A DNA stretch of 64,000 nucleotides from Candidatus Obscuribacterales bacterium (lineage in GTDB: Bacteria > Cyanobacteriota > Vampirovibrionia > Obscuribacterales > Obscuribacteraceae), in the NCBI GenBank assembly GCA_019744775.1, contig JAIETZ010000002.1, positions 124,001 through 188,000 on the forward strand, given 5' to 3'. How positions within the stretch are numbered: position 1 is the first letter of the stretch; every line of letters begins with the position of its first letter. The notes beneath the pieces were generated by a model that had not been told where the DNA came from, did no database searches, and saw only the letters and a program-made list of their open reading frames with translations. The position numbers and the translations under genes are program-made. Shown piece by piece: positions 1 to 64,000 of the stretch.

Positions 1-1
1 G

Positions 2-724
2 ACCGCTGATCCAGATGATGCTGATTGGACTGTTGAACTTGCAATTGGCAATGAAGACAGTGCAATGGCATTTGGTGAGCGAGAATTCAAGGTAAATCCA
101 ATTGGCAAGTTGCTCAAGGCTTCAAACAAGATCTTGAGAAATCCCAATTTCAATATGGAAGCGTTTCTTTTGGCAAGACTCGCCTATAAGATGGGCGTAG
201 CTCAAGAGAAAGCATTCATGACCGGAACAGGTGCTCGTCAACCGCTCGGTATGTTCGTAGCATCCACCAATGGTATTTCTACAGCTCGTGACGTTTCTAC
301 AGGAAACACCACGACTGAAGTAACCGGTGATGGACTCCGTGCTGCTAAGTGGAATTTGAAATCTCAGTATCAGAAAAATGGTAAGTGGTTATTCCACCGT
401 AATCTGATGGAAAAGATTTCCAAGCTCAAAGATGGCAATGGTCAGTATCTTTTACAGCCTGGCTTAGCTCAGGATGTCGGAGATGTAGTTCTTAGCCGTC
501 CCGTGCTCCTGTCTGAGTATGTACCGAATACATACACCACAGCTCAGTACGTCGGTATGTTTGCTGACTTCTCTCACTACTACATCGTTGATTCGTTGAA
601 GTACAGAGTTCAGCGTTTAGTTGAACTCTATGCGGGTTCCGATCAGACCGGATTTATTGTCCGTGCTGAATTGGATGCTGCTCCAGCTCTTGCTGAAGCA
701 TTCAGCCGTATCAAGTTAGCGTAA
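2..724 (+). CDS. Phage major capsid protein, HK97 fold (5' truncated)
   Basis: This is the C-terminal part (about 240 residues) of an HK97-type major capsid protein, which forms the icosahedral shell. The reading frame is open from the first bases of the window, so the true start lies to the left; the internal ATG at 65 is not the start. The stretch EKAFMTGTGARQPLGMF is the typical signature 'E.AF..G.G..QP.G' of this family, followed by the P-domain/A-domain C-terminal part. It is the first gene of a late operon of head and tail genes read in the same direction, which supports the call. Portal, protease and terminase genes should lie just outside the window. Confidence 0.88.
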   Translation, partial: TADPDDADWTVELAIGNEDSAMAFGEREFKVNPIGKLLKASNKILRNPNFNMEAFLLARLAYKMGVAQEKAFMTGTGARQPLGMFVASTNGISTARDVSTGNTTTEVTGDGLRAAKWNLKSQYQKNGKWLFHRNLMEKISKLKDGNGQYLLQPGLAQDVGDVVLSRPVLLSEYVPNTYTTAQYVGMFADFSHYYIVDSLKYRVQRLVELYAGSDQTGFIVRAELDAAPALAEAFSRIKLA

Positions 725-753
725 CGAGCGAAATTCACTAAGGAGAATTGAAA

Positions 754-1191
754 ATGAATTTGTTAAAGCATGCAAAATTGATCCAGGTGAAGACGAGCTC
801 TGTCGCCGGCACTTCGGATATTACCTCGGACACAGTTGATACCGAAGGTTATGATGGCGTTGCATTTTTGGTGCCATTTGGCACCATTACATCCGGCGCT
901 GTCACATCCATTAAGGCTCAACAAGGTGCAGCTTCTGGTATGGGTGACGCTGCCGATCTTCTCGGCTCTGCTCAAACTGTTGCTGATACCGAGTCGGATA
1001 AATCTTTCTGGATGGACTTGTCCAAACCGCGCGAAAGATATGTTCGCTGCATCGTGGATCGTGGAACACAGAACGCCGTAGTTGGTCCGATCTTCGCCAT
1101 TCTGTATGGTCCGCGTGTGAAGCCCGTTTCTCATGGAACCGGCATCTCTGGTGGTGAATTGTCGGTAAGCCCGGCAGAAGGCACTGCCTAA
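754..1191 (+). CDS. Small head protein, unknown function
   Basis: This 145-residue protein follows the capsid gene directly and is rich in small and beta-forming residues (Thr, Ser, Gly, Ala, Val). The position and composition suggest a minor head or decoration protein, but I recognise no named domain. I chose the ATG at 754 because AAGGAG at 740-745 sits 8 bases before it; the in-frame TTG at 748 would be too close to that ribosome binding site. The C-terminus (GTGISGGELSVSPAEGTA) looks flexible. Confidence 0.7.
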   Translation: MNLLKHAKLIQVKTSSVAGTSDITSDTVDTEGYDGVAFLVPFGTITSGAVTSIKAQQGAASGMGDAADLLGSAQTVADTESDKSFWMDLSKPRERYVRCIVDRGTQNAVVGPIFAILYGPRVKPVSHGTGISGGELSVSPAEGTA

Positions 1192-1193
1192 TT

Positions 1194-1238
1194 AGGTTGA
1201 GTAGATATCGGCGGGTGGCATAAGTCACCCGCCAACCT
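1194..1238 (+). other. Intergenic stem-loop in the head operon
   Basis: GGCGGGTG (1210-1217) and CACCCGCC (1226-1233) form a perfect 8-bp stem with an 8-nt loop. A second outer pairing, AGGTTG (1194-1199) with CAACCT (1233-1238), can extend it across an internal loop. No T-run follows, so it is not an obvious intrinsic terminator. It lies just before the ribosome binding site AGGAG of the next gene and may tune mRNA stability or the ratio of the flanking products. Confidence 0.55.
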
Positions 1239-1254
1239 CATAGGAGCATAAGAA

Positions 1255-1692
1255 ATGGCTGACGCTACATTTCAATCAAAAATTTATAAAACAAATAATG
1301 GTGACAAGTTAGTAGCTGCAAGCGGTGGTGAAGTTGATTTTGAATCAGGTTCTGCCCTCAAGATAGCTGGTAATGATAGGACTTCCGCGCTAGCAACTGC
1401 CCCAGCTGCTGTAGCTGCTGGTTATAAAATCGCTCGCGGTGAAGTTACTCTTGATGGATCAAATCCAACTTCCGTCACCACTGGACTTGCGACCGTTGTT
1501 GCGGCTATGGCTTGTATCAAGAAAGCTACAACGCCTGGTGATGATCCAATTGCTATTACAGTTGACTATGCTGGCAGTGTTACTGCTGGACAGCTCGATT
1601 TGTATGCCTGGAAAACAGATGGCTCAGATCCGACGTTGGTGGCATCAACCAATAACACGGGTGTCATTAGCTGGATTGCAATAGGTACATAA
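1255..1692 (+). CDS. Phage structural protein, unknown function
   Basis: This 145-residue, Ala/Gly/Thr-rich protein lies in the head gene cluster between the putative decoration protein and the connector genes. The start follows AGGAG at 1243-1247. The pattern of alternating hydrophobic residues in the second half (ITVDYAGSVTAGQLDLYAWKT) suggests a beta-sandwich. By position it is probably a virion accessory protein; I do not recognise the family. Confidence 0.65.
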   Translation: MADATFQSKIYKTNNGDKLVAASGGEVDFESGSALKIAGNDRTSALATAPAAVAAGYKIARGEVTLDGSNPTSVTTGLATVVAAMACIKKATTPGDDPIAITVDYAGSVTAGQLDLYAWKTDGSDPTLVASTNNTGVISWIAIGT

Positions 1693-1704
1693 GGAGTGTA
1701 ATCA

Positions 1705-2088
1705 ATGAGTTACGCCCAAAGGTTTACGGTTGACCTTGTAACGGATGCTAGCGGTGCTGCGACTGGCTATACATCGATTCCAGTGACCGGCAAGATCTCG
1801 CATATTCGCTATGTGAAAGACGGATCAACACCGTTTTCGGATGGTGTTGATTTCGCGATCACGGGTGAAGAGTCCGGCGAGAATATCTGGACAGAAAATG
1901 ATGTCAACGCATCAAAACAGGTTGCCCCGCGGCAAGCTACTCATAGTAATGCCGGTGTCGCTTCATTGTATGCAGCTGGTGGCACCGCTGTTCAAGACAA
2001 GATCGCAATAGCAAATGAAAGAGTGAAGATCGTTATCGCTAGCGGTGGTAACACTAAGAGCGGTCGATTCATAGTAGTCGTCGATTAG
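1705..2088 (+). CDS. Phage structural protein, unknown function
   Basis: This 127-residue protein is preceded by AAGGAG at 1691-1696 and lies in the head cluster. It is beta-rich with a strongly hydrophobic last strand (GRFIVVVD), a layout common in small head or decoration proteins of siphoviruses. No catalytic motif is visible. Position and composition support a virion component, but its role is inferred. Confidence 0.65.
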   Translation: MSYAQRFTVDLVTDASGAATGYTSIPVTGKISHIRYVKDGSTPFSDGVDFAITGEESGENIWTENDVNASKQVAPRQATHSNAGVASLYAAGGTAVQDKIAIANERVKIVIASGGNTKSGRFIVVVD

Positions 2089-2112
2089 ACGAAGAAAAGG
2101 AGAAAAGCCCGA

Positions 2113-2331
2113 ATGAAAGTGAAGATGAATACAACCATGGCAGGACCAGATGGTGTTGTGTTGGCTGGTAAAAGCGTAGAAGTCGATGAAGAGTTCGGCG
2201 CTGAACTGGTTAAAGGTGGTTATGCCGTATCTCTTGATGGTAAGCGCAAAGTTAAAGAAGTCGAACCTGAAGAATCCGATGAAGAAAAAGCAGTTTTGCC
2301 AGGTGCTCCAGAAAAGCGCGTGAAGAAGTAA
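2113..2331 (+). CDS. Small charged phage protein
   Basis: This 72-residue protein starts after GGAG at 2099-2102. The first half (MKVKMNTTMAGPDGVVLAGK) reads like the short beta-barrel found in many small phage head proteins encoded between capsid and connector genes; the second half is a Glu/Lys-rich tail, probably disordered. Function is unknown. Confidence 0.6.
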   Translation: MKVKMNTTMAGPDGVVLAGKSVEVDEEFGAELVKGGYAVSLDGKRKVKEVEPEESDEEKAVLPGAPEKRVKK

Positions 2332-2338
2332 CCCAAAG

Positions 2339-2917
2339 ATGATTTTTTCCCTCACCACTCCACCTGATCAGGAACCTTTGACTGTTGATGAAGTCAAAGG
2401 GTTCCTGCATGTGGATGGTGATGAAGAAGATGCTTGGTTTATTTCAGCAATCACCGAAGCCTGCGAATACGTTGAAGAATTGACCGAAAGAGCTCTCTTC
2501 CAACAGACTCGCACTTACTATCTTGATGAATTCCCGCAAGGTTGCGATCCAATAATTCGGCTTCCCGGCGCGCCGATTCAGTCGATTACTTGGATCAAAT
2601 ATCTAGATTCAGATGGTACGGAACAGACACTCTCTGTAGCTGATTACCGCTCTGATTTGATTTCTCAGGTGGCAAGGATAATGCCAGAGTATGGCAAATA
2701 TTGGCCAACTACTAGACCGGTGACGAACGCAGTCAATATAAAGGTTGTCTGCGGTTACGCCGATGTGTCTGACATTCCGGCTAAGTTCAAGAATGCCATG
2801 AAGCTTCATATCTCCACGTTCTACCAGAATCGTGGCGATTTCGGCAGTGACGGATCTGGCAAACCGGATCTTAGCGCCGTAGATGCAATGTTGTTTTCTG
2901 AGCGGTTGAGGGTTTAG
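2339..2917 (+). CDS. Head-tail connector protein (gp6 / phiE125 gp8 type)
   Basis: This 192-residue protein matches the pattern of the helical head-tail connector ('adaptor') family: TPPDQEPLTVDEVKGFLHV at the N-terminus, then two acidic helices (DEEDAWFISAITEACEYVEELTERAL) and a beta-rich C-terminal part. Adaptors of this type form a ring under the portal and join the head to the neck. It is followed by head-closure, gp10-like and tail-terminator genes, the order expected for HK97-like siphoviruses. The start ATG at 2339 lies 8 bases after the previous stop. Confidence 0.8.
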   Translation: MIFSLTTPPDQEPLTVDEVKGFLHVDGDEEDAWFISAITEACEYVEELTERALFQQTRTYYLDEFPQGCDPIIRLPGAPIQSITWIKYLDSDGTEQTLSVADYRSDLISQVARIMPEYGKYWPTTRPVTNAVNIKVVCGYADVSDIPAKFKNAMKLHISTFYQNRGDFGSDGSGKPDLSAVDAMLFSERLRV

Positions 2918-2919
2918 CC

Positions 2920-3276
2920 ATGCAATCAATGACCGCCGGTAAATTAGATAGGCGAATAACCTTTCAAAGCTATAAGCAAGAAAGGCAGCGTTCAGGTGCC
3001 GCTAAAGCGGGTCAGTATGAAGACTTTTGCACTGTCTGGGCTGCTGCAAAAGAAGTCCGTTCAACAGAACGGTTGTTATCGATGCAGATGAATGCTCTTA
3101 TCGATATGGAATTCTGGATTCGTTTTAGAGATGACATCTTAAAAACGATGAGAATCGTTTACAACGAACGCTATTTCAACATCTTTACCGTTGAAGAGAT
3201 CGGACGCCGTAAATGGTTGCGGATCGTCGGCACTGAAGTAAATAACCTGGGCACTAACTTGGGGGTAGCTCAATGA
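2920..3276 (+). CDS. Head closure protein (SPP1 gp16-like head-tail joining)
   Basis: This 118-residue protein carries the typical opening of the head-tail joining family, MTAGKLDRRITFQ, followed by VWAAAKEVRSTERL and a C-terminal beta-barrel (FRDDILKTMRIVYNERYFNIFTVEEIGRRKWLRI). Such proteins close the DNA channel in the neck after packaging. The gene follows the connector by 2 bases and overlaps the next start (ATGA at 3273-3276). A second in-frame ATG at 2929 would shorten it by three residues. Confidence 0.82.
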   Translation: MQSMTAGKLDRRITFQSYKQERQRSGAAKAGQYEDFCTVWAAAKEVRSTERLLSMQMNALIDMEFWIRFRDDILKTMRIVYNERYFNIFTVEEIGRRKWLRIVGTEVNNLGTNLGVAQ

Positions 3277-3866
3277 GTACCGTACAAGTAAAAGGCTTGA
3301 AAGAAGTCAATGATGTACTTATCAAATTGCCAAAGAAGTTGGCAAATAGATCACTTCGTAAAGGCTTGATGAAGGCTTCTCGAGTTATTGTTGATGAAGC
3401 TAAACGGAACGTGCCTAAGCAGACTGGTAATCTTGCTGACAGTATTATGACTGTGGGTGGCAAGTCCACAGATCCTGAGCTTAAGAATGTTGTCGTAATT
3501 GGCTTGAGACTGACTTCAAAAGCCGACATGCGGAAGCTTGCGGCAAAGAAAATAACTTCTGCTCAAATAACTGATGGCTTTTATGGCAAGTTCGTTGAGT
3601 TTGGGCACTTTGCCGGTAAGAGATTCAGCTATTCGCGGAAACTTACTAGCCGTGAACAGCATGAAGGCATCATCTATAAGCGCGCTGCCAAGCATGGAAT
3701 GCCTAGAGTGGATAGCGAGCGTAGACGAGTTGGCGCTCATAATTTTGTGCCGGCAAAGCCCTTTATGCGCCCTGCTTTAGAAAGCAAATGGCAAGAGTCA
3801 GTGACTGTCTTTGCACAAGTAATGACTGGCGAAATTGATAGATCAGTGAAGGAGCTTGCGAGATGA
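3273..3866 (+). CDS. HK97 gp10-like tail component
   Basis: This 197-residue protein has the family signature VKGLKEVNDVLIKLPKKLANRSLRKGLMKASRVIVDEAKRNVPKQTGNLADSI, with the conserved 'VP..TG.L..SI' element at its end, typical of HK97 gp10-like tail-completion proteins. The remainder (FYGKFVEFGHFAGKR, then AKPFMRPALE) also fits: 'FVEFG' and 'PFMRPALE' are hallmarks. It acts in head-tail joining or tail completion. Start and stop overlaps of 4 nt with both neighbours point to translational coupling. Confidence 0.86.
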   Translation: MSTVQVKGLKEVNDVLIKLPKKLANRSLRKGLMKASRVIVDEAKRNVPKQTGNLADSIMTVGGKSTDPELKNVVVIGLRLTSKADMRKLAAKKITSAQITDGFYGKFVEFGHFAGKRFSYSRKLTSREQHEGIIYKRAAKHGMPRVDSERRRVGAHNFVPAKPFMRPALESKWQESVTVFAQVMTGEIDRSVKELAR

Positions 3867-4264
3867 GCTTAGAAGCGCACATCTTTCAACGGCTCTCAGG
3901 TGATGGACAAGTTAGGTCCATTGCTAGTGATCGTATTTATCCAATTCAGTGGGAACAGAATCTACAACCTCCTGCAGTGGTCTATCAGATCATTAGCAAG
4001 GAATCGAATCAGTCTCACGATGGACCAGATGGCTTAGCAACGTCGCATGTTCAATTCAACTGCATAGCAAAAGACTATGACACTACAGTTGCATTGAAAG
4101 AAGCCGTTCGTCTGTCCCTTCAAGGTTACACGGGCACCTTGGAGGGTACAGAAATTCAATCTTGTGAATGTGAAAACGACTTTGATGACGATTTCAGTTC
4201 AGATGCTGAACTGTATCGGCGCATTTTAATACTTGCGATCTCGCATGATGAAACTCAACGATAA
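3863..4264 (+). CDS. Tail terminator / completion protein, DUF3168 family
   Basis: This 133-residue protein begins SLEAHIFQRLSGDGQVRSIASDRIYPIQWEQNLQPPAVVYQIIS, the typical DUF3168 (gp17-like) pattern. DUF3168 proteins cap the tail tube and set the junction with the head. The gene overlaps the gp10-like gene by 4 nt and is followed by the tail tube region, as in other siphoviruses. Confidence 0.82.
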   Translation: MSLEAHIFQRLSGDGQVRSIASDRIYPIQWEQNLQPPAVVYQIISKESNQSHDGPDGLATSHVQFNCIAKDYDTTVALKEAVRLSLQGYTGTLEGTEIQSCECENDFDDDFSSDAELYRRILILAISHDETQR

Positions 4265-4277
4265 GGAGCAATAAACA

Positions 4278-4706
4278 ATGAAGAACTTTCTCAAAGGCTT
4301 AGCAGTAGTAATGTTGGCGGCATTCATGCCGTTGCAAGCTGCTCATGCAGTTAGAACAACTTTGACACCGGTAACTTGTCCTAACTTGAATTCCACTATT
4401 TCGGCTAACGGTGCTGACTTTACCTTTACTGGTGGAGATGCGGCTAACGGTTATGACTTCGTATCGACCGGCAAAGAAATGGTACTCATTTATAACTCTG
4501 ATGGTGCCAACGCTTACACCGCCACCATTAAGAGTGCAGCAGATGAACTAGGTCGTACAGGTGACATTACAACCTATTCGTTGTCCGCTGGGGAATATGC
4601 CGTATTTGGTCCATTTCCGGTACTCGGCTGGAGACAGACAACCGGCAAGATGAACCTGGATGCGAGCAATAACGCAATCAAGTTCGCAATTATCCGCTTG
4701 CGTTAA
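4278..4706 (+). CDS. Phage structural-region protein with a signal peptide
   Basis: This 142-residue protein lies between the tail terminator and the tail tube gene. The N-terminus is a clear Sec-type signal peptide: MKNF, LKGLAVVMLAAFMPLQAA, then AHA before VRTT. The mature part is beta-rich (NSDGANAYTATIKSAADELGRTG; YSLSAGEYAVFGPFP), like small decoration proteins in many phages, where an export signal is not normal. The start follows AAGGAG at 4263-4268. It may be a decoration protein that acquired a signal, or an exported factor made with the tail genes. The signal is seen; the function is not known. Confidence 0.68.
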   Translation: MKNFLKGLAVVMLAAFMPLQAAHAVRTTLTPVTCPNLNSTISANGADFTFTGGDAANGYDFVSTGKEMVLIYNSDGANAYTATIKSAADELGRTGDITTYSLSAGEYAVFGPFPVLGWRQTTGKMNLDASNNAIKFAIIRLR

Positions 4707-4747
4707 TTGCCACTCGCTCTAACTCAATTACTTAAGGAGTAACAACA

Positions 4748-5170
4748 ATGACAGCAGGTAGAAGGGCATACGGTTCCGAATTTAGACTGGGTGACGGTGG
4801 TAGCAACTCCACATTCACCAAAATTGCCAAAGTCTCTAAGTTCAATGCACCAGGCGGCAAGAGAACGATTCTAGATGATAGCGATCATGATAGTGCTGAT
4901 GGCGCAATGGAATTCATTGCTGGAATGATAAATTTTGGCAAGATCTCCGGTGAACTAACTTACATCAATGATGCAACTCAGCAATCACTGGAATCAGTTT
5001 TGGATTCCGGAGCTTTGCAGTATTTCCAAATTGTGATTCCAACAAGTCCATCGAAGCAATTTGATTTCCGTGGAATTGTTGAGGAACTTGGAGATATCAC
5101 GCTAGATGCCGATGGAAAGATGGTTCAACCATTCACCATCCAAATCAGCGGAAAAGTAACTAGAACATAA
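4748..5170 (+). CDS. Major tail tube protein
   Basis: This 140-residue protein precedes the tail chaperone pair and tape measure gene, the standard place of the tail tube gene. It fits the tube family: an N-terminal 'G..F.LGDGG..STFTKIAKVSKFNAPGGKR' segment, acidic loop DDSDHDSADGA, and a C-terminal 'DFRGIVEELGDITLDADGKMVQPFTIQISGKV', the conserved end of TP901-1/lambda-V-like tube proteins. AAGGAG lies at 4733-4738. Hexamers of this protein stack to form the DNA conduit. Confidence 0.86.
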   Translation: MTAGRRAYGSEFRLGDGGSNSTFTKIAKVSKFNAPGGKRTILDDSDHDSADGAMEFIAGMINFGKISGELTYINDATQQSLESVLDSGALQYFQIVIPTSPSKQFDFRGIVEELGDITLDADGKMVQPFTIQISGKVTRT

Positions 5171-5183
5171 GGAGTGTAGACCC

Positions 5184-5555
5184 GTGGTACTCAATAAAGA
5201 ACAAATTTTCGCGTTTAAGGATCGTGAGATTCAGAAGGTAGAAATACCTGAATGGGAAGGTCATGTCTGCGTCCGTGTAGTAACTGGCGCAGAAAGACTT
5301 GCCCTTGAATCTCTAGTTGCTGGTCTATCTGATGGCTCTCCAGAAGAGCGAATGATGAAGCTAGCTCGAATCATTTGCATGGTTGCATGTGATGAAGAAG
5401 GCAAGCCACTCTTTGAAGAATCAGACAGCCAGGAACTGATGAAGAAAAGCGCTAAGCCACTGATGCGAATCGTTCGTTCAGGGACAAAGCTCAATTCTCT
5501 TCAAGAGAACGATCTTGAGATCGCAGAAAAAAACTTAGAGAGCAGCCAGACTTAA
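5184..5555 (+). CDS. Tail assembly chaperone, G-like (frame 0 product)
   Basis: This 123-residue, GTG-started protein is the unshifted tail chaperone, which binds the tape measure protein during tail assembly and is not kept in the virion. It lies between the tube and tape measure genes. Near its 3' end the codons run GAA AAA AAC, making the slippery heptamer A AAA AAC in the correct phase at 5528-5534, followed by a strong hairpin. Most ribosomes should end at the TAA at 5553-5555; a minority shift to the -1 frame and make the longer GT-type product. GGAG at 5171-5174 is the ribosome binding site. Confidence 0.85.
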   Translation: MVLNKEQIFAFKDREIQKVEIPEWEGHVCVRVVTGAERLALESLVAGLSDGSPEERMMKLARIICMVACDEEGKPLFEESDSQELMKKSAKPLMRIVRSGTKLNSLQENDLEIAEKNLESSQT

Positions 5556-5579
5556 AATTCTGGTTCATTCTGGCTGCTC
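5528..5579 (+). promoter_or_regulatory. Programmed -1 ribosomal frameshift signal
   Basis: The slippery site A AAA AAC occupies 5528-5534 in the X XXY YYZ phase of the upstream frame. After a 5-nt spacer comes a perfect 11-bp stem, GAGCAGCCAGA (5540-5550) with TCTGGCTGCTC (5569-5579), and an 18-nt loop that contains the frame-0 stop at 5553. The -1 frame is open from the slip site to 5863. All classical elements of a frameshift site are present and placed between tail tube and tape measure genes, where such sites are expected. Confidence 0.93.
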
Positions 5580-5863
5580 AGTTAGGTATGTCGGTTGCTC
5601 AAGCTCAAAGAGAAATCAATCTAGTTGAGTTTGTTCACTGGCAAGCCTTTTACAAGATCGAACCATTTGGCGAACAGAGAGACGATTTCAGGAACGGTTA
5701 TCTGATGAGCTTGTTGGCAAACATCAATAAGAGTAAGGATGCAAGAGCCTTCAAGGCGATTGACTTTATGCCCTTTATTGATGGTGGCACTCGTGAAGAA
5801 CAAAGTCTTGAAGAACAAGCTCGCATACTGGAACGTTACGTAAGGAACACAAGCAATGGCTAA
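5531..5863 (+). CDS. Tail assembly chaperone, T-like extension (-1 frame)
   Basis: This is the downstream half of the shifted tail chaperone. Read in the -1 frame from the slip site, the sequence continues LREQPDLKFWFILAAQLGMS and VAQAQREINLVEFVHWQAFY, then KIEPFGEQRDDFRNGYL. That is the hallmark of the gpT-like domain (LAA.LG.t.......s..Ef..W.AYY.lEPFGEeR.D). Much of this conserved block lies upstream of the only in-frame ATG (5588), which argues against separate translation. The full fusion spans 5184-5863, about 226 residues. It recruits the tail tube protein to the tape measure complex. The end overlaps the tape measure start by 8 nt. Confidence 0.9.
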   Translation, partial: KLREQPDLKFWFILAAQLGMSVAQAQREINLVEFVHWQAFYKIEPFGEQRDDFRNGYLMSLLANINKSKDARAFKAIDFMPFIDGGTREEQSLEEQARILERYVRNTSNG

Positions 5864-8057
5864 AGTCGGCGCGGTTACGATGGAGATGCAAGCTGATATT
5901 GGTAGCTTTACGCGCAATATCAACAAAGCAGTCAACGAAACTAATAGCGCTGTTAAGAAGATTCAAGGTTCTTTCACCGGATTACAAAATCTGATGATTG
6001 GTTTTGGAGCCAGCTTTAGCATTGGTCAGATAGTGCAAGAGGCTGCTGAATCAGAGCTGGCAATGAAGCAGCTGGAAGCAACCATTAGATCCACTGGTGG
6101 TACAGCCGGGATTTCTGCTCAAGAGTTAGGGGATTTGTCTAGCCAGCTTCAACAGACTTCCACCTACTCTGATGAAGCAATCCAGAATATGGAATCGTTG
6201 CTTCTGACATTCACCAATATTGGTGGCGAAGTAATTCCGCGCGCCTCTCAAGCGATCCTTGATATGTCCACGAAGCTTGGGATCGATCTGAATTCGGCAG
6301 CCATGAAAGCTGGCAAGGCTCTTAATGACCCAATCAATGGAATAGCTTCTCTATCCAAGATGGGCATTACTTTCACCGAGAGCCAGAAGAAAGTAATGGA
6401 ACAGATGGTTCATGCCGGTCATGCTGCCGATGCTCAAGCCATGATTTTGGAAAAGTTGGAAGGCAAGTATGCCGGTGCTGCCGCTGCCGCAAGAGACACG
6501 CTTGATGGTGCTCTTAAATCCTTGAGCTTGAGTTTTACTGATTTGCTTGAGCAGATAGGTCTAGATTCTAAAGGTGGTTTGCGTTATGGCACTGAGTTGC
6601 TGATTACCAGCTTCCAGTATCTTGCGGCTCATTCAAAAGAAGTAGAGAAGGGCTTATTAGCAATTGCAGTAGCTTCGGCTTCTGTTGTTGCCGTTCAATT
6701 GCCAGCAAATATTTCAACTCTAGCGCTAGGAATGGGTAACTTAGCTAGAGCTTTAAACCCTGTGACTCTCGGGTTCGGCTTGCTCATTGGCTCAATCATT
6801 TTATTTGATGATCAAATTACAAAGGCTAGAAAAGATCTATACAGCTTTCTGCATATTCCATTGTCAAAGAGTGAAGCAATGGGTTTTGTGGAAACCATAA
6901 CAAACCTTACATCTAAAGGCTTTTCTACTTTAGCTAAGACGATGCCGGATGTTTCAAAAATCATTGAGGATACCAATAAACGTATTGCTGATTTAACCCG
7001 CCTTTCTGGCAAGGCGGGCAATGCTCTAGCTGTTGATTTCGGTGATGCCGTCGAGAAATCCAAGAAAAAAGTTAAGAGCCTGAAAGAACAGATGGATGAA
7101 CTCTTCCAGAAGGACTATCAGGAAGGCATCAACAACATGATTGCCAACCAGAAGGCTTTGGATGAACAGCTTAAAGGTGCTGTTCAAGGAATGCTTTCGC
7201 CGTGGGATACGTACACCCAGAATGTCGGCAAGCTCATGGAACTTGCAAGACAGTTTCCACAGAATGCTGCTGAAATGTCTTTTGCCATTCGGAAACTCTC
7301 ACAAGAATTCGCGCAATCCACACCGGAAGTTCAGAGGTTCAATGAAACCGCTCAGAAGTTGAAGCAAGAGTTTGCAGCGAGCATGGATGCAACGATTCAC
7401 AAGGGTGAGGAACTCCGCAAACAAGCGTCTGATACTATCGACATGCTTGATCTCAAAATGGCTGATATGGAGAAGGGTTTCTTCAGTCTAGGTGATGCCT
7501 CTAAACAATTAGGCAACAATATCGTCACTGCTTTTGACCAGGCGATTTTCTCTGGCAAGAGCCTTACTGATGTCGTTAAGAATCTTGGGATGGCTATTCT
7601 TAGGATTGCGGAACAGCAGTTCATTCTGACGCCATTGCAGAATTTTATAGCTGGCATTCCAAGTATGCTTGGTGGTTTATTCAAGCCAAGTTCTTCTCAG
7701 CTCGGTGGTGGAATTCCGTTACAGGGACCGATTCATCTTCCGATGTTAGCTTCGGGTGGTTCTCTCTCTGCTGGTCAGCTTTCAATTGTTGGAGAGAAAG
7801 GACCAGAATTATTTCTTCCGAAATCTGACGGAACAGTTATTCCTAATGGCGCTTTCGGCGGCACCTCTCGCCCTAACGTCACCGTCAATATCATCAATCA
7901 GACAGATTCGAGAATCGTTCAACAAAGAACGGTTAATCCGGATGGCTCCGAAGATTTCAACGTACTCGTAATGAAAGCGGTTACTAATGGCGTTCAGAAT
8001 GGTGATGCTGAACTGATGGCAGCATTTAGAAATGCAAGAGCGACAGGAAGGATGTAA
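5856..8057 (+). CDS. Tail tape measure protein
   Basis: This 733-residue protein sets tail length and is ejected with DNA. It has an N-terminal region with long amphipathic helices, a hydrophobic central part (about residues 260-320), a coiled-coil-rich middle and a lambda-type C-terminal domain (LGDASKQLGNNIVTAFDQAIFSGKSL and following). The end carries the familiar 'GEKGPELFLP' and 'VIPNGAFG' elements of tape measure proteins. At the usual 1.5 Angstrom per residue, 733 residues predict a tail of roughly 110 nm; this is an estimate. The start overlaps the chaperone by 8 nt, and its stop overlaps the next start by one base. Confidence 0.92.
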   Translation: MAKVGAVTMEMQADIGSFTRNINKAVNETNSAVKKIQGSFTGLQNLMIGFGASFSIGQIVQEAAESELAMKQLEATIRSTGGTAGISAQELGDLSSQLQQTSTYSDEAIQNMESLLLTFTNIGGEVIPRASQAILDMSTKLGIDLNSAAMKAGKALNDPINGIASLSKMGITFTESQKKVMEQMVHAGHAADAQAMILEKLEGKYAGAAAAARDTLDGALKSLSLSFTDLLEQIGLDSKGGLRYGTELLITSFQYLAAHSKEVEKGLLAIAVASASVVAVQLPANISTLALGMGNLARALNPVTLGFGLLIGSIILFDDQITKARKDLYSFLHIPLSKSEAMGFVETITNLTSKGFSTLAKTMPDVSKIIEDTNKRIADLTRLSGKAGNALAVDFGDAVEKSKKKVKSLKEQMDELFQKDYQEGINNMIANQKALDEQLKGAVQGMLSPWDTYTQNVGKLMELARQFPQNAAEMSFAIRKLSQEFAQSTPEVQRFNETAQKLKQEFAASMDATIHKGEELRKQASDTIDMLDLKMADMEKGFFSLGDASKQLGNNIVTAFDQAIFSGKSLTDVVKNLGMAILRIAEQQFILTPLQNFIAGIPSMLGGLFKPSSSQLGGGIPLQGPIHLPMLASGGSLSAGQLSIVGEKGPELFLPKSDGTVIPNGAFGGTSRPNVTVNIINQTDSRIVQQRTVNPDGSEDFNVLVMKAVTNGVQNGDAELMAAFRNARATGRM

Positions 8058-8416
8058 TGTCGATAGTCTGGCCGACAGCGAATAACTTCCCGCAAGCGCC
8101 AAGAATTGGCTATAGATTTTTGCCGCGTGATCCAAACACGCGCACTAATATGGGCGCTGGCGAGCCAAAAGTTAGAAGGCTAACGACTCGGATTATTTAC
8201 GACTATTCGTTTCAGCTATTGTTGAATGAGGATCAAGTAAATGAGCTTGTAGAAAACTTTTATCTCGTTGATACGAATGCCGGTTCTCAAAAGTTTGAAT
8301 GGGTGCATCCTCGCACGGGTGCAACGATGGAATTTCGTTTTATGTCAGCACCAGATCCAGTGAGTGTATCGACGAACCTTTATAGCGTTCAAGTTGATCT
8401 GGAGGGTTTCGGCTAA
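8057..8416 (+). CDS. Minor tail protein (tail tip complex)
   Basis: This 119-residue protein sits directly after the tape measure gene (TAATG overlap), the place of lambda M-like or Dit-like tip proteins. It starts VWPTANNFPQAPRIGYRF, has an internal beta-rich 'DYSFQLLLNEDQVNELVENFY' segment and ends 'YSVQVDLEGFG', a pattern close to small phage tail proteins whose C-terminus reads 'y.V...le'. The tail-tip role is inferred mainly from order and length. Confidence 0.65.
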   Translation: MSIVWPTANNFPQAPRIGYRFLPRDPNTRTNMGAGEPKVRRLTTRIIYDYSFQLLLNEDQVNELVENFYLVDTNAGSQKFEWVHPRTGATMEFRFMSAPDPVSVSTNLYSVQVDLEGFG

Positions 8417-8898
8417 TGCGAAATCTATTCAGTGGGCTAAGAGACTTACTACATCAACAAGAAATTGAAGATCCAATCTTGCCTTTAATTGAAATCAATC
8501 ATTCAACGTTCGATGATCCGATTAGAGTAGTATTAAACACCGAGGATATCACCAGCAATGGTGACTTATTCACTGCTTATGCATTTGAACTGAAACTTCT
8601 TGATGACAAAAGTGATGAATTGTCGCCCGCGCAATTAGCGGTAGATAACACAGACAGGCGTATAGGCGAATATCTGGAAGGTCTTGCAATTGCTGCTGAC
8701 GAGGCATTAGTAACTTGCTGGCTCATTGTTGCCAGTTCACCGGATGATAGAACCGTATTTTTTCAAGATCTAACTATTCAGGATGTTAGAGCCGACCAGA
8801 ACGTAGCTACAGCGGTTTTAGCGGATAACCCTATCGGTGATGAGCTTGTTCCTTATGATAAGTTCACGCCTGGCACAGCTCCGGGGTTATTCAAATGA
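8416..8898 (+). CDS. Minor tail protein, DUF1833-like
   Basis: This 160-residue protein contains PILPLIEINHSTFDDPIRVVLNTEDITSNGDLFTAYAFELKLL followed by 'DELSPAQLAVDNTDRRI', matching the DUF1833 phage family (LLE..H....PIR.V.d..DI.s.G..F.a..F....p.d......a.L.iDN). Members lie between the tape measure gene and the NlpC/P60 gene, as here, and are probably tail-tip components equivalent to lambda L. It overlaps both neighbours by 1-4 nt. Confidence 0.72.
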   Translation: MRNLFSGLRDLLHQQEIEDPILPLIEINHSTFDDPIRVVLNTEDITSNGDLFTAYAFELKLLDDKSDELSPAQLAVDNTDRRIGEYLEGLAIAADEALVTCWLIVASSPDDRTVFFQDLTIQDVRADQNVATAVLADNPIGDELVPYDKFTPGTAPGLFK

Positions 8899-9305
8899 TT
8901 CCGAAATGGGTTGAGCAATATGTTGGCTTAGAATACAAAGACTGTGGGCGCGGACCTGAAGCATTTGATTGCTGGGGTTTAGTTCGCCAAATACTCAAAG
9001 ACCAATTCAATGTTGACGTTCCGGCTTACCTCTATGAGACAAGCCAGGACAGGAAAATAGTTGGTCCTCTAATTGAAGACGAGAGTAAGGCTTATCAACC
9101 AGTTGAGGCAGGCAAAGAACAACTTGGTGATCTTGTTGTTCTGAAGCTGGGTAATCTTCCGTTTCACATTGGCATGGTTGTCGGCAAAGGACTATTAGTT
9201 CACGCAATGCCTGAAACCAACAGTCATCTTGCCCGCTACAGAGATAATCCTTGGAAGTCTCGCATTCGGGGCTTTTACCGTCATATAGGTATGCCATGTC
9301 AGTAA
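8895..9305 (+). CDS. NlpC/P60-family tail peptidase (lambda K-like)
   Basis: This 136-residue protein has the Cys-His peptidase core: catalytic Cys26 in FDCWGLV, the 'LGDLVVLKLG' strand, catalytic His91 in FHIGMVV, and a third polar residue near His103 (LVHAM). Tail-tip enzymes of this family cleave peptidoglycan stem peptides during DNA entry or tail maturation. Lambda K has an extra JAMM domain, which is absent here. Its position between DUF1833 and the J-like gene is standard. The start overlaps the previous gene by 4 nt and its last 10 nt overlap the next gene. Confidence 0.88.
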   Translation: MIPKWVEQYVGLEYKDCGRGPEAFDCWGLVRQILKDQFNVDVPAYLYETSQDRKIVGPLIEDESKAYQPVEAGKEQLGDLVVLKLGNLPFHIGMVVGKGLLVHAMPETNSHLARYRDNPWKSRIRGFYRHIGMPCQ

Positions 9306-12300
9306 ACAAAGATAGAACTGACAAGAACAAGATCAGGGTGTCATTCATTCTGAACCCGATTGAGTTCGAGAAAGAAGAAAAGTATTTCGATTATGGCAAA
9401 ACCATTGAGCAAATAATTCTTGAGTTCTGTTCTGTATTGCCTGTAGATCTTTTGGTCAATCTAAATGGCAATCCAGTGCCTCGTGAATATTTCAAACTCA
9501 TTAAACCTAAAGCCGGAAGTTGTTTGAGCTTCCGAGCAATGCCAGCCGGCGGAAAGCGAACGCTGAACATCATAGGTGGCGTTGTCGGATTAGTCGGCGG
9601 TGGCTTGGGAATGTTAGGAGCCTTGAGCGGTATAGGGCGCTTGATCTTTGGCGGCATTGCTAGCTTAGGCTTCGGCATGTTGAAGCGCGGATTAACACCA
9701 CCACCGAGACAATTCACGCCTGCAGTTTCCTCTGTGCCAGGTTTTTCGGCTCCTGCCTATATTGCTCCTGAGCCATTTTCACCAGGCATCATAAGTCAAC
9801 AGAATGCCACTCGTGATCCTTTGCGTCCATCAATTAGTGGATCTCAAAATCAATCTAACCCTTATGGCGTCATTCCAAAAGTGCTTGGACTCTATAAGAT
9901 GTTCCCGCCTTTGGCAGCGCAGCCTTATACGGAACTTGTTGGTGATGATCAATATGTCCGAATGCTGCTATGTCTCGGTTATGGTCCTGTGAACGTAACC
10001 GATATCAAAATTGGTGAAAACCTTATTGTTGCTAATCCAGTCTATGACACTATTCAGACAGTGACGGGCTCATCGTTTGAAGGCATTGAATATCAACTCA
10101 TTCAAGGTTATCCAGATGATCCTGAGATAACGTTATTCCCGAATGACGTAAATGAAGAATCATTAGATCTTCCGCTCACATTTGCTGGCGGCAGCCAAAC
10201 AAGAACCGCTGCCCCTGATGCTGACCAATTGAGCGTAGACATTACATTTCCAAATGGCTTGACTCAGTTCTTCACTGATGGCTCAAGATCATCTAGAACT
10301 GTTAACGTTACTGTTGAATATCGAGCAACTGGTAGTTCAGACCCTTGGACTTTGGTTAATACGATTTCGGTAACGGATAATTCAACCGCCACAGTTAGGC
10401 GCGGTTTGACATGGGATGTTGCTCAAGGCGATTATGACGTTCGACTTACAAGAACAACTGCAGACAATAGTGACGTTAACATCATTGACCTGGTTAGCTG
10501 GTCAGTACTGCGATCCATTCGCAATGTCCAACCTTTTGGACCAATAAAAGATCAACAAGGAAATGTAAAAGGCATTAGCTTGCTCGCTATGCGGATTAAG
10601 GGTACTGAGCAGTTACAAGGTACTCCAAATCAAATAAGTTGCTTAGTCGAGTCAATACTTCCTGTATTCGATGGCGTAGATTGGAACGAAGAAGCTACAA
10701 GCAATCCAGCGTGGATTTACTCCTATCTCTTTACCGGACCGATTGGTAAAACTAGATTTTCCACCGATAAGATGCACACAGATTCTCTTATGGATTGGGC
10801 AGAAAATTGTGATGATGATGGCAGAGAATGTAACTTCATCCTTGATTCACCCACCAACAGATTTGAATTAGCCAAGCAGGTGGCTGCAGTCGGTCGAGCT
10901 GGTTTCATGCAAATTGACGGCAAGATCGGGGTGGTTCAAGATTTGGCTCAAGCTGTTCCAGGGTATCTGTTCACCAGCCGGAATATGTGGGGTTTTTCAA
11001 GAAGCTGGGTCAGAATTGTCCAACCTCATGCTTTGCGTGTCTTCTTCATTAATCCAGATGCAAACTGGCAGCAAGATGAAGCGGTCGTTTATGACGACGG
11101 ATATACATCAGCCAATGCCACTATCATTGAAGAATTACAGCTTCCATTCGTTACCAATTATGAGCAGGCATGGAAGGCAGGACGCTATCACTTAGCCGCG
11201 TTACGCCTTCGTCCTTTTACCTATGAGTTCTATACCGACATAGAAAACATTCAATTAAGGCGCGGCGATCTCGTTCGCGTTAATCACGATACTTTTGAAT
11301 GGGGGCGTGGCAATGGGCGTATCAAGGCAGTCACCTTAGACAATGACGGTAATGCCATTTCTGTGACGTTGGATTCACCGATCACGATGCTTGCCGATGA
11401 AGCTTATGCAGTACGAATTTCAAAGGCAGATCTAACTCACGTTGTATCTAATGTGGTGTTTGCGCTTGGTGAGCAGAGTACCCTTATATTTACAACGCCA
11501 ATTCCCTTTGATGATCCTTTGCCTGTAGTTGGAGATCTGTTTGCTTTTGGTTTGGTTGGATTGGAGTCAATTCCTCTCGTTATCAAAGATATTGCCGCTG
11601 GTCCTAACTTTTCTGCCAAAATCACAGGCGTTGATTATGCACCTGAAATCCAAGATGCTCCGACCGGTGCGATTCCACCATTTACCAGTAATCAAACCCG
11701 CCAAGGTGACTTGCCCCAGCAAGTGATCCCAAAGCCGATTTTAATCAACATCAGATCTGATGAAACGGTATTAGTTAGACAAATTGATGGCACAGATGCC
11801 ACAAGAATTGCCATTACTTTGGCGCATGTCGATAACTCCATTGGAACGATCCAGGCAAGATTTAGAGCTTCGGATTCGGCAGCCTGGACGACTTTGCCGC
11901 CGGTAAATACTCCAACCAATGAAATCTCAATCATTGGCGTAGAAGATGGCGGCACCTACGATATCCAAATAAGGAATATCAGCAGATCCAATAAGTCATC
12001 CGAATGGCTGCAAATAAACGATTACTTCGTCCTCGGCAAGCTGAACCCACCGCCTGACGTACCGACACTCACGTTATCCAATGGCAAGGCTAGATGGTCT
12101 TATCCGGACGCAATCAAACCACCGGATTTCAAAGGCTTTTACCTGTCATACAACCTCGGCAATAGCACAAACTACGCGACATCTATTCGCGCCCATGACG
12201 GTATTTTGACCGTTAATGAATTCGATATTTCCAACCTGCCGATTGGACCGAAAACAATAATGGTCGTTGCAGTTGATACAGCAGGCAATGTCAGCACTAC

Positions 12301-13093
12301 GCCTGCATATATATTCGTTGAGCAGGGCGATCCTATTGATCTCAACTTAGTTGAAGAATATGACTTTGGAGCTGCCAGTTATCCAGGAACATTGACCGGC
12401 GGCACTCTTGATAGTGGAGATCTAAAAGCCGACGGCTTAACAGACTTCTGGCCAACGAGTGATCTGGAGTTGTTTTATCCAAGTGACAATAATGCACTTT
12501 TCTGGGATGCCGCGCTTTATGACACGATGGTATATGCCACAGATCCGTATTTCCCTGATGCTAATCAATTACCGGCAAGAATGGGCTTGTTATTTACAGT
12601 TGAAGCCAGTTCTTACAATATTGAATATCGAATAGTCCGGAAGGTTGATTTCTGGGATGAGGATAGCGTTCCTTTTTGGGACGGTGATTCAGATCCTTTC
12701 TGGGATTCAGAAACTATTCCTACAAGTGAATGGTTGCCTTGGCCTGGTTACTTAGACATTCCTTTAGATAGTCCTGATGGCTATCAATTCAGGATCACGA
12801 CCAATGCCGGCACTACGCAGGGTGTAATTTCACGCTTGATCGTTCAGCTGGATGTGCCAGATATTGAGCAAGTTATAGACAGTGCTGCCATTGCCGATAC
12901 TGGATCACGCCTGACATTAACCAAGACATTCAGAGTCATTAAGGCAGTTGGAGGCATTGCTATTCACCAGGGCACAGCGCGGTCGGCGGAAATCGTTGAT
13001 CGTGACGCAACTTTGGGACCACTGATCGAACTATATGATTCATCACACGTTCTAACTTCGGGTACAATCGACGCGATTATAAAGGGGTATTGA
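9296..13093 (+). CDS. Tail tip / host specificity protein J-like
   Basis: This 1265-residue protein fuses a lambda I-like N-terminal region (hydrophobic, Gly-rich segment GGVVGLVGGGLGMLGALSG at about residues 95-125) with a J-type tip protein. The centre has the conserved hub part (SNPYGVIPKVLGLYKMFPPLAAQPYTELVGDDQYVRMLLCLGYG), the 'IKGTEQLQG', 'NPAWIYSYLFTGP' and 'QRG.. HDTFEWGRGNGR' blocks, then fibronectin-like repeats. It forms the central tip that contacts the receptor. I place the start at ATG 9296, overlapping the peptidase stop, and not at the TTG 9251, because 9296 gives a normal I-like N-terminus. Residues 1070-1140 contain an odd FWD-rich acidic stretch. Confidence 0.9.
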   Translation: MSVNKDRTDKNKIRVSFILNPIEFEKEEKYFDYGKTIEQIILEFCSVLPVDLLVNLNGNPVPREYFKLIKPKAGSCLSFRAMPAGGKRTLNIIGGVVGLVGGGLGMLGALSGIGRLIFGGIASLGFGMLKRGLTPPPRQFTPAVSSVPGFSAPAYIAPEPFSPGIISQQNATRDPLRPSISGSQNQSNPYGVIPKVLGLYKMFPPLAAQPYTELVGDDQYVRMLLCLGYGPVNVTDIKIGENLIVANPVYDTIQTVTGSSFEGIEYQLIQGYPDDPEITLFPNDVNEESLDLPLTFAGGSQTRTAAPDADQLSVDITFPNGLTQFFTDGSRSSRTVNVTVEYRATGSSDPWTLVNTISVTDNSTATVRRGLTWDVAQGDYDVRLTRTTADNSDVNIIDLVSWSVLRSIRNVQPFGPIKDQQGNVKGISLLAMRIKGTEQLQGTPNQISCLVESILPVFDGVDWNEEATSNPAWIYSYLFTGPIGKTRFSTDKMHTDSLMDWAENCDDDGRECNFILDSPTNRFELAKQVAAVGRAGFMQIDGKIGVVQDLAQAVPGYLFTSRNMWGFSRSWVRIVQPHALRVFFINPDANWQQDEAVVYDDGYTSANATIIEELQLPFVTNYEQAWKAGRYHLAALRLRPFTYEFYTDIENIQLRRGDLVRVNHDTFEWGRGNGRIKAVTLDNDGNAISVTLDSPITMLADEAYAVRISKADLTHVVSNVVFALGEQSTLIFTTPIPFDDPLPVVGDLFAFGLVGLESIPLVIKDIAAGPNFSAKITGVDYAPEIQDAPTGAIPPFTSNQTRQGDLPQQVIPKPILINIRSDETVLVRQIDGTDATRIAITLAHVDNSIGTIQARFRASDSAAWTTLPPVNTPTNEISIIGVEDGGTYDIQIRNISRSNKSSEWLQINDYFVLGKLNPPPDVPTLTLSNGKARWSYPDAIKPPDFKGFYLSYNLGNSTNYATSIRAHDGILTVNEFDISNLPIGPKTIMVVAVDTAGNVSTTPAYIFVEQGDPIDLNLVEEYDFGAASYPGTLTGGTLDSGDLKADGLTDFWPTSDLELFYPSDNNALFWDAALYDTMVYATDPYFPDANQLPARMGLLFTVEASSYNIEYRIVRKVDFWDEDSVPFWDGDSDPFWDSETIPTSEWLPWPGYLDIPLDSPDGYQFRITTNAGTTQGVISRLIVQLDVPDIEQVIDSAAIADTGSRLTLTKTFRVIKAVGGIAIHQGTARSAEIVDRDATLGPLIELYDSSHVLTSGTIDAIIKGY

Positions 13094-13094
13094 T

Positions 13095-14663
13095 ATGCAC
13101 ATAGATCATTTCAAACGCTTACTGGCTCTATTGTTGCCAGTGTTCATGCTTTTGAATATGGCACCAGCGCTTGCTTCAACGTTACCGGCAGATGGCTATA
13201 TAAGTAATGCTGCCAGAACTGTCGGAGAAATGAAAACAGCTCTTGAGACTGTAAGAGATGTGATCGCTGAACTTCCTGGTGGTGCTGCCGCTCAATCCCT
13301 GACCATTTCATCTGGAAGCATTACGCCCGCTAATGAAGGCGGTGCCGTAATTGTTGTAGATACCGAAGGCGCTGCAGCTTCTGATGATCTTACAAATATT
13401 GTTCAGACTAATACACCTGATGGACGGATCTTGATAGTTACCTCTGCCGACGATGGCAGAGATCCGACAATCAAGAATGCCGCTGGTGGTGCTGGTCAGA
13501 TCTTCACGGGTGATGGTGCCGATGTCGTATTGAAAACGACAAAGATGTATCTTGTCTTGCGTCGGTCGGGCACTGGATGGAATGAAATCGCTCGTTCTTA
13601 CGGCGATCAAGTCGGCGACTTCCGTACTTATTTAGGTTTAGGAACTGCTGCCGTAGTAAATACTGGCACAGGTGCTAGTAACGTTCCGACAATCACTCAA
13701 GCAGATGCCCGCTATGCCGCGCTTGCTGGTAGTGCTTCTCAAGTATTCTCCGTTAATACTCCCTCGACTTCAAACCATGCGACAACTAAAGCCTATGTTG
13801 ATGCTGCTCTACAATTACCGGCGTTAACTCAAGGAAGGTTAACGCTTGAAACTGGTGTGGCTTTCAGCACTACTGACCAGTTAGCAAAGACCACCTTATA
13901 TTTCACGCCACATAACGGCAATAAGATCGCTCTCTATAACGGTTCGTCTTCTTGGGATTTAATTTCCTTTTCTGAGATATCGATTGCCGTACCGGCTACG
14001 ACAAACACAATGTATGACGTGTTTGTTTATAACAACTCAGGTACTGCAACGCTAGAGCTGACGGCTTGGACGAACGATACGACTAGAGCAACGGCTTTGA
14101 CTACACAAGATGGCATTCTGGTTAAGACCGGAGCAACTACTCGTAAATTTGTCGGTTGCATGAGAACTACCGGAGTATCCGGTGAGACAGAAGTTTCAAC
14201 CAAGAGGAAGTTTGTCGCTAATTATTACAACGCAAAAACCACCTTCTTGAAAGCAACCGATCCAACAAATACATGGACAGAAAACAATGCCAGCTTCCAT
14301 TCAGCCAACGCCAATACAACTGTTGGCGAAGGTCGCCTTGAGTTTATAACTCCGTGGGCTGACCAATTGGTGAGATGTACTCATGCTTCTAAAGCATCAA
14401 ACAGCAACGGTTCAGTAGCAGCTGCTGCTGGAATAGGACTTGATAGCACTTCAACAAATTCCGCTCAATTAATCGGGTCCACAATACCGGATAACGTCGG
14501 ACGCGCCCAATATTTTGCTTCGCATTATTCAGGTTATCCGGCTGTCGGGTATCACTACTTGCAAGCATTGGTGGCTGCACCTGGTGGCATTAACCATACC
14601 TTCTACGGTGACAACGGTGGGACCGTTGAACAAACCGGGTTACTCGCTGAAGTATTGCATTAG
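13095..14663 (+). CDS. Putative tail fibre protein with signal peptide
   Basis: This 522-residue protein begins 1 nt after the J-like gene. The first 33 residues look like a Sec signal peptide: positive HFKR, hydrophobic LLALLLPVFMLLNMAPA, cleavage-like ALA before STLP. The remainder is Thr/Ser/Asn/Gly-rich and beta-prone, with 'NTPSTSNHATTKAYVDAAL', a well-known tail-fibre element, near residues 225-240. That element and the gene order support a fibre or fibre-associated adhesin. The C-terminal part is unlike anything I recognise and probably carries receptor specificity. Whether it is exported, or the hydrophobic N-terminus anchors it in the tail, cannot be told from sequence. Confidence 0.72.
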   Translation: MHIDHFKRLLALLLPVFMLLNMAPALASTLPADGYISNAARTVGEMKTALETVRDVIAELPGGAAAQSLTISSGSITPANEGGAVIVVDTEGAAASDDLTNIVQTNTPDGRILIVTSADDGRDPTIKNAAGGAGQIFTGDGADVVLKTTKMYLVLRRSGTGWNEIARSYGDQVGDFRTYLGLGTAAVVNTGTGASNVPTITQADARYAALAGSASQVFSVNTPSTSNHATTKAYVDAALQLPALTQGRLTLETGVAFSTTDQLAKTTLYFTPHNGNKIALYNGSSSWDLISFSEISIAVPATTNTMYDVFVYNNSGTATLELTAWTNDTTRATALTTQDGILVKTGATTRKFVGCMRTTGVSGETEVSTKRKFVANYYNAKTTFLKATDPTNTWTENNASFHSANANTTVGEGRLEFITPWADQLVRCTHASKASNSNGSVAAAAGIGLDSTSTNSAQLIGSTIPDNVGRAQYFASHYSGYPAVGYHYLQALVAAPGGINHTFYGDNGGTVEQTGLLAEVLH

Positions 14664-14671
14664 GAGTAGAA

Positions 14672-15022
14672 ATGGCTGATCGCGCTGTCAAAGATTACGT
14701 ACTGAAAGAAAGAGAGGTCTTTGAAGGGGCTTTTCTGTATTTGCAATCTGACGGTACTCCAGTTGATATGACTGGCTGGACAGCAAAGTTACAGATCAGA
14801 AAATCGCCTGGTTCAGCAACTCTTTACGAAACTCTGACAGAAGTTGCAGGGATCACGATTGATACTGTAACAGGTAGAGTTAGTTGGATTATCCACACAG
14901 AAGATACAGCCGTGTGGACGTTCAGCAAGGCAGTATGGGACTTGAAACTCATTGACGCATCAGATGATGAGCGAGTCATTATCGAGGGCGCTATCCGGCG
15001 TGAAAAGGCGGTAACGCAATGA
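14672..15022 (+). CDS. Small tail/baseplate-associated protein
   Basis: This 116-residue protein, preceded by AGGAG at 14662-14666, has the pattern 'G..F...L.L...DGTPVDMTGWTAKLQIRKSPGS' and '[27 protein letters not shown]'. Similar small beta-sandwich proteins lie beside fibre genes in many siphophages, where they are thought to attach or chaperone fibres. The exact role is inferred. It overlaps the next gene by 4 nt (ATGA). Confidence 0.62.
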   Translation: MADRAVKDYVLKEREVFEGAFLYLQSDGTPVDMTGWTAKLQIRKSPGSATLYETLTEVAGITIDTVTGRVSWIIHTEDTAVWTFSKAVWDLKLIDASDDERVIIEGAIRREKAVTQ

Positions 15023-15396
15023 GTGACACAAGAATTGTTCTCGAGACTGTTAAGATCATTCAGGTTGGTATTCAGGGACCACCAGGACCGCAAGGTGAAC
15101 AAGGTGAATCAGGACTTGGCGGTATTGCACCTGAGACTAAAACTACGAGTTTCGCGATAGATTCGACCAGTGCTCATGCTTATAGATGCACTGCCACTTT
15201 AACAGCAACAATGCCCAATTTTGCAACCGCAGCGGCAGACATTCTTATTGAGATAAAAGCTGTTGGAGGTTCAACAGTCGTGACAGTTGCCGGTGATGCT
15301 ACTTTCGATGGCGAAGCTGGCATTACGCTCAGCGGTAGCAACAAAGAAGGTGTACGTTTACGAAAAGGTGCAACGGAGTGGGAAGTATGGGGTTAA
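15019..15396 (+). CDS. Collagen-like tail protein
   Basis: This 125-residue protein has a short N-terminal domain, then six Gly-X-Y triplets ([19 protein letters not shown]) and a beta-rich C-terminal domain. Short collagen-like triplets are common in phage fibre and head-fibre proteins, where they trimerise as a rigid rod. The gene is coupled to its neighbours, overlapping 14672-15022 by 4 nt and the next fibre gene by 10 nt. Confidence 0.68.
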
Positions 15397-16859
15397 GAAA
15401 ATCATTTCTCAGTTTATTGGCCGTATTCGCTATTACAAGCGGATTATCCACATTTGCAGCGCCAAAGACCTATCAGTTAATCACAACGCCTGATCGCGGT
15501 GGTACGGGAGCTGACGTATCGAGCGCACCCGCCGGAAGTCTGTTCTATTTCGATACCAGCACTCCAAGAAAATTTACTTGGTTGTCGCCTTCCGGTAATG
15601 GCTTGAAGATCTTCCGTTTCAATGTTGCAGCCAATGCAGTTGAAGCAATTGACTATAACTTTTCCAATCTTGCCGGTGCTTTAGCGTCTGGACAAGACTA
15701 CACAACAGGCGTAAGCGCAAACACTTACACTAAAGTCACCGTAAACGATAAAGGTCGCATTACGTCTGGAACTAGCGCGGCATTCTCCGACTTAACTGGT
15801 TCATTGTCTTCTGGGCAAGACTACAATACTGCCGTAACGCCCGGAAGTTACACGAATACCAATATCACGGTTGATGCAAAAGGGCGTATTACAGCTGCAG
15901 CAAACGGATCTGGCGGTGGTGTCACAAGTTTTAGCGCAACTCCATCAGGTATCTTTGACGTAGCTAACGCTACAACTACACCGGCTTTGAGTTTAGATAA
16001 TCAATCAGCTAATACATTTATGGCTGGTCCTACATCCGGCGGCGCGGCAACTCCTGCTTTTAGAACCATGGTAAGCGGTGACATACCATCATCTGCGGCG
16101 TTAGCTGGCAGCCCTACGACTACAACTCAGGGTGTTCTAGATAACAGTACCAAGATTGCAACGACAGCTTTCGTGAAATCAACAACCAACTCCCCAGTGT
16201 CCCCTTGGAGTTTAATCACTACTTCCGGGCAAGCAACAGCTACCTTGAATACGGCTGCTTCTCCGTGTCCGCTCGTCACATTTCAGTCGGATGGTACGAT
16301 CATAACGAATGTCCGCGGACAGATGATATATAGCACTAATGCTAATGCCTGTTATGGCGATCAACTTGTGCAATCGGTAAGCGGCGATTTCACGTTAATT
16401 GCTCAACTGTGTTCGTCTGAGGATGCTAGTTCAACGGCAACCTACAGAAATCAGCGGCAGTGGGCTGGCGCTGGTCTTATCGTCAGACAAGGTAATACGA
16501 ATAGTGATAAATATTATGTGATCTCTACCAGTGGGACTGTTGCAAATGCCGTAAATGGCAGTGCCAATTATGGTGTATATACTCAGTACACTACAACAAC
16601 TGGCGGCAGCGGAACACAGTCATCATTTGTTACTGGCATATCGCTACCCGTTTGGTTGAAATTGGTTGGGTCGAGCGGCAACTATTCTGCTTATTACAGC
16701 ACTGATGGAACAAACTGGACACAAGTTGGCGCGACTGTGGCGATTTCTTTTTCTGGCAGTTTCAATGTTGGACTGGGAGTAATAACATCTGGCGGACCTG
16801 CCAACGACCCAGTGTCAAATCGTGTAGTTTGGCGCAATGTCAGTTTGACTACGCCGTAG
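15387..16859 (+). CDS. Second putative tail fibre with signal peptide
   Basis: This 490-residue protein starts with a signal-peptide-like segment ([24 protein letters not shown], then APKT). The next 150 residues contain two copies of a fibre repeat, '[23 protein letters not shown]' and '[23 protein letters not shown]', each followed by V..KGRIT, typical of tail fibres. '[19 protein letters not shown]' is another fibre element. The C-terminal 190 residues resemble a lectin or beta-propeller-like binding domain ([43 protein letters not shown]), as in concanavalin-type glycan-binding domains. I chose ATG 15387 (GGAG 8 nt before it) over GTG 15378. Confidence 0.75.
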
Positions 16860-16867
16860 GAGAAATT

Positions 16868-17320
16868 ATGAATCAAGCAGTTTTAGCTTTTATAGCGTGG
16901 TTAGTGACTCAAGGCATTCCTTGTACTGGTTACACGTCTGTAACTGGTAATGGGACAACTGAATGGCCGCCATCTGCTATTACGCTTACTTTTGATCCTT
17001 CGGCAACGCAAAATCAAATAAACCAAGCTTATGAGTTAGTAAATAGCTTTGATTATGTCCCACAAGATCACGCAGGTACACCGAATCCAAGACAATTCCA
17101 AACGTTAGTTATGACTGATCCAGGCATTTCAAACACCACTAAAGCTGAATTGATGAAATATTTTGCATTGCTCGATCAGAATGCCGACAACTTAACGGGA
17201 TTGCAAAACGGCTGGCAAATCTTGATCGCCGCCTACGGTAATTCCTGGCTGACGGATGATGTTCAGACTCGCGTTAAAGCTCATGCCGTTACAGCAAACA
17301 TGCCGCTAACTCAAGAATAA
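16868..17320 (+). CDS. Unknown phage protein after fibre genes
   Basis: This 150-residue protein is preceded by AGGAGA at 16858-16863. Nothing in it matches a family I know. It starts with an amphipathic helix (NQAVLAFIAWLVTQ) and has a mixed alpha-helical C-terminal half. It lies between fibre genes and the lysis cassette, where fibre chaperones or host-interaction factors are often found; this is only a guess from position. Confidence 0.6.
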   Translation: MNQAVLAFIAWLVTQGIPCTGYTSVTGNGTTEWPPSAITLTFDPSATQNQINQAYELVNSFDYVPQDHAGTPNPRQFQTLVMTDPGISNTTKAELMKYFALLDQNADNLTGLQNGWQILIAAYGNSWLTDDVQTRVKAHAVTANMPLTQE

Positions 17321-17357
17321 CTTCGGGTAGAATACCGCCAACTTCAAAGGAGCAACA

Positions 17358-17663
17358 ATGCCGAAATTTATAGACGATAAAATCAAAAACATGGCTATAG
17401 AAAAAGGCAAAGAAGCCTTGAAATCAGTATTTGAAAAGGTGAAGAGTAACGACCTGGATCACGATGGTATCAAAGACTGGGATGAAGTCTTAGCGGCTCC
17501 CCCGAAAGTGCTAGAAGGTTTTCAGGGATGCCTCCAAGGCGTTGGAGCTGTTAAAGAAGGCGCATTGAAGATGGTGGCAGGCGCTAAGCCGGTTGCTGAA
17601 TTGCTTCTTCTTTACTGGATCACTTATGCACCTAAACCAAAGCCCGAATCGGAATCCAAATAA
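17358..17663 (+). CDS. EF-hand-containing small phage protein
   Basis: This 101-residue protein has an amphipathic helical N-terminus and a canonical 12-residue EF-hand loop, D32-L-D34-H-D36-G37-I38-K-D40-W-D-E43, with all calcium ligands in place. The C-terminal half is hydrophobic (PVAELLLLYWITY) and could touch a membrane. It is preceded by AAGGAG at 17346-17351 and opens the lysis region. A calcium-sensing or calcium-stabilised role is inferred from the loop. Confidence 0.66.
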   Translation: MPKFIDDKIKNMAIEKGKEALKSVFEKVKSNDLDHDGIKDWDEVLAAPPKVLEGFQGCLQGVGAVKEGALKMVAGAKPVAELLLLYWITYAPKPKPESESK

Positions 17664-17682
17664 GTGATAAGGAATAGGGAGA

Positions 17683-18006
17683 GTGTCGCAAGATGAACCC
17701 AATACTGATGTTGCTCATTGCCATAGTGACCGGGATAATCCAAGTGGAATTTCCTTGGTTGTTGAAGAAGATCTTCGGCTAACTCGCGAGCAAATCGAAC
17801 TTGAAAATGCTCGCTTAGCAGGTCGTTTTTCGATTTATCTAAGCGTAGTGCTTGCACCTATTGCCCTTGTTATGGACTGGCATGCAAAGGCTCATGGCTA
17901 TCCGACACCTATAAATGATGTTTGGCTCGGTTTGATATTCAGCCCATTAGGTGCCGGCATCTGGATCAAGATTAAGCAGATGAGAATTCCATGGGGTAAG
18001 AAATGA
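17683..18006 (+). CDS. Putative holin-like protein, two transmembrane segments
   Basis: This 107-residue GTG-started ORF carries a charged, helical N-terminus (LTREQIELENARL) and two hydrophobic segments (YLSVVLAPIALVMDW; VWLGLIFSPLGAGIWI), ending KIKQMRIPWGKK. Two membrane segments, basic C-terminus and position just before a lysozyme gene fit a class II holin. AAGGA at 17669-17673 is 9 nt before the GTG. A competing reading starts from a TTG near 17757, leaving the 5' part to an overlapping 29-codon ORF (17694-17780). The stop overlaps the next ATG by 4 nt. Confidence 0.6.
   Translation: MSQDEPNTDVAHCHSDRDNPSGISLVVEEDLRLTREQIELENARLAGRFSIYLSVVLAPIALVMDWHAKAHGYPTPINDVWLGLIFSPLGAGIWIKIKQMRIPWGKK
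17694..17780 (+). CDS. 28-residue hydrophobic peptide overlapping the holin ORF
   Basis: In a second frame, ATG 17694 opens a 28-codon ORF encoding a single membrane-spanning helix (MNPILMLLIAIVTGIIQVEF) with an amphipathic basic end (PWLLKKIFG). GGGAGAG at 17677-17683 could serve as its ribosome binding site, though spacing is long. It lies inside the lysis cassette, where tiny membrane peptides (pinholin- or antiholin-like) are plausible. Either this or the N-terminus of the overlapping frame could be the real product. Confidence 0.4.
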
Positions 18007-18221
18007 TGGCTCAAGTATCTGGAGTAGCTCTTGTAGTTCAGGTTACGAGAATAATGAAGATCCTCTTCTTCATTAGCTCTCGCCTAGAGAAACATATTGG
18101 ATACCGATTAACCTGGTCAACCAAAGAAAGTATCTGCAAGTGTGACGACCGCTGTGTCGAGCAAACGATTCATTTAAGATTCATTCCCTGGAAGATGCAA
18201 CTTGAGAAGGTTAAGCTATGA
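18003..18221 (+). CDS. Small unknown protein in lysis cassette
   Basis: This 72-residue protein begins at an ATG overlapping the previous stop and ends overlapping the lysozyme start (both 4 nt). The N-terminal 25 residues are hydrophobic (VSGVALVVQVTRIMKILFFISS) and may insert in the membrane; the rest has three Cys (CKCDDRC) and basic residues. Single-span proteins at this place are often second holins or spanin-like factors; I cannot assign it. Confidence 0.55.
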   Translation: MMAQVSGVALVVQVTRIMKILFFISSRLEKHIGYRLTWSTKESICKCDDRCVEQTIHLRFIPWKMQLEKVKL

Positions 18222-18739
18222 ACGAACATCTCACCAGCTCAGAAGTAATGATCGCGTGGATCAAATCACCTGGGATAGAAGGTGTTGGTCCCAACGTCAA
18301 AGATGGCAGATGTTACCCGTATGTCTGTCCGGCTGGAAAGAAAACAGTAGGTCACGGTCACGTCATTCGTATTGGTGAAGACTTTAGCCATGGGCTAACA
18401 TTTGCTGAAGCTGATGCGCTGCTAAGAAAAGATCTTAAGGAACGCTTTGAGCCGTTGATTCACAAGTTCGTCAAAGTACCCTTGAATCAACATCAATTTG
18501 ATGCGCTTGTGTCCTTTGTGTTTAACATCGGGCCTGGCGATCCACGCCGTGGAATTCAGGGATTACTTACTAGCACCTTGCTTAGAAAGCTCAATGTGCG
18601 CGATTACAAAGGCGCTGCAGTTGAATTTCCGAAGTGGAATAAAGGCAGAGTCAACGGCGTGTTAACTGTTCTCGGTGGTTTAGTAAAACGCCGTAAGTGG
18701 GAACAACTTCGTTTTCAAAAGCCGGTACAAGAGAAATGA
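18218..18739 (+). CDS. Endolysin, GH24 lysozyme
   Basis: This 173-residue muramidase cleaves the glycan of peptidoglycan at lysis. It has the T4-lysozyme-type catalytic residues, with Glu21 in GIEG, then Cys37 and Thr43 (YVCPAGKKTVGHGHV) in the Glu...Asp/Cys-5-Thr arrangement. The catalytic Asp is a Cys, as in P21-like endolysins. The gap between Glu21 and Cys37 is 15 residues, longer than the usual 8. The C-terminal lobe has 'NQHQFDALVSFVFNIG' and 'LRKLNVRDYKGAAVEFPKWNK', standard for the family. There is no signal peptide, so it needs a holin for release. It overlaps its neighbours by 4 nt on both sides. Confidence 0.9.
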   Translation: MNEHLTSSEVMIAWIKSPGIEGVGPNVKDGRCYPYVCPAGKKTVGHGHVIRIGEDFSHGLTFAEADALLRKDLKERFEPLIHKFVKVPLNQHQFDALVSFVFNIGPGDPRRGIQGLLTSTLLRKLNVRDYKGAAVEFPKWNKGRVNGVLTVLGGLVKRRKWEQLRFQKPVQEK

Positions 18740-19560
18740 AGACCGCTTTGTTGCTTGCCGGATGTGCAGCGCGTGGAGTTATCCAAGCCGGAATGATCCA
18801 AGCGGTATTAGACTCCGGCATTGAATATGACATGCTTTACGGTTCATCTGCCGGCGCTCTGAATGGTGCCTTGCTTCACGCTGGTCAGCTTCAAGACATG
18901 AAGGACTTGTGGCTGAACATCCGGAACAAAGATGTTTACTCTCAGGCTCCCTGGAATGCTGTAAGAGCAAATAAGGGTTGTCTGTATGATTCAACTCCGT
19001 TACTCAAGTTGATTCAACAGAAGATCAATTTCGCGAAGCTCGTAAGCAATCCTAAGCCGTTTATTTTGCACGTAACTGAGATGTATCCTGAATGGAAATC
19101 AATTCACGTAAATGCCACTGAGCCTATAGATGCGCTGGCAAAATTACTATGGGCATCAGCATCACCGCCGGTATTGATGCCGCCTGTTCAGATAGGCACA
19201 GGCACCTTTACGGATGGCGGCTTGACTAACAATTACAGCGTTGTCGATGCAGTAAATGCAGGCGCTGACAGGTTGATCGTTCTGGCTCCAATGGTGCCGG
19301 AGCCAAAACCAATTCGGAATATCATCGACTCAATTGAATTCACGATTTCAATTCAGCTATGGAATCAATTGGAACGTGAATTGAAATTCGTGAATATCTT
19401 GAATAACGTGCCAGGTTACAGAAAGATCGAAGTCATCCTAATTACTGCCGACAAGCCGACGGGTATCGGTATCCTTGATTTTGATATCAAAGATCGGCAG
19501 AAGTGGATTGATTATGGTTATGAGTTGGCGAAGAATAAGCTGCAGGGCTTATGGTCATAA
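18736..19560 (+). CDS. Patatin-like phospholipase in the lysis cassette
   Basis: This 274-residue protein has the full patatin layout: glycine-rich oxyanion loop (LLLAGCAARGVIQAG), nucleophile elbow G36-S-S38-A-G40 (YGSSAGALNG) and catalytic Asp160 in FTDGGLTNN. The oxyanion loop lacks the usual GGG. Patatins hydrolyse acyl chains from phospholipids. It starts at ATG 18736 within the lysozyme stop (ATGA overlap), so both are likely made together. A phospholipase coupled to an endolysin suggests membrane disruption at lysis, in place of spanins, which I do not see; this role is inferred. Confidence 0.82.
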   Translation: MKTALLLAGCAARGVIQAGMIQAVLDSGIEYDMLYGSSAGALNGALLHAGQLQDMKDLWLNIRNKDVYSQAPWNAVRANKGCLYDSTPLLKLIQQKINFAKLVSNPKPFILHVTEMYPEWKSIHVNATEPIDALAKLLWASASPPVLMPPVQIGTGTFTDGGLTNNYSVVDAVNAGADRLIVLAPMVPEPKPIRNIIDSIEFTISIQLWNQLERELKFVNILNNVPGYRKIEVILITADKPTGIGILDFDIKDRQKWIDYGYELAKNKLQGLWS

Positions 19561-19765
19561 ACATTTCAATAACTGGATCTGTTTTATGTGTTGATTGTTC
19601 AAGTAAATGCGGTGGTATTTTGAACAGCGCTTGAATTTCATCAATCATTTTGCGGCGTTCCTTGAAGAACTGTTCATCGTGAAATGTAATAGAAGGCAAT
19701 ACAAGGCAAGTCCAACGATTTTGTTGTCGCAATGCCTTATGGCGATTTCTTTGATGGGTGGTCAT
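19487..19765 (-). CDS. Last early gene, small unknown protein
   Basis: This 92-residue ORF starts at 19765, overlapping the stop of the upstream gene (4 nt), which supports its being translated. It runs 74 nt into the 3' end of the convergent patatin gene. It contains 'KERRKMIDEIQALFKIPPHLLEQST', reminiscent of a helical motif seen in portal-type proteins ('..FGIPPHLLG'), but the rest is unlike a portal. Function unknown. Confidence 0.5.
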   Translation of the reverse strand: MTTHQRNRHKALRQQNRWTCLVLPSITFHDEQFFKERRKMIDEIQALFKIPPHLLEQSTHKTDPVIEMFMTISPAAYSSPTHNHNQSTSADL

Positions 19766-20253
19766 TCTTCTTCCTCAATTGCCTTATTGAATGCACCAGG
19801 TTCAATTCTGTATAAAAATGAACCAAGTTCTTTGAGTTCTTCTCTGTTTCCAACTGGGTCTTTTCCAGAAAATCTTTTAGCGTAATCCTGTTTGCAATCT
19901 TCAGTACAGAATCCACCATCCACCCAATAAAAGTTCCCAATGCTGCCATCTAATGGCGGATCTGCACAATTCTTGCAGGAAAGTTTTCCCTTACGAATGA
20001 TTTCACATATATCATCTGAATCTAAATCATCCCAGTGATCGCTAATGTGTTGTGCGAGTTCAATAAATAGAGCTTTGTAGTCTGGTTGTTCTTTTATTGT
20101 TTGCGGATCTGTCTTAATCAATTGAGCAAGTTCAGCACCACCACCTGCTCCAATATCAAATAATCCGGCAATGAGACTGTCTTGAATTGGCTTACGCTTC
20201 TTCTTACTAAACCGACCTAATAGCCGATTGAAGAAAATATCAAATACTCGCAT
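19762..20253 (-). CDS. Phage protein with possible zinc-binding Cys cluster
   Basis: This 163-residue protein has a basic N-terminus (NRLLGRFSKKKRKPIQ), a helical central region, and two Cys pairs (LSCKNCADPP and FCTEDCKQD) that could bind one zinc in a CxxC/CxxxC arrangement. The CTEDC part resembles the end of a small FCS/zinc-ribbon element. It heads the last two-gene pair of the early operon. Function unknown. Confidence 0.6.
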   Translation of the reverse strand: MRVFDIFFNRLLGRFSKKKRKPIQDSLIAGLFDIGAGGGAELAQLIKTDPQTIKEQPDYKALFIELAQHISDHWDDLDSDDICEIIRKGKLSCKNCADPPLDGSIGNFYWVDGGFCTEDCKQDYAKRFSGKDPVGNREELKELGSFLYRIEPGAFNKAIEEEE

Positions 20254-20277
20254 GATAAGGTTCCTTTAAGTGGGTAA

Positions 20278-20583
20278 TTATTCCAAATTCACGAAGAATT
20301 CCAGATGGGTAATTATTCCAAATCCATAGTTTTCTACAAACTTTCCCAAATCACAACAAAATGATTCTAGCTTCGCTTTTGTTATCTCACCAGTCGGTAT
20401 GATTGTTAACGTCGCAGTTATGTCTTGTTCATTGATGATGGCTAATGGTTTTCTAGTCTTTGATGGTCTACCGCCCTTCTTCCCATTGGCAGCACTAGAA
20501 GCCGCCTTCTTTGTAGAAGTCTTTTTCCCGCCTACGCGCCCGAGTTCTACCGCTGCCTTGTTCTTCTTGACTGACTTTGTCAT
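20278..20583 (-). CDS. Small basic protein with AT-hook-like motif
   Basis: This 101-residue protein has a Lys/Ala-rich N-terminus containing SANGKKGGRPSKTRKP, a GRP core that is typical of AT-hook DNA-binding, then a short alpha/beta region (ATLTIIPTGEITKAKLESF). It is probably nucleic acid binding. I chose ATG 20583 because GAGGT lies about 8 nt upstream; an in-frame ATG at 20601 is less well placed. It follows a structured, operator-like leader (20623-20769). Confidence 0.6.
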   Translation of the reverse strand: MTKSVKKNKAAVELGRVGGKKTSTKKAASSAANGKKGGRPSKTRKPLAIINEQDITATLTIIPTGEITKAKLESFCCDLGKFVENYGFGIITHLEFFVNLE

Positions 20584-20622
20584 GTTATCTACCTCATTCA
20601 ATAGGGTATGATCCTTTTAAAT

Positions 20623-20741
20623 AGTCAGCCGAGGGAAGGTACACTGTGGATAGTTAGGCAGGGCTTGGATTGGAGCGGGGCGGTTTGTTGTCCGCCTTCG
20701 TCCCGAATTGTTTGCACCTGTCCTCCGTCCCTCGACTGACT
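20623..20741 (-). ncRNA. Candidate structured RNA / long leader
   Basis: The two ends of this 119-nt stretch pair over 14 positions: AGTCAG-C-CGAGGGA (20623-20636) with TCCCTCG-A-CTGACT (about 20728-20741). On the - strand the one odd pair becomes U-G, so all 14 pair. Further inside are a CAGG/CCTG helix and a GGCGG/CCGCC hairpin. It is G+C-rich compared with its surroundings, contains no ORF, lies downstream of a candidate promoter and upstream of the gene at 20278-20583. It could be a leader, a free RNA or a DNA cruciform site. Direction is inferred. Confidence 0.45.
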
Positions 20742-20751
20742 CAAATATAAT

Positions 20752-20769
20752 AACCTAAGCGCTTAGGTT
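20752..20769 (-). promoter_or_regulatory. Perfect 18-bp palindrome beside a -10-like box
   Basis: AACCTAAGCGCTTAGGTT is a perfect palindrome without a spacer, the form of an operator for a dimeric regulator. Read on the - strand it is followed at once by TATTATATTTG, which contains TATATT as a candidate -10 box, so a bound protein would cover the promoter. Transcription would enter the structured stretch at 20,741. I see no convincing -35 box. Confidence 0.5.
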
Positions 20770-20799
20770 TTACTAGTTAACTGATTCTGATCTGATGAA

Positions 20800-20835
20800 A
20801 AAGGTACGGAGACTCATTACAACCTCCGTACCTTT
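20800..20835 (-). terminator. Rho-independent terminator of the early operon segment
   Basis: A 12-bp perfect stem, AAAGGTACGGAG with CTCCGTACCTTT (arms 20800-20811 and 20824-20835), has a 12-nt loop. On the - strand the 3' arm runs into CCTTTTTC. It lies 17 nt after the stop of the exported coiled-coil gene at 20852, so it ends the long leftward transcript; genes further left then use their own promoter near 20,750. Confidence 0.8.
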
Positions 20836-20851
20836 CAGCTCCATACCTTGG

Positions 20852-21103
20852 TTACTTATCCGCTTTCTTGCCATGCAAAACAGTAATCTGCTTTTGCATT
20901 CCAGCAACCTTACGCTCAAGTTCTTTGACACGCTCATCTAATTGGCGAGTGTATGCAATAAAGCTATCATTCACATCGCCATCATTTAGAAAGCGTTCGA
21001 TCAATCCAACTCGATCCTCCAATGCCTCCTTAGGTGTATTGCTAGCAAATGCCGGCAGCGAGATTAATGCAAGCAATCCGGCTAGTATCATTTGTTTTTT
21101 CAT
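20852..21103 (-). CDS. Exported coiled-coil protein, paralogue A
   Basis: This 83-residue protein has a signal peptide (MKKQMILAGLLALISLPAFA then SNTP) and a heptad-rich C-terminus (TRQLDERVKELERKVAGMQKQITVLHG) predicted to form a coiled coil. It is related to the protein at 24757-25014: same MKKQ start, same size, same helix register (ELEKRVEALEKK). AAAAGGAG lies just upstream. Small periplasmic coiled-coil proteins in phages can be spanin-like or act in exclusion; neither is proven. Confidence 0.7.
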   Translation of the reverse strand: MKKQMILAGLLALISLPAFASNTPKEALEDRVGLIERFLNDGDVNDSFIAYTRQLDERVKELERKVAGMQKQITVLHGKKADK

Positions 21104-21135
21104 TTGGTCAGTTCTCCTTTTGTGTGTTTGTACAG

Positions 21136-21417
21136 TTATCTTCGTGCTGGTGCCTTCGTGATTGGTCCACCCGTTGCAGTTAGTGGCTCCGGTAACGCCG
21201 GCGGCTTTATCTCCGGCGCTCTAGCTCCAACTTCAAGAATTTCAAGTCCAGGCTCGTCGAATGTCCAAGACTCTATGAGTTTGCCATCGGTGCCTAATTT
21301 CTCAGGTTGAATTACTACCCGTCGGCAACCATGTAGCCATACTGTAATTCCGGTGGCTATTCCTTCAAAGCCTGTTACCTTATCGCGTACCCTGTCACCT
21401 AGTTTCACTTCGATCAT
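21136..21417 (-). CDS. Small phage protein with KOW-like N-terminus
   Basis: This 93-residue protein begins MIEVKLGDRVRDKVTGFEGIATGIT, then a 'HGCRRVVIQPEKLGTDGKLIESWTFDEPGLEIL' strand-rich core and a Pro-rich tail. The opening resembles the SH3/KOW-like beta-barrel of a widespread small phage protein of unknown role. I chose ATG 21417, which follows AAAGGAG and overlaps the upstream stop; earlier in-frame starts run through the neighbouring gene. Confidence 0.68.
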   Translation of the reverse strand: MIEVKLGDRVRDKVTGFEGIATGITVWLHGCRRVVIQPEKLGTDGKLIESWTFDEPGLEILEVGARAPEIKPPALPEPLTATGGPITKAPARR

Positions 21418-21608
21418 TTCTTTCTCCTTTGTTTCTTCTTGAATTTCTGCATATCCATTTGAGCGATTAGCTTTCTTCCGAGCATGTCCGGTCCTTGCTT
21501 GCATTCATGCGGGAATTTATCGAAGAAGACGGCACACTTCCGGCAACGATAAACAACTTGGCTATAGCCTTTTGCATTGATCAAAACACTTGATTCTTCC
21601 TTGGTCAT
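21414..21608 (-). CDS. Small Cys-containing phage protein
   Basis: This 64-residue protein has a CRKCAVFF...PHEC pattern (Cys-x2-Cys, His, Cys), fitting a small zinc ribbon, and a strongly basic end (KFKKKQRRKK). It overlaps both neighbours by 4 nt. Probably a nucleic acid-binding accessory protein; unassigned. Confidence 0.6.
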   Translation of the reverse strand: MTKEESSVLINAKGYSQVVYRCRKCAVFFDKFPHECKQGPDMLGRKLIAQMDMQKFKKKQRRKK

Positions 21609-21814
21609 TTTCTCTCCAGTCGTTCCTTTGTACCATCGAGCATTGCGGCTATATATTCATCATCAGTGGCGTAGTGCAATGCGCCCCATTCCATACAGCA
21701 AGAAGCATAATCCTCGCGAGCTAGCTCAATGAATACCAAAAGCAATTCACGATTTTTCATTAACTCATCGGCTAATTGCTCTTTACTGATTGGTTTATCA
21801 TGGACTGCTCTCAC
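21605..21814 (-). CDS. Small helical phage protein
   Basis: This 69-residue, mostly helical acidic protein (SKEQLADELMKNRELLLVFIELARED) shows no recognised domain. It overlaps the previous gene by 17 nt and the next by 4 nt, a sign of translational coupling in the early operon. Confidence 0.58.
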   Translation of the reverse strand: MRAVHDKPISKEQLADELMKNRELLLVFIELAREDYASCCMEWGALHYATDDEYIAAMLDGTKERLERK

Positions 21815-22349
21815 TGCTTTTCTCCTTCTCTATTTCGGCGCGAACTTCATATTGCAATCCCTCGGCAAATCGCTTCTGAAATTCATAATCAGGCATCAAA
21901 TTTTTAAACTCCATGAATCTCCTAGCTGCAAGAATCAATGCACTATCCTTTACGTGATTTTCTTTCCGCAGCCTCTCAATCTCATCTAAGAGGGCGGGGA
22001 TGTCTGTGCGCGCGTGGGCTATGAATTCGGCGTCTGGATGATTGATCTTGCGAAAATCCTTCCTGTAGCAGTTGCAATCCTTTTTAGATTTCCCTTTGCC
22101 TATACATCTTCCGCCGCTTACTTCATGCACTACGTAATCAGTCATAGGGCGCATTGTTTGACTATCAAAATCTTGAAATACAGGCATTGCGTCCTGAGTT
22201 CCCCATCGCCGGAATTGCATCACGTAGATACGCCCCGAATGAGTAGTAGCTAGATAAGCTTGTTGAACCGAGGTGTTGCCAAACCATGCCCATGGTCCCT
22301 TCGTTGCCTTATCCGCACGTTCTTTTATTGCTTCGATGTCGATACTCAT
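21798..22349 (-). CDS. Ea22-like phage protein
   Basis: This 183-residue protein matches lambda Ea22/Ead-like accessory proteins: DIEAIKERADKATKGPWAWFG at the N-terminus and NHPDAEFIAHARTDIPALLDEIERLRKEN in the second half, both hallmark blocks. A Cys cluster (GRCIGKGKSKKDCNCYRKD) interrupts the middle. The family is common in phage accessory regions and its role is not established. I chose ATG 22349, which overlaps the upstream stop (ATGA). Confidence 0.75.
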   Translation of the reverse strand: MSIDIEAIKERADKATKGPWAWFGNTSVQQAYLATTHSGRIYVMQFRRWGTQDAMPVFQDFDSQTMRPMTDYVVHEVSGGRCIGKGKSKKDCNCYRKDFRKINHPDAEFIAHARTDIPALLDEIERLRKENHVKDSALILAARRFMEFKNLMPDYEFQKRFAEGLQYEVRAEIEKEKSSESSP

Positions 22350-22735
22350 TTCGGTGCCACCATTTGTCTCATCCATTTGAATAAATCCTTTTCCTCGAAC
22401 TTCACGTAAGGATCTGCAATCTGTACGATTTGGGCTCTTTCACACATCAATGATGTGCCATCGGGACAATCTGGGTCTATCTCTACTGCGCCTTCTGGCT
22501 TTACGCGATACAGCGCACCATTTGGAAACATCGCTGCAAATGCACGTGCAGCCTTGCTATTGGTGGTGACATACACTCGATCTCTGCGAATATATTGCGC
22601 TTCATGACCAGCACGCTCCGAATAGTCAACAAGATTCCTTCCGCTCGGTTTATCCTGCTCATTAGGAGGCAATAGATATGCACCGACTTTCAAATCGGGT
22701 ATTCCGCCATGATAGTAGTAACCTTCGTATGTCAT
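22346..22735 (-). CDS. Possible Arr-like ADP-ribosyltransferase
   Basis: This 129-residue protein has the layout of rifampin-type (Arr) ADP-ribosyltransferases: an N-terminal YYHGGIPDLKVGAYLLPP with the NAD-binding His9, a central RRDRVYVTTNSKAARAFAAM with Tyr55, and ALYRVKPEGAVEIDPDC containing acidic residues (Glu85, Asp87) at the third position. Arr uses a His-Tyr-Asp triad and modifies rifampin; phage relatives might modify a host protein or RNA. The similarity is by eye and the C-terminal part is divergent. It overlaps genes on both sides by 4 nt. Confidence 0.55.
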   Translation of the reverse strand: MTYEGYYYHGGIPDLKVGAYLLPPNEQDKPSGRNLVDYSERAGHEAQYIRRDRVYVTTNSKAARAFAAMFPNGALYRVKPEGAVEIDPDCPDGTSLMCERAQIVQIADPYVKFEEKDLFKWMRQMVAPK

Positions 22736-22833
22736 TTGATCACCGTGCCTGCTGTTAATCCCACCATCCAGCTAATGAGAATTAGCCAAACCAACTTCGA
22801 TGGTATCCATAATGCGCATAACCACTCTCTCAT
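22732..22833 (-). CDS. 33-residue single-span membrane protein
   Basis: Only the end of a longer open frame is used: ATG 22833 overlaps the upstream stop (ATGA) and its own stop overlaps the next ATG in the same way. The product is one hydrophobic helix (KLVWLILISWMVGLTAGTVI) with a short Trp-rich N-terminus. The double coupling is the main evidence that it is real. It is one of several tiny membrane proteins in this operon. Confidence 0.55.
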   Translation of the reverse strand: MREWLCALWIPSKLVWLILISWMVGLTAGTVIK

Positions 22834-23123
22834 TCCTTCCCCTCCAATGCTCTTGTAAATGCCTCTTCTGGTGTATCGCCGCGAAAACGATTTATCTTGT
22901 CGTATTGATTGCCAGTAGTACTGCATAAGTAACCACCACCAACTGATTTTGCTCTCAAGTCGATTACACCAAATTTCCGCAACATCTTTTCTATCAAGTT
23001 CCATTTCTCAGCCTTTGCTTCCGCAAGCGCTACACGTTCAAGCAATTCTTGCCACTCGCCATCGGAAACATTGTGGCTCAATGCTCTATCCGCAGCATCC
23101 AATATTTCAGTTGCTAAACTCAT
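22830..23123 (-). CDS. Small phage protein, unknown
   Basis: This 97-residue protein has a helical N-terminal half (SLATEILDAADRAL, WQELLERVALAEAKAEKWNLIEKML) and ends 'GDTPEEAFTRALEGKE', an ending common in small phage and plasmid proteins that carry a 'p.EA...A' motif. GGAGG precedes the start. No function is known to me. Confidence 0.65.
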   Translation of the reverse strand: MSLATEILDAADRALSHNVSDGEWQELLERVALAEAKAEKWNLIEKMLRKFGVIDLRAKSVGGGYLCSTTGNQYDKINRFRGDTPEEAFTRALEGKE

Positions 23124-23141
23124 TTCATTTCCTCCCTACTC

Positions 23142-23486
23142 TTATTGCTGTCTACCTTCTAACTCTGCAAGCAGTTGCTTGATCCTTTCCTTTGTCGGCT
23201 TGCCCATTCCGACAACCGGGCAAAATACCTTCTCTCCAAATGGCTTACCCAATGAGTACCCAGTTTCATAGAGCGAGACTTCTATACCGCTTAATGTCTG
23301 ATTGACAATAACCACGCGTTCATTCCACCACTTATTCGTGTTGAATTTGGGAACGGATTCATAACGCCGACCATCAAAGTAAATGCCATTGGGCAAATTT
23401 GCTCTTGTCGGCAACGCACTATAACAACTCCTTGATTCAGGATTGCTTGCGTATTTATCGAAGATTTTTTTGTAGTAATGGCTCAT
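23142..23486 (-). CDS. Unknown phage protein
   Basis: This 114-residue protein is basic and aromatic at the N-terminus (MSHYYKKIFDKYA), with a possible beta-rich centre (WWNERVVIVNQTLSGIEVSLYETG) and a helical end (PTKERIKQLLAELEGRQQ). I recognise no family. It belongs to the early operon, spaced 18 nt from the next gene. Confidence 0.58.
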   Translation of the reverse strand: MSHYYKKIFDKYASNPESRSCYSALPTRANLPNGIYFDGRRYESVPKFNTNKWWNERVVIVNQTLSGIEVSLYETGYSLGKPFGEKVFCPVVGMGKPTKERIKQLLAELEGRQQ

Positions 23487-23510
23487 GGCTTATTAATCTA
23501 TCTGGGTGTC

Positions 23511-23810
23511 TCAGTTAACATTAACCTTGGGGCTTGGTGGCGGCTCGCAAACAGTTACGCCGCGAATTTGCTCGAAGAACTCGATGTTGCTTTTATGTGC
23601 ATAACTTTTTGCCTTCATCATGCGTGGGATCTGCACAAGAATCTCAGCGCTCGTCCAATCCGGCTTAACAAGCATTTCATTTCTTCCAAATACATGGGAA
23701 GAGTGAATCTTGGCACCTGTATTCAGAATGGCATACATTAAGTCGGAGAGACATCGATAACTACAACGCTGCACCTTGAGTAACTTCCAATCGTAATCAC
23801 TCTCTGTCAT
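23511..23810 (-). CDS. Unknown phage protein
   Basis: This 99-residue protein shows no recognisable domain. It has two Cys near the N-terminus (VQRCSYRCLSDLM), a mixed alpha/beta centre and a Pro-rich tail (CEPPPSPKVNVN). The start overlaps the stop of the upstream gene by 4 nt. Confidence 0.55.
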   Translation of the reverse strand: MTESDYDWKLLKVQRCSYRCLSDLMYAILNTGAKIHSSHVFGRNEMLVKPDWTSAEILVQIPRMMKAKSYAHKSNIEFFEQIRGVTVCEPPPSPKVNVN

Positions 23811-24001
23811 CCGTACATCCTCCTGATCACATCCTCGTAGACTTTTTCATAGCCATGGAGTTTCATTTCTTTTGCCCATGCAAGAATTCCAACGCGAGCT
23901 ATTGGATCATCAAACTCCAATACGACGCAATCAAATTCCTTGGTGGGATTGGTCAATTTCTTAACCTCATATCTTGGTTCAAGTCCATTCGCTTTACTCA
24001 T
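23807..24001 (-). CDS. Small phage protein, 'LEFDDPIAR' type
   Basis: This 64-residue protein reads RYEVKKLTNPTKEFDCVVLEFDDPIARVGILAWAKEMK, the pattern of a small phage protein family found in many prophage accessory regions ('..Yfvl..d..p.a..al..ya'). Its role is unknown. It overlaps its neighbours by 4-8 nt. Confidence 0.62.
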   Translation of the reverse strand: MSKANGLEPRYEVKKLTNPTKEFDCVVLEFDDPIARVGILAWAKEMKLHGYEKVYEDVIRRMYG

Positions 24002-24266
24002 CCTCTCCCCTTTCCTCTAACGAGACAAATCGTCCTTCCTTGTAAGCAATATCTGCTTTCGCTTTCTCGGGCTCGTAAGGCTCCCCGATATCCAAGTCGA
24101 TAGACGGTTGCCCAGCCCCGAACCAATCAAACCAATCTCTCGGAGTCAATTCATCAACGAATCGCTGAGCATTTTCTTCGCTGATATCTTCATCCTCGTC
24201 ATGCTCAACCATTACCGAAAAGGTAACTTCAACTGTTGCATTTATTTCTGTTAGTGTCTTTGCCAT
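23994..24266 (-). CDS. Acidic phage protein, unknown
   Basis: This 90-residue acidic protein (VEHDEDEDISEENAQRFVDELTPRDWFDWFG) begins at ATG 24266, after GAGG; an ATG four codons earlier (24278) has no room for a ribosome binding site. Strong acidity and small size would suit a DNA mimic or inhibitor of a host DNA-binding protein, but there is no direct evidence for that. Confidence 0.58.
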   Translation of the reverse strand: MAKTLTEINATVEVTFSVMVEHDEDEDISEENAQRFVDELTPRDWFDWFGAGQPSIDLDIGEPYEPEKAKADIAYKEGRFVSLEERGEDE

Positions 24267-24281
24267 TTTCCTCTTCATCCT

Positions 24282-24428
24282 CTAGCTGCTTCTTAATGTC
24301 AGCCAGCCGTGTAATCCGATATTCATACCCCCCCATTTGGGAGATCCTTCACTGCAACGAGATTGCAACCTGCGCACATGGTCAAGCTCTGTTGCCACCA
24401 TTACCCATGGGTCATTTTCGTAGGTCAT
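24282..24428 (-). pseudogene. Short gene apparently frameshifted at a 7-G run
   Basis: ATG 24428 overlaps the upstream stop (ATGA) and opens 48 codons (MTYENDPWVMVATELDHVRR...). After a run of seven G (24334-24328 on the - strand) the frame reaches a TAG at 24282. The frame shifted by -1 stays open to 24229 and reads YEYRITRLADIKKQLEDEEE, which looks like a natural helical C-terminus. One extra G, or ribosomal/polymerase slippage on the run, would give a 66-codon protein. It could be an assembly error, a real mutation or slippage control. Confidence 0.5.
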
Positions 24429-24640
24429 ACTTTTACCTTCTTCTTGCGGTTCAAACGCTCTTTGTTGACGCTAGAATCTAGACCTTCCATATAGCCAGCA
24501 AGCGATCTAAGGGTTTCTGTTACTTCCTGCCATTTATTCTTTTCTGCCAATTCAGACACGTGCTTAAATGTGTCCGGCATATGCTTTGCTCTCGCATACT
24601 GACGATATTTAATAAGTTCACTTCTTGTATATCCACTCAT
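24425..24640 (-). CDS. Small basic helical phage protein
   Basis: This 71-residue protein is helical (SELIKYRQYARAKHM; VSELAEKNKWQEVTETLRSLAGYMEG) with a very basic tail (KERLNRKKKVKV). GAAGGAG lies upstream. It could bind RNA or DNA; unassigned. Its stop overlaps the frameshifted gene that follows. Confidence 0.58.
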   Translation of the reverse strand: MSGYTRSELIKYRQYARAKHMPDTFKHVSELAEKNKWQEVTETLRSLAGYMEGLDSSVNKERLNRKKKVKV

Positions 24641-24661
24641 TTCATTTCTCCTTCTAAAATT

Positions 24662-24732
24662 GTGGGATAGAGCCGCTATTTAGCTAGACGCTCATCCCAT
24701 AGGTGCAGGGCAACTCTCAGACCCCGCCCTGC
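24662..24732 (-). other. Two stem-loops in the gap before 24640
   Basis: TGGGAT-a-GAGC (24662-24672) pairs with GCTCATCCCA (24690-24699) across one bulge, and GCAGGGC (24703-24709) pairs with GCCCTGC (24726-24732). They fill the 116-nt gap between two early genes, where neighbours are otherwise fused by overlaps. No T-run follows. They may protect or process the long early mRNA. Confidence 0.45.
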
Positions 24733-24756
24733 TAGGGCTTTGGAGGACTCCACCAA

Positions 24757-25014
24757 TTACTTGGTGGCAGCACCTGAGGCTTTGTTCTCGCGTTGCAACT
24801 TCAAGATGTTGACCGCGTGTGTCATCTTCTTTTCGAGAGCCTCAACACGCTTTTCAAGTTCGTAATTTCTTACTGCCAAAATGCCTATGGCTTTAGCTTG
24901 TTTCTGAGTGATCTCATACAATGCACCGGGTGTTAGAACCGTTGCATTATCTACTGCCATTACTGGCAAAGCAGCCACCATCATTACAGATAGTGCTATT
25001 AGTTGTTTTTTCAT
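24757..25014 (-). CDS. Exported coiled-coil protein, paralogue B
   Basis: This 85-residue protein has a signal peptide (MKKQLIALSVMMVAALPVMA then VDNA) and a coiled coil (AKAIGILAVRNYELEKRVEALEKKMTHAVNILKLQ). It is clearly related in design to the protein at 20852-21103. I chose ATG 25014 after AAAAGGAG; the in-frame extension upstream lacks a ribosome binding site. It would act in the periplasm or at the outer face of the inner membrane. Confidence 0.7.
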   Translation of the reverse strand: MKKQLIALSVMMVAALPVMAVDNATVLTPGALYEITQKQAKAIGILAVRNYELEKRVEALEKKMTHAVNILKLQRENKASGAATK

Positions 25015-25037
25015 TTCGTTCTCCTTTTGTTTATTGA

Positions 25038-25175
25038 TTAGTGAATAGCTACATGCACTTGAAACCAATGAATGAGCCAAGGCAAGTCAAAGCAGAGGAA
25101 TCGCAATAGCGTAAAAGCCGTTAAAACCATTCCAATGATCGCAAAAACAGCGACATCGCCAAAACTTCCGTACAT
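25038..25175 (-). CDS. 45-residue membrane protein
   Basis: ATG 25175 follows AAGGAGAG and opens 45 codons coding for one or two hydrophobic helices (VAVFAIIGMVLTAFTLLRFL; FDLPWLIHWFQVHV). It lies directly upstream of the exported coiled-coil protein B, with which it may form a pair (inner-membrane plus periplasmic partner); this is an inference from adjacency. Confidence 0.55.
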   Translation of the reverse strand: MYGSFGDVAVFAIIGMVLTAFTLLRFLCFDLPWLIHWFQVHVAIH

Positions 25176-25235
25176 ACTCTCTCCTTCTGTGTGCGTCCTA
25201 TAAGGACTGTTTTGTTTCATTGTTAAGCTGATAAC

Positions 25236-25496
25236 TTAACTGTCGTCAATACCAGGCATTTCGTTAGTGCGTGCGGGACACTCACATCCGTCAACCAGCT
25301 TGACCAATTCCTGAAAGATTTCATCTTGCACGTCTTCGGCAATGTCCGACCACCACCATTCAAATCCTTTCCTGTCTAGGAGCATATGCAACGTATTGAA
25401 TGCCTTCTGTTGATTCAATGGCAGTGTTTTTACTTGTTCACGCCATTTAACGTCTTTGTCAAATACGTACTCATTGATTTGTTGGAGTGTTTTCAC
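25236..25496 (-). CDS. Small unknown phage protein
   Basis: This 86-residue protein is helical with a Trp cluster (GFEWWWSDIAEDVQDEIFQELVKLVD) and a short C-terminal Cys pair (CEC). It overlaps the upstream gene by 4 nt. No family is recognised. Confidence 0.58.
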   Translation of the reverse strand: MKTLQQINEYVFDKDVKWREQVKTLPLNQQKAFNTLHMLLDRKGFEWWWSDIAEDVQDEIFQELVKLVDGCECPARTNEMPGIDDS

Positions 25497-25789
25497 TTCC
25501 CTAATACCTCTCTTGCTTTTGCTCCTAAATCCTTCCCTATTGGCTTGTAAGCCTTGCCTGTTTCATCCTTGCTCAAATAGCGGTAAGTCTTTGGATCAGC
25601 GTAAAATTTCAGAGTCTTTTCCAGGTTCATAATGCGATTCATGAATCGATGGAAATCATCACTCTTTTCGCGCAGGAGTCTATGAGCATTAGCTCTCACG
25701 ACTTCAATGCATTCAATATCTGAGCCGTGATAACCAGCACACTTATTGCACTGTATGACTTGATTTGATTCGGGATATTCGCAAACCAT
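25493..25789 (-). CDS. Phage protein with N-terminal Cys cluster and 'FYADP' motif
   Basis: This 98-residue protein has a small zinc-binding-like N-terminus (VIQCNKCAGYHGSDIEC) followed by a helix and the motif LEKTLKFYADPKTYRY...DLGAKAREVL. The 'l..YADp.tY' to 'd.G..AR..L' pattern is shared by many small phage proteins of unknown function. Coupled to the downstream gene. Confidence 0.65.
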   Translation of the reverse strand: MVCEYPESNQVIQCNKCAGYHGSDIECIEVVRANAHRLLREKSDDFHRFMNRIMNLEKTLKFYADPKTYRYLSKDETGKAYKPIGKDLGAKAREVLGK

Positions 25790-25794
25790 CTTTT

Positions 25795-25872
25795 CTAAAC
25801 CCTATTCGCTACAAAAACCAAAGACACAATCATCACGACTGCCCCTAAGGCAAGTCCGATAGCGATACACAT
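25795..25872 (-). CDS. 25-residue hydrophobic peptide
   Basis: ATG 25872 opens 25 codons coding for one membrane helix (IGLALGAVVMIVSLVFV). GGGAGG lies 9-10 nt upstream, inside the 3' end of the preceding gene, which it overlaps in another frame. The good ribosome binding site and exact filling of the gap to the next gene favour a real product. Confidence 0.42.
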   Translation of the reverse strand: MCIAIGLALGAVVMIVSLVFVANRV

Positions 25873-26231
25873 TTGTCATTACCCTCCCAAATAAATGCAG
25901 ACTGCAAAGCTTCCTGCGGTGTTTCAAAGCTGGTATGAGCGTCTTTTGTATAAGCACGAATGCGCCAATCTTCGGGACCGTGACACTCTAAGATCACCGG
26001 TGAATGATAAGAACGAGGCTCGCCCCATTTGGTGTATTCAGGCATCTTCAAGACGAGCTTGCCGACTTCGATCACGTTGAGAAAATCAAGACTTACGCGC
26101 CCACCAATTATGCGAAGTAATTCCCGCCTGAGATATCTCAAGTTATTCAGGGCAACGTCATAGCTGCCTGGCTTGTTGCCTATAGCTTCTACCGCAACGG
26201 CAAGTTGTTGGATTACTGTTTCTTCTTTCAT
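25845..26231 (-). CDS. Unknown phage protein
   Basis: This 128-residue protein starts at ATG 26231, 8 nt after AGGAG and overlapping the upstream stop (ATGA). The N-terminal half is helical (LNNLRYLRRELLRIIGG); the C-terminal half has 'HSPVILECHGPEDWRIRAYTKDAHTSFETPQEALQSAFIW', the kind of domain seen in small phage proteins with 'tp.eA..sa' ends. Function unknown. Confidence 0.62.
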   Translation of the reverse strand: MKEETVIQQLAVAVEAIGNKPGSYDVALNNLRYLRRELLRIIGGRVSLDFLNVIEVGKLVLKMPEYTKWGEPRSYHSPVILECHGPEDWRIRAYTKDAHTSFETPQEALQSAFIWEGNDKCVSLSDLP

Positions 26232-26383
26232 TTCTTCCACTCCTTCTTAACTGTCCAATGCCAGATGGCTTTTATCCCTTCACCATGCATGAACCCGATG
26301 AATGTCTTCTTCTCGTTCAGCATTACTTTGTCTGCCGGCTTGCCACATAACCGGCATTTGATTTTCTCTTCTTCATCTGGCAT
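26228..26383 (-). CDS. 51-residue zinc-ribbon-like protein
   Basis: This short gene encodes PDEEEKIKCRLCGKPADK, a Cys-x2-Cys knuckle, followed by a basic, Trp-containing end (IWHWTVKKEWKK). Its stop overlaps the next start (ATGA) and its start lies 11 nt inside the upstream gene. The continuous coupling is the evidence for translation. Likely nucleic acid binding; unassigned. Confidence 0.58.
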   Translation of the reverse strand: MPDEEEKIKCRLCGKPADKVMLNEKKTFIGFMHGEGIKAIWHWTVKKEWKK

Positions 26384-26762
26384 ATCCGCGCATCCTTATA
26401 TCTGAGACTTGCAACAAGACATCACAGATTGCAATTGAGTAACTATCATCACTGGCTACTGCAATGCCAATTCCATTACGTTTTAAACCGCAAACGTATT
26501 TGATCACTCCAACGGCATGATGATTAGCCGCTGACCAGAATTTCCACTCTTGATTATGATGCCGTCTGAGTAGAATCTTGACCGCTGACATAGCATCATT
26601 TATCGACGTTGCTGGAGTAAACTGCCGATGACCGTCATTATTGGACCCGTCAGTAACTCGGACACCGCCATGTTGATTTGTCCAAGTATTATTGCCTGTG
26701 AGCTGCCATTTCATTACATGCTCTGCAATCTTGTTATTAATGTCTACGTCGTTCATTCTCAT
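26373..26762 (-). CDS. Phage ABA-sandwich-like protein
   Basis: This 129-residue protein begins MRMNDVDINNKIAEHVMKWQ and continues with 'RQFTPATSINDAMSAVKILLRR' and 'AVASDDSYSIAICDVLLQ'. The order 'nr.iAe.Vm.w' then 'F.Pst....A..v...l' then an 'aI..AaL' end is typical of the small phage ABA-sandwich family. The start at 26762 overlaps the upstream stop (ATGA), better than the longer in-frame alternative from 26804. Confidence 0.66.
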   Translation of the reverse strand: MRMNDVDINNKIAEHVMKWQLTGNNTWTNQHGGVRVTDGSNNDGHRQFTPATSINDAMSAVKILLRRHHNQEWKFWSAANHHAVGVIKYVCGLKRNGIGIAVASDDSYSIAICDVLLQVSDIRMRGYAR

Positions 26763-26908
26763 TTGTCGATTCTCTTCTTCTTTCCGTCCGGGGTAACTAT
26801 CCAATGTCCTCTATTTGCCATTAACTTGTGTCGTTCTTCTATGTCCTTCAATTCCTGATCAGTCTTTGGCATGGCTTCAAGTGAACGAATGAATTGTTTC
26901 CTTTGCAT
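26759..26908 (-). CDS. 49-residue basic helical protein
   Basis: This gene, too short for common cut-offs, encodes MQRKQFIRSLEAMPKTDQ, a helix, then MANRGHWIVTPDGKKKRIDK. Its stop overlaps the next start by 4 nt. The charged, helical sequence reads like a real protein and not like random frame. Function unknown. Confidence 0.55.
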   Translation of the reverse strand: MQRKQFIRSLEAMPKTDQELKDIEERHKLMANRGHWIVTPDGKKKRIDK

Positions 26909-26911
26909 CAG

Positions 26912-27055
26912 TTATAACCAGTCGTTCTCGCATTCAAGTTCATCAAGTTTCTGTAATTGCCTTAGATTGAAATTGATCATCCTTATCTCTTGAACAAGAG
27001 CAACTCTCCGTTCTTGCAGAGATGCCATTAATTTCAATCTTTCTGAGTACGACAT
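26912..27055 (-). CDS. 47-residue coiled-coil protein
   Basis: The gene encodes a single long amphipathic helix (MSYSERLKLMASLQERRVAL and on to QLQKLDELECENDWL). Its ATG shares a base with the upstream stop (TGATG). Heptad spacing of Leu/Ile/Val suggests a coiled coil. Unassigned. Confidence 0.55.
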   Translation of the reverse strand: MSYSERLKLMASLQERRVALVQEIRMINFNLRQLQKLDELECENDWL

Positions 27056-27264
27056 CAGAACCTCAACAAGATCCCTTGTGCTTCACCTTTCAACGGACCA
27101 AGCATCTCGGCATTGTCGCCAACTAATGCCAGCCTTCCAACTACATGCAGCAATTCATCAAACTGCTTATCTAGCTGATCGCATTCTTGCAGTTGTGCTT
27201 CTTTGCTAGCATTGCAATGGATAAGCTCTCTGAGCTTGGTGGTTAGAACTACTAATTGCGGCAT
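27055..27264 (-). CDS. Small helical phage protein
   Basis: This 69-residue protein begins at ATG 27264, sharing a base with the previous stop (TAATG) and following GGAGG by 7 nt. It is a predicted helical bundle (LVVLTTKLRELIHC; LQECDQLDKQFDELLHVVGRLAL). No family is recognised. Confidence 0.58.
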   Translation of the reverse strand: MPQLVVLTTKLRELIHCNASKEAQLQECDQLDKQFDELLHVVGRLALVGDNAEMLGPLKGEAQGILLRF

Positions 27265-27545
27265 TATGCCTTCCTCCACATTCTATTGATATGACGCTCT
27301 CGCATCTTCTGATCTTCGTTTTCTTTGATACACGGCATCAGGTCAGGGCTTTCATTGATGATGCGGATTTCTTGAGCTGCAGCTTCGTCGCACTTCTGTT
27401 GCCACAAGTTATCGAAGCGCTCATTGAATAGCTTGTCAGCAAGCATTTCTTGCTTGAAGATATCTACTACCTTCATTGCTGTTATTACGAATACTGTGCC
27501 TGTAGCACTGCCTAAGAAACAGGCTATGAATTCACCGGAGTCCAT
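27264..27545 (-). CDS. Small membrane-anchored phage protein
   Basis: This 93-residue protein has one N-terminal membrane helix (FIACFLGSATGTVFVITAMKVV) and a cytoplasmic-type, charged, helical tail (NERFDNLWQQKCDEAAAQEIRI). It overlaps the upstream gene by 14 nt. It forms a pair with the membrane protein before it (27532-27738). Confidence 0.57.
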   Translation of the reverse strand: MDSGEFIACFLGSATGTVFVITAMKVVDIFKQEMLADKLFNERFDNLWQQKCDEAAAQEIRIINESPDLMPCIKENEDQKMRERHINRMWRKA

Positions 27546-27738
27546 CTACTGTTTCCTCCATCATTTCGTTTAGTGTGTCGTTAAGTTCGCCAAGTTCGTT
27601 GGCGATTGTTCTATTGGTGGCTTCGTTTCGTGTGCAATTCCTATCGAATCGGGCACCGAAGTTGAAGCAAACAACTGTTATCGTTACATCCAGCACGATA
27701 TTTATAACTTTCAAAATCTGATCTAGTAACTCGTTCAC
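27532..27738 (-). CDS. Small membrane protein
   Basis: This 68-residue protein, GTG-started after AAGGAGG, has a hydrophobic helix (VINIVLDVTITVVCFNFGA), a basic stretch (RFDRNCTRNE) and an acidic amphipathic C-terminus. It overlaps the next membrane protein gene. Function unknown. Confidence 0.57.
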   Translation of the reverse strand: MNELLDQILKVINIVLDVTITVVCFNFGARFDRNCTRNEATNRTIANELGELNDTLNEMMEETVDGLR

Positions 27739-27747
27739 TTGTCCTCC

Positions 27748-27864
27748 TTAATGTAATGCGTTAATTGCTCTGGCTATGTTGTCCAAACTACTTACGGCGT
27801 AAACAGCCACGACTAACCAACAACATCTAATACTCGTATCTATTACTGTTCTCACCGTGACCAT
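27748..27864 (-). CDS. 38-residue membrane protein
   Basis: ATG 27864 follows an ideal AAGGAGG (6-nt spacing) located inside the 3' end of the upstream gene, and opens 38 codons with one hydrophobic helix (CCWLVVAVYAVSSL). The stop lies just before the ribosome binding site of the next gene. Together these make it likely to be translated. Confidence 0.55.
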   Translation of the reverse strand: MVTVRTVIDTSIRCCWLVVAVYAVSSLDNIARAINALH

Positions 27865-28028
27865 TTCCAACCTCCTTTCTTTTCTTCTGGTTGTTCACCA
27901 GGGTTCGCTAAACAAGACTCACCATCGTTATGCAAGTAACGGAACATGCCTATCTCGAATTCATCCAGGCAACATCTCGATATCCGCCCACACTTCGGGC
28001 ATATGATTGGCTTGTCCGGTTCGGTCAT
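27852..28028 (-). CDS. Small zinc-ribbon protein
   Basis: This 58-residue protein contains PIICPKCGRISRCCLDEFE, a Cys-x2-Cys / Cys-Cys zinc site, and a basic end (KKGGWKWSR). It starts at ATG 28028, overlapping the upstream stop (ATGA). Probably nucleic acid or protein binding. Confidence 0.58.
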   Translation of the reverse strand: MTEPDKPIICPKCGRISRCCLDEFEIGMFRYLHNDGESCLANPGEQPEEKKGGWKWSR

Positions 28029-28474
28029 TGCCCTTCTGCCTCTTTGCCATTTCCTGATCTGCATTTCTTGCAATGACTCTGCGGCACTAGCTTTGCTTTC
28101 TGGTCTTTGCCTTGCTTGCGAAATCCGAATCTAGAACTTATCGGTCCACTGCCACCACAACATGGGCAATCTTTCTCGGCTTCTTTCTCTTCTTGTTGTA
28201 TTTCTTCTGGTGTCATGTCTTTCATACTCCTTAAAAATCCAGCTCCTGGCTTTAGTCTTATTACCGTGAACCTTCCTTCCTCTGTGATCTCGTCATAGAT
28301 TTCATCAACCCTTAATAGGTGTCTCGTATCCTTCCTGCCGGCTCCCATGAATTGCTGACAGTTCTTACATTTCTTGGATCGATAGGAACTACCCGCTTGA
28401 TTCCGCAACAACCGGAAATCTTCTTTCGGTGTCGGTCGTCCACACTCTATGCAATCTATGACGTTATCTTTCAT
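28025..28474 (-). CDS. Zinc-finger protein with two Cys4 clusters
   Basis: This 149-residue protein has two separate metal-binding modules. The first, DCIECGRPTPKEDFRLLRNQ ending in KKCKNC, is the Cys4 fold usual in small phage zinc-ribbon and HNH-associated proteins. The second, DCPCCGGSGPIS ... SHCKKC, resembles a DnaJ-type CxxCxGxG site. ATG 28474 overlaps the upstream stop; the longer in-frame start at 28546 would run through the previous gene. An RNA- or DNA-binding role is likely but not shown. Confidence 0.62.
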   Translation of the reverse strand: MKDNVIDCIECGRPTPKEDFRLLRNQAGSSYRSKKCKNCQQFMGAGRKDTRHLLRVDEIYDEITEEGRFTVIRLKPGAGFLRSMKDMTPEEIQQEEKEAEKDCPCCGGSGPISSRFGFRKQGKDQKAKLVPQSHCKKCRSGNGKEAEGQ

Positions 28475-28746
28475 AAACTGCTTAGCTCCTTGCACAATCG
28501 AGAGAACAACTCCGTTATTTGTTTGACTAGTAAGACAACCTTGCATCTTTTCTGAATCCTTTCCTCTGTCAATTCTTGATACGCTTGCTCTAACGTGTTC
28601 AGTCTTTCTTCCGCTCTGCGTAATGCCTCGCCTGTATCAATGACTCTTTGGTAATGGGCTAGTAATCTGTCATCGATAGTTTGTTCGTGGGGTTGTGTGC
28701 CCTCCCAGATGCCTCCGTATTCGTTTGTGTCGTCTTGGTACGTCAT
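28471..28746 (-). CDS. Helical phage protein
   Basis: This 91-residue protein is acidic at the N-terminus and then a long coiled-coil-like helix (ALRRAEERLNTLEQAYQELTEERIQ). It is 2 nt from the upstream gene and overlaps the next by 4 nt. Unassigned. Confidence 0.56.
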   Translation of the reverse strand: MTYQDDTNEYGGIWEGTQPHEQTIDDRLLAHYQRVIDTGEALRRAEERLNTLEQAYQELTEERIQKRCKVVLLVKQITELFSRLCKELSSL

Positions 28747-28748
28747 TG

Positions 28749-29519
28749 TTATGCGCCTACCAGATAGTCTTTTGTGACAAGACCTAATTCCTTGGAGCCT
28801 CTAACAAATGGACTCCACCAATAAAGCCCACTTTTCCTGGCTTTAAAATGACCGCGAACAAGATGTAAACGCCGACTATCCCTGTTACTGCATGACGAAC
28901 CATTTGACCGATCATTTTGAACATCTAGTCTTAATCGCAATAACTTATGGGAAACAAGCGGAAGCTTTCCGCGTCGCTGCCTAGCCTTATTAAGTCTCTC
29001 GCTAGGAATAACATCAATTGGTACTAACAGATTCTTGCAATTCAAGAGACACAAAACCAAAGCAGATTTGGAAATATCAAGGAAAGTTCGTCTATTAATA
29101 AACTCATCATCTAGAGAATGTGCATGTCGCATTAGCGATGTATTGAATATCTGTGACTCGCAATCAAACTCACATATAAGGGGGGAACAAACAATCTCTC
29201 CAGCCATTTCAAGAAAATGAATTGTTTGCCAAGCAGTACCCTGATCGTTCAGGGCATTAAGCAAATATCCTTGCTTATCGCGTTTGGCACAACCACCAGG
29301 AAATTCAATCCAGAGTTGAGCAAATGGCATTCTTGCATAAGAAATAAACTCGTTATTCTTTCCAATACTCCAATCATTTAATAGAGTGGAAAGTAGTTCG
29401 GTTACAGGGCCGGTTTCAATTACAAACTTCACTGCTTGTATAAGACTGGATTTCAAATCTGTACACCCAACCGTTACTTCTATGTCTGATGCGCGATCAA
29501 TTATTCGATGTATGAACAT
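28749..29519 (-). CDS. Unknown phage protein with basic C-terminal motif
   Basis: This 256-residue protein has a mixed N-terminal domain (FIHRIIDRASDIEV, then MPFAQLWIEFPGG), a hydrophobic 'SALVLCLLNCKNLL' segment, and a basic C-terminus ending RRLHLVRGHFKARKSGLYWWSPFVRGSKELGLV. That 'H.vRGH.r..k.g..wW.p..RG' ending is a recurrent motif in phage proteins of unknown role. ATG 29519 follows GAGGAAAG; the longer frame from 29576 has no such site. Confidence 0.62.
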   Translation of the reverse strand: MFIHRIIDRASDIEVTVGCTDLKSSLIQAVKFVIETGPVTELLSTLLNDWSIGKNNEFISYARMPFAQLWIEFPGGCAKRDKQGYLLNALNDQGTAWQTIHFLEMAGEIVCSPLICEFDCESQIFNTSLMRHAHSLDDEFINRRTFLDISKSALVLCLLNCKNLLVPIDVIPSERLNKARQRRGKLPLVSHKLLRLRLDVQNDRSNGSSCSNRDSRRLHLVRGHFKARKSGLYWWSPFVRGSKELGLVTKDYLVGA

Positions 29520-29529
29520 TACGCTTTCC

Positions 29530-29982
29530 TCACAGTAAAAATGGAATGACGATCTGGGCGACCATACTGGTGGCACTTAGATAAGGGATGAACATGATGC
29601 AGACGTATCTGCCTTTTCTGAATACCTTGTAGACAACCGGGTGACGATCTTTGAACTTGCCTTTGAATTTCACCGTTTCCTTTCCGGGCAATAGATCAAC
29701 GGTTCCCATAAACTCAACAGGACCACGATAGATTTCTTGAATGTCTGCCCCGGGTGCCAGTTTCTTCAGTGGGGGGAGTGGATCACTATCAATAACGCCT
29801 GGCTGTAACTGCAGTTTCGGATGAATAAGTGAATAGGTATCGTTCAATCTATCCTGCACTATTGGCTGAACCGCTTGCCCAATAGATAGCGGAGCAACCA
29901 TAGAAGTATTCGCCTGTACCGGCAACGCCAATGCAAATAAGCTAGTAACTGAAATGAATACTTTTCTGACTGTCAGCTTCAT
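29530..29982 (-). CDS. Exported phage protein of unknown function
   Basis: This 150-residue protein starts with a signal peptide (MKLTVRKVFIS, hydrophobic VTSLFALALP, VQA before NTS) and ends with a second hydrophobic segment (ICMFIPYLSATSMVAQIVIPFLL-like), so it may be membrane-held at its C-terminus. Its first 41 nt overlap the primase 3' end. GGGGAGAG precedes ATG 29982. It could be an envelope-acting early factor such as superinfection exclusion; that is a guess. Confidence 0.6.
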   Translation of the reverse strand: MKLTVRKVFISVTSLFALALPVQANTSMVAPLSIGQAVQPIVQDRLNDTYSLIHPKLQLQPGVIDSDPLPPLKKLAPGADIQEIYRGPVEFMGTVDLLPGKETVKFKGKFKDRHPVVYKVFRKGRYVCIMFIPYLSATSMVAQIVIPFLL

Positions 29983-32143
29983 GTTCACTCTCCCCATCTG
30001 TGACTAATCGGATACCTTCATAAACAAAGCCAGATTCCTTCTTCACCTTATTAACGCCTCTGCGTTTCAGCTCTAAGCCAAGTCTGGTGTTACTCCATGG
30101 CTTGTGTCCATTACGTTCGCACCAGGTCTGATAGCCTCGATAAAACTCACTTGCCTTAATTTGAGAGAATTCGTTCTGTTCAATTCTCTGACTAATAAAT
30201 TCGCCTAGTGTGTCGCTTTCTTTTTCATATTCCTTCGTGGCGTCTGTAACACGCTTCGGCGGTGCTAGTCCTTCAGCCATCCAAGTGTGATAACCAATCA
30301 ATGCCCACTGAAATATTCCTTCGCGTTCTTCTAAGAGCTTCTCAACCAGGTGCTGATCGCGCTCTTGTTCAGGAATAGTGACTTCAAACGGTATTAGCAA
30401 AATTCTTCGCCAAATACCAAAATCAGATCCACTGATTCGCGGCTTGTGGTTACCATGCAGCCACAACTTACCGACCGGCTTAAACTCAAACGGTTCTTTA
30501 TAAAGCAGTCTTGCTGGTATCATTTCGCCACCGGTAATGTCCTTTATCAAGGCTTCATTCAACTTGGCGGTATCCGCAATTTCACTAGCTCGGATGAATC
30601 GCCTACCGACAATCGATGACAAGCTATCCAGTTGCGTATCATTCTTGTGATCCATAATTGCGTTAGCGCGGATTGTCTTTGAATAGTCTCCGAAGATTTC
30701 TTGCAAGACAGTAAGAAATACGCTCTTTCCATTCATGCCACCGCCATAACAGAAGAACAATTTCTGTTCGGTAATGTGACCGGTTAGTGTATATCCGATA
30801 GCTCTTTGCAGGAAGCATGTCATCTCATCATCACCGCCCATGATCTGATCAAGAAATGCCAGCCACTTCGGGCACTTAGCACCACTCTTAAATGAGATAT
30901 TCGCTTTCCTGGTTATTAGTTCACTTCTGTCATGCTCTTTCAGCTCAAAAGTATCCAGATTTACAATGCCATTTATGCAATTGAATAGAATTGGATTTTT
31001 GTCAAAATCTTCCATTTCAACTCTTACCTTCTTATCTGAACGTGCCAGACTAATCATGTTTTCTATTGCTGATCTGCTCTGAGTTTTCTTCGCCCACTTC
31101 ATATAGCTTTCGCGCTCTGACTCACCAATCGTTTCTGATTCTTTCCATAAAGCATCAGTTACTTTTTTGGCTCTCTCTTGTACGCCTAGATGATTTCCAG
31201 ATTTCCAGAAGCCTTGATCCCAGGCATACCAGCCCAAGTTCTCATTGAATTTCAGGTCATCACCCATGTATTCAATGAACTTCTTAGCGCTTGCCAGGTC
31301 GGTGCCTGTGATCTCTTTATCCTCACGGATTCGGACAACATTCTTTTCTTCCACCTTTGGGGCTTCTTTCATGGCTGGAGCATTCTTTGATAGCTCCAGC
31401 AGCTCCATCAATCTGTGTCCGGCACCTAACCAATCAGATACATCACCTTTTTCAGGAACATCCAACTCAAGTATCTTTATTGACTTCGCTTTGCCGAATA
31501 GGTTATTGGCGATGTGCTGAACTCTATTCCTGCCAGCGCGGTCATTGTCCGGCAGAAGAATAACGTCACAGCCTGTCAGAACTTCTGTATAGCTATCAGA
31601 CCAAGTTCCGGCACCAGATGAATTAGTCGTTGCCACCAATCCGCGATTAATAAGATTGTCTGCGTCCTTTTCACCTTCACAGACATAAACAGTCTGACCG
31701 AGTTCCTTGGCTTTCAAAACAGCGCGGAAGTTATATAGAACGCGCCGGACATTCTTTAGGCTCCATGACCCATCTGCAGCCTGCTGCTTGAATGTCTTTG
31801 GATTTTCGGGATCATCTGTCTTATATCGATGGACTTGAAAGAGCAATTCGCCATTTTCATCACGGTAATCATAGGAACGCTCATACGTTTCTATGACATC
31901 TTTCTTCTTGCTTTTCTTTTCTGGCTTAACGGAGGCAATCGGCTTGATGAATCCGAGTCGTTTCAACTCATCCATGACCGCAATTTGGCTGCAGCCAGTT
32001 TTGCAATTCCAGAGCAACTTGCCTTCAGCATCGGTAATACTCAGGCTGTTATGAGTATCATTATGGGCGGGACAGCGAGTGAGCCAGCCGTGACCGGCTC
32101 TTTTCGCGTTCCCTAATTGCTTGGCTATCTGCTCGGCATTCAT
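29942..32143 (-). CDS. Primase-helicase (P4/D5 type)
   Basis: This 733-residue replication protein combines an N-terminal zinc finger (RCPAHNDTHNSLSI ... LWNCKTGC), a TOPRIM domain (VYVCEGEKDADNLI; VILLPDNDRAGR) and a C-terminal superfamily 3 / D5-type helicase with Walker A GGGMNGKS, the SEIAD Walker-B-like segment, and the LWLHGNHKPRI sensor followed by the arginine finger region FGIWRR. It primes and unwinds phage DNA. It is the largest early gene and is accompanied by resolvase and SpoVG-like genes, making a replication module. Confidence 0.9.
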   Translation of the reverse strand: MNAEQIAKQLGNAKRAGHGWLTRCPAHNDTHNSLSITDAEGKLLWNCKTGCSQIAVMDELKRLGFIKPIASVKPEKKSKKKDVIETYERSYDYRDENGELLFQVHRYKTDDPENPKTFKQQAADGSWSLKNVRRVLYNFRAVLKAKELGQTVYVCEGEKDADNLINRGLVATTNSSGAGTWSDSYTEVLTGCDVILLPDNDRAGRNRVQHIANNLFGKAKSIKILELDVPEKGDVSDWLGAGHRLMELLELSKNAPAMKEAPKVEEKNVVRIREDKEITGTDLASAKKFIEYMGDDLKFNENLGWYAWDQGFWKSGNHLGVQERAKKVTDALWKESETIGESERESYMKWAKKTQSRSAIENMISLARSDKKVRVEMEDFDKNPILFNCINGIVNLDTFELKEHDRSELITRKANISFKSGAKCPKWLAFLDQIMGGDDEMTCFLQRAIGYTLTGHITEQKLFFCYGGGMNGKSVFLTVLQEIFGDYSKTIRANAIMDHKNDTQLDSLSSIVGRRFIRASEIADTAKLNEALIKDITGGEMIPARLLYKEPFEFKPVGKLWLHGNHKPRISGSDFGIWRRILLIPFEVTIPEQERDQHLVEKLLEEREGIFQWALIGYHTWMAEGLAPPKRVTDATKEYEKESDTLGEFISQRIEQNEFSQIKASEFYRGYQTWCERNGHKPWSNTRLGLELKRRGVNKVKKESGFVYEGIRLVTDGESEHEADSQKSIHFSY

Positions 32144-32149
32144 GGCTGG

Positions 32150-32614
32150 TTAAAATACGCTCCGACCACCAAAGCCACCATTACCGGCAAAGTTATTGCC
32201 TTGTGGTTGCATCGGTTGCTGCCCAAAACCCTGATTTTGGTTCTGATTTGCAAAGCCCCCAGGATTCTGCTGCCCATTGCCAAAACCCTGAGCTTGTCCG
32301 GCAAAGCCTTGATTCTGTTGTGCCGGTTGTTGCTGTTGCATCTGTCCACCATTAAGGCGCTGATATTCAGCAACTACAGCTTGCCGGACTGCTGCCTGCA
32401 ATTGTTCTGAGAGCTTGACCGTATTCATGCGTCCGGTTTGCCCGTCCTGGCGCTGCCACTGAATTTGCGGCATGGCGACAAACATATTGCCATTCTTATT
32501 GATCAACCGGCAGCCAACCACCGTCAGATCAAATCCTGGTTGGATCTGGATCACTAAGTTACATTTCGCCATTGCATAGCGATCTGGTTGCATATCTTGA
32601 ACTAAAATACTCAC
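32150..32614 (-). CDS. SpoVG-like protein with Q/N/G-rich tail
   Basis: This 154-residue protein has an N-terminal core (VVGCRLINKNGNMFVAMPQ ... LQAAVRQAVVAEYQRL) that matches the SpoVG pattern ('..v..crli...gg.FvamP' and 'i..aVl.eY.rl'). The C-terminal 60 residues are almost only Gln, Asn, Gly, Phe and Pro, a low-complexity tail like those of single-strand-binding proteins, though the acidic SSB tip is missing (it ends GGRSVF). SpoVG proteins bind nucleic acids. Beside the primase-helicase and RuvC genes it is a good candidate for the phage single-strand-binding function. Coupled to the resolvase gene by 4 nt. Confidence 0.68.
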   Translation of the reverse strand: MSILVQDMQPDRYAMAKCNLVIQIQPGFDLTVVGCRLINKNGNMFVAMPQIQWQRQDGQTGRMNTVKLSEQLQAAVRQAVVAEYQRLNGGQMQQQQPAQQNQGFAGQAQGFGNGQQNPGGFANQNQNQGFGQQPMQPQGNNFAGNGGFGGRSVF

Positions 32615-33126
32615 CTTTCTATCCTCCTAACCTTGTATAAACGTTTGCCGTATTCAGCTATTAACAGAGCATCTGCCCTGCCATCACTAGGTGTTCGGCT
32701 GTGATCTCTTACTAAATTTGCTTTCGGGAATAATTTCTGTGCAAGCCAAATTGAGCCTTCCTTAGTCTTTGGCTTGCACAATGCTGCCTGCCAGGTCGTC
32801 GGATGAACTGTCCTGTACCGAATACCAGCTTGCTGCAACACTGAAAGAACATTGCCATAATCGGCTAAGAAAGTACGTAAACCAGCCGTCTGCACAGCGC
32901 GCATAATAAACAGCTCTTCGACATAAAGCTCATAGTCATAGACATCCTTACCTGCAAGCCATTCACCAAGTGCCTCACTCAACTTTCTAGAATCAATAGT
33001 TATGATTCCATCCCTGTCATCCGGATCTATCAGAGGCATGTCTATAAAGAATGGAAGCTCCGGATCGTTAGTATCTATCAGGGCAACTGCTCCCTTTTGC
33101 CCTGGATCAATTCCGCAAAAAATCAC
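32611..33126 (-). CDS. RuvC-like Holliday junction resolvase
   Basis: This 171-residue protein has the RNase H-fold acidic residues of RuvC: Asp7 in CGIDPGQKG, Glu in YVEELF, and the C-terminal SDGRADALLIAEYG with the last catalytic Asp. Thus it cuts branched DNA made in replication or recombination before packaging. It sits in the replication module and overlaps both neighbours by 4 nt. Confidence 0.83.
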   Translation of the reverse strand: MIFCGIDPGQKGAVALIDTNDPELPFFIDMPLIDPDDRDGIITIDSRKLSEALGEWLAGKDVYDYELYVEELFIMRAVQTAGLRTFLADYGNVLSVLQQAGIRYRTVHPTTWQAALCKPKTKEGSIWLAQKLFPKANLVRDHSRTPSDGRADALLIAEYGKRLYKVRRIER

Positions 33127-33764
33127 GCTGTCTTCCTCGCCTTCTGAATGCGGCTCAAGGCATGTAGATATTTTGCTTCCGTCAATCCGTATACATTTTG
33201 ATTTGCTTCGTCATATATCACCTGGAAATCAGCGGTAAGCATGCGTCTAACAGCGTCTTTAGCTGTATCAAAATCCATCCCTACATCACTCATGGCTGTG
33301 TTAATCAGTAGTGAAACGCCTTCAGTACCCATCTCATCACTGCCGGTTATCGCTTGTCCATCAAATATATTGATGGCATCTGCCATTGCTCTATCGGCTT
33401 CTGTTGGCTCAGGCATTTCTTGCTGAGCTTCCATAATTTGGTCAACATCTTCCGGCGGATTCTCTGGAACCTCACCGAATAAGTCTTCGCATTCACGGAC
33501 GAAATCTGGATCTAATTGCTCATTCAAGCCAAGATCTTCATTTACTTGCTTTAGCTCAGCTTGCTTTTCTTCGTTACGGCTCCGCATAATTTCGCGAATC
33601 TTGGAACCGCCTTCACTTGCTGGCAAGAGTGATATTGAACTGATCCATTTAGTAAGTTCTTCCGAATTCAGGACTGATTTGCCACCAAATGACATTTCAA
33701 ATCCTTTCTGTGATCCAATTTCTCGGACGATTAGCTTTCCCTCTGTCTGAATTTCTATCGGCAT
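33123..33764 (-). CDS. Acidic protein of replication module, unknown
   Basis: This 213-residue, strongly acidic protein (FGEVPENPPEDVDQIMEAQQEMPEPTEADRAM) has a helical N-terminal part and a C-terminal helical domain (DFDTAKDAVRRMLTADFQVIYDEANQNVYGLTEAKYLHALSRI). Nothing identifies a family. Its position, first large gene after the promoter and coupled to the resolvase, suggests a replication or recombination accessory role. Confidence 0.58.
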   Translation of the reverse strand: MPIEIQTEGKLIVREIGSQKGFEMSFGGKSVLNSEELTKWISSISLLPASEGGSKIREIMRSRNEEKQAELKQVNEDLGLNEQLDPDFVRECEDLFGEVPENPPEDVDQIMEAQQEMPEPTEADRAMADAINIFDGQAITGSDEMGTEGVSLLINTAMSDVGMDFDTAKDAVRRMLTADFQVIYDEANQNVYGLTEAKYLHALSRIQKARKTA

Positions 33765-33784
33765 TTCTCTTCCTTATATATGCG

Positions 33785-33997
33785 TTACGGTCTGCCTGTA
33801 AGTGTCAGTTCTTTTGAATTCACCAGCTCGTCAGTTGCTGACTGAATACGCTTTTGAATTTCATTCAATAGATCCCATTGATGCTGCCGTGTGCAGCCTA
33901 CCAGCGGCAGCTCAGCCAATATCTCTATCTGAATCAGTCGTCGTGGATTGAGCGACTTACGTCTTTCTTGCGTTGTTATATTCAATTTCTGAATCAT
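33785..33997 (-). CDS. First gene of early operon, small unknown protein
   Basis: This 70-residue helical protein is the promoter-proximal gene of the leftward operon, starting 115 nt after the predicted transcription start. CGAGG precedes its ATG. No family is recognised. First genes of early operons often act on regulation or host takeover. Confidence 0.6.
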   Translation of the reverse strand: MIQKLNITTQERRKSLNPRRLIQIEILAELPLVGCTRQHQWDLLNEIQKRIQSATDELVNSKELTLTGRP

Positions 33998-34014
33998 GTT
34001 TTTCCTCGCGCCAT

Positions 34015-34083
34015 AGCGGCTGGAAGCCCCGAAGGACTTCCAACTATTTTGTTTTTCGATCCTTACAGTTTCTTCCAGCCGCT
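34015..34083. repeat. Inverted repeat in the early leader
   Basis: AGCGGCTGGAAG (34015-34026) and CTTCCAGCCGCT (34072-34083) are a perfect 12-bp inverted pair separated by 45 nt. A nested pair TGGAAG/CTTCCA (34021-34026 and 34037-34042) competes with it. The two pairings are mutually exclusive, as in attenuators or anti-termination leaders. It lies in the 5' leader of the early transcript. Confidence 0.6.
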
Positions 34084-34205
34084 GACACCATAAGTGGTGT
34101 CATTTCTTATGCGGTTATTATCCTGCACTATCGTTCAGGATTCAAGCACTAAAAGCAGCTAATTTTCGGGAATCAGTTACTGATCGAAATACGAGTGGTG
34201 TCACT
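34083..34205 (-). promoter_or_regulatory. Early leftward promoter with TGGTGTCA operators
   Basis: On the - strand, TTGAAT (34145-34140), a 17-nt spacer and GATAAT (34122-34117) make a good sigma70 promoter. Just downstream of the start is a palindrome TGACACCA-taag-TGGTGTCA (34083-34102). A second, single AGTGGTGTCA copy lies upstream at 34194-34203. Operators on both sides of the promoter fit repression by looping or by a dimeric repressor; the XRE-type protein at 34925-35155 is a candidate. Confidence 0.72.
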
Positions 34206-34247
34206 TATATATCGGCGCTATAGGGAATAGTATTTTCTTAATCAGAG

Positions 34248-34490
34248 TTAAGGAATGGTATCAACTCTCTTAGAGAAACTTTTCGGGCAAAAAGTTATTG
34301 GCTTGACACATGCACACCTAATTGGAAATACGTACCACGTACTTCCGTTTTCTTCACGGTGAGAAAACCGGTTCAATTTCATGGCATTTCTGTTCAGTTT
34401 TCCCACCAGCGCATGAGCATGTTTTGCTGTTTCTTGGCTGGGATGAACCGATTTTATTTCATACAGATTTTCGGTTGGTTCGTGCAACAC
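34248..34490 (-). CDS. Doubtful small ORF in the control region
   Basis: This 80-codon GTG-started ORF (ENLYEIKSVHPSQETAKHAHALVGKLNRNAMK) has a protein-like composition in its first two thirds but no ribosome binding site and a Cys/Pro-rich, unlikely end. The opposite strand also has an open frame. I list it because it fills a 600-nt gap; it may be only a remnant. Confidence 0.3.
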   Translation of the reverse strand: MLHEPTENLYEIKSVHPSQETAKHAHALVGKLNRNAMKLNRFSHREENGSTWYVFPIRCACVKPITFCPKSFSKRVDTIP

Positions 34491-34580
34491 AGAAAATAAA
34501 TTCTATTGTTGGCTGACAAGGTGGAGTCAAATTCCCTAAGAATCGGATGATTCATCTCTATCTTGAAAAGGCTGGGGGTC

Positions 34581-34909
34581 CTGAACAGTTTGCTGCATAG
34601 GCTGCACAGTTTCTGAACAGTTTGTCTAAAACTGTTCAGCCTAGTCTATGCCTCGCTGGTGGCGGGTTTCCCTACATAACCTGAACAGTCTGCATACTTT
34701 TTTCTGGAAAAAAATAAAAAGAGAAAAAGAAGAAAAAGAAGAATAGAAAAAGAGAAGAAATAGAGTAAAAAGCGTAAAAGAATAGGGAAAAACTGTGCAA
34801 GACTGTTCAGGAATGGGATATGACAAGTCGAATTTATAGCACTGGTGTGCATTACGGCGACTGCACACTTGGCAGCCAAAACTATTCAGGACTGTGCAGA
34901 ACTGTGCAG
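34581..34909. repeat. Array of CTGAACAGTTT-type repeats around a polypurine tract
   Basis: At least ten copies of CTG(A/C)ACAGTTT or its reverse complement occur at 34581, 34602, 34613, 34629, 34681, 34791, 34802, 34879, 34891 and 34901 (positions of copy starts). Neighbouring copies are often 10-11 bp apart, one helical turn. Between the two groups, 34700-34790 is almost pure A/G on the + strand and very AT-rich. Repeats at helical spacing beside an easily melted tract are the hallmark of an iteron-type replication origin, but an array of repressor sites is equally possible. No gene is supported in 34491-34924. Confidence 0.72.
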
Positions 34910-34924
34910 CCGGTTTTTTAGTTG

Positions 34925-35155
34925 TTAAGATGCAGAGACTAGCCGCTTGGCTAGTTCATCGAGGTCTATCTTGGCAGCTTGAGCGATTTGGGCTGCTTTC
35001 TCAAGGCTCGGTTGTTTGCCTTCATAGACATAAGAATGGCAAGTCCGGTCTGACAGATTGCTTGCTCGCGCCATTTCGGTTGGATTCATCCAGCCAGCTT
35101 TATCCATGACCCATTGCCAGGCTTTTAATGGTGTTTTGTGTGATATGCCTGCCAT
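34925..35155 (-). CDS. XRE-family (Cro/CI-like) regulator
   Basis: This 76-residue protein is one helix-turn-helix domain: WMNPTEMARASNLSDRTCHSYVYEGKQPSLEKAAQIAQAAKIDLDELAKRL. The 'sdrT...y..G..Ps...a..iA.a' pattern is that of XRE-type DNA-binding domains. It lies next to the repeat array and operator sites, and is probably the Cro- or CI-like switch of the prophage. GGAG precedes the start; it shares one base with the upstream stop. It lacks a cleavage/dimerisation domain, so SOS-type cleavage is not expected. Confidence 0.8.
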   Translation of the reverse strand: MAGISHKTPLKAWQWVMDKAGWMNPTEMARASNLSDRTCHSYVYEGKQPSLEKAAQIAQAAKIDLDELAKRLVSAS

Positions 35156-35475
35156 TAGTTATTCTCCGGATTTGGCAATGTTTTGAAAAGATGGAATGAG
35201 CGTGTGTACAAAAAATCAAGCAAGTTCTTCATGCCGTCTTTGGCTGAACTCGTGCTCTTCTCAAATATCGGCTGCAAATTAGAGTTATGGAAAAGTTGAG
35301 CAAGGGCTAAATCGCTGTTTGTATTTGCCATGGCGGTCATGATTGTTATGCCGGACTCATTCTTTATGTCCGGCATTTTGTTTTCTATGAGTTTGAGTAG
35401 TTCTCGAATATCCCGGGCAAGAGATTCAAGCGTGATCTGGCTCTCATCGATATCGAGCGAAAATTTCCTTTCCAT
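35155..35475 (-). CDS. Small helical protein upstream of the regulator
   Basis: This 106-residue protein has an N-terminal acidic helix (ITLESLARDIRELLKLIENK) and mixed remainder; no known family. It forms an operon with the XRE regulator, and GGAG precedes its ATG. It is the last gene before the tRNA and could be a repressor partner or exclusion factor. Confidence 0.55.
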   Translation of the reverse strand: MERKFSLDIDESQITLESLARDIRELLKLIENKMPDIKNESGITIMTAMANTNSDLALAQLFHNSNLQPIFEKSTSSAKDGMKNLLDFLYTRSFHLFKTLPNPENN

Positions 35476-35527
35476 GACATGTTCTCCAGCATTAGAACTT
35501 GAACAGATCAGCTGTATCTAATGGATG

Positions 35528-35543
35528 AACGATCAATATCGTT
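35528..35543. promoter_or_regulatory. Palindromic operator AACGAT-CAAT-ATCGTT
   Basis: The 16-bp palindrome AACGATCAATATCGTT has two perfect 6-bp arms and a 4-bp centre. It lies about 50 nt upstream of the 35155-35475 gene and just before the tRNA, where the promoter for the regulator operon must be. TTGATA and TTGAGG in the same 80 bp could be -35 boxes. It is probably an autoregulatory site. Confidence 0.55.
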
Positions 35544-35592
35544 TAGGATATGTCGCCTCAAGATGACCTATATCAAGCGTGTATGTAAGATA

Positions 35593-35675
35593 TGCCGGAG
35601 GTCGGAGTCGAACCGACACGCCCTTTCAGGCGGATGATTTTGAGTCAACTGCGTCTGCCATTTCGCCACTCCGGC
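35593..35675 (-). tRNA. tRNA-Leu (anticodon CAA)
   Basis: The - strand folds as a class II tRNA: acceptor GCCGGAG/CTCCGGC with discriminator A, T arm GTCGG-TTCGACT-CCGAC, variable arm CGCC-TGAAAG-GGCG and anticodon loop CTCAAAA with CAA at 34-36. One anticodon-stem pair is T-T (28-42). CCA is not encoded. The 3' end faces the prophage, the usual orientation when a phage uses the tRNA 3' half as attachment site. Confidence 0.95.
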
Positions 35676-35771
35676 ATCAAATGGGTCTAACATTCTACAC
35701 TGCCGTTGGCATCCAGGGTGGTCTTGGCAGCCGGGCGTTAAGGGATGGTAATCAATTGCTAGAATTGACCC

Positions 35772-36413
35772 ATGCGATGCCTAATTACCGGATTTAATGC
35801 TTTCGGCGAATTTGCCGTCAACCCTAGCGAAGAAGTGGTCGGACGCCTGCCTGATGCGGTCAAAGTTTCTAAGCAATGGCTGGAAATTGAGCGGCTTATT
35901 TTGCCGTGCTCGGGCAAGAAGATGTGGCAGAAATTAGATTCAGCCGTCGGAAAGACATCCAAGAAAGAGCCATTGATTCTCATCATGACTGGTTTGGCAG
36001 CCGATAGAGACCGCCTCTGCCTTGAGCGTTTTGCGGTCAATATAAAGGACTATCGCATTCCAGATAATGACGGCTGGCAACCGCAAGATACGCCGATTAT
36101 CGCCAAAGCACCTGCCGGACTTGCTTCCGACCTTCCGCTGACGCGTTTGGAAAAGCGTCTGGCGAGCCAGAAAATCGCAGTAGACATTTCCAATTACGCC
36201 GGCTCCTACTTATGTAATGAAATTTACTACAAGGCACTGTCTACTTGGCAAAAGCAGCCTGGTAGTGCAGCGGTTCTTTTCGTGCACATTCCGCAGCCGA
36301 AGCTCTATATGAAAAAGCATCAACCAAAGTGGAACAGAGAAAAGACTCTCACTCATTTTGCTCAGGCTCTGGTAGAAACAGTTGAGTTTTCTCATAGCTG
36401 GCTTAGCCGCTAG
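35772..36413 (+). CDS. pcp: Pyroglutamyl-peptidase I-like protein
   Basis: This 213-residue protein matches peptidase family C15, which removes N-terminal pyroglutamate. It opens MRCLITGFNAFGEFAVNPSEEVV and keeps the catalytic residues in recognisable surroundings: Glu in LCLERFAVN, Cys in AGSYLCNEIYY (usual SNTAGTYVCN) and His in VLFVHIPQ. The usual length is about 210-215. It is the first host gene after the tRNA, reading away from it. The less conserved motif 'NYAGSYLCNE' suggests a divergent member. Confidence 0.85.
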   Translation: MRCLITGFNAFGEFAVNPSEEVVGRLPDAVKVSKQWLEIERLILPCSGKKMWQKLDSAVGKTSKKEPLILIMTGLAADRDRLCLERFAVNIKDYRIPDNDGWQPQDTPIIAKAPAGLASDLPLTRLEKRLASQKIAVDISNYAGSYLCNEIYYKALSTWQKQPGSAAVLFVHIPQPKLYMKKHQPKWNREKTLTHFAQALVETVEFSHSWLSR

Positions 36414-36484
36414 ACCGGCTTTCCAAGACGATAGAATTGGTTTTTCGCCTCGAGGCGGCAAGTTCCAAATTGGAGATAGTTCCC

Positions 36485-37996
36485 ATGGGAAAATTTATTC
36501 TGGCGATTGATCAAGGCACCACAAGTTGCAGAGCTATTGTTTTCGACAAGAGCGGCAAATCAATGGGTGTTGGTCAGCGCGAATTTACGCAACATTTTCC
36601 GCAGCCTGGTTGGGTTGAGCACAATGCTGAAGAAATTTGGGACACGCAAAAGGCTTGCATCGGCGAGGCAATTAAAAAAGCCGGAATTCAGCCGGATGAA
36701 ATTGCTTGTGTTGGTATCACTAACCAGCGCGAGACAACTGTTGTCTGGGATCGCAAAACAGGCAAACCAATCTTTCACGCTATTGTCTGGCAGTGCCGTC
36801 GCACACAAGAAGCCGCTGAGAAATTGAAGGCTGCTGATTCAGAATTATTCCGCAACAAAACAGGACTTGTTCCAGACGCATATTTTTCCGGTTTGAAAAT
36901 TCGCTGGATTCTAGACAATGTTCCAGGTGCTGCAAAGCTTGCCGAAGCTGGTCAGCTTGCTTTCGGCACAATTGACACGTGGATAATTTGGAATTTGACT
37001 GGTGGCGCAAGCCACTTTACAGAGCCAAGCAATGCTTCGCGTACCATGCTCTACAACATTCAGACGCTTGATTGGGATGATGAATTGCTCGGGAAAATTG
37101 GCGTTCCGCGCTCGATGATGCCGCAGGTTATTTCATCCAATGGAAATTTCGGTACGACAAAAAAGGAACTAGTTGGATTTGAAGCACCGATTCTCTCCAA
37201 CTTGGGCGACCAACAAGCAGCGCTATTTGGTCAAGGCTGCTTCAAGCCAGGCATGGCAAAGTGCACTTACGGTACAGGCAGTTTCTTGCTGGCTAACATC
37301 GGCAGCAATTTCAAACTTGTACAAGGACTGTTAACGACAGTCGCCTGGAAGCTAGACGGTGAGCCTGTTACATACGCCTTTGAAGGCGCCAACTTTATTG
37401 CCGGTGCTGCAATTCAGTGGTTGCGCGATGGATTGGGTATTATCAAATCCAGCGATGAAGTTGAGTCATTTACAAATTTATTGCACAGCAATGAAGGAGT
37501 CTACTTCGTACCGGCTTTAGTGGGACTTGGTTCACCCTGGTGGAATTCAGATGTACGCGGCACAATTGTCGGACTGACACGCGGTACTACTCGCGCGCAT
37601 TTTGTGCGTGCAGCAGTGGAAGCAATGGCGTATCAAGTTACCGACGTTGCTTTAGATATTGAGCAGCACGGCATCAAGCTTTCCGAATTGCGCGTTGACG
37701 GTGGTGCTACACGCAATAAATTCCTCCTGCATTTCCAGGCAGACTTGATTCACATTCCGGTTATTCGCTCGTCTCAAATGGAGTCGACGGCATGGGGCGT
37801 GGCTGCTCTAGCCGGCATAAAAGCCGGGCTGATAGCCAATCTCGATGAAGTGTCATCCAACTGGCAGCACGATTTGACTGCGGTTCCAGAGCACGACAGA
37901 AGCGCTGATTATGCAGGCTGGCACAAGGCTATTCTTGCTACATTCGCCCAGGCAGCCAATCCTAAAGAGAATAAGGTCCCGGCAGCCACACGTTAA
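36485..37996 (+). CDS. glpK: Glycerol kinase
   Basis: This 503-residue enzyme phosphorylates glycerol to sn-glycerol 3-phosphate. FGGY-kinase motifs are complete: AIDQGTTSCRAIVFD at the N-terminus, ITNQRETTVVWDRKTG, DTWIIWNLTGG, TEPSNASRTMLYNIQTLDWDD, the ATP-site KCTYGTGSFLLANIG, and AVEAMAYQVTDV then RVDGGATRNKFLLHFQADL. The length equals E. coli GlpK (502). The start is ATG 36485 with GGAGAT upstream; the extension back to 36437 is not likely. No glpF or glpD lies beside it, so it is not in a classical glp operon here. Confidence 0.97.
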   Translation: MGKFILAIDQGTTSCRAIVFDKSGKSMGVGQREFTQHFPQPGWVEHNAEEIWDTQKACIGEAIKKAGIQPDEIACVGITNQRETTVVWDRKTGKPIFHAIVWQCRRTQEAAEKLKAADSELFRNKTGLVPDAYFSGLKIRWILDNVPGAAKLAEAGQLAFGTIDTWIIWNLTGGASHFTEPSNASRTMLYNIQTLDWDDELLGKIGVPRSMMPQVISSNGNFGTTKKELVGFEAPILSNLGDQQAALFGQGCFKPGMAKCTYGTGSFLLANIGSNFKLVQGLLTTVAWKLDGEPVTYAFEGANFIAGAAIQWLRDGLGIIKSSDEVESFTNLLHSNEGVYFVPALVGLGSPWWNSDVRGTIVGLTRGTTRAHFVRAAVEAMAYQVTDVALDIEQHGIKLSELRVDGGATRNKFLLHFQADLIHIPVIRSSQMESTAWGVAALAGIKAGLIANLDEVSSNWQHDLTAVPEHDRSADYAGWHKAILATFAQAANPKENKVPAATR

Positions 37997-38059
37997 GCAC
38001 CTCCAAACTTTCTCCATAATTTTGGGGAATAATGAAATAGTAGACTCCAGGCTTAACCA

Positions 38060-38749
38060 ATGGACTTAAAGCTCCTAACGCCTATCCTACTGTCGTTTTT
38101 CATGGCTTCCGGCTGTTTAGCGAATTCGCTGTCCGGACAAGCTGTAGGCACGGTTGCCCATCAGGGGTGGATTGAAAGCTCCCCAGGGTTTAATGTGCGG
38201 ACTAGTCCGGAGACCTATTTCCGAGCCTATAACAAAGACTGTGTTCAGCTATTTTCCGGCGAGCTATTGCTCGTGGCTAAGGCGAGCGGAGTCGTCATAA
38301 CGCCTCTTGCTGTTACCTACGTGAAGGCAGATTCCATCGTGCTCTTTCGCGTCAACACCGGCATTGAAAGAGTATTCGTACTCTCAGTGCCAGGCAAGAA
38401 TTCGGTTGCCACCATAGCCAACAATCACGCAGCTCGTCTGCATGCCGGTCACGAAGTAGTCGTGACTGATCACCAACCACGCATTCGTGAGACGCGTCAG
38501 TCCGACTCAATTGGCAGGCGGGAATTTCGCGCCTTTTCCGTCGGTCACGATCTCTATATGACCACAACTGAATTCTCCATCTGGCATGTTGTAAGTTTAT
38601 GCCCGCTGTTTCAAGCATCCGATCCACTTTCACGCTGGACCAGAGCTCAGGTTTTGAAAACAGCCAATGTGGTCGACCTGGTTATGGCTAAACACGGAGA
38701 GTATCTCACTCAACCGTTAGATGAATTGTTGGATTTTGAGCCACTTTAA
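38060..38749 (+). CDS. Lipoprotein with FecR-like domain
   Basis: This 229-residue protein has a lipoprotein-type signal (FFMASGCLAN: lipobox ASGC), so it is probably lipid-anchored. The following part contains LLLVAKASGVVITPLAVTYVKADSIVLFRVNTGIERVFVLSV and 'HAARLHAGHEVVVTD', the FecR-like beta pattern that also ends the giant protein at 50643-64000 ('ALTAGQEAVLG'). The shared form suggests a common envelope function. I infer a regulatory or binding role only. Confidence 0.65.
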   Translation: MDLKLLTPILLSFFMASGCLANSLSGQAVGTVAHQGWIESSPGFNVRTSPETYFRAYNKDCVQLFSGELLLVAKASGVVITPLAVTYVKADSIVLFRVNTGIERVFVLSVPGKNSVATIANNHAARLHAGHEVVVTDHQPRIRETRQSDSIGRREFRAFSVGHDLYMTTTEFSIWHVVSLCPLFQASDPLSRWTRAQVLKTANVVDLVMAKHGEYLTQPLDELLDFEPL

Positions 38750-38788
38750 TCCACTAAGCCTGCATTAAACCCTGATAGAATGGCCCAC

Positions 38789-39181
38789 ATGAAAGTAAAG
38801 CGCTTACTATTAACACTTTTAGTTCTGGCATTAAGCCTTCAAGCCGCCGCATTACCGGCTGCCTGCTGTGCAGCGACGTTGAGCCAGCCAGCCCACTGCG
38901 CTGCAGTAGTCAAAAAGTGTTGTGCGGTAAAACCAATGCCTTGTTGTCAGATACAACAAGGTAATTGCAACACCCGACCGCAACCTCCGGAAGATCGCTT
39001 AGCTTCAGCAGATCAATTGACTGCTCAATTATCAGAATCAGATTTAGTCCTGCGCCAAGTTGTACTTGATGTTTCATCACAAGAGTTGATGCGTCAGGCG
39101 ACGACCACGCGCGTTGCTATCAATACGGAAAAATACAAACCGGACAGACTCTACATACTTAATCGTGCACTTTTGATGTGA
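38789..39181 (+). CDS. Cys-rich exported protein
   Basis: This 130-residue protein has a signal peptide (LLLTLLVLALSLQAAALPA) followed directly by Cys-rich segments (ACCAATLSQPAHCAAVVKKCCAV, MPCCQIQQGNC), then a hydrophilic C-terminus. Cys pairs beside His suggest metal binding, most likely copper given the next gene. I chose ATG 38789; the frame also has an ATG at 38780. Confidence 0.6.
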   Translation: MKVKRLLLTLLVLALSLQAAALPAACCAATLSQPAHCAAVVKKCCAVKPMPCCQIQQGNCNTRPQPPEDRLASADQLTAQLSESDLVLRQVVLDVSSQELMRQATTTRVAINTEKYKPDRLYILNRALLM

Positions 39182-39192
39182 ACAGGCTTTTG

Positions 39193-39217
39193 CAATGGCG
39201 CATTTCATGCGCCCGTA
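39193..39217. repeat. Degenerate REP-like hairpin
   Basis: GGCGCATTTCATGCGCCC, followed by GTACGTAG, is a variant of the REP hairpin seen elsewhere in the host region, with the loop changed. It lies in the short gap before the copper-binding protein gene. Confidence 0.6.
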
Positions 39218-39248
39218 CGTAGTTTGTTTATTTCAAAGGAGATTTCTT

Positions 39249-39671
39249 ATGAATAGAATGTTCATTATTGCCGTGGCGTTGTTTGCACTTATGGCAGGAT
39301 TGATGCCTGCTCAAGTAATTGCTCCAGCATCAGCCATGGATCATGCTCAACATCAAGCTTGCATTAAAGAGTGCCACACATGCGGAGAGGTGTGCAAAAA
39401 GGCAATTAGTTATAGCAAGAAAAAAGGTGGTGCGCTTGCAAATGCTAAGCACATCAATGCGCTTGAAGATTGCGCTTCTGCCTGCAGAATCAGCGAGGAC
39501 TACATGACGAGGAATTCCGACCTCATGAAGAAGACCTGCGCCCTCTGCGAGGAAGTATGCCGCAAGTGTGCCGAATCATGCGACCAATTCAAAGACGACG
39601 CTGAAATGAAGGCATGCGCTGAGGAGTGCCGCAAATGCGCGGATTCTTGCAAGAAGATGCAGGAGAGCTAG
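39249..39671 (+). CDS. Four-helix bundle copper-binding protein (Csp/DUF326-like), exported
   Basis: This 140-residue protein has a signal peptide (MNRMFIIAVALFALMAGLMP...) and a mature part with regular Cys spacing typical of copper storage proteins: CIKECHTCGEVCKKA, DCASACRIS, CALCEEVCRKCAESC, CAEECRKCADSC. In this family many Cys point into the core of a four-helix bundle and bind Cu(I). AAGGAG precedes ATG 39249. Its upstream neighbour is also Cys-rich and exported, and the two may form a copper-handling pair. Confidence 0.85.
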   Translation: MNRMFIIAVALFALMAGLMPAQVIAPASAMDHAQHQACIKECHTCGEVCKKAISYSKKKGGALANAKHINALEDCASACRISEDYMTRNSDLMKKTCALCEEVCRKCAESCDQFKDDAEMKACAEECRKCADSCKKMQES

Positions 39672-39683
39672 CGTAGGATTAGT

Positions 39684-39813
39684 GGGGGCGCATGCAATGC
39701 GCCCCTACGCCTTGTTAACTGCGTCTTCGTCTACACGCGCTTGTCCGATCCGTTGTGCGGGCATGCGTATACGTTTCCGAAGTATTGTAGGGGCGCATTG
39801 CATGCGCCCTTAC
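39684..39813. repeat. Inverted pair of REP hairpins
   Basis: GGGCGCATGCAATGCGCCCC followed by TACG (39686-39709) and its reverse complement preceded by GTAG (39787-39813) lie 80 nt apart between two convergent genes. They form a BIME-like unit and may act as transcription end or RNA stabiliser. The orientation is opposite, so the two could also fold together. Confidence 0.82.
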
Positions 39814-39824
39814 ATGTTTACGGA

Positions 39825-42800
39825 CTACTTCTTCCCACCCGCAACAAGTTGCGGAATTGGCAAGCTCGGCTTCTTGCTGAAGTCGGGCAGCTTCACTGGG
39901 TTTTTCTCCAGCGATTCCGTCAACAACTCAATACCTTTCTCCAGCTGCGGATCACGTTCGGCGACGTGGTCTTGCGGTGAGATATCGATGTCGTGGTCGG
40001 GATCTGTTCCGTAGTTTTCGACAGCCCAGCCTACATCTTTAAACCAGAATGAAAATTCAGGTTGAGTTGTAATCGTGCCATCAACAAGACGGTGATTCGG
40101 ACTGATACCGATGACACCGCCCCATGTGCGCTTACCAACCAGCGGTCCAAGCTTGTACAATTTAAATCCGTGGCTGAAGATGTCTCCGTCAGACCCGGCT
40201 TTTTCGTTTGTCAGACAAACCATAGGACCAAAAGGAGCTTCGTATGGATAGGAGACAGGTCTTCCCCACCTTGGCACACTATAGCCAACGCGTTTTCTGG
40301 CAAGCTTCTCCAAGAGCAATCCGGAAACGTGTCCACCGCGATTGTAGCGGACATCAATAACTAGACCCATCCTGTGCATTTCCAACAAGTAGCCTCGATG
40401 GAATTCGGCAAAGCCTGGTGGTCCCATATCCGGAATGTGTAGATAACCGAGTTTGCCTTTGCTCTTCTCGTGCACAATTCGTCTATTGGTTTCAACCCAA
40501 TTGCGATAGCGAAGGGTATGCTCTTCTCTTAGCGTCTTCACGACGACTTGTCGCTTGGCGCCAGACGACGACATGATAGTCAGAGCGACATTCTTGTCAC
40601 CCGTATTTACCAACAACTCTTGCAATGAGCAGTCTTTACGGATAGCACGTCCACCGACAGCGACAATGAATTCGCCTTCGTTAACATTGACACCTGGCTC
40701 AGCGAGAGGTGAATCACAGCCTCTGTCCCAAGAGTCGCCACGAATTATGCGATCGATGCGATACGCAGTTTTCTTCTCGTCAAAGGAAATATCCGCTCCT
40801 AAAAATCCTTGTTGGTAATAAGGCGGATGACGATGGTCGCCAAGGAATTCGTAGACGTGAGATGTTCCTAGCTCGCCGTGCATTTCCCAAATCAAATCGG
40901 ACAATTCACTGCGCGTTCTAACGAGCGGAAGCAACTTCGCATAACGCTTATGAACAAACGGCCAATCAATGTCGGACATTTTCTCGTCCCAGAATTGGTC
41001 GATTTGCATGCGCCAAGCTTCATCATACATTTGCTGCCATTCTTGTTTAGGTTCAACAAGGACATGAGCGCGTCCGAGGTCAACCCAACCACTCTTGCGT
41101 CCCACTTCATCGGAAACGGCAGCTGGCGCATCTGAAGACAACGGTGCCAAAGCATCGACAACTCTGATTTTGTTTCTGCTTCTGTAGAACAAACTGCGAT
41201 GATCATTAGCAAGTCTAATCTTTTCGGCATCAGACGCTATGGTCACCAACTTTTGATCTTTGAGATCATAAGCCATCAGTGTTCCTAAATTGGCGCCTTC
41301 ACCCAACCAATCAAAGTCGCGGCGAATACCCTTCACAGCAAGCTTGGTAAATATCACTCTGTCTTTTACAGCGACAAGCTTCGGGTAGCGACCTTCCTCG
41401 ACAGGGAATGCCAGAATGCGGCTGCTTATACCGTCGAAGTCGATTTCGACTGGCGGCACATCGTCTTTACCGTTTTCCTTCTCCGCCTTTTTATCATCCT
41501 TCTTTGCCTCAACCGGTAATTCACCTGCAATAGGCATCGGCTTTTTGATAAATGGCGATGGCGTGTCCTTCTTAAGAGGCACAACGAAAGGACGGGCTGC
41601 CTGCGGGAAGCTCAATTCAAATTGATGCTCGTCATAAACAGGATTGAAATCACGCACACCGATGAAGTACAGATACTTGCCTTCAGGATCAAACGAAGGG
41701 CAGTAATCCGTGCGCAGAGCATCTGTCACATCGTGTTTTTTACCATTCGCGACATCAAGTATACGAATGATGGAGAATTTCATGCGCTCCCAGTCTTCAA
41801 AATAAAGATCCGGGCTCCAGCTGTAAGCCAGCCATTTTCCATCCGGAGACCAAGCAAGATCACATATTCGCGCGGATGCACTTTCGTCCACCTTGCGCAT
41901 TATCTTAGCCTTCACATCCAGAATAAACAATTCTTGGCGATGATTGGCAATTGCAATTGTGTCTTCTTTGGGAGACGGCACAAGTTCTGTTATGCGACCA
42001 ATTTGATCAGCAGTGACGACAACAGGTTCTTCACTCTGGTCAGCATAATGAATTTCAACTTGATCATGACCAGGTTGATCATTTACAACGGCAAAGCGTT
42101 TTCCGTCGGAGAGCCATTCGGATAAGCGATAACGCACACGACTGCCAACACCATGTTGAATTGGTGCTTCTTCCCAAAGCGGCATCGTGAAAGGCTGACC
42201 GCGAGAGATGAGAGCGACCGAATGTCCCTTTGGATGTGGCGAGACGTGCTCCAAGCGATCAGCGACAGGGACAAATTTTCTTGTTGACTGTGTAGGCGCC
42301 GATGGAATTAGTACATCAAGACGGTGCACCGAATTATCGAATGTGTCCAACACATAGATGTCGCCACCGGCTGTGTAGACGATACGCTTGCCGTCTGTAG
42401 ACGGATAGCGGACATAGTATTCGTCGTGATCGCTATGATGTTTTAGATCCGAGCCATTGGATTCGCACGAATAGATATTTCCTACACCTTCGTGATCAGA
42501 CAGGAAATAGACGCGCTGCCCAATCCACATTGGACAGACCAAGTTACCTTTTAACTCGATAAGACGCTCAAACTCACCTTTACCTTTGGCATCAACCCAA
42601 AGATCTCCGGCAAGTCCACCACGATATCTCTTCCATCTGGCAGGATCACTGTTATTGCGACCAATAACTGTGGCATTGTCATCACCCATGGAGATGGTTT
42701 GTCCGTCGCCGTAATTGAAAGGTCTTACCGCACCTGTTTCTACATCAATTGCATAAAGCTGCATGGCATTGATGAAAGCTGAGCGGTAATTCGACGCAAA

Positions 42801-43109
42801 CAAAATTTCCTTGCCATCTTTTGTCCATCCGGACAGTTGGTGGACATATGTTCCCAAGTAAGAAATTCGCTTGGGGTCACCACCCTTTGCCGGCATCACA
42901 TAAATTTCCGGATTGCCTTCTTCAGTGCAGATAAAAGCAATTCGCTTACCATCCGGCGAAAAACGCGGCATCGAGCTAACACCCTTACCGGCTGTCAGGC
43001 GCCTAGCAATTCCTCCCTCAGAAGGTACCGACCAAAGATCGTCCTCACACGTGAAGACTATGTTGTCAGCATAAATTGTAGGGAAGCGATAATAACCTTT
43101 GACGCTCAT
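39825..43109 (-). CDS. Tricorn protease homologue
   Basis: This 1094-residue peptidase (family S41 tricorn) has two N-terminal beta-propellers (repeated 'FSPDGKRIAF', 'WSPDGKWLAYSW', 'DPEGKYLYF' blades), a PDZ-like segment (GVNVNEGEFIVAVGGRAI) and a C-terminal serine protease core. Catalytic motifs match tricorn: GELGTSHVYE (Ser-His), NEKAGSDGDIF (nucleophile Ser and following Asp) and AVENYGTDPD (Glu). It degrades oligopeptides made by larger proteases in the cytosol. I chose the second ATG (43109), 8 nt after AGGAG; the first (43115) is too close. The usual length is about 1,050-1,100. Confidence 0.93.
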   Translation of the reverse strand: MSVKGYYRFPTIYADNIVFTCEDDLWSVPSEGGIARRLTAGKGVSSMPRFSPDGKRIAFICTEEGNPEIYVMPAKGGDPKRISYLGTYVHQLSGWTKDGKEILFASNYRSAFINAMQLYAIDVETGAVRPFNYGDGQTISMGDDNATVIGRNNSDPARWKRYRGGLAGDLWVDAKGKGEFERLIELKGNLVCPMWIGQRVYFLSDHEGVGNIYSCESNGSDLKHHSDHDEYYVRYPSTDGKRIVYTAGGDIYVLDTFDNSVHRLDVLIPSAPTQSTRKFVPVADRLEHVSPHPKGHSVALISRGQPFTMPLWEEAPIQHGVGSRVRYRLSEWLSDGKRFAVVNDQPGHDQVEIHYADQSEEPVVVTADQIGRITELVPSPKEDTIAIANHRQELFILDVKAKIMRKVDESASARICDLAWSPDGKWLAYSWSPDLYFEDWERMKFSIIRILDVANGKKHDVTDALRTDYCPSFDPEGKYLYFIGVRDFNPVYDEHQFELSFPQAARPFVVPLKKDTPSPFIKKPMPIAGELPVEAKKDDKKAEKENGKDDVPPVEIDFDGISSRILAFPVEEGRYPKLVAVKDRVIFTKLAVKGIRRDFDWLGEGANLGTLMAYDLKDQKLVTIASDAEKIRLANDHRSLFYRSRNKIRVVDALAPLSSDAPAAVSDEVGRKSGWVDLGRAHVLVEPKQEWQQMYDEAWRMQIDQFWDEKMSDIDWPFVHKRYAKLLPLVRTRSELSDLIWEMHGELGTSHVYEFLGDHRHPPYYQQGFLGADISFDEKKTAYRIDRIIRGDSWDRGCDSPLAEPGVNVNEGEFIVAVGGRAIRKDCSLQELLVNTGDKNVALTIMSSSGAKRQVVVKTLREEHTLRYRNWVETNRRIVHEKSKGKLGYLHIPDMGPPGFAEFHRGYLLEMHRMGLVIDVRYNRGGHVSGLLLEKLARKRVGYSVPRWGRPVSYPYEAPFGPMVCLTNEKAGSDGDIFSHGFKLYKLGPLVGKRTWGGVIGISPNHRLVDGTITTQPEFSFWFKDVGWAVENYGTDPDHDIDISPQDHVAERDPQLEKGIELLTESLEKNPVKLPDFSKKPSLPIPQLVAGGKK

Positions 43110-43182
43110 TGGCATCTCTCCTGACTATTTGCCCAAGGACAAGTCCTTATAGACTACACAATCAGGTCAGGTTTTTAAATCT

Positions 43183-43434
43183 TTAGGAGTGATTTTGCAA
43201 CAGCTTCTCGTATAGAACTTCAGGAGCAACATCAGCACCGTTTGGCCAACAGATAGTTCCAAGCTCTTTACTTACAGAGACTTCTTGAAATTTGCATGTG
43301 TCTAGAAGCGGTTCAAAAACACCGTTGAATTGAATCAATTCAGCAAGATCAATCTCTCCTGAAACATTGTCTTCAAATCGAACGAAGAGACGATAATCAC
43401 CAAGCGGCTTTACTTCTATAACGTCTTTCAACAT
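43183..43434 (-). CDS. DUF2442 protein
   Basis: This 83-residue protein has the DUF2442 pattern: VIEVKPLGDYRLFVRFEDNVSGEIDLAELI ... FQEVSVSKELGTICWPNGADVAPEVLYE. It is the downstream partner of a DUF4160 gene, 2 nt away, a pairing seen often in bacteria and suspected to be a toxin-antitoxin-like unit. GGAG lies upstream of ATG 43434. Confidence 0.85.
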   Translation of the reverse strand: MLKDVIEVKPLGDYRLFVRFEDNVSGEIDLAELIQFNGVFEPLLDTCKFQEVSVSKELGTICWPNGADVAPEVLYEKLLQNHS

Positions 43435-43436
43435 CT

Positions 43437-43697
43437 TTACTCCAACGGATCGATTTGCTTCAACGGTTCGTGCTCTCTTGCAAGGTTCCAATTTTCAGTT
43501 AGCTCTTGTTGATGTAATGATGCCCATTCCATCACTAGTCCTAAGACTCTCGGAGATAACTGCCCTTCTTTGAGATTGAGTGTCTCAATGTTCACTATTG
43601 CTTTTTGCTCTGCGTATCGAACATGGAAATGAGGGGGCTCATGATCATTGTAGTACATGACAATACTGATACCCAAAAAACGACTAATTTCCGGCAT
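43437..43697 (-). CDS. DUF4160 protein
   Basis: This 86-residue protein shows the DUF4160 signature: MPEISRFLGISIVMYYNDHEPPHFHVRYAEQKAIVNIETL. The HEPPHFH block with its conserved His residues identifies the family. It is the first gene of the DUF4160-DUF2442 pair. The biochemical role is not established. Confidence 0.88.
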   Translation of the reverse strand: MPEISRFLGISIVMYYNDHEPPHFHVRYAEQKAIVNIETLNLKEGQLSPRVLGLVMEWASLHQQELTENWNLAREHEPLKQIDPLE

Positions 43698-43812
43698 ATG
43701 ACCTCCTGCACCAACTAGACCCGTCTATAGGTAAAACGGTCAAGAGGTACAAAAAGTTCAATTGGTAGATTAAATGCCAAAGCGAATTAATCTGCCAATT
43801 TTACAAAAGAGA

Positions 43813-43835
43813 AGGACCGCTATAAAAGCGGTCCT
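43813..43835 (-). terminator. Terminator after nrdB
   Basis: AGGACCGCT and AGCGGTCCT form a 9-bp perfect stem with a 5-nt loop. On the - strand the arm is followed by TCTCTTTTG, a weak T-run. It lies 46 nt after the nrdB stop and separates it from the DUF pair. Confidence 0.7.
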
Positions 43836-43880
43836 GCGCCTGTGGTTCGCCACCTACATTTTCATTATACCCGGAGCAAC

Positions 43881-45032
43881 TTAGTCCCAGCTCAAGGCTC
43901 CGCCGACTTGGTAGTCGATTACGCGGGTTTCGAAGAAGTTTTTCTCTTTCTTCAAGTCCAGCATTTCGCTCATCCATGGGAATGGATTCTTGGCGCCGGC
44001 GTATTGCTCAGGTAGACCAATTTGCTTGCAACGGCGATTGGCTACGAAGCGTAAGTAGTCGTAGAACATGTTGACGTTGAGTCCTAATACTCCGCGCGGC
44101 ATGGTGTCTTCGGCGTACTTGTATTCGAGATCGACGCCTTGCTTGATGAGGTCGACCATTTCTTGTTGGAATTCCGGTGTCCAGAGATGTGGATTTTCAG
44201 CTTTGATTTGGTTGATGACGTCGATACCAAAATTCAGGTGCATCGACTCATCGCGAAGAATGTATTGGAATTCTTCCGATGCTCCGGTCATCTTGTTTTG
44301 GCGACCGAATGAAAGCATTTGCACAAAGCCTACGTAGAAGAAGATGCCTTCCATGATTACGTAGAAACCAATTAAGTTACGAAGCAAGCGCTGATCTGTA
44401 GCAAATGTGCCAGTCTTGAAATTCGGATCAGCAAGCTCCGTAGTAAATTGCATTTCGAAAGCATTCTTTGCGTGAATGCCTGGAATTTCACGGTACATGT
44501 TGAAGATTTCGCCTTCGTCTAAGCCAAGACTTTCAACAACGTACTGGTAAGCATGCGTATGCAAAGCTTCTTCAAAAGCTTGTCTCAAAAGATACTGACG
44601 GCACTCAGGATTAGTAATGTGTCTGTAGATAGCCAATACTAAGTTGTTAGCAACGAGTGAATCGGCAGTCGAGAAAAAGCCGAGGTTGCGCTTAATAATT
44701 CGACGCTCGTCCTCGGTCAAACCATTTGGGTCTTTCCAGAGAGCAATATCGCGGCTCATGCTAATTTCTTGCGGCATCCAGTGGTTGGCGCACGCATCTA
44801 AGTACTTCTGCCACGCCCAGTCGTATTTAAAGGGCACCAATTGGTTCAAATCGGCTCTGCAATTGATGATTGCCTTCTCGTCGACTGTTATGCGGTGAGA
44901 GTCCATTCCAATCACTTCAGCGCCCGTATAACCGGCACCACCATTTATGACTGGAGCCGGCGGGGTAGCCGGAGTCGGAGGAGTAGCTACTGCCTGTGCC
45001 AAACCCTGTCCTAAACCCTCGAAATTAAGCAT
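43881..45032 (-). CDS. nrdB: Ribonucleotide reductase class Ia, beta subunit
   Basis: This 383-residue protein is the radical-carrying small subunit. The diiron ligand segments are visible ([41 protein letters not shown]), with the helical R2 core between. The C-terminus ([11 protein letters not shown]) is the tail that docks in the alpha subunit. A 25-residue Pro/Thr/Ala-rich N-terminal extension precedes the core. It lies downstream of nrdA, 249 nt apart, with its own upstream motif shared with nrdA, and thus probably its own promoter. Confidence 0.95.
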
Positions 45033-45194
45033 TTATGCCTCTCTTTTTAACGCTCCGGTTTCGGCATCGCCTGCACCTTCGCTTGCTGTCCAGCTTCCCG
45101 CGTTTGCTCAGCAGCGACCTGTTCATCACAGCTCTTGCTTCGCTTCATTCACTCAAACGTCAAGCAACCATCCACCCCTACTAAAGATATATAC

Positions 45195-45211
45195 CATACT
45201 ATTGTATGTAT
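45195..45211 (-). promoter_or_regulatory. nrd-shared motif upstream of nrdB
   Basis: CATAC-TATT-GTATG is a near-palindrome, and the 13-mer CTATTGTATGTAT (45199-45211) is repeated exactly upstream of nrdA. Two genes of one pathway sharing it suggests a common regulator such as NrdR, although it does not match the NrdR consensus closely. Confidence 0.55.
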
Positions 45212-45244
45212 ATATCGCTGATTTGGCAAGTTAATTCACCCGCC

Positions 45245-45268
45245 GGGCGCATGCAATGCGCCCCTACA
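45245..45268. repeat. REP hairpin between nrdA and nrdB
   Basis: GGGCGCATGCAATGCGCCCC followed by TAC is a full copy of the host REP element. It lies 13 nt after the nrdA stop, where it may stabilise the nrdA mRNA or end transcription. Confidence 0.85.
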
Positions 45269-45280
45269 AAACCGAAATCA

Positions 45281-48124
45281 TTACTGACACGCCTCGCAGT
45301 CCGGATCAGTTATCGAACATGCTTTGATATCCGTTGCCGGTACCGGAGCAACAACTTGTGTCACCGGTACGCTCTTCACCGCATTCAACGCTGATGTTTG
45401 TACTGTTGATTTTTCAGCGTTTGTTGCAGATAGAGTCCGCAAGTAATAAGTCGTCTTCAGCGCGCGCAACCAAGCATGCTTGTACATATCATCGAGTTTG
45501 CGACCGGACGGCTCGGACATGTAGAGGTTCAAGCTTTGTGCTTGATCGATCCACTTTTGTCTGCGTGCTGCCGCGTCAATTAGCCACTTCGGATCAACTT
45601 CAAAAGCAGTTGCGTACAATGCTTTCAAGTCTGCCGGTATGCGGTCGATTGGTTTGACTGAACCATCAAAGTACTTCAAGTCATGAACCATCACTTCATC
45701 CCACATGCCAATCTTTTTGAGATCTTCAACAAGATAAGCATTGAGCACGGTGAAGTCACCGGAGAGATTCGACTTCACAAAGAGGTTCTGGAAAGTCGGT
45801 TCAATTGATTGACTGACGCCTGCAATATTGGAAATGGTGGCGGTTGGTGCAATCGCTAAGCAGTTGCTGTTACGCATGCCGTATTGCTTGATGTGCTCGC
45901 GCACTGGTGTCCAATCCATAGCGGACGTACGATCAATATCAATGTACTTACCGCGCGTCTTAGCCAGAATTTCCAAACTATCAATCGGCAATACGCCTTG
46001 ATCCCAAAGGGAGCCTTTGTATGTGGAATAAGTGCCACGCTCGCGGGCCAATTCGCTTGACGCCATGATGGCGAAGTAGCTTATTGCTTCCATGCTCTTG
46101 TCGGCAAATTCAACTGCTGCATCAGATGCATAAGGAATACGCAGTTTCAAAAGCGCATCCTGGAAGCCCATGAAGCCTAGTCCGACTGGACGATGTTTCA
46201 GGTTGGAATTGCGTGCTTTGCCGACGCTGTAATAGTTGATATCAATTACGTTGTCGAGCATGCGCATAGCTGTTTTACATGTGCGCTGTAGTTTTGCTAC
46301 ATCGAGACCCTTCTCGGTAATGTGATTAACCAAGTTGATTGAGCCTAAGTTGCAAACGGCAATTTCTTTGGAGTTGGTGTTCAAAGTAATTTCCGTGCAA
46401 AGATTGGAAGAGTGCACAACACCGACGTGCTGTTGCGGGCTTCTCATGTTGCATGGATCTTTAAAGGTAATCCAAGGATGTCCTGTTTCAAACAACATGG
46501 ACAACATCTTGCGCCAGAGACCGACAGCTGCAACTTTCTTGTGCAACTTGATGCGGCCTTCAGCAGCCATTTTCTCGTAACGCTCGTAAGCTTCCTTGAA
46601 AGCTGGTCCGTGCAAGTCATGCAAATCCGGAACATCGTCAGGACTAAATAATGTCCACTCGCCATCTTCCATGACGCGTTGCATGAACAAATCCGGAATC
46701 CAGTTGGCCGAATTCATATCGTGAGTGCGGCGTCTGTCATCACCTGTGTTCTTGCGCAATTCAAGAAACTCTTCGATGTCCAAGTGCCAGGATTCGAGGT
46801 AGCAGCAAACAGCGCCCTTGCGCTTGCCGCCCTGGTTAACAGCTACGGCTGTATCGTTGACGACTTTCAAGAATGGAACAACACCTTGGCTCTTACCGTT
46901 GGTTCCGGCAATGTGAGCGCCAAGTGCACGCACTGGCGTCCAGTCGTTGCCCAAGCCGCCACTGAATTTAGAAAGCAATGCGTTGTCTTTCATCGCATCG
47001 TAAATGCTTTCGAGATCGTCGCCGACTGTTGTTAGGAAGCAAGAAGACAATTGCGGGCGATGAGTGCCGGAATTGAAAAGTGTCGGGGTTGAGCTTACAA
47101 AGTCGAAGCTGGACAAGAGTTCATAGAACTCGATAGCGCGAGCTTCGCGATCTACTTCATTTAATGTCAGACCCATTGCAACGCGCATCCAGAAAGCTTG
47201 CGGCAATTCAATGCGCTTGCCATCAACGTGGATGAGGTAGCGGTCAAACAGGGTCTGCAATCCGAGATATTGGAAATCCAAATCGCGGTCAGCATTAATG
47301 GCGTTACCAATTTGCTTGAGATCGAACTGAGCCATTTTCGGATCAATTAATCCAGCGTCAATTCCTATCTTTATATAGTCGCCAAAATATTCGGGATAAC
47401 GCTTGGTCATCTCGGCGTGTGTGACGGGCTCACCAATAACTTCGCGTCTGATTTGATCGAGCAGCAAGCGAGCGGTTGCATACGAATATGCCGGGTCGCG
47501 CTCAATTAATGTGCGGGCTGAAAGAATAGCCGATTGGAATACTTCTACTTCCGGAATTCCATCATATAGATTGTTGACTGTTCCTTCAAAAATTGTTTTG
47601 GTGGAAACAGCATCACCCAAACCCTTACAGGATTCTTCAATGACTGTCTGCAAGCGGGCGACATTTAATGGTTGTTTGCGACCATCCGGCATCGCCACCG
47701 AAATCTTAAGTTGCGGACCTTCGCCTGATTCTTCTTGCTGGCGCACGCGTTCACGAGCACGCTCTTCACGATAAAGAACATAGCGGCGAGCGACTTCTTG
47801 TTCACCGGCGCGCATCAGGCAAAGTTCAACTTGGTCTTGAATTAGTTCAATGTGCAACGAACCACCGGTTGGTTGGCGGCGCATCAGAGTCTCTACAACT
47901 TGATTGGTCAACTTTTGAACCAAGTCACGCACGCGCGAGCTTTCTGATCCGTGGGTGCCTTCGGTTGCCAAAAAAGCCTTGGTCATGGCGACAGCAATTT
48001 TGCTCGGGTCAAAGGGTACAACCTGCCCAGTGCGGCGAATCACCTTATAAAGGCTATAAGGGTTACCGGCCACCGTGTCATTCGATGCGTTTGTTTGGCC
48101 AATTTGCTCAACTTGTTGGCTCAT
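45281..48124 (-). CDS. nrdA: Ribonucleotide reductase class Ia, alpha subunit
   Basis: This 947-residue enzyme reduces ribonucleotides. An N-terminal ATP-cone (YKVIRRTGQVVPFDPSKIAVAMTKAFL) and a second cone-like stretch (KISVAMPDGRKQPLNVARL) precede the ten-stranded barrel. Active-site parts are complete: QLSSCFLT (Cys of the redox pair), SNLCTEITLNT (thiyl Cys and Glu), AVCNLGSINL (second redox Cys) and the tyrosine pair region before RNSNCLAIAPTATISNIAG. The C-terminus ends with a DCEAC redox pair. Class Ia use implies aerobic DNA synthesis. The 2 ATP-cones suggest dATP inhibition. It is about 190 residues longer than E. coli NrdA. Confidence 0.96.
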   Translation of the reverse strand: MSQQVEQIGQTNASNDTVAGNPYSLYKVIRRTGQVVPFDPSKIAVAMTKAFLATEGTHGSESSRVRDLVQKLTNQVVETLMRRQPTGGSLHIELIQDQVELCLMRAGEQEVARRYVLYREERARERVRQQEESGEGPQLKISVAMPDGRKQPLNVARLQTVIEESCKGLGDAVSTKTIFEGTVNNLYDGIPEVEVFQSAILSARTLIERDPAYSYATARLLLDQIRREVIGEPVTHAEMTKRYPEYFGDYIKIGIDAGLIDPKMAQFDLKQIGNAINADRDLDFQYLGLQTLFDRYLIHVDGKRIELPQAFWMRVAMGLTLNEVDREARAIEFYELLSSFDFVSSTPTLFNSGTHRPQLSSCFLTTVGDDLESIYDAMKDNALLSKFSGGLGNDWTPVRALGAHIAGTNGKSQGVVPFLKVVNDTAVAVNQGGKRKGAVCCYLESWHLDIEEFLELRKNTGDDRRRTHDMNSANWIPDLFMQRVMEDGEWTLFSPDDVPDLHDLHGPAFKEAYERYEKMAAEGRIKLHKKVAAVGLWRKMLSMLFETGHPWITFKDPCNMRSPQQHVGVVHSSNLCTEITLNTNSKEIAVCNLGSINLVNHITEKGLDVAKLQRTCKTAMRMLDNVIDINYYSVGKARNSNLKHRPVGLGFMGFQDALLKLRIPYASDAAVEFADKSMEAISYFAIMASSELARERGTYSTYKGSLWDQGVLPIDSLEILAKTRGKYIDIDRTSAMDWTPVREHIKQYGMRNSNCLAIAPTATISNIAGVSQSIEPTFQNLFVKSNLSGDFTVLNAYLVEDLKKIGMWDEVMVHDLKYFDGSVKPIDRIPADLKALYATAFEVDPKWLIDAAARRQKWIDQAQSLNLYMSEPSGRKLDDMYKHAWLRALKTTYYLRTLSATNAEKSTVQTSALNAVKSVPVTQVVAPVPATDIKACSITDPDCEACQ

Positions 48125-48164
48125 TGTGGTCTCCCCTTATAGCGGTTGGCGAAGTAGTTACTGT

Positions 48165-48177
48165 CTATTGTATGTAT
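48165..48177 (-). promoter_or_regulatory. nrd-shared motif upstream of nrdA
   Basis: CTATTGTATGTAT, exact copy of the motif upstream of nrdB, lies about 40 nt before the nrdA start codon. Here only one half of the palindrome (GTATG) is kept. Confidence 0.55.
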
Positions 48178-48290
48178 GATGAGAAATGAGTAAAGAGTTT
48201 TTTCGCGAGCAAAAAACTCGCGGAAAAAGCCCTCACAAAAAGCGCCTTACATAATTTCGGATTATGGAAAAACGACTGTGGAAAATTATA

Positions 48291-48555
48291 ACGATGATCG
48301 AGTCTGTGATCATTAGCTGGGAGAGGATCTTCGGCGATCCGATCAGATATCGCTATGGCCCGATCAAGAAAAACAATTCGTATTGCTGATCGGCCACTAC
48401 TATATTCATAATATATACAACAAGTCGACAACGTGTCAAAAAAGTATTTTTTCCACCTGGAGAATTCCATATACATCTGATCTGGAAAAACTCCATATAC
48501 AGATCTCACCCGAAATGATCCGATCGAGATCGATCATGGGTGAGATCCAGTGATC
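48291..48555. promoter_or_regulatory. GATC-rich intergenic region upstream of nrdA
   Basis: The 409 nt between nrdA and the sirtuin hold no convincing gene. Fifteen GATC sites fall in 48296-48555, where about one is expected by chance; the last three or so are in the sirtuin 3' end. TGTGGAAAA (48277-48285; TTTTCCACA on the other strand) is a weak DnaA-box-like match, and TCCATATACA occurs twice (48466 and 48492 regions). A Dam-type or DnaA-linked control of nrd, or an origin-like site, is possible. Confidence 0.55.
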
Positions 48556-49295
48556 TTTTCAAACGTCGTAACAATCTGTGGCAATACTTGCCCGGAGTAT
48601 CCTGGCAAAAATACATCAGCTATATCAGTGATAGGTGTCGGCTCCGGATTTATTTCAATGACTCTGGCGCCGGCGTCTTTCGCTATATAAGGAAGTGATG
48701 CTGCTGGATACACAACACCGGCCGTGCCAACGACAAACATCAAGTCACATTCTTTGGAAAGCCTAAAAGCATCGTCCAAAACTTTTGCCGGTAACGATTC
48801 GCCAAACCAAACAACTGCCGGTCTAAGCATCGACCCGCAATGACAAAGCGGCGGTTCTTCCAATCCATCTTCAATATTTTCGGCTGGGTGATGTTTGTCA
48901 AAGCAAAAGTGCCGCTCAATGCTGCCATGCAATTCCAAAACTTCTTTTGAGCCCGCACGCGCATGAAGTCCGTCGACATTTTGTGTGACGACACTTAATT
49001 CCGGAACCAGCTCCGCCAATTTCGCAATCGCCAAATGCCCAGCATTCGGCTCAACTTCCCTTACCTTTTGCCGCCGCCATTCATACCACTGCCACACAAG
49101 TGGCGGATTCGCCGCAAACCCTTCCGGTGTGGCCAACGTCTGCGGATCATAATTCGCCCACAGCCCTTCTTGTGCATCCCTAAATGTAGGAATACCACTT
49201 TCCTTAGACACCCCCGCGCCAGTAAAAACAACCACGGACTTCACGGTTGTCAACAATTGCGCCGTCTTTTCAATCAATTCCTTCATCGCTTCCAT
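48534..49295 (-). CDS. NAD-dependent protein deacylase, sirtuin class III
   Basis: This 253-residue enzyme removes acyl groups from lysines using NAD. It has GAGVSKESGIPTFRD, QNVDGLH and the catalytic His123 in LELHGS. Tyr71 and Arg74 in WYEWRR form the Tyr-x-x-Arg pair of class III sirtuins, which prefer succinyl or malonyl groups. The zinc site is unusual: Cys131 in HFCFDKHH, then Cys151 and Cys153 in LCHCGSML, so one of the usual four Cys is missing and may be replaced by His. It is coded just upstream of the nrd genes but separated by a long gap. Confidence 0.9.
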   Translation of the reverse strand: MEAMKELIEKTAQLLTTVKSVVVFTGAGVSKESGIPTFRDAQEGLWANYDPQTLATPEGFAANPPLVWQWYEWRRQKVREVEPNAGHLAIAKLAELVPELSVVTQNVDGLHARAGSKEVLELHGSIERHFCFDKHHPAENIEDGLEEPPLCHCGSMLRPAVVWFGESLPAKVLDDAFRLSKECDLMFVVGTAGVVYPAASLPYIAKDAGARVIEINPEPTPITDIADVFLPGYSGQVLPQIVTTFEKITGSHP

Positions 49296-49414
49296 ATTAA
49301 TGGATTAATTCCCAACGCCGTTTTGAACTTTTTGAAGCTCTTGACCGTCTATATAAATAGACCTAAGGGGCCAGTCGACGTACTTGGTATATGATCGCGT
49401 TAGGAGAATTCATT

Positions 49415-49888
49415 ATGGATACAGATCTCGGGAATCAAATCCTTTCAGAGATGCATTCAGGTTTTAATCGCCTGGATAACCGTATCGATAGCTTGCAATT
49501 AGATATTTCTGGTCTACGAACGGATATGTCCAGAGAGTTCTCTAACGTTCAGGAAGAAATGGCAAACAATATGATGAAAGTTGATGCCGAATTCTCCAAT
49601 GTTCGAAGAGAAACTGGCTCGGGTTTCAATCGCCTAGACAACCGCATAGATAACTTGAGGGATTTGATGAAATCCGACATTTCCGGATTGCGAGCAACAA
49701 TGGCTAACAATGTGGCCAGTGTTCGAGCAGAAATGGCAGCAGGTTTTTCCAAGCAAGAACAACTTAGCAATGACATTATCGAAACAATGGTCAAGTCAAT
49801 CGGCACATACTCAACTCATGTGGACAACCGATTCAAAGAAGTACACAAGGATATTGCTATCCTCAAAGGGTTAAAACCACAGGGATAG
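49415..49888 (+). CDS. Coiled-coil protein with internal repeat
   Basis: This 157-residue protein is almost entirely coiled coil. It has two copies of a repeat, GFNRLDNRIDSLQLDISGLR and GFNRLDNRIDNLRDLMKSDISGLR, each followed by an 'E..N....E' helix. AGGAG lies 8 nt before ATG 49415. It is similar in form to DUF1640-like proteins, but I do not recognise a function. Confidence 0.62.
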   Translation: MDTDLGNQILSEMHSGFNRLDNRIDSLQLDISGLRTDMSREFSNVQEEMANNMMKVDAEFSNVRRETGSGFNRLDNRIDNLRDLMKSDISGLRATMANNVASVRAEMAAGFSKQEQLSNDIIETMVKSIGTYSTHVDNRFKEVHKDIAILKGLKPQG

Positions 49889-49909
49889 CTGTAGCTACTA
49901 ATTAAATTG

Positions 49910-49935
49910 CGTAGGGGCGCATTGCATGCGCCCGT
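49910..49935. repeat. REP hairpin, 5' side of the RAYT gene
   Basis: GTAG followed by GGGCGCATTGCATGCGCCC is a REP with the classic GTAG tetranucleotide at its 5' foot. It ends right at the ribosome binding site of the transposase gene, in inverted orientation to the copies on the other side. Confidence 0.88.
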
Positions 49936-49948
49936 GGAGGATCGTCTT

Positions 49949-50440
49949 ATGAAAAAACGACGGAGCATCCGCATACCTGGTTTCGATTATTCCCAAGCCG
50001 GCGCTTACTACATAACCATCTGCACATATAACCGAACGCATTTATTCGGCGAAATCGATGGTCCGGAAATTCAATTAAACGAATTGGGACAATTGGTTAA
50101 AACCTGTTTGAACAATCTGTCCAATGATTATCCATTCGTCTCACTTGATGACTTTGTAGTAATGCCCAATCACTTGCACGGAATTGTTTGGCTGGAATCC
50201 AACAATCCCTCGAAAAAGCCATTATCAAGAATACTAGCTGCATTCAAAGCAAAAACAACTTCGCATGCGCGAACACTCGGACATGATCAATTATGGCAAA
50301 GAAATTTTTTCGAGCATGTCATCCGGGACGAAGAGGATCTATTTCGCATACGAGAATACATCGCAACCAATGCTGTCAGCTGGAGCCTGGATCAGGAAAC
50401 ATGGAGTCAATGGATGACCTATCAAAAGACGAACGTATGA
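49949..50440 (+). CDS. REP-associated tyrosine transposase (RAYT)
   Basis: This 163-residue HUH enzyme has the family start RRSIRIPGFDYSQAGAYYITICTYNRTHLFG, the metal-binding His75-x-His77 in VVMPNHLHGIVW, and the catalytic Tyr137 in RIREYIATN. RAYTs nick single-stranded REP hairpins at a GTAG foot and are thought to spread them. Start at ATG 49949 after GGAGG. The gene is flanked by REPs in inverted orientation, the arrangement of a complete REPtron. Confidence 0.92.
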   Translation: MKKRRSIRIPGFDYSQAGAYYITICTYNRTHLFGEIDGPEIQLNELGQLVKTCLNNLSNDYPFVSLDDFVVMPNHLHGIVWLESNNPSKKPLSRILAAFKAKTTSHARTLGHDQLWQRNFFEHVIRDEEDLFRIREYIATNAVSWSLDQETWSQWMTYQKTNV

Positions 50441-50447
50441 TCCCAAC

Positions 50448-50625
50448 GGGCGCATGCAATGCGCCCCTACGCAGGACAGAAGAACACCAATTCCCTCTTC
50501 GATCCGTTGATCCAAAACCGGGCGCATGCAATGCGCGTACGCAGGACAGAGCAACACTATACCCATCTTCGATCCGTTGAGACAATAACGGACACTGTTC
50601 TTGTACGTGCATTGCATGCGCCCGA
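50448..50625. repeat. Tandem REP units downstream of RAYT
   Basis: Two REP copies (about 50448-50472 and 50519-50541) are each followed by the same roughly 50-nt flank (GCAGGACAGA..., TCTTCGATCCGTTGA), making a duplicated unit of about 71 bp. A third, inverted and partly decayed copy (GTACGTGCATTGCATGCGCCC) lies at 50603-50623, just after the stop of the giant gene. The second copy has lost two of its C's. Confidence 0.85.
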
Positions 50626-50642
50626 CCGAGGTGGCGGTGCGA

Positions 50643-53600
50643 CTACGGAGCGATCGGCGCGTAGTTGCCGTGGCTCATTTGTGTTTGTTGGACGACAGCG
50701 GCCATCTTCACTAGTTTTTCCAGCAATGCTTTGTCGGAGCCGTCTTTGCTGCTGACGATTCTCTTCAAGACGTCAATTTCTTGCATCAAGGAAACAAGCG
50801 ATACTTCGCAACGGGCGAGGCTGTAGCCATTCGGCAGATCGACAAGTTTGACACGGCGGCGTCCGACGAGGTCAGCCTTCATTGATGCGTTGACTTCGCC
50901 GTTGGCTGGTCCAAGTACTGCTTCTTGACCGGCGGTCAGAGCGAATATCTTGCCGTTGATAACTAAGCGGACTGAATCAGGTGCGTTGTCGTAGAGGACA
51001 CGTACTGTGGTTACATCGCCCTGACGCGTTACCATTGCGACGGTGCCGGATGTTACATAGACATCGCAGTTGCCGGCTTTAACAAGTGTCTGACGATGTG
51101 AGGCAACTACTGCTTCACCATTCTTCAGTGTCATCACACCAGGCTCGTTGAGCGTTAGTCCTGTGCGCGCTGTATGACGTACTTGAGCAGATGCTGCAGA
51201 GAGTGTAAATATGCCGGATGTGGCGATGTTCGGAGTTGGTATTGGCTGAGCAAAACCGATTGGTACAAGCGCTTTGCCATCACCGTTACCGGCAACCGCA
51301 CTACCTGGTTGACCATTGATGACCGGCATGCCAGAACCGACAGTTGCTGTTCTTATACCAGTAGCTGGGATAGACGCCTTCGGCGTTGCATCCATCTTCT
51401 CAAGCTTGGCTCTTGGTGGCTGAGCATTTGGATCCGATGGTGGCAGTGCCGGAGCTTGTGCCAACTCTTCTCTCAAGTCATCGATTCTCTTACGAACAAT
51501 TACAGAGAAGCAACCAGTGTTGCAAGACAACAGCAACTCACCAGCAGCAGCAGAACGACGATCAAATAATTGCTTGCGAGCATTCTGACCAGGTCCAACC
51601 ATAATTGTTCCACCAACCGGCTGTCTGTCGATGCCATCAACTGGAATGAGTTCTTCCTCAGCCAATGCATTGTCGGCAATGACCAACTCTTCGCCAGGAC
51701 CAGCAACTAAAGTATGTGTTTGACCGGCATTGGTTACAGCAACATCTGTATCACTGCCGGATAAGCAGGCTACGCGCAATAATCCTTTTGGTTTCTTCTC
51801 AACCATAGTAGCTGATTTAGCCGGAACAGTAATACGACCCTGACTTGTTTCAATGATCAAATCTTGTGTGCCGGATATTGTGATGAGTTTGCCTTCTCTA
51901 AGCAAGATTGTGCGTCCAACTCCTGGAGCAAGTGTCGTGCCGCCGCTGCTTATCACGGCAGTGCCGTCATCTTTCTCGAAGGAGAAGGCTTCGCATGAGC
52001 CATTTGCCATGAGCCAATTGGTTTGCTCGGGATCTTCAGGTGTGCCGAAGTTGGCTGAATTCAATTGGGTCGGTACGCATGGTTTGGTTTGCGCAGTGTT
52101 GAATACCTGATCGATGTCCTGCACAACGTCCTTCGATGTCAATGAATTGGTTGCATTATTTGGATTGATTGTGACGCTAAGCTCAGTGTCTCCACCAATA
52201 CCGCCACCGCCGCCGCCTGTACCACCACCGCCTGGTGTTGGTGGTGTCGGAGGTATCGGTCCACCACTCAATGGAGGAGCTACAGCCAATACAGCCATGT
52301 TGTTCAATACAATCGGTCCGACTGGGTCAATGGCGATGACGCCACCGTTGGCGACCAAAGTTGTTGTGCCGTTAACAGAGATTGAACCCTTCGTTCCGGA
52401 GTCAAACATAATCGTGCCGCTTTCCGGAGTGGTAATGCTTGAAGTTCCTGAGACGTTTACTGTACCGGCGTATGTTGTCTGACCACCGGTAATACGGTTA
52501 AGTTGCGTCGTATTTAGATAAGAACTTAGACCGCCGGCTGGTGATGGTCCGTTCCATATAGCAACACCGCCACCCTGGTAAGCTCCTACTGTCTGTCCAT
52601 CAATTATCACCGTGCCGCCGCCGTTGATATAGCGAGCGACTGATGTGACCGAAGCTCCGGTGTTGCCGGTCATGGTGCCATCAACTGCCCAGACAATGAC
52701 GTTAGCTGCTTGAGCGAAGAGCGAAGTCGAATCACCGAGAACAATATCCTCAGCCGATGTGATATTGATGTTGTTGCCAACACTGAGCATGCTGACAGAA
52801 GTGCCGTTCGGTGAAGAAACATCAGATGTGGCACCGGTTGTCGTAATATTTATTGCACCGTTATATTGAATAGCGGCAGTGTTGTAATCACCGAATGCAT
52901 TCATACTAGTGCTACGTGGATCAAATCCGGCAGATATTGTGCCGGCACTTATGTTAGTCGCTCCCGTCGTACCAAATCTTGCGTTACCCAAAGATGTGAT
53001 GTTTACATCCAAGCTGGCAGTGACGTTACCTTGTTGAACATGAGCTTCGCCACCCGTGGCAGCGAAAGTCAGAATTCCGTTTAGTGGTTGGACATAGCCG
53101 ACAGCGGTCGTATTGATTAACGCGCGCGTATCACGAATTCTCAAATCACCACCAGTAGTGGAAACACTGACAAAGCTACTTGCTGTGGTTGTGCCTGTCG
53201 GCGTTGTGACTGCACCGATGATTTCGCCGCCTGTCGATGTTATACCGAAGAGGACGTTAGAAATAGTCACGGTATTGGTGCCGCCAACTAGTCCTGCCTG
53301 GATGACACTGTTGTTGGTGATATTAAAGTCTTTCTGATTGCTTGTATAAGTTAGGTCAGCACTCTTCGTGGATGTGATGCTTACATTTGTTGCTGCTTGC
53401 ATGCCGTTAAATAGAGTCGGCATGATGGCGTTGGTGCCATTGTTGACATAGAAGTCACCGTGAGTGGTTAAGTCAATGAAGCCTGTTGAAGCAACCAAAT
53501 TCTGAGCTCCATAACCGGTCAGCAATCCGGTCATGTTATTGGCAGATACAGCAGTGATGTTTGTGGCAACACCGGATAATGCACCGTAGAGGATATTGTT

Positions 53601-56600
53601 GTACAAGCTAGCTGTTCCACCGTCAGCGACAAACTGGACAAGACCTGTCGTTTCAATATTGCCGTTGTTGTTACCGGCAGTATTGACGCTTAGTGTGCCA
53701 CCATTGCTCAAGAAGGTAATTGTACCTGTGTTGGCTGCGCCCAAGGCAACCAAGTCACCAGTATTGGTTACGGACAAGCCGACGTTAGCGCCACTGCCTG
53801 ACAGTAATGGAATGATATTGTCGTCATCTGTTGCATTCAAGCCAAGTACAACGGCGTTGTCGATGATGTATTGCTGCGTCTCCGTTCCCATACGAGCAAA
53901 GATGATGTTGCCACCCGTTGCATTGGTGTTGCCGTCGTTTGTTGTTATCGCATGTGGATTAGTTGCGTTATCAAAGGTGGCAGCGTTTGTAAACAGATTG
54001 ATTTGACCACCTGTAGCTCCAGTTGCTCCAGCTAATGCTGTTATGTCTTGTTGAATATCAATTGGGCTTACAGATGAGCCGGACAATAGTGTGATGACGC
54101 CACCGTTACCGTTGCCATCACCATTAGCTTCCAGACTGCCTACAAAGGATGTGCCGCTGAGGTTGCCGACTACCAACACTTCTTCCGTTGCGATGCCGAC
54201 TATACTACCGCCGTTACCGTCGCCTTCGCCATTGGCAGCAAGAGCGCCATTTACTTGAATGCCGGTACCTTGGATGTAGATCTTACCGCCGTTGCCGCTA
54301 CCGGATGTGACAGAGACATCAATGGCGTCAGCTTGTCTGACGTATGTGGGTCCCTGCAAGTTAATTAGCGTGATGCTGCCACCGTCACCTCTGCCGAGTA
54401 GGTTAGCGCCGCCTGAAGCGGTGAGCAATGATCCTGTCGTGCCTGATTCGTTCCAGACACCATTGAATGAACCATCAATGGATGGCGGTGTAAGAATGTC
54501 ACGATCAATTGTTAACGGTGTGGTTGTCTTGGTGATGATTGTGATTGAACCACCATTACCGTTTGGTGCGCTCACGCTCAGTTTGTCATTTGGAATCCAG
54601 ACGCCGCCAGGAGCGTTAACTGTAATCGAACCGCCATTAGCGTCAGGCAAGCCGGTAATGATGTTATTGCCGGCAACCGGTCCGCCTTCTGCACGCAACG
54701 TACCGTTGACGTAGCTAGATCCGCTAGCCTGACCGATTACTAGAGTCTGTTGCGTATCGAATGTAAGCAAGGTGATGGAGCCACCACTGCCGGAACCGAC
54801 ACCGGAGACATCCATAACTGGAATTCCGCCAATTAACGGTAGTCCGTCTATTTGTAGAACGGTGCCGCCTAATGTGAGGTTGCCGCCATGGTGGTCTGCT
54901 ACGGTGCCGTCGTAAGTAAATCTGACGGCATTGGCAAAGTCAGTAATTTGTAGAGGACCATTTTGGTTGATGAGTGTTATTGTGCCGCCGCCACCTGCAC
55001 CGCCGACAGCGATGAATCCGGCAATGTAGTTATTACCACAAGCCGGTCCGCCACCACAGCCGACAATTAAGGCATTGCGTGAGTTGGTGATTACATTTAC
55101 TTGACCTGCTTCACCACCAGCCATTGTGCTGTTGGCTTGCAGGGTACCGTAATTGACACCGAGAATCACCTGACCGAGATTGTCGTTGATGATATTGCCA
55201 CCGGAATTAATTGTGATTGCACCACCGTTTGGTCCGTTGACAGTGACGATCCAATCGAAATTCAAGACTGCAATTGCCGGCACGGTAATGAATACGTTAC
55301 CGCCGGAATCATTGGCGACATCCAAGCTTGCTGATGTAGCGTCAACTGTCAAAGCTGCTTGTTGCATCAAGTCTCCACCTGTGAGAACAAGATTGATGTT
55401 GCCGCCGGAAGCGCCGTTGCTGCTGGCAACAATATTGCCGCCGTTAAGCTCCAGTCCGCCGTTGCGCAGCTGACCGACAAAGACATTGATGTTGCCGGCA
55501 TTGCCGAAGAAGCTGGATGCATCGAGGCTCGCTCCACCGGCGTTTGGATTCAAGGCAATGCGTCCAACTCCTGCCAACAAATTGATGTCGCCGGAGCCAC
55601 CACCGCCTGCGTTGAAGCCACGGTTACCGGAAAGAATGGCACCGGACATTTCAATGTCCTGACCGGTTGCAACAGTGACATTGCCGTTAAGTCCGCCGCC
55701 GAATGAGCGAATTGAATTACCGCCGAATGTATCGCTCGATGTAGCACTGACGCTAATGCTACCGGCTGTTGCAACAAGATTTACATTGCCTCCGTTTGAT
55801 TGTGAGGAACCTGTATTGGCACTGCTATCGATGTAACCGTCGACAGTAATTCCGCCTGCTGGTGAAACAACGAAGATGCTGTTGCCTTGACCTTGTGAAT
55901 CAGTAAAGTTGGTCGAGCCGGATGCTGATGTGTTGGTTGTGGCAAAGCTTGTTACCAGGTTGCCTGTTAAGTGAATTCCTTGTGCGGCACCCAGAACAAC
56001 CGGAGCTGCCGTATCGGCATTGGCTAAGTAATCCATCGACATCAATTGACCAATGGCATTAACAGCAGTCAGTTCACCGGTAAGGGCAACAATTGGCGCC
56101 AGCATATGGAAGTTGCCGTCTGTGTTGACCGTGATGCTGCCATTTGTAGTAGCCAGATCAAGTGAATCAAAACCACCAGCTGCCAGGTTGCTGCTGACAC
56201 CTGTTAACGAAATGGTAAATGTCTGGTCACCAGTCAATACGAGATGCGCATCTTCGCCTACTCCCAACGGATTGGCATTTTGGAACCATTGAACAAGTGT
56301 ATGTCCGTCTGGATTGTATACATGCTGAGTGATGTCATCCATGTAATTAACAGCACCGGCTATTACATTGCCGTTGGTGAGAATTACAACCGCACCGGCT
56401 GCTTCATCTCTTGTTTGTTGGTTCGCAATGTTGGCGTTGTCGGTTACAGGCAGACCGGTTACTAGATTGACTCCGCGTGTGCTGGAGATAAATACATCGC
56501 CACCAAAGCCGTCTGTTAATACATTTGGTGTGGCACTTATAAACGGATTGCTGGAAGTATTGCTCGTGGTGATAGTGCCTTCAACATTTATATAGCCAGG

Positions 56601-59600
56601 AGCGCTTATGGCAACCGAGCCGCCTTTGGCTGTCGAGCCGGAAGCAGTTGTGTTTATAGACTGGATTTGCATAATTCCTGGCTCTTTGGGCAGGCTCAAG
56701 GCAAGTGCCGGATCCATATTGATCATGACGACGTTACCACCGCCTGTGGCACCTGATGTATTGATATTGCCGATGAGCATGGCGTATCCGTCATCTCCGG
56801 ATGTCACATTGCTCATTACGACATCGCCGCCGGCGCCATTTGCGCTTGACGTATTGACGTTGAAGTCACCATCGTTTTGTGCGCGAATGGTTGTTATTGC
56901 GCTAACAAATACGCGTCCACCACCTGCTGGACCTGAAGCATTAATTCCAGGATTGCTCGAGCCGACACGACCTATTTCAACTGCATTTTGTGAGTTGCCC
57001 GCAACAACAAGACCGCCTTTGGCACCGACCGTATCGAGAAGTCCGAAGTTACCACTGACATTGATGTCACCTGTTACAAACTGATCACCGGCTGCCGTCA
57101 ACATGACGTTACCGCCGTAGTTACCTTCGCCTGTACCGTAAGCGACTATGTCGTTTGGAATATTGAAGCTGCCCTTCAGGGTGGAGATAATTACCAATCC
57201 GCCGTTACCACCAGTGGAAGAAGCGTCAATTGCAGCAAAGGCATTAGCTGCTAGTTGCGAATAGCTGCTGTCGACATATGGGCTGTCGATAACTAGCGAT
57301 GTAACACCAAATGTGTTGGCATAGACAGAAACAATGCCGGCTCTTAGATTTTGGCTGCGGCTATTGAGTGATTCTGCCGTGACTGAACCACTCGAACCAA
57401 TTACAATTGAACCGCCAAATGCGTTATCCAGACCACTGGCATCAATATGTCCAATGTTGCTTGTTGTAGCAGCACCGGCAGCATTAAGAATAAAGACGCC
57501 GCCGATATTCAACTGGTTACTGGTCTGACCATAGCCTATAAGATTAGCGCTGCCCATATCCAGTGAACCATTACCAAGTTGAATCGTGATGTGACCACCA
57601 TTGGTACCACCGGATACATTGATATTGTGTGGATCAGTTACGTTGAAGTTGATGTCTTCAGTACCAATGCCGATGTCATTGCCGGATATCATCAGCGTGC
57701 CGCCACGACCTTGCTGCGAGGACAAGTCAATTGCCGTCTCATTGTCTGACAAGGTACCGACAACATTGACGCGACGACCGGACAAGGTGGCTGTGCCGCC
57801 CAGTCCAGCTGTTGTGTTAGCCGAGATGCTTGATACTGTGACTATGCCCAATGGCGCTCTTAGTTCGATGTCACCGCCTGGTTGAGAGACGGTACCATTA
57901 GCTGCCAATGTTGTAGCCGTTAGATTGGTAGCCATAGCTATTGCTACAAACGATCCGCCGCCGTTATTGCTGGCTAGACCAGATACATCGACAGCGCCAC
58001 CAATGTTCACAGCGCCACCTAGCAATTGGACGGTGCCACCGTGCGAGCCTGGTTGCGCACGAGTTGTGCTCAGTATGTCGCCGCCGACGCTCAATGTTCC
58101 GAAGTTGAACATGTAAATTGGCGCGCCGTTAGCGATTAGCGATGATGTGGTGCTGCCCGTGCAACTTGGGAAGCAGTTGGTTACATCATTGGTAACGCTT
58201 ACATTGTCGGCACTCAAGATTGCTACAGCAGAAGTGCCGTTGCCGGTAACTGAGTTAGCGCTGACAGAGCGTGGTGTAACAAGCGGTGCCAAGAAGCTTG
58301 ATGTCGGTCCGACAAATGTCAGATCGTTGAAGGCAATGGTTGTTGGGAAATCAACCAACGGACCAGCCGGCATGCCGTAGGTCATGCTCGATGTTGAATC
58401 AAGAATGTATGGTTGAGCACTCGGTGTAACAGCAAATGTGTAATTGTGGCTCGAGTTGAGAACAGTAGCGTTAAACATTCCATTGACGCTGTTGTTGGAG
58501 TTGTAGATATTGTTCTCGACGAGATTCGGGAAGAGTCCGACATTTGGACCGGTGACAAAGTTGGAGACAACCGTGGCGCCACCTAAAGTGACGTTGTAAT
58601 AGATATCGCCGTTGGACATTACAACTTCGGTACCCATCGAGCCTAAAGTACCACCGGATACATTGATACCGCTGACACCGTCAATTGCTGTGCCTGGGAG
58701 AATGAGAGGAGCATTCGAGCCGACGGAGATGTAGACGCCGCCACCGACACCGTTGCTGGCAGTGCCGTTAGCGGTAATATTGCCGGCAATTGTTGCCTGA
58801 CCTGGCGTGGAGATGACAACCGAGCCGCCGAATGACGGAGCGGAAACATCGAGACTGCCGGAAATAGTCACTGTGGTGTTATCAATTGTGAGTGATGCGC
58901 CACTGCCGCTTACGGTGATATCAGCAGTCGGATTAAATGTAGCGAGCCAGATGGTGCCACCGACACCGACGTTCAAGGCAGAGACTGCATTTGCACCAAT
59001 TGCTCCTTCAACATCGATACCGTTCTTGGCTAGAACCATAACGTTGCCGCCATTGTTATAACCACTGGCGACTATGTCGGCGTTGATGCTGACTTTATCT
59101 TCAATAGATTCAATAACAATTTGACCGCCTCTTTCCAGACCATAGGCATTTAAGACTGTGTCCGATCCGCCGTTGATTGTTACAGCACCACCGGCCTTGA
59201 GATAAATTTGACCACCGTTGAATAGAGTGCCGTGCGCATCGATACCGACATCACAGCCGACACAGCTTTCTTCTATCGTCAAGTTACGAGTAGCGCTCAT
59301 GTAGACGCTGCCGCCGCTATAGCCTTGATCGTTGAATAGCCAGTTTGTTTCTATACTGCCCTGAACACTTATTTGCACTACACCAGGTGTGCCCTTGTCT
59401 GAAGATGTGTCGATTGTTGCCGGCGACAAACTATTGCTACCGAATGTGCCGAGATAACCTTTGTGCACGCCAATTGTCAGATTACCGGCAGCGCCAACTG
59501 TGGAGCTTGTGTCAACAAGTGCAGTTGGTGAGTCAGTAAGGATTAGACCAGCTGAGGATTGATAGGCAACGCTACCGGACAAGAGTGATTGCTGAATGAG

Positions 59601-62600
59601 CAATGTGAAGTTACCGCCACCGGCTGCCGCACCGGATGTATCAATTCCAGGAACAATCAAGTTGCCTATTCCGATGTTTACGGTCAGATTGCCACCTGTC
59701 GTATTGGCTGATGTATCGATTATGTTATCGAACATAACGTCGCTGCCGGCAAGAATTTCTACGTTGCCGCCAAGCACAGCTGCGCTTGTTATTAGATTCG
59801 AGGCATGCACTGTTCCATTCGGTGCAATTATCGTCACGTCACCACCGATTGTGGTACCGCCGGCACGAATGCCTGCTGAACCGGCAACAACACCGGAGCC
59901 GTCCAAGTCTATGGAAGAACCGGCTTGAATATTGATGTCGCCACCGACATTACCTTCGGTGAATATTGCCCACGGTGTGAGCGCAGCGCCGCCGGTGTAG
60001 ATATTTACCGTGCCGCCTGTTTGAGCGCCGGTTGTTAGTTGCGTGCCATTTGTAGTGCCTGAATCATTCATGATATTCAGTCCGCCTGGTGGCACTAGTC
60101 CGAAGCTGCCCTGCGTGCCGGCTAGAACTGAAATGTTGATTGTACCGCCGTTGGATACTTGCGAACCGGCGTTGATGCTATTTTCCGGTGGAGGGATAGA
60201 GAAGACTGTGTTGTTGGTAGCAACAAGTCCTGTGTACAAGCCGGCACCGGACAAGCCTATAAGGATATTGACGACACCACCTGTACCGGCAGCGCCAGTA
60301 GCGTCGATGTAACGGCTATATGTTCCTTCCGGACTATTCAATGTGATATTGCCGGAAGCGGTTACCAAGTTAACTTCACCGGCATTTACTGGTGAGCTGA
60401 CATTGATTTGACCATTGACGGCTATACCGGCTCCCGTTGTGACATTAACAATGCCGCCATTCAATCCACCGGTGGAAGTAAGATCACCAACTGTGGCAGA
60501 AGCGAACGGAGCAAAGGTATTAATGATGCCTCCGTATTGTGTACCGGATACATCAACACTGCCGGTATTAACTTGACCTAGCGCTGAAACAAATGTCACG
60601 GTGCCGCCGACGCCAGTGCCGGTATTGGTCACATCACCAGTTACATTCATAGTATCCAGCGATACCAATGTAATGTTGCCGGCACTACCTGAGGCAACTG
60701 TCAAATCACTAAGGATGTCAAATCCGGTTTGGGAAAGAACTGGAACTATCGCACGACTATTGCCACCGTTATCAATTGTCACTGTGTTGCCCGCACCGGA
60801 AGGTGTGCTGAATGAGAGATATCCAGCTGGATTGTAATTGTCCAGCGTCGATGGCGTAACGGTAATTGTTATGCCACCGGTGACATTGGTAGGTACATTG
60901 TAGACAACCGATGATGGGTTCACATCGGAGAAGACACCAAGTTGTCCGGCGGCTACGCTATTGGTACCGCTTTGATTGATGTCTTGACCGGCGACTAAAA
61001 TAATTTGTCCAACTTGAGCGCTGCCTGATTGAGCAAGTGCATTGACATTGGTAAGTGTCAGATCATTGCCGCTGGACAAGAATACTGTTCCTGCAGCCGC
61101 TTGATTGCCGGCTCCGGCATTGCTGTTGCCGACATTTACATTACCCCCTAGTGTGACATTGCCCAGACCGGCAACTGCCACTGCGGCACCCAGACCTTGC
61201 GTGCCGGAAGCAACACCATTGATGCTGACACCGGCTGTCGCACCAATTGTTAGTGATCCAAAGCTGGCATCCATACTGTAGACCTGTACGGTGCCACCAC
61301 CTTGACCGCTTACATTGATGGAGCCTATACCGATGGAGACTCCAGTACCTAAATTGCTGCCGCCTGATACAACCATTACGTCAGCGCCGGAACCGTTAAG
61401 TGATGTTCCTGTTAATCCATATGATGATGTGATGGCACCAGCCGATGAAGCAAATATTGAACCGGCATTAGCCGTTCCTGAAACATCGATGCCAAAGACA
61501 TTGTTCTGGAGCGTACCTGTTGCATTGCCGTACGACAATGCTTGCTTGCCGCTGACATCAACGAATCCACCAGTTGCTCCACTTGTGCCTGTTGCATCAA
61601 TGTTGCCTACAGTGACACTGTTGCTTGGTGAATAAAGAATTACTTTACCTGCGTTGTTGCCGGTGCCGGATGCATAAGCTTCAATATTGCCGGCATTTAT
61701 GGCGCCTGTACCCTGAGTGACCATGAGTACAGTTCCGGCATCATTGCTTTGCGCGCCGACTGTTATATTACCGGTGGCGGTAATTTGTCCAGTGACTGCT
61801 TGCATAGCTACATTGCCGCCCTTTGCTTCGCTTGTGCCGGCAGCTAAGATGTCGTTGTTGCCGACATTGATATTGTTCCAGGCTTGTAATGAAACGGTAC
61901 CTGCTTGATTGCCATTACCCAAGCCGCCTACATTTACATCATCACCCAGCGTGATGGAACCAACTAGAGCCTTGGCGTTCAAATAGCCACCGGAGCCGTG
62001 TGCGGATGAGGCATTGCCACTCAAATTGATTGCACCAGTCACGGTGATGTCACCAAAATAGCTGAACAGATTGACATTGCCGCCATCGGCATTTTGCGTG
62101 CCGCTAGCATTGATGCTGCCGCCGACAGTGATGTTGTCCTGAGCAAAGATGTTGACATAACCGCCGGTGAAGTCAGTGCCGTTGCCTTGAGCGGCAATCG
62201 AGCCAAGGTTTACTGAACCGGCTGTTGAGTTAATTAGTACCAATCCGCCAACTGCGAGCAGCGAACCACTGGCATTCAGTGCCCCTGTTACTGTGACGTC
62301 ACCTACGGCATTGATGGCGATATTACCGCCTGGTGCATTTGGTCCAGTTGAAGATGTATCGACAGATGTCAGACTGACACCACCCAATGTGTTGATGCCG
62401 ACATTACCGGCAGCAGCACCAGCTGAGCCCGTGGCAATCAGGTCTTCACCGACGACACTGCCTTGAGCGGCGATACCTATATTTCCGGCAAAACCAACTG
62501 GTCCGGTTCCGGAGGAATCAAGATCTTCATTGAGGGTGATTGCGCCCAATGGGTTAGCCAAGACTATTGAGCCGCCTTTGCCTACTGGAGAGCTGGTATC

Positions 62601-64000
62601 AATTGTGTTGACGTCAAATCCAAGAACTGCCGGGGCAACAATGTGTACTGAACCGGAAGCACCTAACAAATTGACTGTAATGATTTGATCCGGAGCGGAA
62701 AGTTCATCGGCTGATGGAGTATAAACGAGATTGACTGAATTGACGGAGAAGTCATTGGAGCCATCCGTCAAAACATTGCTGCCCGTAAGGAAGGTGGCAT
62801 TACCCATAACGTTTAGACCACCGGATGTACCAAGACCGGTATCACCAGCAAAGTTCACCAGATTACTGAAGTTGGAATTTGTAGTTGAACGATTAGATAA
62901 GGTATTGACGGTGACGCTGGAGCCGGCGGCAATGGTAATACCGGCACCGTTGGCGTTGCTTATACCACCGGCAACAACCGAAGCAGCCATCACATCGTCA
63001 AAGCCCAGCAAGGTAATGTTACCGGCTGTGTTAGCTTCCTGGTTAAGCAGACCCTTAGCATAAGAATTGACATTGCCACCAGCAACTGTTGTTGGGTTGC
63101 TCCAGGTTCCAAGTATAAGGTCACCGGAAACAGCAGCAGCAAGGATATTTCCGCCATTGCCTGTGCCGTTGGCATTGGATGAATTGATGGTGACACCAGA
63201 AGAATTACCGACTACAGTTACCGATGATCCAAGTAGTGCAACGTTACCGCTTGAACCAGTTGTTGCAGCTGTCGATACATATCCGTTAATCGTCAAATTC
63301 TCTTGGGCAAGAGCAGCAACATTGCCGGCTGTTCCTGAGACATTCGTCAAATTACCGGATAAGGTAATGTCACCGGAAGCAACTACTGCTGCCAATCCGC
63401 TACCAGAGCCGGTTACACTGCCTGCGCTCAAGTCACCAAGAACAACAACCGGCAGAGCCAATCTGCCTGTCGAGCCGACCGTCAAATTGCCGATGGTCAG
63501 CTGATCGTTGGTTGCACTTGTAGAAATTGCACCGGCAGGCAATAGATAGGTGTTCACACCATTGGACAAGACCGGTCTGCTTTGAGCATTCAAGGACAAT
63601 GTGTAATTGCCGGAAGCAACAGAGCTGTCAAATACGTTTGGTTGCGATGATACATTTGCAAACAAGCAGGCACCGCCACATGAGGAAGTGACCGTGCCGG
63701 CTGTAATTGAGCCGTTAGCCAGCACAACCACCTGACCAAGACTAGCAGAACCCGATGTCGTCAAATTGCCGAGAGTCAAAGCGTTTGTCGAACCGGTTGA
63801 AACGAATATGCCGCCGCCTTGACCGGATGCTCCAGTGCCGGATGCAGTGAGTGTACCTACAGAGTCAATTGAAGCACCGCTGACAATCGTGATTGTGCCG
63901 CCTCTGGAAACACCATCGGCGTTAACTGAAGGATAAGCACCTTGATAGAGACTGATGTCATTGAACGGCAAGAAGCTGACGAGCATTACATTGCCACCGG
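50643..64000 (-). CDS. Giant beta-helix-type repetitive protein with FecR-like C-terminus (5' truncated)
   Basis: At least 4,451 residues are present and the frame is still open at the window edge, so the N-terminus lies beyond. More than 4,100 residues are Gly/Asn/Thr/Ser/Val-rich imperfect repeats of the form 'G-G-x-V-x-I-x-A-x-x-x-I-x-V-x-G-x-I-x-x-S-G', as in haemagglutinin-like right-handed beta-helices. The C-terminal 500 residues differ: a Pro/Gly linker (about 52,190-52,250), then FecR-like beta domains (SFEKDDGTAVISSGGTTLAPG; GKIFALTAGQEAVLG) and a terminal helix. It is probably a secreted or surface protein; without the N-terminus I cannot tell the export route. A stop at 50643 lies next to a REP cluster. 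Confidence 0.85.
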   Translation of the reverse strand, partial: GGNVMLVSFLPFNDISLYQGAYPSVNADGVSRGGTITIVSGASIDSVGTLTASGTGASGQGGGIFVSTGSTNALTLGNLTTSGSASLGQVVVLANGSITAGTVTSSCGGACLFANVSSQPNVFDSSVASGNYTLSLNAQSRPVLSNGVNTYLLPAGAISTSATNDQLTIGNLTVGSTGRLALPVVVLGDLSAGSVTGSGSGLAAVVASGDITLSGNLTNVSGTAGNVAALAQENLTINGYVSTAATTGSSGNVALLGSSVTVVGNSSGVTINSSNANGTGNGGNILAAAVSGDLILGTWSNPTTVAGGNVNSYAKGLLNQEANTAGNITLLGFDDVMAASVVAGGISNANGAGITIAAGSSVTVNTLSNRSTTNSNFSNLVNFAGDTGLGTSGGLNVMGNATFLTGSNVLTDGSNDFSVNSVNLVYTPSADELSAPDQIITVNLLGASGSVHIVAPAVLGFDVNTIDTSSPVGKGGSIVLANPLGAITLNEDLDSSGTGPVGFAGNIGIAAQGSVVGEDLIATGSAGAAAGNVGINTLGGVSLTSVDTSSTGPNAPGGNIAINAVGDVTVTGALNASGSLLAVGGLVLINSTAGSVNLGSIAAQGNGTDFTGGYVNIFAQDNITVGGSINASGTQNADGGNVNLFSYFGDITVTGAINLSGNASSAHGSGGYLNAKALVGSITLGDDVNVGGLGNGNQAGTVSLQAWNNINVGNNDILAAGTSEAKGGNVAMQAVTGQITATGNITVGAQSNDAGTVLMVTQGTGAINAGNIEAYASGTGNNAGKVILYSPSNSVTVGNIDATGTSGATGGFVDVSGKQALSYGNATGTLQNNVFGIDVSGTANAGSIFASSAGAITSSYGLTGTSLNGSGADVMVVSGGSNLGTGVSIGIGSINVSGQGGGTVQVYSMDASFGSLTIGATAGVSINGVASGTQGLGAAVAVAGLGNVTLGGNVNVGNSNAGAGNQAAAGTVFLSSGNDLTLTNVNALAQSGSAQVGQIILVAGQDINQSGTNSVAAGQLGVFSDVNPSSVVYNVPTNVTGGITITVTPSTLDNYNPAGYLSFSTPSGAGNTVTIDNGGNSRAIVPVLSQTGFDILSDLTVASGSAGNITLVSLDTMNVTGDVTNTGTGVGGTVTFVSALGQVNTGSVDVSGTQYGGIINTFAPFASATVGDLTSTGGLNGGIVNVTTGAGIAVNGQINVSSPVNAGEVNLVTASGNITLNSPEGTYSRYIDATGAAGTGGVVNILIGLSGAGLYTGLVATNNTVFSIPPPENSINAGSQVSNGGTINISVLAGTQGSFGLVPPGGLNIMNDSGTTNGTQLTTGAQTGGTVNIYTGGAALTPWAIFTEGNVGGDINIQAGSSIDLDGSGVVAGSAGIRAGGTTIGGDVTIIAPNGTVHASNLITSAAVLGGNVEILAGSDVMFDNIIDTSANTTGGNLTVNIGIGNLIVPGIDTSGAAAGGGNFTLLIQQSLLSGSVAYQSSAGLILTDSPTALVDTSSTVGAAGNLTIGVHKGYLGTFGSNSLSPATIDTSSDKGTPGVVQISVQGSIETNWLFNDQGYSGGSVYMSATRNLTIEESCVGCDVGIDAHGTLFNGGQIYLKAGGAVTINGGSDTVLNAYGLERGGQIVIESIEDKVSINADIVASGYNNGGNVMVLAKNGIDVEGAIGANAVSALNVGVGGTIWLATFNPTADITVSGSGASLTIDNTTVTISGSLDVSAPSFGGSVVISTPGQATIAGNITANGTASNGVGGGVYISVGSNAPLILPGTAIDGVSGINVSGGTLGSMGTEVVMSNGDIYYNVTLGGATVVSNFVTGPNVGLFPNLVENNIYNSNNSVNGMFNATVLNSSHNYTFAVTPSAQPYILDSTSSMTYGMPAGPLVDFPTTIAFNDLTFVGPTSSFLAPLVTPRSVSANSVTGNGTSAVAILSADNVSVTNDVTNCFPSCTGSTTSSLIANGAPIYMFNFGTLSVGGDILSTTRAQPGSHGGTVQLLGGAVNIGGAVDVSGLASNNGGGSFVAIAMATNLTATTLAANGTVSQPGGDIELRAPLGIVTVSSISANTTAGLGGTATLSGRRVNVVGTLSDNETAIDLSSQQGRGGTLMISGNDIGIGTEDINFNVTDPHNINVSGGTNGGHITIQLGNGSLDMGSANLIGYGQTSNQLNIGGVFILNAAGAATTSNIGHIDASGLDNAFGGSIVIGSSGSVTAESLNSRSQNLRAGIVSVYANTFGVTSLVIDSPYVDSSYSQLAANAFAAIDASSTGGNGGLVIISTLKGSFNIPNDIVAYGTGEGNYGGNVMLTAAGDQFVTGDINVSGNFGLLDTVGAKGGLVVAGNSQNAVEIGRVGSSNPGINASGPAGGGRVFVSAITTIRAQNDGDFNVNTSSANGAGGDVVMSNVTSGDDGYAMLIGNINTSGATGGGNVVMINMDPALALSLPKEPGIMQIQSINTTASGSTAKGGSVAISAPGYINVEGTITTSNTSSNPFISATPNVLTDGFGGDVFISSTRGVNLVTGLPVTDNANIANQQTRDEAAGAVVILTNGNVIAGAVNYMDDITQHVYNPDGHTLVQWFQNANPLGVGEDAHLVLTGDQTFTISLTGVSSNLAAGGFDSLDLATTNGSITVNTDGNFHMLAPIVALTGELTAVNAIGQLMSMDYLANADTAAPVVLGAAQGIHLTGNLVTSFATTNTSASGSTNFTDSQGQGNSIFVVSPAGGITVDGYIDSSANTGSSQSNGGNVNLVATAGSISVSATSSDTFGGNSIRSFGGGLNGNVTVATGQDIEMSGAILSGNRGFNAGGGGSGDINLLAGVGRIALNPNAGGASLDASSFFGNAGNINVFVGQLRNGGLELNGGNIVASSNGASGGNINLVLTGGDLMQQAALTVDATSASLDVANDSGGNVFITVPAIAVLNFDWIVTVNGPNGGAITINSGGNIINDNLGQVILGVNYGTLQANSTMAGGEAGQVNVITNSRNALIVGCGGGPACGNNYIAGFIAVGGAGGGGTITLINQNGPLQITDFANAVRFTYDGTVADHHGGNLTLGGTVLQIDGLPLIGGIPVMDVSGVGSGSGGSITLLTFDTQQTLVIGQASGSSYVNGTLRAEGGPVAGNNIITGLPDANGGSITVNAPGGVWIPNDKLSVSAPNGNGGSITIITKTTTPLTIDRDILTPPSIDGSFNGVWNESGTTGSLLTASGGANLLGRGDGGSITLINLQGPTYVRQADAIDVSVTSGSGNGGKIYIQGTGIQVNGALAANGEGDGNGGSIVGIATEEVLVVGNLSGTSFVGSLEANGDGNGNGGVITLLSGSSVSPIDIQQDITALAGATGATGGQINLFTNAATFDNATNPHAITTNDGNTNATGGNIIFARMGTETQQYIIDNAVVLGLNATDDDNIIPLLSGSGANVGLSVTNTGDLVALGAANTGTITFLSNGGTLSVNTAGNNNGNIETTGLVQFVADGGTASLYNNILYGALSGVATNITAVSANNMTGLLTGYGAQNLVASTGFIDLTTHGDFYVNNGTNAIMPTLFNGMQAATNVSITSTKSADLTYTSNQKDFNITNNSVIQAGLVGGTNTVTISNVLFGITSTGGEIIGAVTTPTGTTTASSFVSVSTTGGDLRIRDTRALINTTAVGYVQPLNGILTFAATGGEAHVQQGNVTASLDVNITSLGNARFGTTGATNISAGTISAGFDPRSTSMNAFGDYNTAAIQYNGAINITTTGATSDVSSPNGTSVSMLSVGNNINITSAEDIVLGDSTSLFAQAANVIVWAVDGTMTGNTGASVTSVARYINGGGTVIIDGQTVGAYQGGGVAIWNGPSPAGGLSSYLNTTQLNRITGGQTTYAGTVNVSGTSSITTPESGTIMFDSGTKGSISVNGTTTLVANGGVIAIDPVGPIVLNNMAVLAVAPPLSGGPIPPTPPTPGGGGTGGGGGGIGGDTELSVTINPNNATNSLTSKDVVQDIDQVFNTAQTKPCVPTQLNSANFGTPEDPEQTNWLMANGSCEAFSFEKDDGTAVISSGGTTLAPGVGRTILLREGKLITISGTQDLIIETSQGRITVPAKSATMVEKKPKGLLRVACLSGSDTDVAVTNAGQTHTLVAGPGEELVIADNALAEEELIPVDGIDRQPVGGTIMVGPGQNARKQLFDRRSAAAGELLLSCNTGCFSVIVRKRIDDLREELAQAPALPPSDPNAQPPRAKLEKMDATPKASIPATGIRTATVGSGMPVINGQPGSAVAGNGDGKALVPIGFAQPIPTPNIATSGIFTLSAASAQVRHTARTGLTLNEPGVMTLKNGEAVVASHRQTLVKAGNCDVYVTSGTVAMVTRQGDVTTVRVLYDNAPDSVRLVINGKIFALTAGQEAVLGPANGEVNASMKADLVGRRRVKLVDLPNGYSLARCEVSLVSLMQEIDVLKRIVSSKDGSDKALLEKLVKMAAVVQQTQMSHGNYAPIAP

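Follow-up and report, generated by a model that had tools for sequence, protein, structure and literature searches.

What does the prophage carry at positions 20623–20741 of the window? The window, by which we mean the whole 64,000-nt stretch of DNA analysed, is part of a 4.1 Mb host genome, and these 119 nt had been read from the letters alone as a candidate structured RNA of the prophage. A structured RNA from the minus strand is indeed the best reading, and it is most likely the 5′ domain of an mRNA that codes for protein, rather than an RNA standing alone. We consider it likely, with good confidence, that the element is the 5′ leader of a prophage mRNA, and it is probably functional. Positions 1–35500 look like a prophage, as judged by matches to tail, endolysin, D5-type primase, and Holliday-junction resolvase proteins, and a tRNA-Leu gene (35592–35676) lies just beyond. 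Late prophage genes occupy the plus strand as far as 19560 and early genes the minus strand from the other side down to 19762, which places the element close to the far end of the block on the minus strand. By our reading, a small putative HTH protein is encoded at 34925–35155. A patatin-like phospholipase gene (18697–19560) is located directly behind the phage lysozyme gene. The host part of the window includes a very long ORF (50643–63986, 4447 aa) and long palindromic repeats (39682–39813 and 50447–50627; GTAGGGGCGCATTGCATGCGCCC and related sequences), which may represent a dispersed repeat of the MITE type.

The predicted fold of the minus strand is a three-way junction closed by a 14-pair helix, which we designate P1. 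Minus-strand positions 1–14 (the 5′ arm, 20741–20728) pair unbroken with positions 106–119 (the 3′ arm, 20636–20623), and the lone irregular pair, a U-G, is the 7th, as the sequence-only reading had described; on the plus strand, a C/A mismatch takes its place. The nested inner helices that had been claimed are also present in this fold: P2 (20656–20724) is an interrupted helix with a GGCGG/CCGCC apical stem, and P3 (20643–20654) is a small hairpin. In the full leader, the computed pair probability of P1 is 0.81–1.0. The minus strand folds with an MFE of −51.1 (z −5.48), which none of 200 shuffles reached, and the plus strand with −52.5 (z −3.42), which 1 of 200 shuffles reached. A plus-strand RNA was rejected for this weaker z, for the C/A mismatch in P1, and for the absence of a promoter box pointing that way. 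On these predictions, we take the minus-strand structure to be real.

How unusual the element is depends on the measure that is used. It is GC-rich, as had been noted, with 58% GC compared with 44.7% for positions 1–35500, where 0.04% of 119-nt segments equal it. None of the 3540 119-nt segments from both strands of this region equals its absolute stability; after GC correction, it stands at only −2.8 SD and is exceeded by at least 15 segments, which partly overlap. Helices of 14 pairs with at most 1 G-U and a span of 80–250 nt occur once on the minus strand of positions 1–35500 and never on the plus strand, and at least 1 such helix occurs in 17% of 150 first-order Markov copies of the prophage. 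Therefore, the helix found by scanning alone is not extraordinary, and the shape by itself is suggestive, not conclusive. The Markov frequency also speaks for a chance or DNA-level origin, in which the 5′ arm would be conserved just as promoter or operator DNA and the 3′ arm would be fortuitous or a further site for protein binding, or in which the whole would be an inserted MITE-like piece. What argues against this origin is the position of the helix: a 14-nt complement to the fixed segment at the predicted transcription start is expected within 250 nt with a frequency of only ~6e-6 by arithmetic (~9 allowed strings/4^14 × 170 positions). AAAT stands beside both ends of the element, one base off, a possible target-site duplication. 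The element is single-copy in the genome, and its end sequences recur at chance level (20 sites versus 24 in the reversed control). On these last two grounds, a MITE or other insertion element was rejected, and we regard the chance or DNA-level origin as a whole as unlikely.

The predicted start to which the helix is anchored follows from the promoter-like box and palindrome that had been reported ahead of the element, both of which we found upstream on the minus strand (TAGTAA-AACCTAAGCGCTTAGGT-TATTAT). The box consists of (i) a −35-like hexamer TAGTAA (20770–20775, 3/6), (ii) the palindromic 17-bp spacer AACCTAAGCGCTTAGGT (20753–20769), a probable operator, and (iii) a −10 hexamer TATTAT (20747–20752, 5/6) that ends 5 bases ahead of P1. 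From this spacing, transcription is predicted to start at 20741/20740 on the minus strand, where P1 begins. A consensus promoter scan listed no minus-strand promoter here. Behind the upstream gene (20852–21103), we read a terminator-like hairpin with a T-run (20797–20835, minus strand), the 12-nt loop of which exceeds the limit of the terminator scan.

Downstream of the element on the same strand is a gene (20278–20583, ATG at 20583) for a protein of 101 aa, which includes an N-terminal part with the motif NGKKGGRP (KGG) and a C-terminal part. The gene is led by the Shine-Dalgarno sequence GAGG (20592–20595), P1 closes 39 nt before its ATG, and there is no terminator between. The locus thus has what a structured 5′ leader calls for, namely a promoter on the same strand with its predicted start at the element, the −35 being poor, and a Shine-Dalgarno-led gene behind it. 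The KGG protein had no Pfam or PHROG match at E 0.001; its KGG part was matched in 4 genomes besides its own among 50 genomes of the host family, and searches of viral contigs and phage records detected no relative of its C-terminal half. At the gene's 3′ end lie 2 copies of a 21-bp direct repeat that are 95% identical (20271–20326).

The association of the box with KGG genes extends to other phages. In a blastn comparison of the element with 117 loci, the box recurred before KGG-family genes, whereas the element did not. A canonical form, TTGACA-AACCYAANCGNTTRGGT-TATAAT, could be read from the upstream regions of these genes. The box AACCYAANCGNTTRGGTTATWAT was found in 9 viral stretches, 6 of which have a KGG motif within 1.2 kb downstream (2 of the 9, L154 and L157, are identical in sequence, and L153 ends after 167 nt). 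When 1 mismatch was allowed, 4 of 99 genomes related to the host yielded 5 sites, 3 of them with KGG, and the window counts among the sites. At up to 5 mismatches and up to 500 nt upstream, 14 of 57 distinct KGG contexts have the box, compared with 3.2% of 1140 random segments. Promoter scoring of the box sites detected a −35 in 15 of 47 and a −10 in 14 of 47, counts that are biased upward because the orientation of each site was picked by the better promoter score. Among 14 listed box sites, the first ORF starts 6–40 nt after the −10 in 12, and a long structured leader follows the box in the window only. In phages that otherwise differ, KGG-protein genes come with a class of promoter whose 17-bp spacer is palindromic, and the frequent order is promoter, small ORF, KGG gene (loci L017–L087, L122–L123, and L151–L161). 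Elsewhere in the host genome, the box occurs only once (G000:C4:167670-167697; L002 and L162), where it is followed on its minus strand by an ORF that we take, by likeness, to be the N-terminus of an integrase.

A second conserved segment lies at the predicted start itself. The octamer GTCAGTCG (20733–20740, minus strand; element positions 2–9, within the P1 5′ arm) matches the conserved sequence GTCRGYCR at a distance of 29 nt from the beginning of the box. The chance of such a match at the right distance in the window is ~4e-4 by arithmetic (8/65536 × 3). In 105 viral loci (884 kb), we found 80 distinct AACCYRAKCG sites, which are followed by GTCRGYCR 11 times at distances of 10–109 nt, and 10 of the 11 fall at 28–30 nt from this half-site (among them L023 3018, L046 4194, L056 1415, L059 778, L060 1001 and 5193, L061 1671, L067 1629, and L075 2006). 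These matches come from 8 loci, some near-identical (L056 and L067), and 6 of the 8 seem to belong to a single phage group, so that their independence is limited. A search of 50 whole viral records for both pieces together gave 9 matches, all of them sites already known or copies of these, and 0 in the reversed control. Among 289 relatives of the host, AACCYRAKCG-N18-20-GTCRGYCR was found once in this prophage and 3 times elsewhere, versus 3 times in the reversed control; a host-wide signature was rejected, since the matches outside this prophage are at chance level. In the phages, the fixed-distance GTCRGYCR sits around the predicted +1. In the promoters of L056, L059, L060, L061, L067, and L075, it is conserved without a hairpin, which is what the DNA-level origin of the 5′ arm would lead one to expect.

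In L023–L025 and L046, which represent 2 phage types, the same spot is occupied by AGTCAGC-CGAY-GCTGAC(T), a perfect hairpin of 6–7 bp. This short hairpin resembles the window in its related box, its position, and its outer arm sequence, the 3′ arm GCTGAC(T) being common to both. It differs in having a 4-nt loop, compared with ~100 nt between the arms in the window, and in being followed by ORFs of 46–82 aa, with the KGG gene hundreds of bases further on. From the shared arm sequence and position, we infer that the element may represent the short +1 hairpin in enlarged form.

The same helix could also close a free-standing small RNA, that is, a discrete RNA of ~119 nt transcribed from the box, cut or terminated after 20623, and acting in trans or bound to protein. 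P1 joins both ends of such an RNA, and its 5′ end fits the predicted start. The sequence behind P1 (ATTTAAAAGG) provides no terminator after 20623, the Shine-Dalgarno-led KGG gene begins 39 nt downstream, and the element has no Rfam relative, all of which make a free RNA improbable. An intrinsic terminator formed by P1 was rejected, as ATTTAAAAGG has no U-tract and the terminator scan listed none.

For the preferred reading, a 5′ leader of the KGG mRNA, we propose that P1 shields the 5′ end of the mRNA and keeps the 3′ arm off the KGG start, a mechanism for which we hold the chances to be evenly balanced. RNA polymerase would start at 20741/20740 on the minus strand, at a rate set by a protein bound to the palindrome, and the first 14 nt would pair with 20636–20623 as soon as the latter are made. 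The closed domain would deprive decay enzymes of the single-stranded 5′ end on which they depend; we propose this protection from what is generally known of mRNA decay in bacteria (passages of PMC7509114). It would also keep the 3′ arm away from codons 3–5 of the KGG gene (AGTCAGTC, 20569–20576, minus strand), with the ribosome site left open. If the 5′ arm were cut off or bound, the 3′ arm would pair with the start region and close the ribosome site. In computed folds, the 3′ arm pairs with AGTCAGTC when the 5′ arm is removed, and opening the ribosome site costs 6.6 kcal/mol with the leader, 14.1 kcal/mol without the 5′ arm, and 6.5 kcal/mol without the element. In the controls, a change of this size was also obtained for 2 of 64 gene starts elsewhere and for 14 of 200 starts with shuffled codons, and the energy of pairing between the 3′ arm and the start region is reached by 5.5% of random segments. 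The switch is statistically weak.

The description of the element as gene-free was partly right. A 43-codon ORF on the plus strand (20608–20739) and a 30-codon ORF on the minus strand (GTG at 20717, stop at 20625 inside the P1 3′ arm) cover it, and the absence of a gene is not to be taken for granted because the latter ORF is preceded by a Shine-Dalgarno sequence and small ORFs occur in relatives. The element could mainly be the coding sequence of a 30-aa leader peptide that replaces the small ORF found elsewhere between box and KGG gene, in which case translation would matter rather than the fold, or both would form an attenuation-type switch. The ORF has a start codon and a possible Shine-Dalgarno sequence, as a leader peptide would, with GGAGG (20722–20726) four bases ahead of the GTG and 30 open codons. 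A Shine-Dalgarno-led ORF of at least 28 codons was found in only 1.4% of 4000 resampled elements, a rarity that favours the coding alternative. The wider box-to-KGG gaps of other phages hold a small ORF, and of 10 box-to-KGG intervals that we inspected, 8 have a small ORF whose end coincides with the KGG start or falls no more than ~20 nt from it. By contrast, the 30-codon ORF ends 41 nt before the KGG start with no overlap, starts with GTG, and has its Shine-Dalgarno sequence and start paired in the predicted fold; the element is without relatives in all searches, and a coding role leaves the 14-pair helix at +1 unexplained. We give the coding alternative a small chance. A combined leader-peptide switch is possible.

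The statement that no known RNA family has this form held, since Rfam covariance models match nothing in the element at the gathering threshold. An Rfam 15 scan of the whole window yielded a single tRNA, and a scan of the element at E up to 10 gave 2 matches, both well short of the threshold (E 3.4 and 8.4). Membership in Rfam families (6S, pRNA, c4, riboswitches, and ribozymes) was rejected because no score reached the gathering threshold. Whole-element searches detected no relative in (i) phage and plasmid records; (ii) 146 related genomes, with 9 weak matches outside the element's own genome, 6 of which, together with 2 weak matches in its own genome, were inspected and are seemingly unrelated and mostly coding sequence; (iii) 289 class genomes searched with a single-sequence covariance model; (iv) 382 class genomes by DNA comparison; and (v) 22 related loci, nor was one detected with 2 viral patterns. 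The covariance model R1 was built from 2 identical rows and is weak. Neighbouring genes were also used as bait: the gene at 19762–20253 and the C-terminal half of the KGG protein matched nothing, the gene at 20852–21103 gave partial matches only, that at 21136–21504 recovered other phages, and the primase recovered distant prophages from which the element is absent. The look-alike in other phages is limited to the outer 6–7 pairs of P1. The element is new as sequence and ordinary in kind.

6S RNA and phi29-type packaging RNA are about 120–180 nt long and closed by a terminal helix, a closure similar to that of the element, and both were absent from its Rfam matches at E up to 10. Stem-loops in the 5′ UTR can stabilise bacterial mRNAs, as in E. 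coli ompA. Other examples are Acinetobacter recA and Helicobacter vacA (passages of PMC7509114). Like these, the element is a paired structure in the 5′ UTR of a Shine-Dalgarno-led gene; the stem-loops described in these passages are simple, whereas the element is a 119-nt three-way-junction domain closed by its own first 14 nt. Its helix would begin at the 5′ end itself, and a stabilising role may be proposed by analogy. The c4 antisense RNA, manA, and wcaG are structured RNA families borne by phages, and such domains are placed upstream of genes (passages of PMC2864571). They are likewise structured RNAs in phage genomes, and these families are founded on covariation (passages of PMC2864571); none of the 3 matched the element at E up to 10. 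Open-licence PubMed Central papers yielded nothing on the promoter signature, the role of the KGG/KGGRP protein, or such a prophage leader.

If the leader reading is true, the element would count as a cis-acting RNA candidate from a prophage whose host belongs to a poorly studied lineage, and it is tied through its 5′ arm to a bipartite promoter signature of KGG-protein genes in several kinds of phage; this signature is a handle for finding further such leaders. A bolder proposal, which we think quite doubtful, is a new class of phage leader switch, set in promoters that lie near KGG-protein genes and combine the palindromic spacer with the conserved GTCRGYCR at +1, in which the first transcribed bases would be both a promoter element and an arm of a 5′-terminal helix. 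In this prophage, the hairpin would have grown to a 119-nt domain with a 3′ arm that pairs either with the 5′ end, turning the gene on, or with the KGG start codons, turning it off. Ribosomes translating the 30-codon ORF, or else the basic KGG protein, would read the switch. Among the neighbouring genes, the proteins of 20852–21103 and 24757–25080 resemble each other by eye (signal peptide and coiled coil), and the last 30 residues of the former are 80% identical to a protein in relative G032, the remainder being different.

Follow-up and report, generated by a model that had tools for sequence, protein, structure and literature searches.

An integrated prophage extends into the window, i.e., the 64-kb stretch of Candidatus Obscuribacterales DNA that was analysed. 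The prophage is bounded by two identical 52-bp copies of the tRNA-Leu(caa) 3' part (attL and attR), whose positions (C2:116250 and 35593 of the window) yield a circle of 43,343 bp upon excision. Late genes, including lambda-J-type tail genes and an endolysin gene, are located on the plus strand, and the early and replication genes on the minus strand. The element is a temperate siphovirus-like phage of 43.3 kb. We found neither a close relative of this phage nor a phage with the same repeats, and a search of IMG/VR for relatives of its XRE, 213-aa, SpoVG-like, and 106-aa proteins returned none. A patatin-like ORF (18697-19560), recognized by eye and lacking a PHROG match, is situated in the late operon immediately 3' of the endolysin gene and is possibly a cargo (moron) gene.

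The replication cluster consists of genes for the 213-aa protein, a RuvC-like resolvase, the SpoVG-like protein, and a primase-helicase. Between this cluster and the gene of a small XRE-type protein, 2.4 kb upstream of the primase gene, lies an array of short repeats surrounding an A/G-rich tract (Table 1).

Table 1. Features of the prophage, its replication region, and the repeat array. Positions refer to the window unless prefixed with L070 or C2.
Feature	Position	Strand	Remarks
attL	L070:12250-12301 (C2:116250)		identical to attR
Integrase gene	L070:12376-13368		left prophage end
Terminase genes	L070:14582-16661		near integrase, prophage end opposite the array
Primase-helicase, 733 aa	29942..32143	-	Zn ribbon/Toprim (Toprim below the Pfam cut-off), D5_N, DUF5906 (SF3), C-terminal Pox_D5 winged helix; proposed initiator
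SpoVG-like protein, 154 aa	32150..32614	-	Q/G/N-rich tail; replication module; Pfam SpoVG E 4e-4, under curated cut-off
RuvC-like Holliday junction resolvase	32611..33126	-	phrog_1770 E 1e-25
213-aa protein	33123..33764	-	same cluster; no Pfam or PHROG match
Isolated extra copy CTGTTCAGTTT	34390..34400	+	1 mismatch; array membership uncertain
Outer left iteron cluster	34581-34591, 34602-34612, 34613-34623	+	exact CTGMACAGTTT
Degenerate copy CTGCATAGG in outer left cluster	34593	+	
Opposite-orientation iteron CTGAACAGTTT	34629..34639	-	exact
Inner left iteron pair, bordering the tract	34681 (CTGAACAGTCT), 34690 (CTGCATACTTT); span 34681..34700	+	9 bp apart; 1 and 2 mismatches
A/G-rich tract, candidate DNA unwinding element	34701..34789 (89 bp)		75% A+T, 87% purine
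Inner right iteron pair, bordering the tract	34790-34800, 34800-34810	-	10 bp apart; 1 mismatch each
Weak iteron CTGCACACTTG	34861..34871	+	2 mismatches
Outer right iteron cluster	34879, 34889, 34899; span 34879..34909	-	10-bp spacing; 1-2 mismatches
XRE/Cro-type HTH protein, 76 aa	34928..35155	-	rival ligand of the repeats
attR	35593..35644		52-bp copy of tRNA-Leu(caa) 3' part

Scanning both strands of positions 34581-34909 with CTGNACAGTTT yields four exact matches; allowing one mismatch raises the count to nine, and allowing two raises it to 13. These 13 represent 12 distinct CTG(A/C)ACAGTTT-like sites in both orientations, since the match at 34678 on the minus strand overlaps that at 34681 on the plus strand, CTGNNCAG being nearly palindromic. 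At one mismatch or fewer, the array holds nine of the 11 matches of the window, against a chance expectation of 4.8 for the window as a whole; and of five exact copies of CTGMACAGTTT in the 4.1-Mb genome, four are localized within the array. In an unbiased search (350-bp windows, up to one mismatch) the commonest 10-mer of the prophage was CTGAACAGTT, with eight copies, and the top 10-mer never exceeded three copies in six Markov shuffles of the prophage. The array is non-random, and its repeats are nearly unique to this locus within the genome. Among 50 genomes of the host family, the same array pattern was observed in the window only.

The distances between neighboring sites, taken cluster by cluster from left to right, are 21 and 11, 9, 10, and 10 and 10 bp. 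The cluster of repeats in two orientations that the initial annotation had described, with many copies at a spacing of 10-11 bp, is real and comprises 12 sites mostly 9-11 bp apart. Sites left of the tract are mostly on the plus strand and those right of it mostly on the minus strand, so that the clusters face inward; the exceptions are the minus-strand site at 34629 and the weak plus-strand site at 34861. The purine-rich tract of about 90 bp noticed earlier inside the array was also recovered: its best 90 bp contain 81 purines, the maximum elsewhere in the prophage being 66, and, judged by nearest-neighbor energy, every other 90-bp segment of the 43.3-kb prophage is more stable. The array thus has a low-stability, A+T-rich region between iterons, as expected of an iteron origin with a DNA unwinding element.

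A rival explanation—that the CTGNNCAG cores are operators bound by the 76-aa XRE protein or a different phage repressor, which would control the leftward replication cluster—is suggested by the dyad symmetry of CTGNNCAG, by the XRE gene abutting the array, and by the start of the replication genes to the left of it. Nevertheless, we consider it improbable for several reasons. Firstly, 12 sites at helical spacing around an 89-bp melting tract far exceed the usual Cro/CI operator. Secondly, the repeats also bear a directional TTT extension, and no sigma-70-like promoter was found within the array in a promoter scan. Finally, unrelated phages and plasmids show this layout too, close to the primase relatives that they encode (see below). 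In a combined arrangement, the iterons of an origin would double as autoregulatory or copy-control sites for the initiator and the XRE protein. The position of the array between the XRE gene and the replication cluster would suit such a role, and in the crenarchaeal plasmid pRN1 the replication gene shares a transcript with a small transcriptional repressor that reportedly controls copy number (PMC4234260); binding of the XRE protein to the array is conjectural, however, and this dual function is rather doubtful. An origin at the array neither needs nor excludes a role of the XRE protein.

The proximity of attR raises the question of integrase or excisionase arm sites or another recombination site, all the more so as phage P4 carries 12-bp arm repeats near attP and exact tandem CTGNACAGTTT repeats are found beside integrases in two other contigs, L029 and L030. 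At 690-1010 bp, the array is farther from the att core than the P4 arm sites, which lie within about 460 bp of theirs; its copy number is too high for arm sites, and these would have no need of a melting tract. Hence, a recombination function seems very unlikely. The two contigs mentioned, the sole IMG/VR matches to the exact two-repeat pattern, were considered as possible relatives and rejected, as their repeats lie beside integrases and they lack a primase of this type. The tandem CTGNACAGTTT repeats in question (L029:4450 and L030:3579) adjoin the integrase genes and are probably recombination arm sites.

Iteron-like arrays act as centromeres in plasmids, and a partition centromere or a packaging (pac/cos) site might look similar. 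Either assignment is hardly credible here, as no partition gene was identified and the terminase genes of the integrated prophage are near the integrase, at the end opposite the array. If a plasmid prophage is meant, the suggestion in the initial annotation that the phage might replicate as a plasmid finds no support. Such elements are unintegrated and carry partition genes, whereas this one is integrated, has an integrase gene and perfect att repeats, and is devoid of identified partition genes.

The primase-helicase noted earlier in the prophage proved to be a Toprim-SF3 protein homologous to the alpha protein of P4 (hhalign probability 99.2%, E 2e-19, residues 192-717, the C-terminal region included). 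Both proteins have Toprim-type, D5_N, DUF5906, and Pox_D5 domains in the same order. The AlphaFold model of the primase (pLDDT 68, so that only local features were used) contains a helix-strand-helix-helix-strand-strand succession at about residues 645-713, i.e., a winged-helix-like C-terminus. Pfam, hhalign, and AlphaFold thus together point to the combination of Toprim primase, SF3 helicase, and C-terminal winged helix that characterizes an initiator of this type. Among solved structures, sequence comparison picks out a DNA primase (7ola/7om0) and the asfarvirus primase C962R as relatives; the top fold matches are asfarvirus PrimPol structures.

A close parallel is provided by P4, whose alpha protein binds the ori repeats via its winged helix (PMC4234260). 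Two sites in the P4 record bear annotated type 1 repeats (GGTGAACAGT): ori (9310-9413), which precedes alpha by 2.3 kb, and crr, which closely follows alpha. Both systems combine homologous Toprim-SF3-winged-helix initiators with close-set iterons of either orientation flanking an A+T-rich spacer of low stability, and in both the array lies at a similar distance (about 2.3 kb in P4) upstream of the initiator gene, beyond a gene for a small DNA-binding protein. The 12 sites of the window resemble type 1 repeats, with TGAACAGT common to the array and the P4 consensus. At the same time, P4 repeats start with GG and lack the TTT end. No site is a full match to the type 1 repeat GGTGAACA, and a P4 weight matrix run on the prophage does not show the array to be enriched, because the leading GG is missing. 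Further differences are the type 2 repeats of P4 ori, the satellite nature of P4 as opposed to the full phage of the window, and crr, which adjoins alpha in P4 and has no counterpart at the window primase: a second array, either crr-like or at the primase 3' end as in other relatives, is absent around 28600-30300.

A similar layout is known from the Streptococcus thermophilus phage Sfi21 (the PER element), reported to be a replication origin activated by infection (PMC6356513). It is annotated at the primase 3' end and comprises two plus and two minus GTTACT repeats, separated by a long A+T-rich spacer that consists partly of purine runs and ends in a GAGAGAGA run. The Sfi21 primase is likewise of the DUF5906/Pox_D5 type. 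The repeat sequence, the location right at the primase 3' end, and the split of the primase over two genes distinguish Sfi21 from the window. A further system is pRN1, in which an SF3 helicase with a C-terminal winged helix (orf904) is followed by an origin that lies behind the replication gene and is still functional when moved (PMC4234260), although this origin is a single stem-loop without iterons and the primase is of the archaeal type.

Loci encoding relatives of the primase were drawn from IMG/VR, GTDB genomes, phages, and plasmids and searched for two tandem copies of a repeat followed by two inverted copies. Excluding plasmid loci from the count, 21 such arrays were found in 69.8 kb near the stop codon of the primase relative (-250 to +500 bp), whereas the other 1270 kb of these loci contained 33, an approximately 12-fold difference in density; a Markov null gave three in 725 kb. 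This contrast is conservative, since several of the arrays counted as elsewhere just miss the near zone or follow an apparently separate helicase gene. As the loci are related to each other, we claim no exact probability for the enrichment. Of the non-redundant arrays, 7 of the 16 near primases contain the motif TGA(A/C), vs. 1 of the 25 elsewhere.

The repeats themselves differ between loci: CTGACGGGT in the Acidithiobacillus phage AcaML1, GTGACGGGT in genome G028, GGATGACAG and GGTGACGGG in the MAG contigs L031 and L032, respectively, GGTGAATAA in G049 (a genome of the same genus, with a DUF3987 primase), and TAACACAG in the plasmid pSR11, where the pairs immediately follow the primase stop codon; the plasmid pSINAC02 is a further example of primase-adjacent paired inverted repeats. 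AcaML1, pSR11, and pSINAC02 share with the window a P4-family primase (27-33% identity) and have an inverted iteron array just past the stop codon; they differ in repeat sequence and position and in having shorter arrays. These three arrays, found in this analysis, had no prior annotation. An unusually unstable spacer was observed in the window, G028, L031, L032, Sfi21, P4 ori, and phage Nutello; spacer instability is weak in AcaML1 and P4 crr and absent in G049. No array was found near the primase relatives L081, L082, L034 (downstream of the primase), and L103-L105, or in a Thermaerobacter plasmid.

The 11.2-kb plasmid pSR11 carries clean, unannotated inverted iteron pairs directly 3' of the primase stop (L113:2731-2860). 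In G049, a GGTGAATAAG inverted iteron array (L084:7202-7274) is situated behind the DUF3987-type primase, between integrase genes; this integrative element is a separate one, and its origin-like site is similar even though the helicase domain differs. The plasmid pGEOTH02 has seven AGTGAATGA-like repeats (L112:7153-7371) at a distance of 4.3 kb from its P4-family primase, possibly a second case of an origin array distant from the primase gene.

We propose, with a probability of roughly 80%, that the array is the replication origin of the phage, recognized by its own P4-alpha-type primase-helicase and melting at the A-rich tract. Comparison with P4, Sfi21, AcaML1, pSR11, and other relatives lends good support to the initial annotation of an origin that includes a melting region and uses the phage primase-helicase. 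The proposal builds on the repeats and how they are arranged, the low stability of the tract, the domain composition and P4-alpha homology of the primase, the att sites, and the recurrence of the layout near relatives and at known origins. Such an origin implies theta-type replication of the excised circle upon induction. We infer that excision would come first; the primase-helicase would then bind the TGAACAGT-type iterons via its C-terminal winged-helix domain, SF3 hexamers would assemble on the two inward-facing clusters and melt the tract between them, and the protein would prime theta-type replication, which the host polymerase would extend.

The cumulative GC skew of the circularized phage has its minimum at 34167, beside the array, but this counts for little because skew follows gene orientation. 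Between 33500 and 36000 there is no DnaA box with fewer than two mismatches to TTATCCACA, and hence the array does not fit the DnaA-dependent iteron-plasmid type. While in most array-bearing relatives the array lies directly downstream of the primase gene, here it lies upstream, with precedents in P4 ori and perhaps in pGEOTH02. None of the misfits to relatives contradicts an origin. Given the upstream position, the lack of crr and of the leading GG, the relatives devoid of arrays, and the absence of a phage with the same repeats, we limit the claim to a site that works like P4 ori.

Most likely, the array is a new example of the origin type known from P4 and Sfi21 and not a new type. It would be a precisely defined origin, amenable to testing, in a temperate phage of a seemingly little-studied host lineage. 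The wider pattern across P4-family primases may outweigh this single case in value. Tentatively, and with the odds slightly against it, we suggest that the P4-family primase-helicases of phages, satellites, and plasmids share a portable origin plan: a melting tract surrounded by tandem iterons that face inward and often have TGA(A/C) at their core. Such an origin would usually lie at the initiator gene's 3' end but could relocate. If so, this prophage would carry a relocated version of the plan in a little-studied bacterial lineage, and such arrays could predict origins in many uncharacterized elements, offering a rule for locating them in phages and plasmids that encode P4-family primases and lack an annotated origin.
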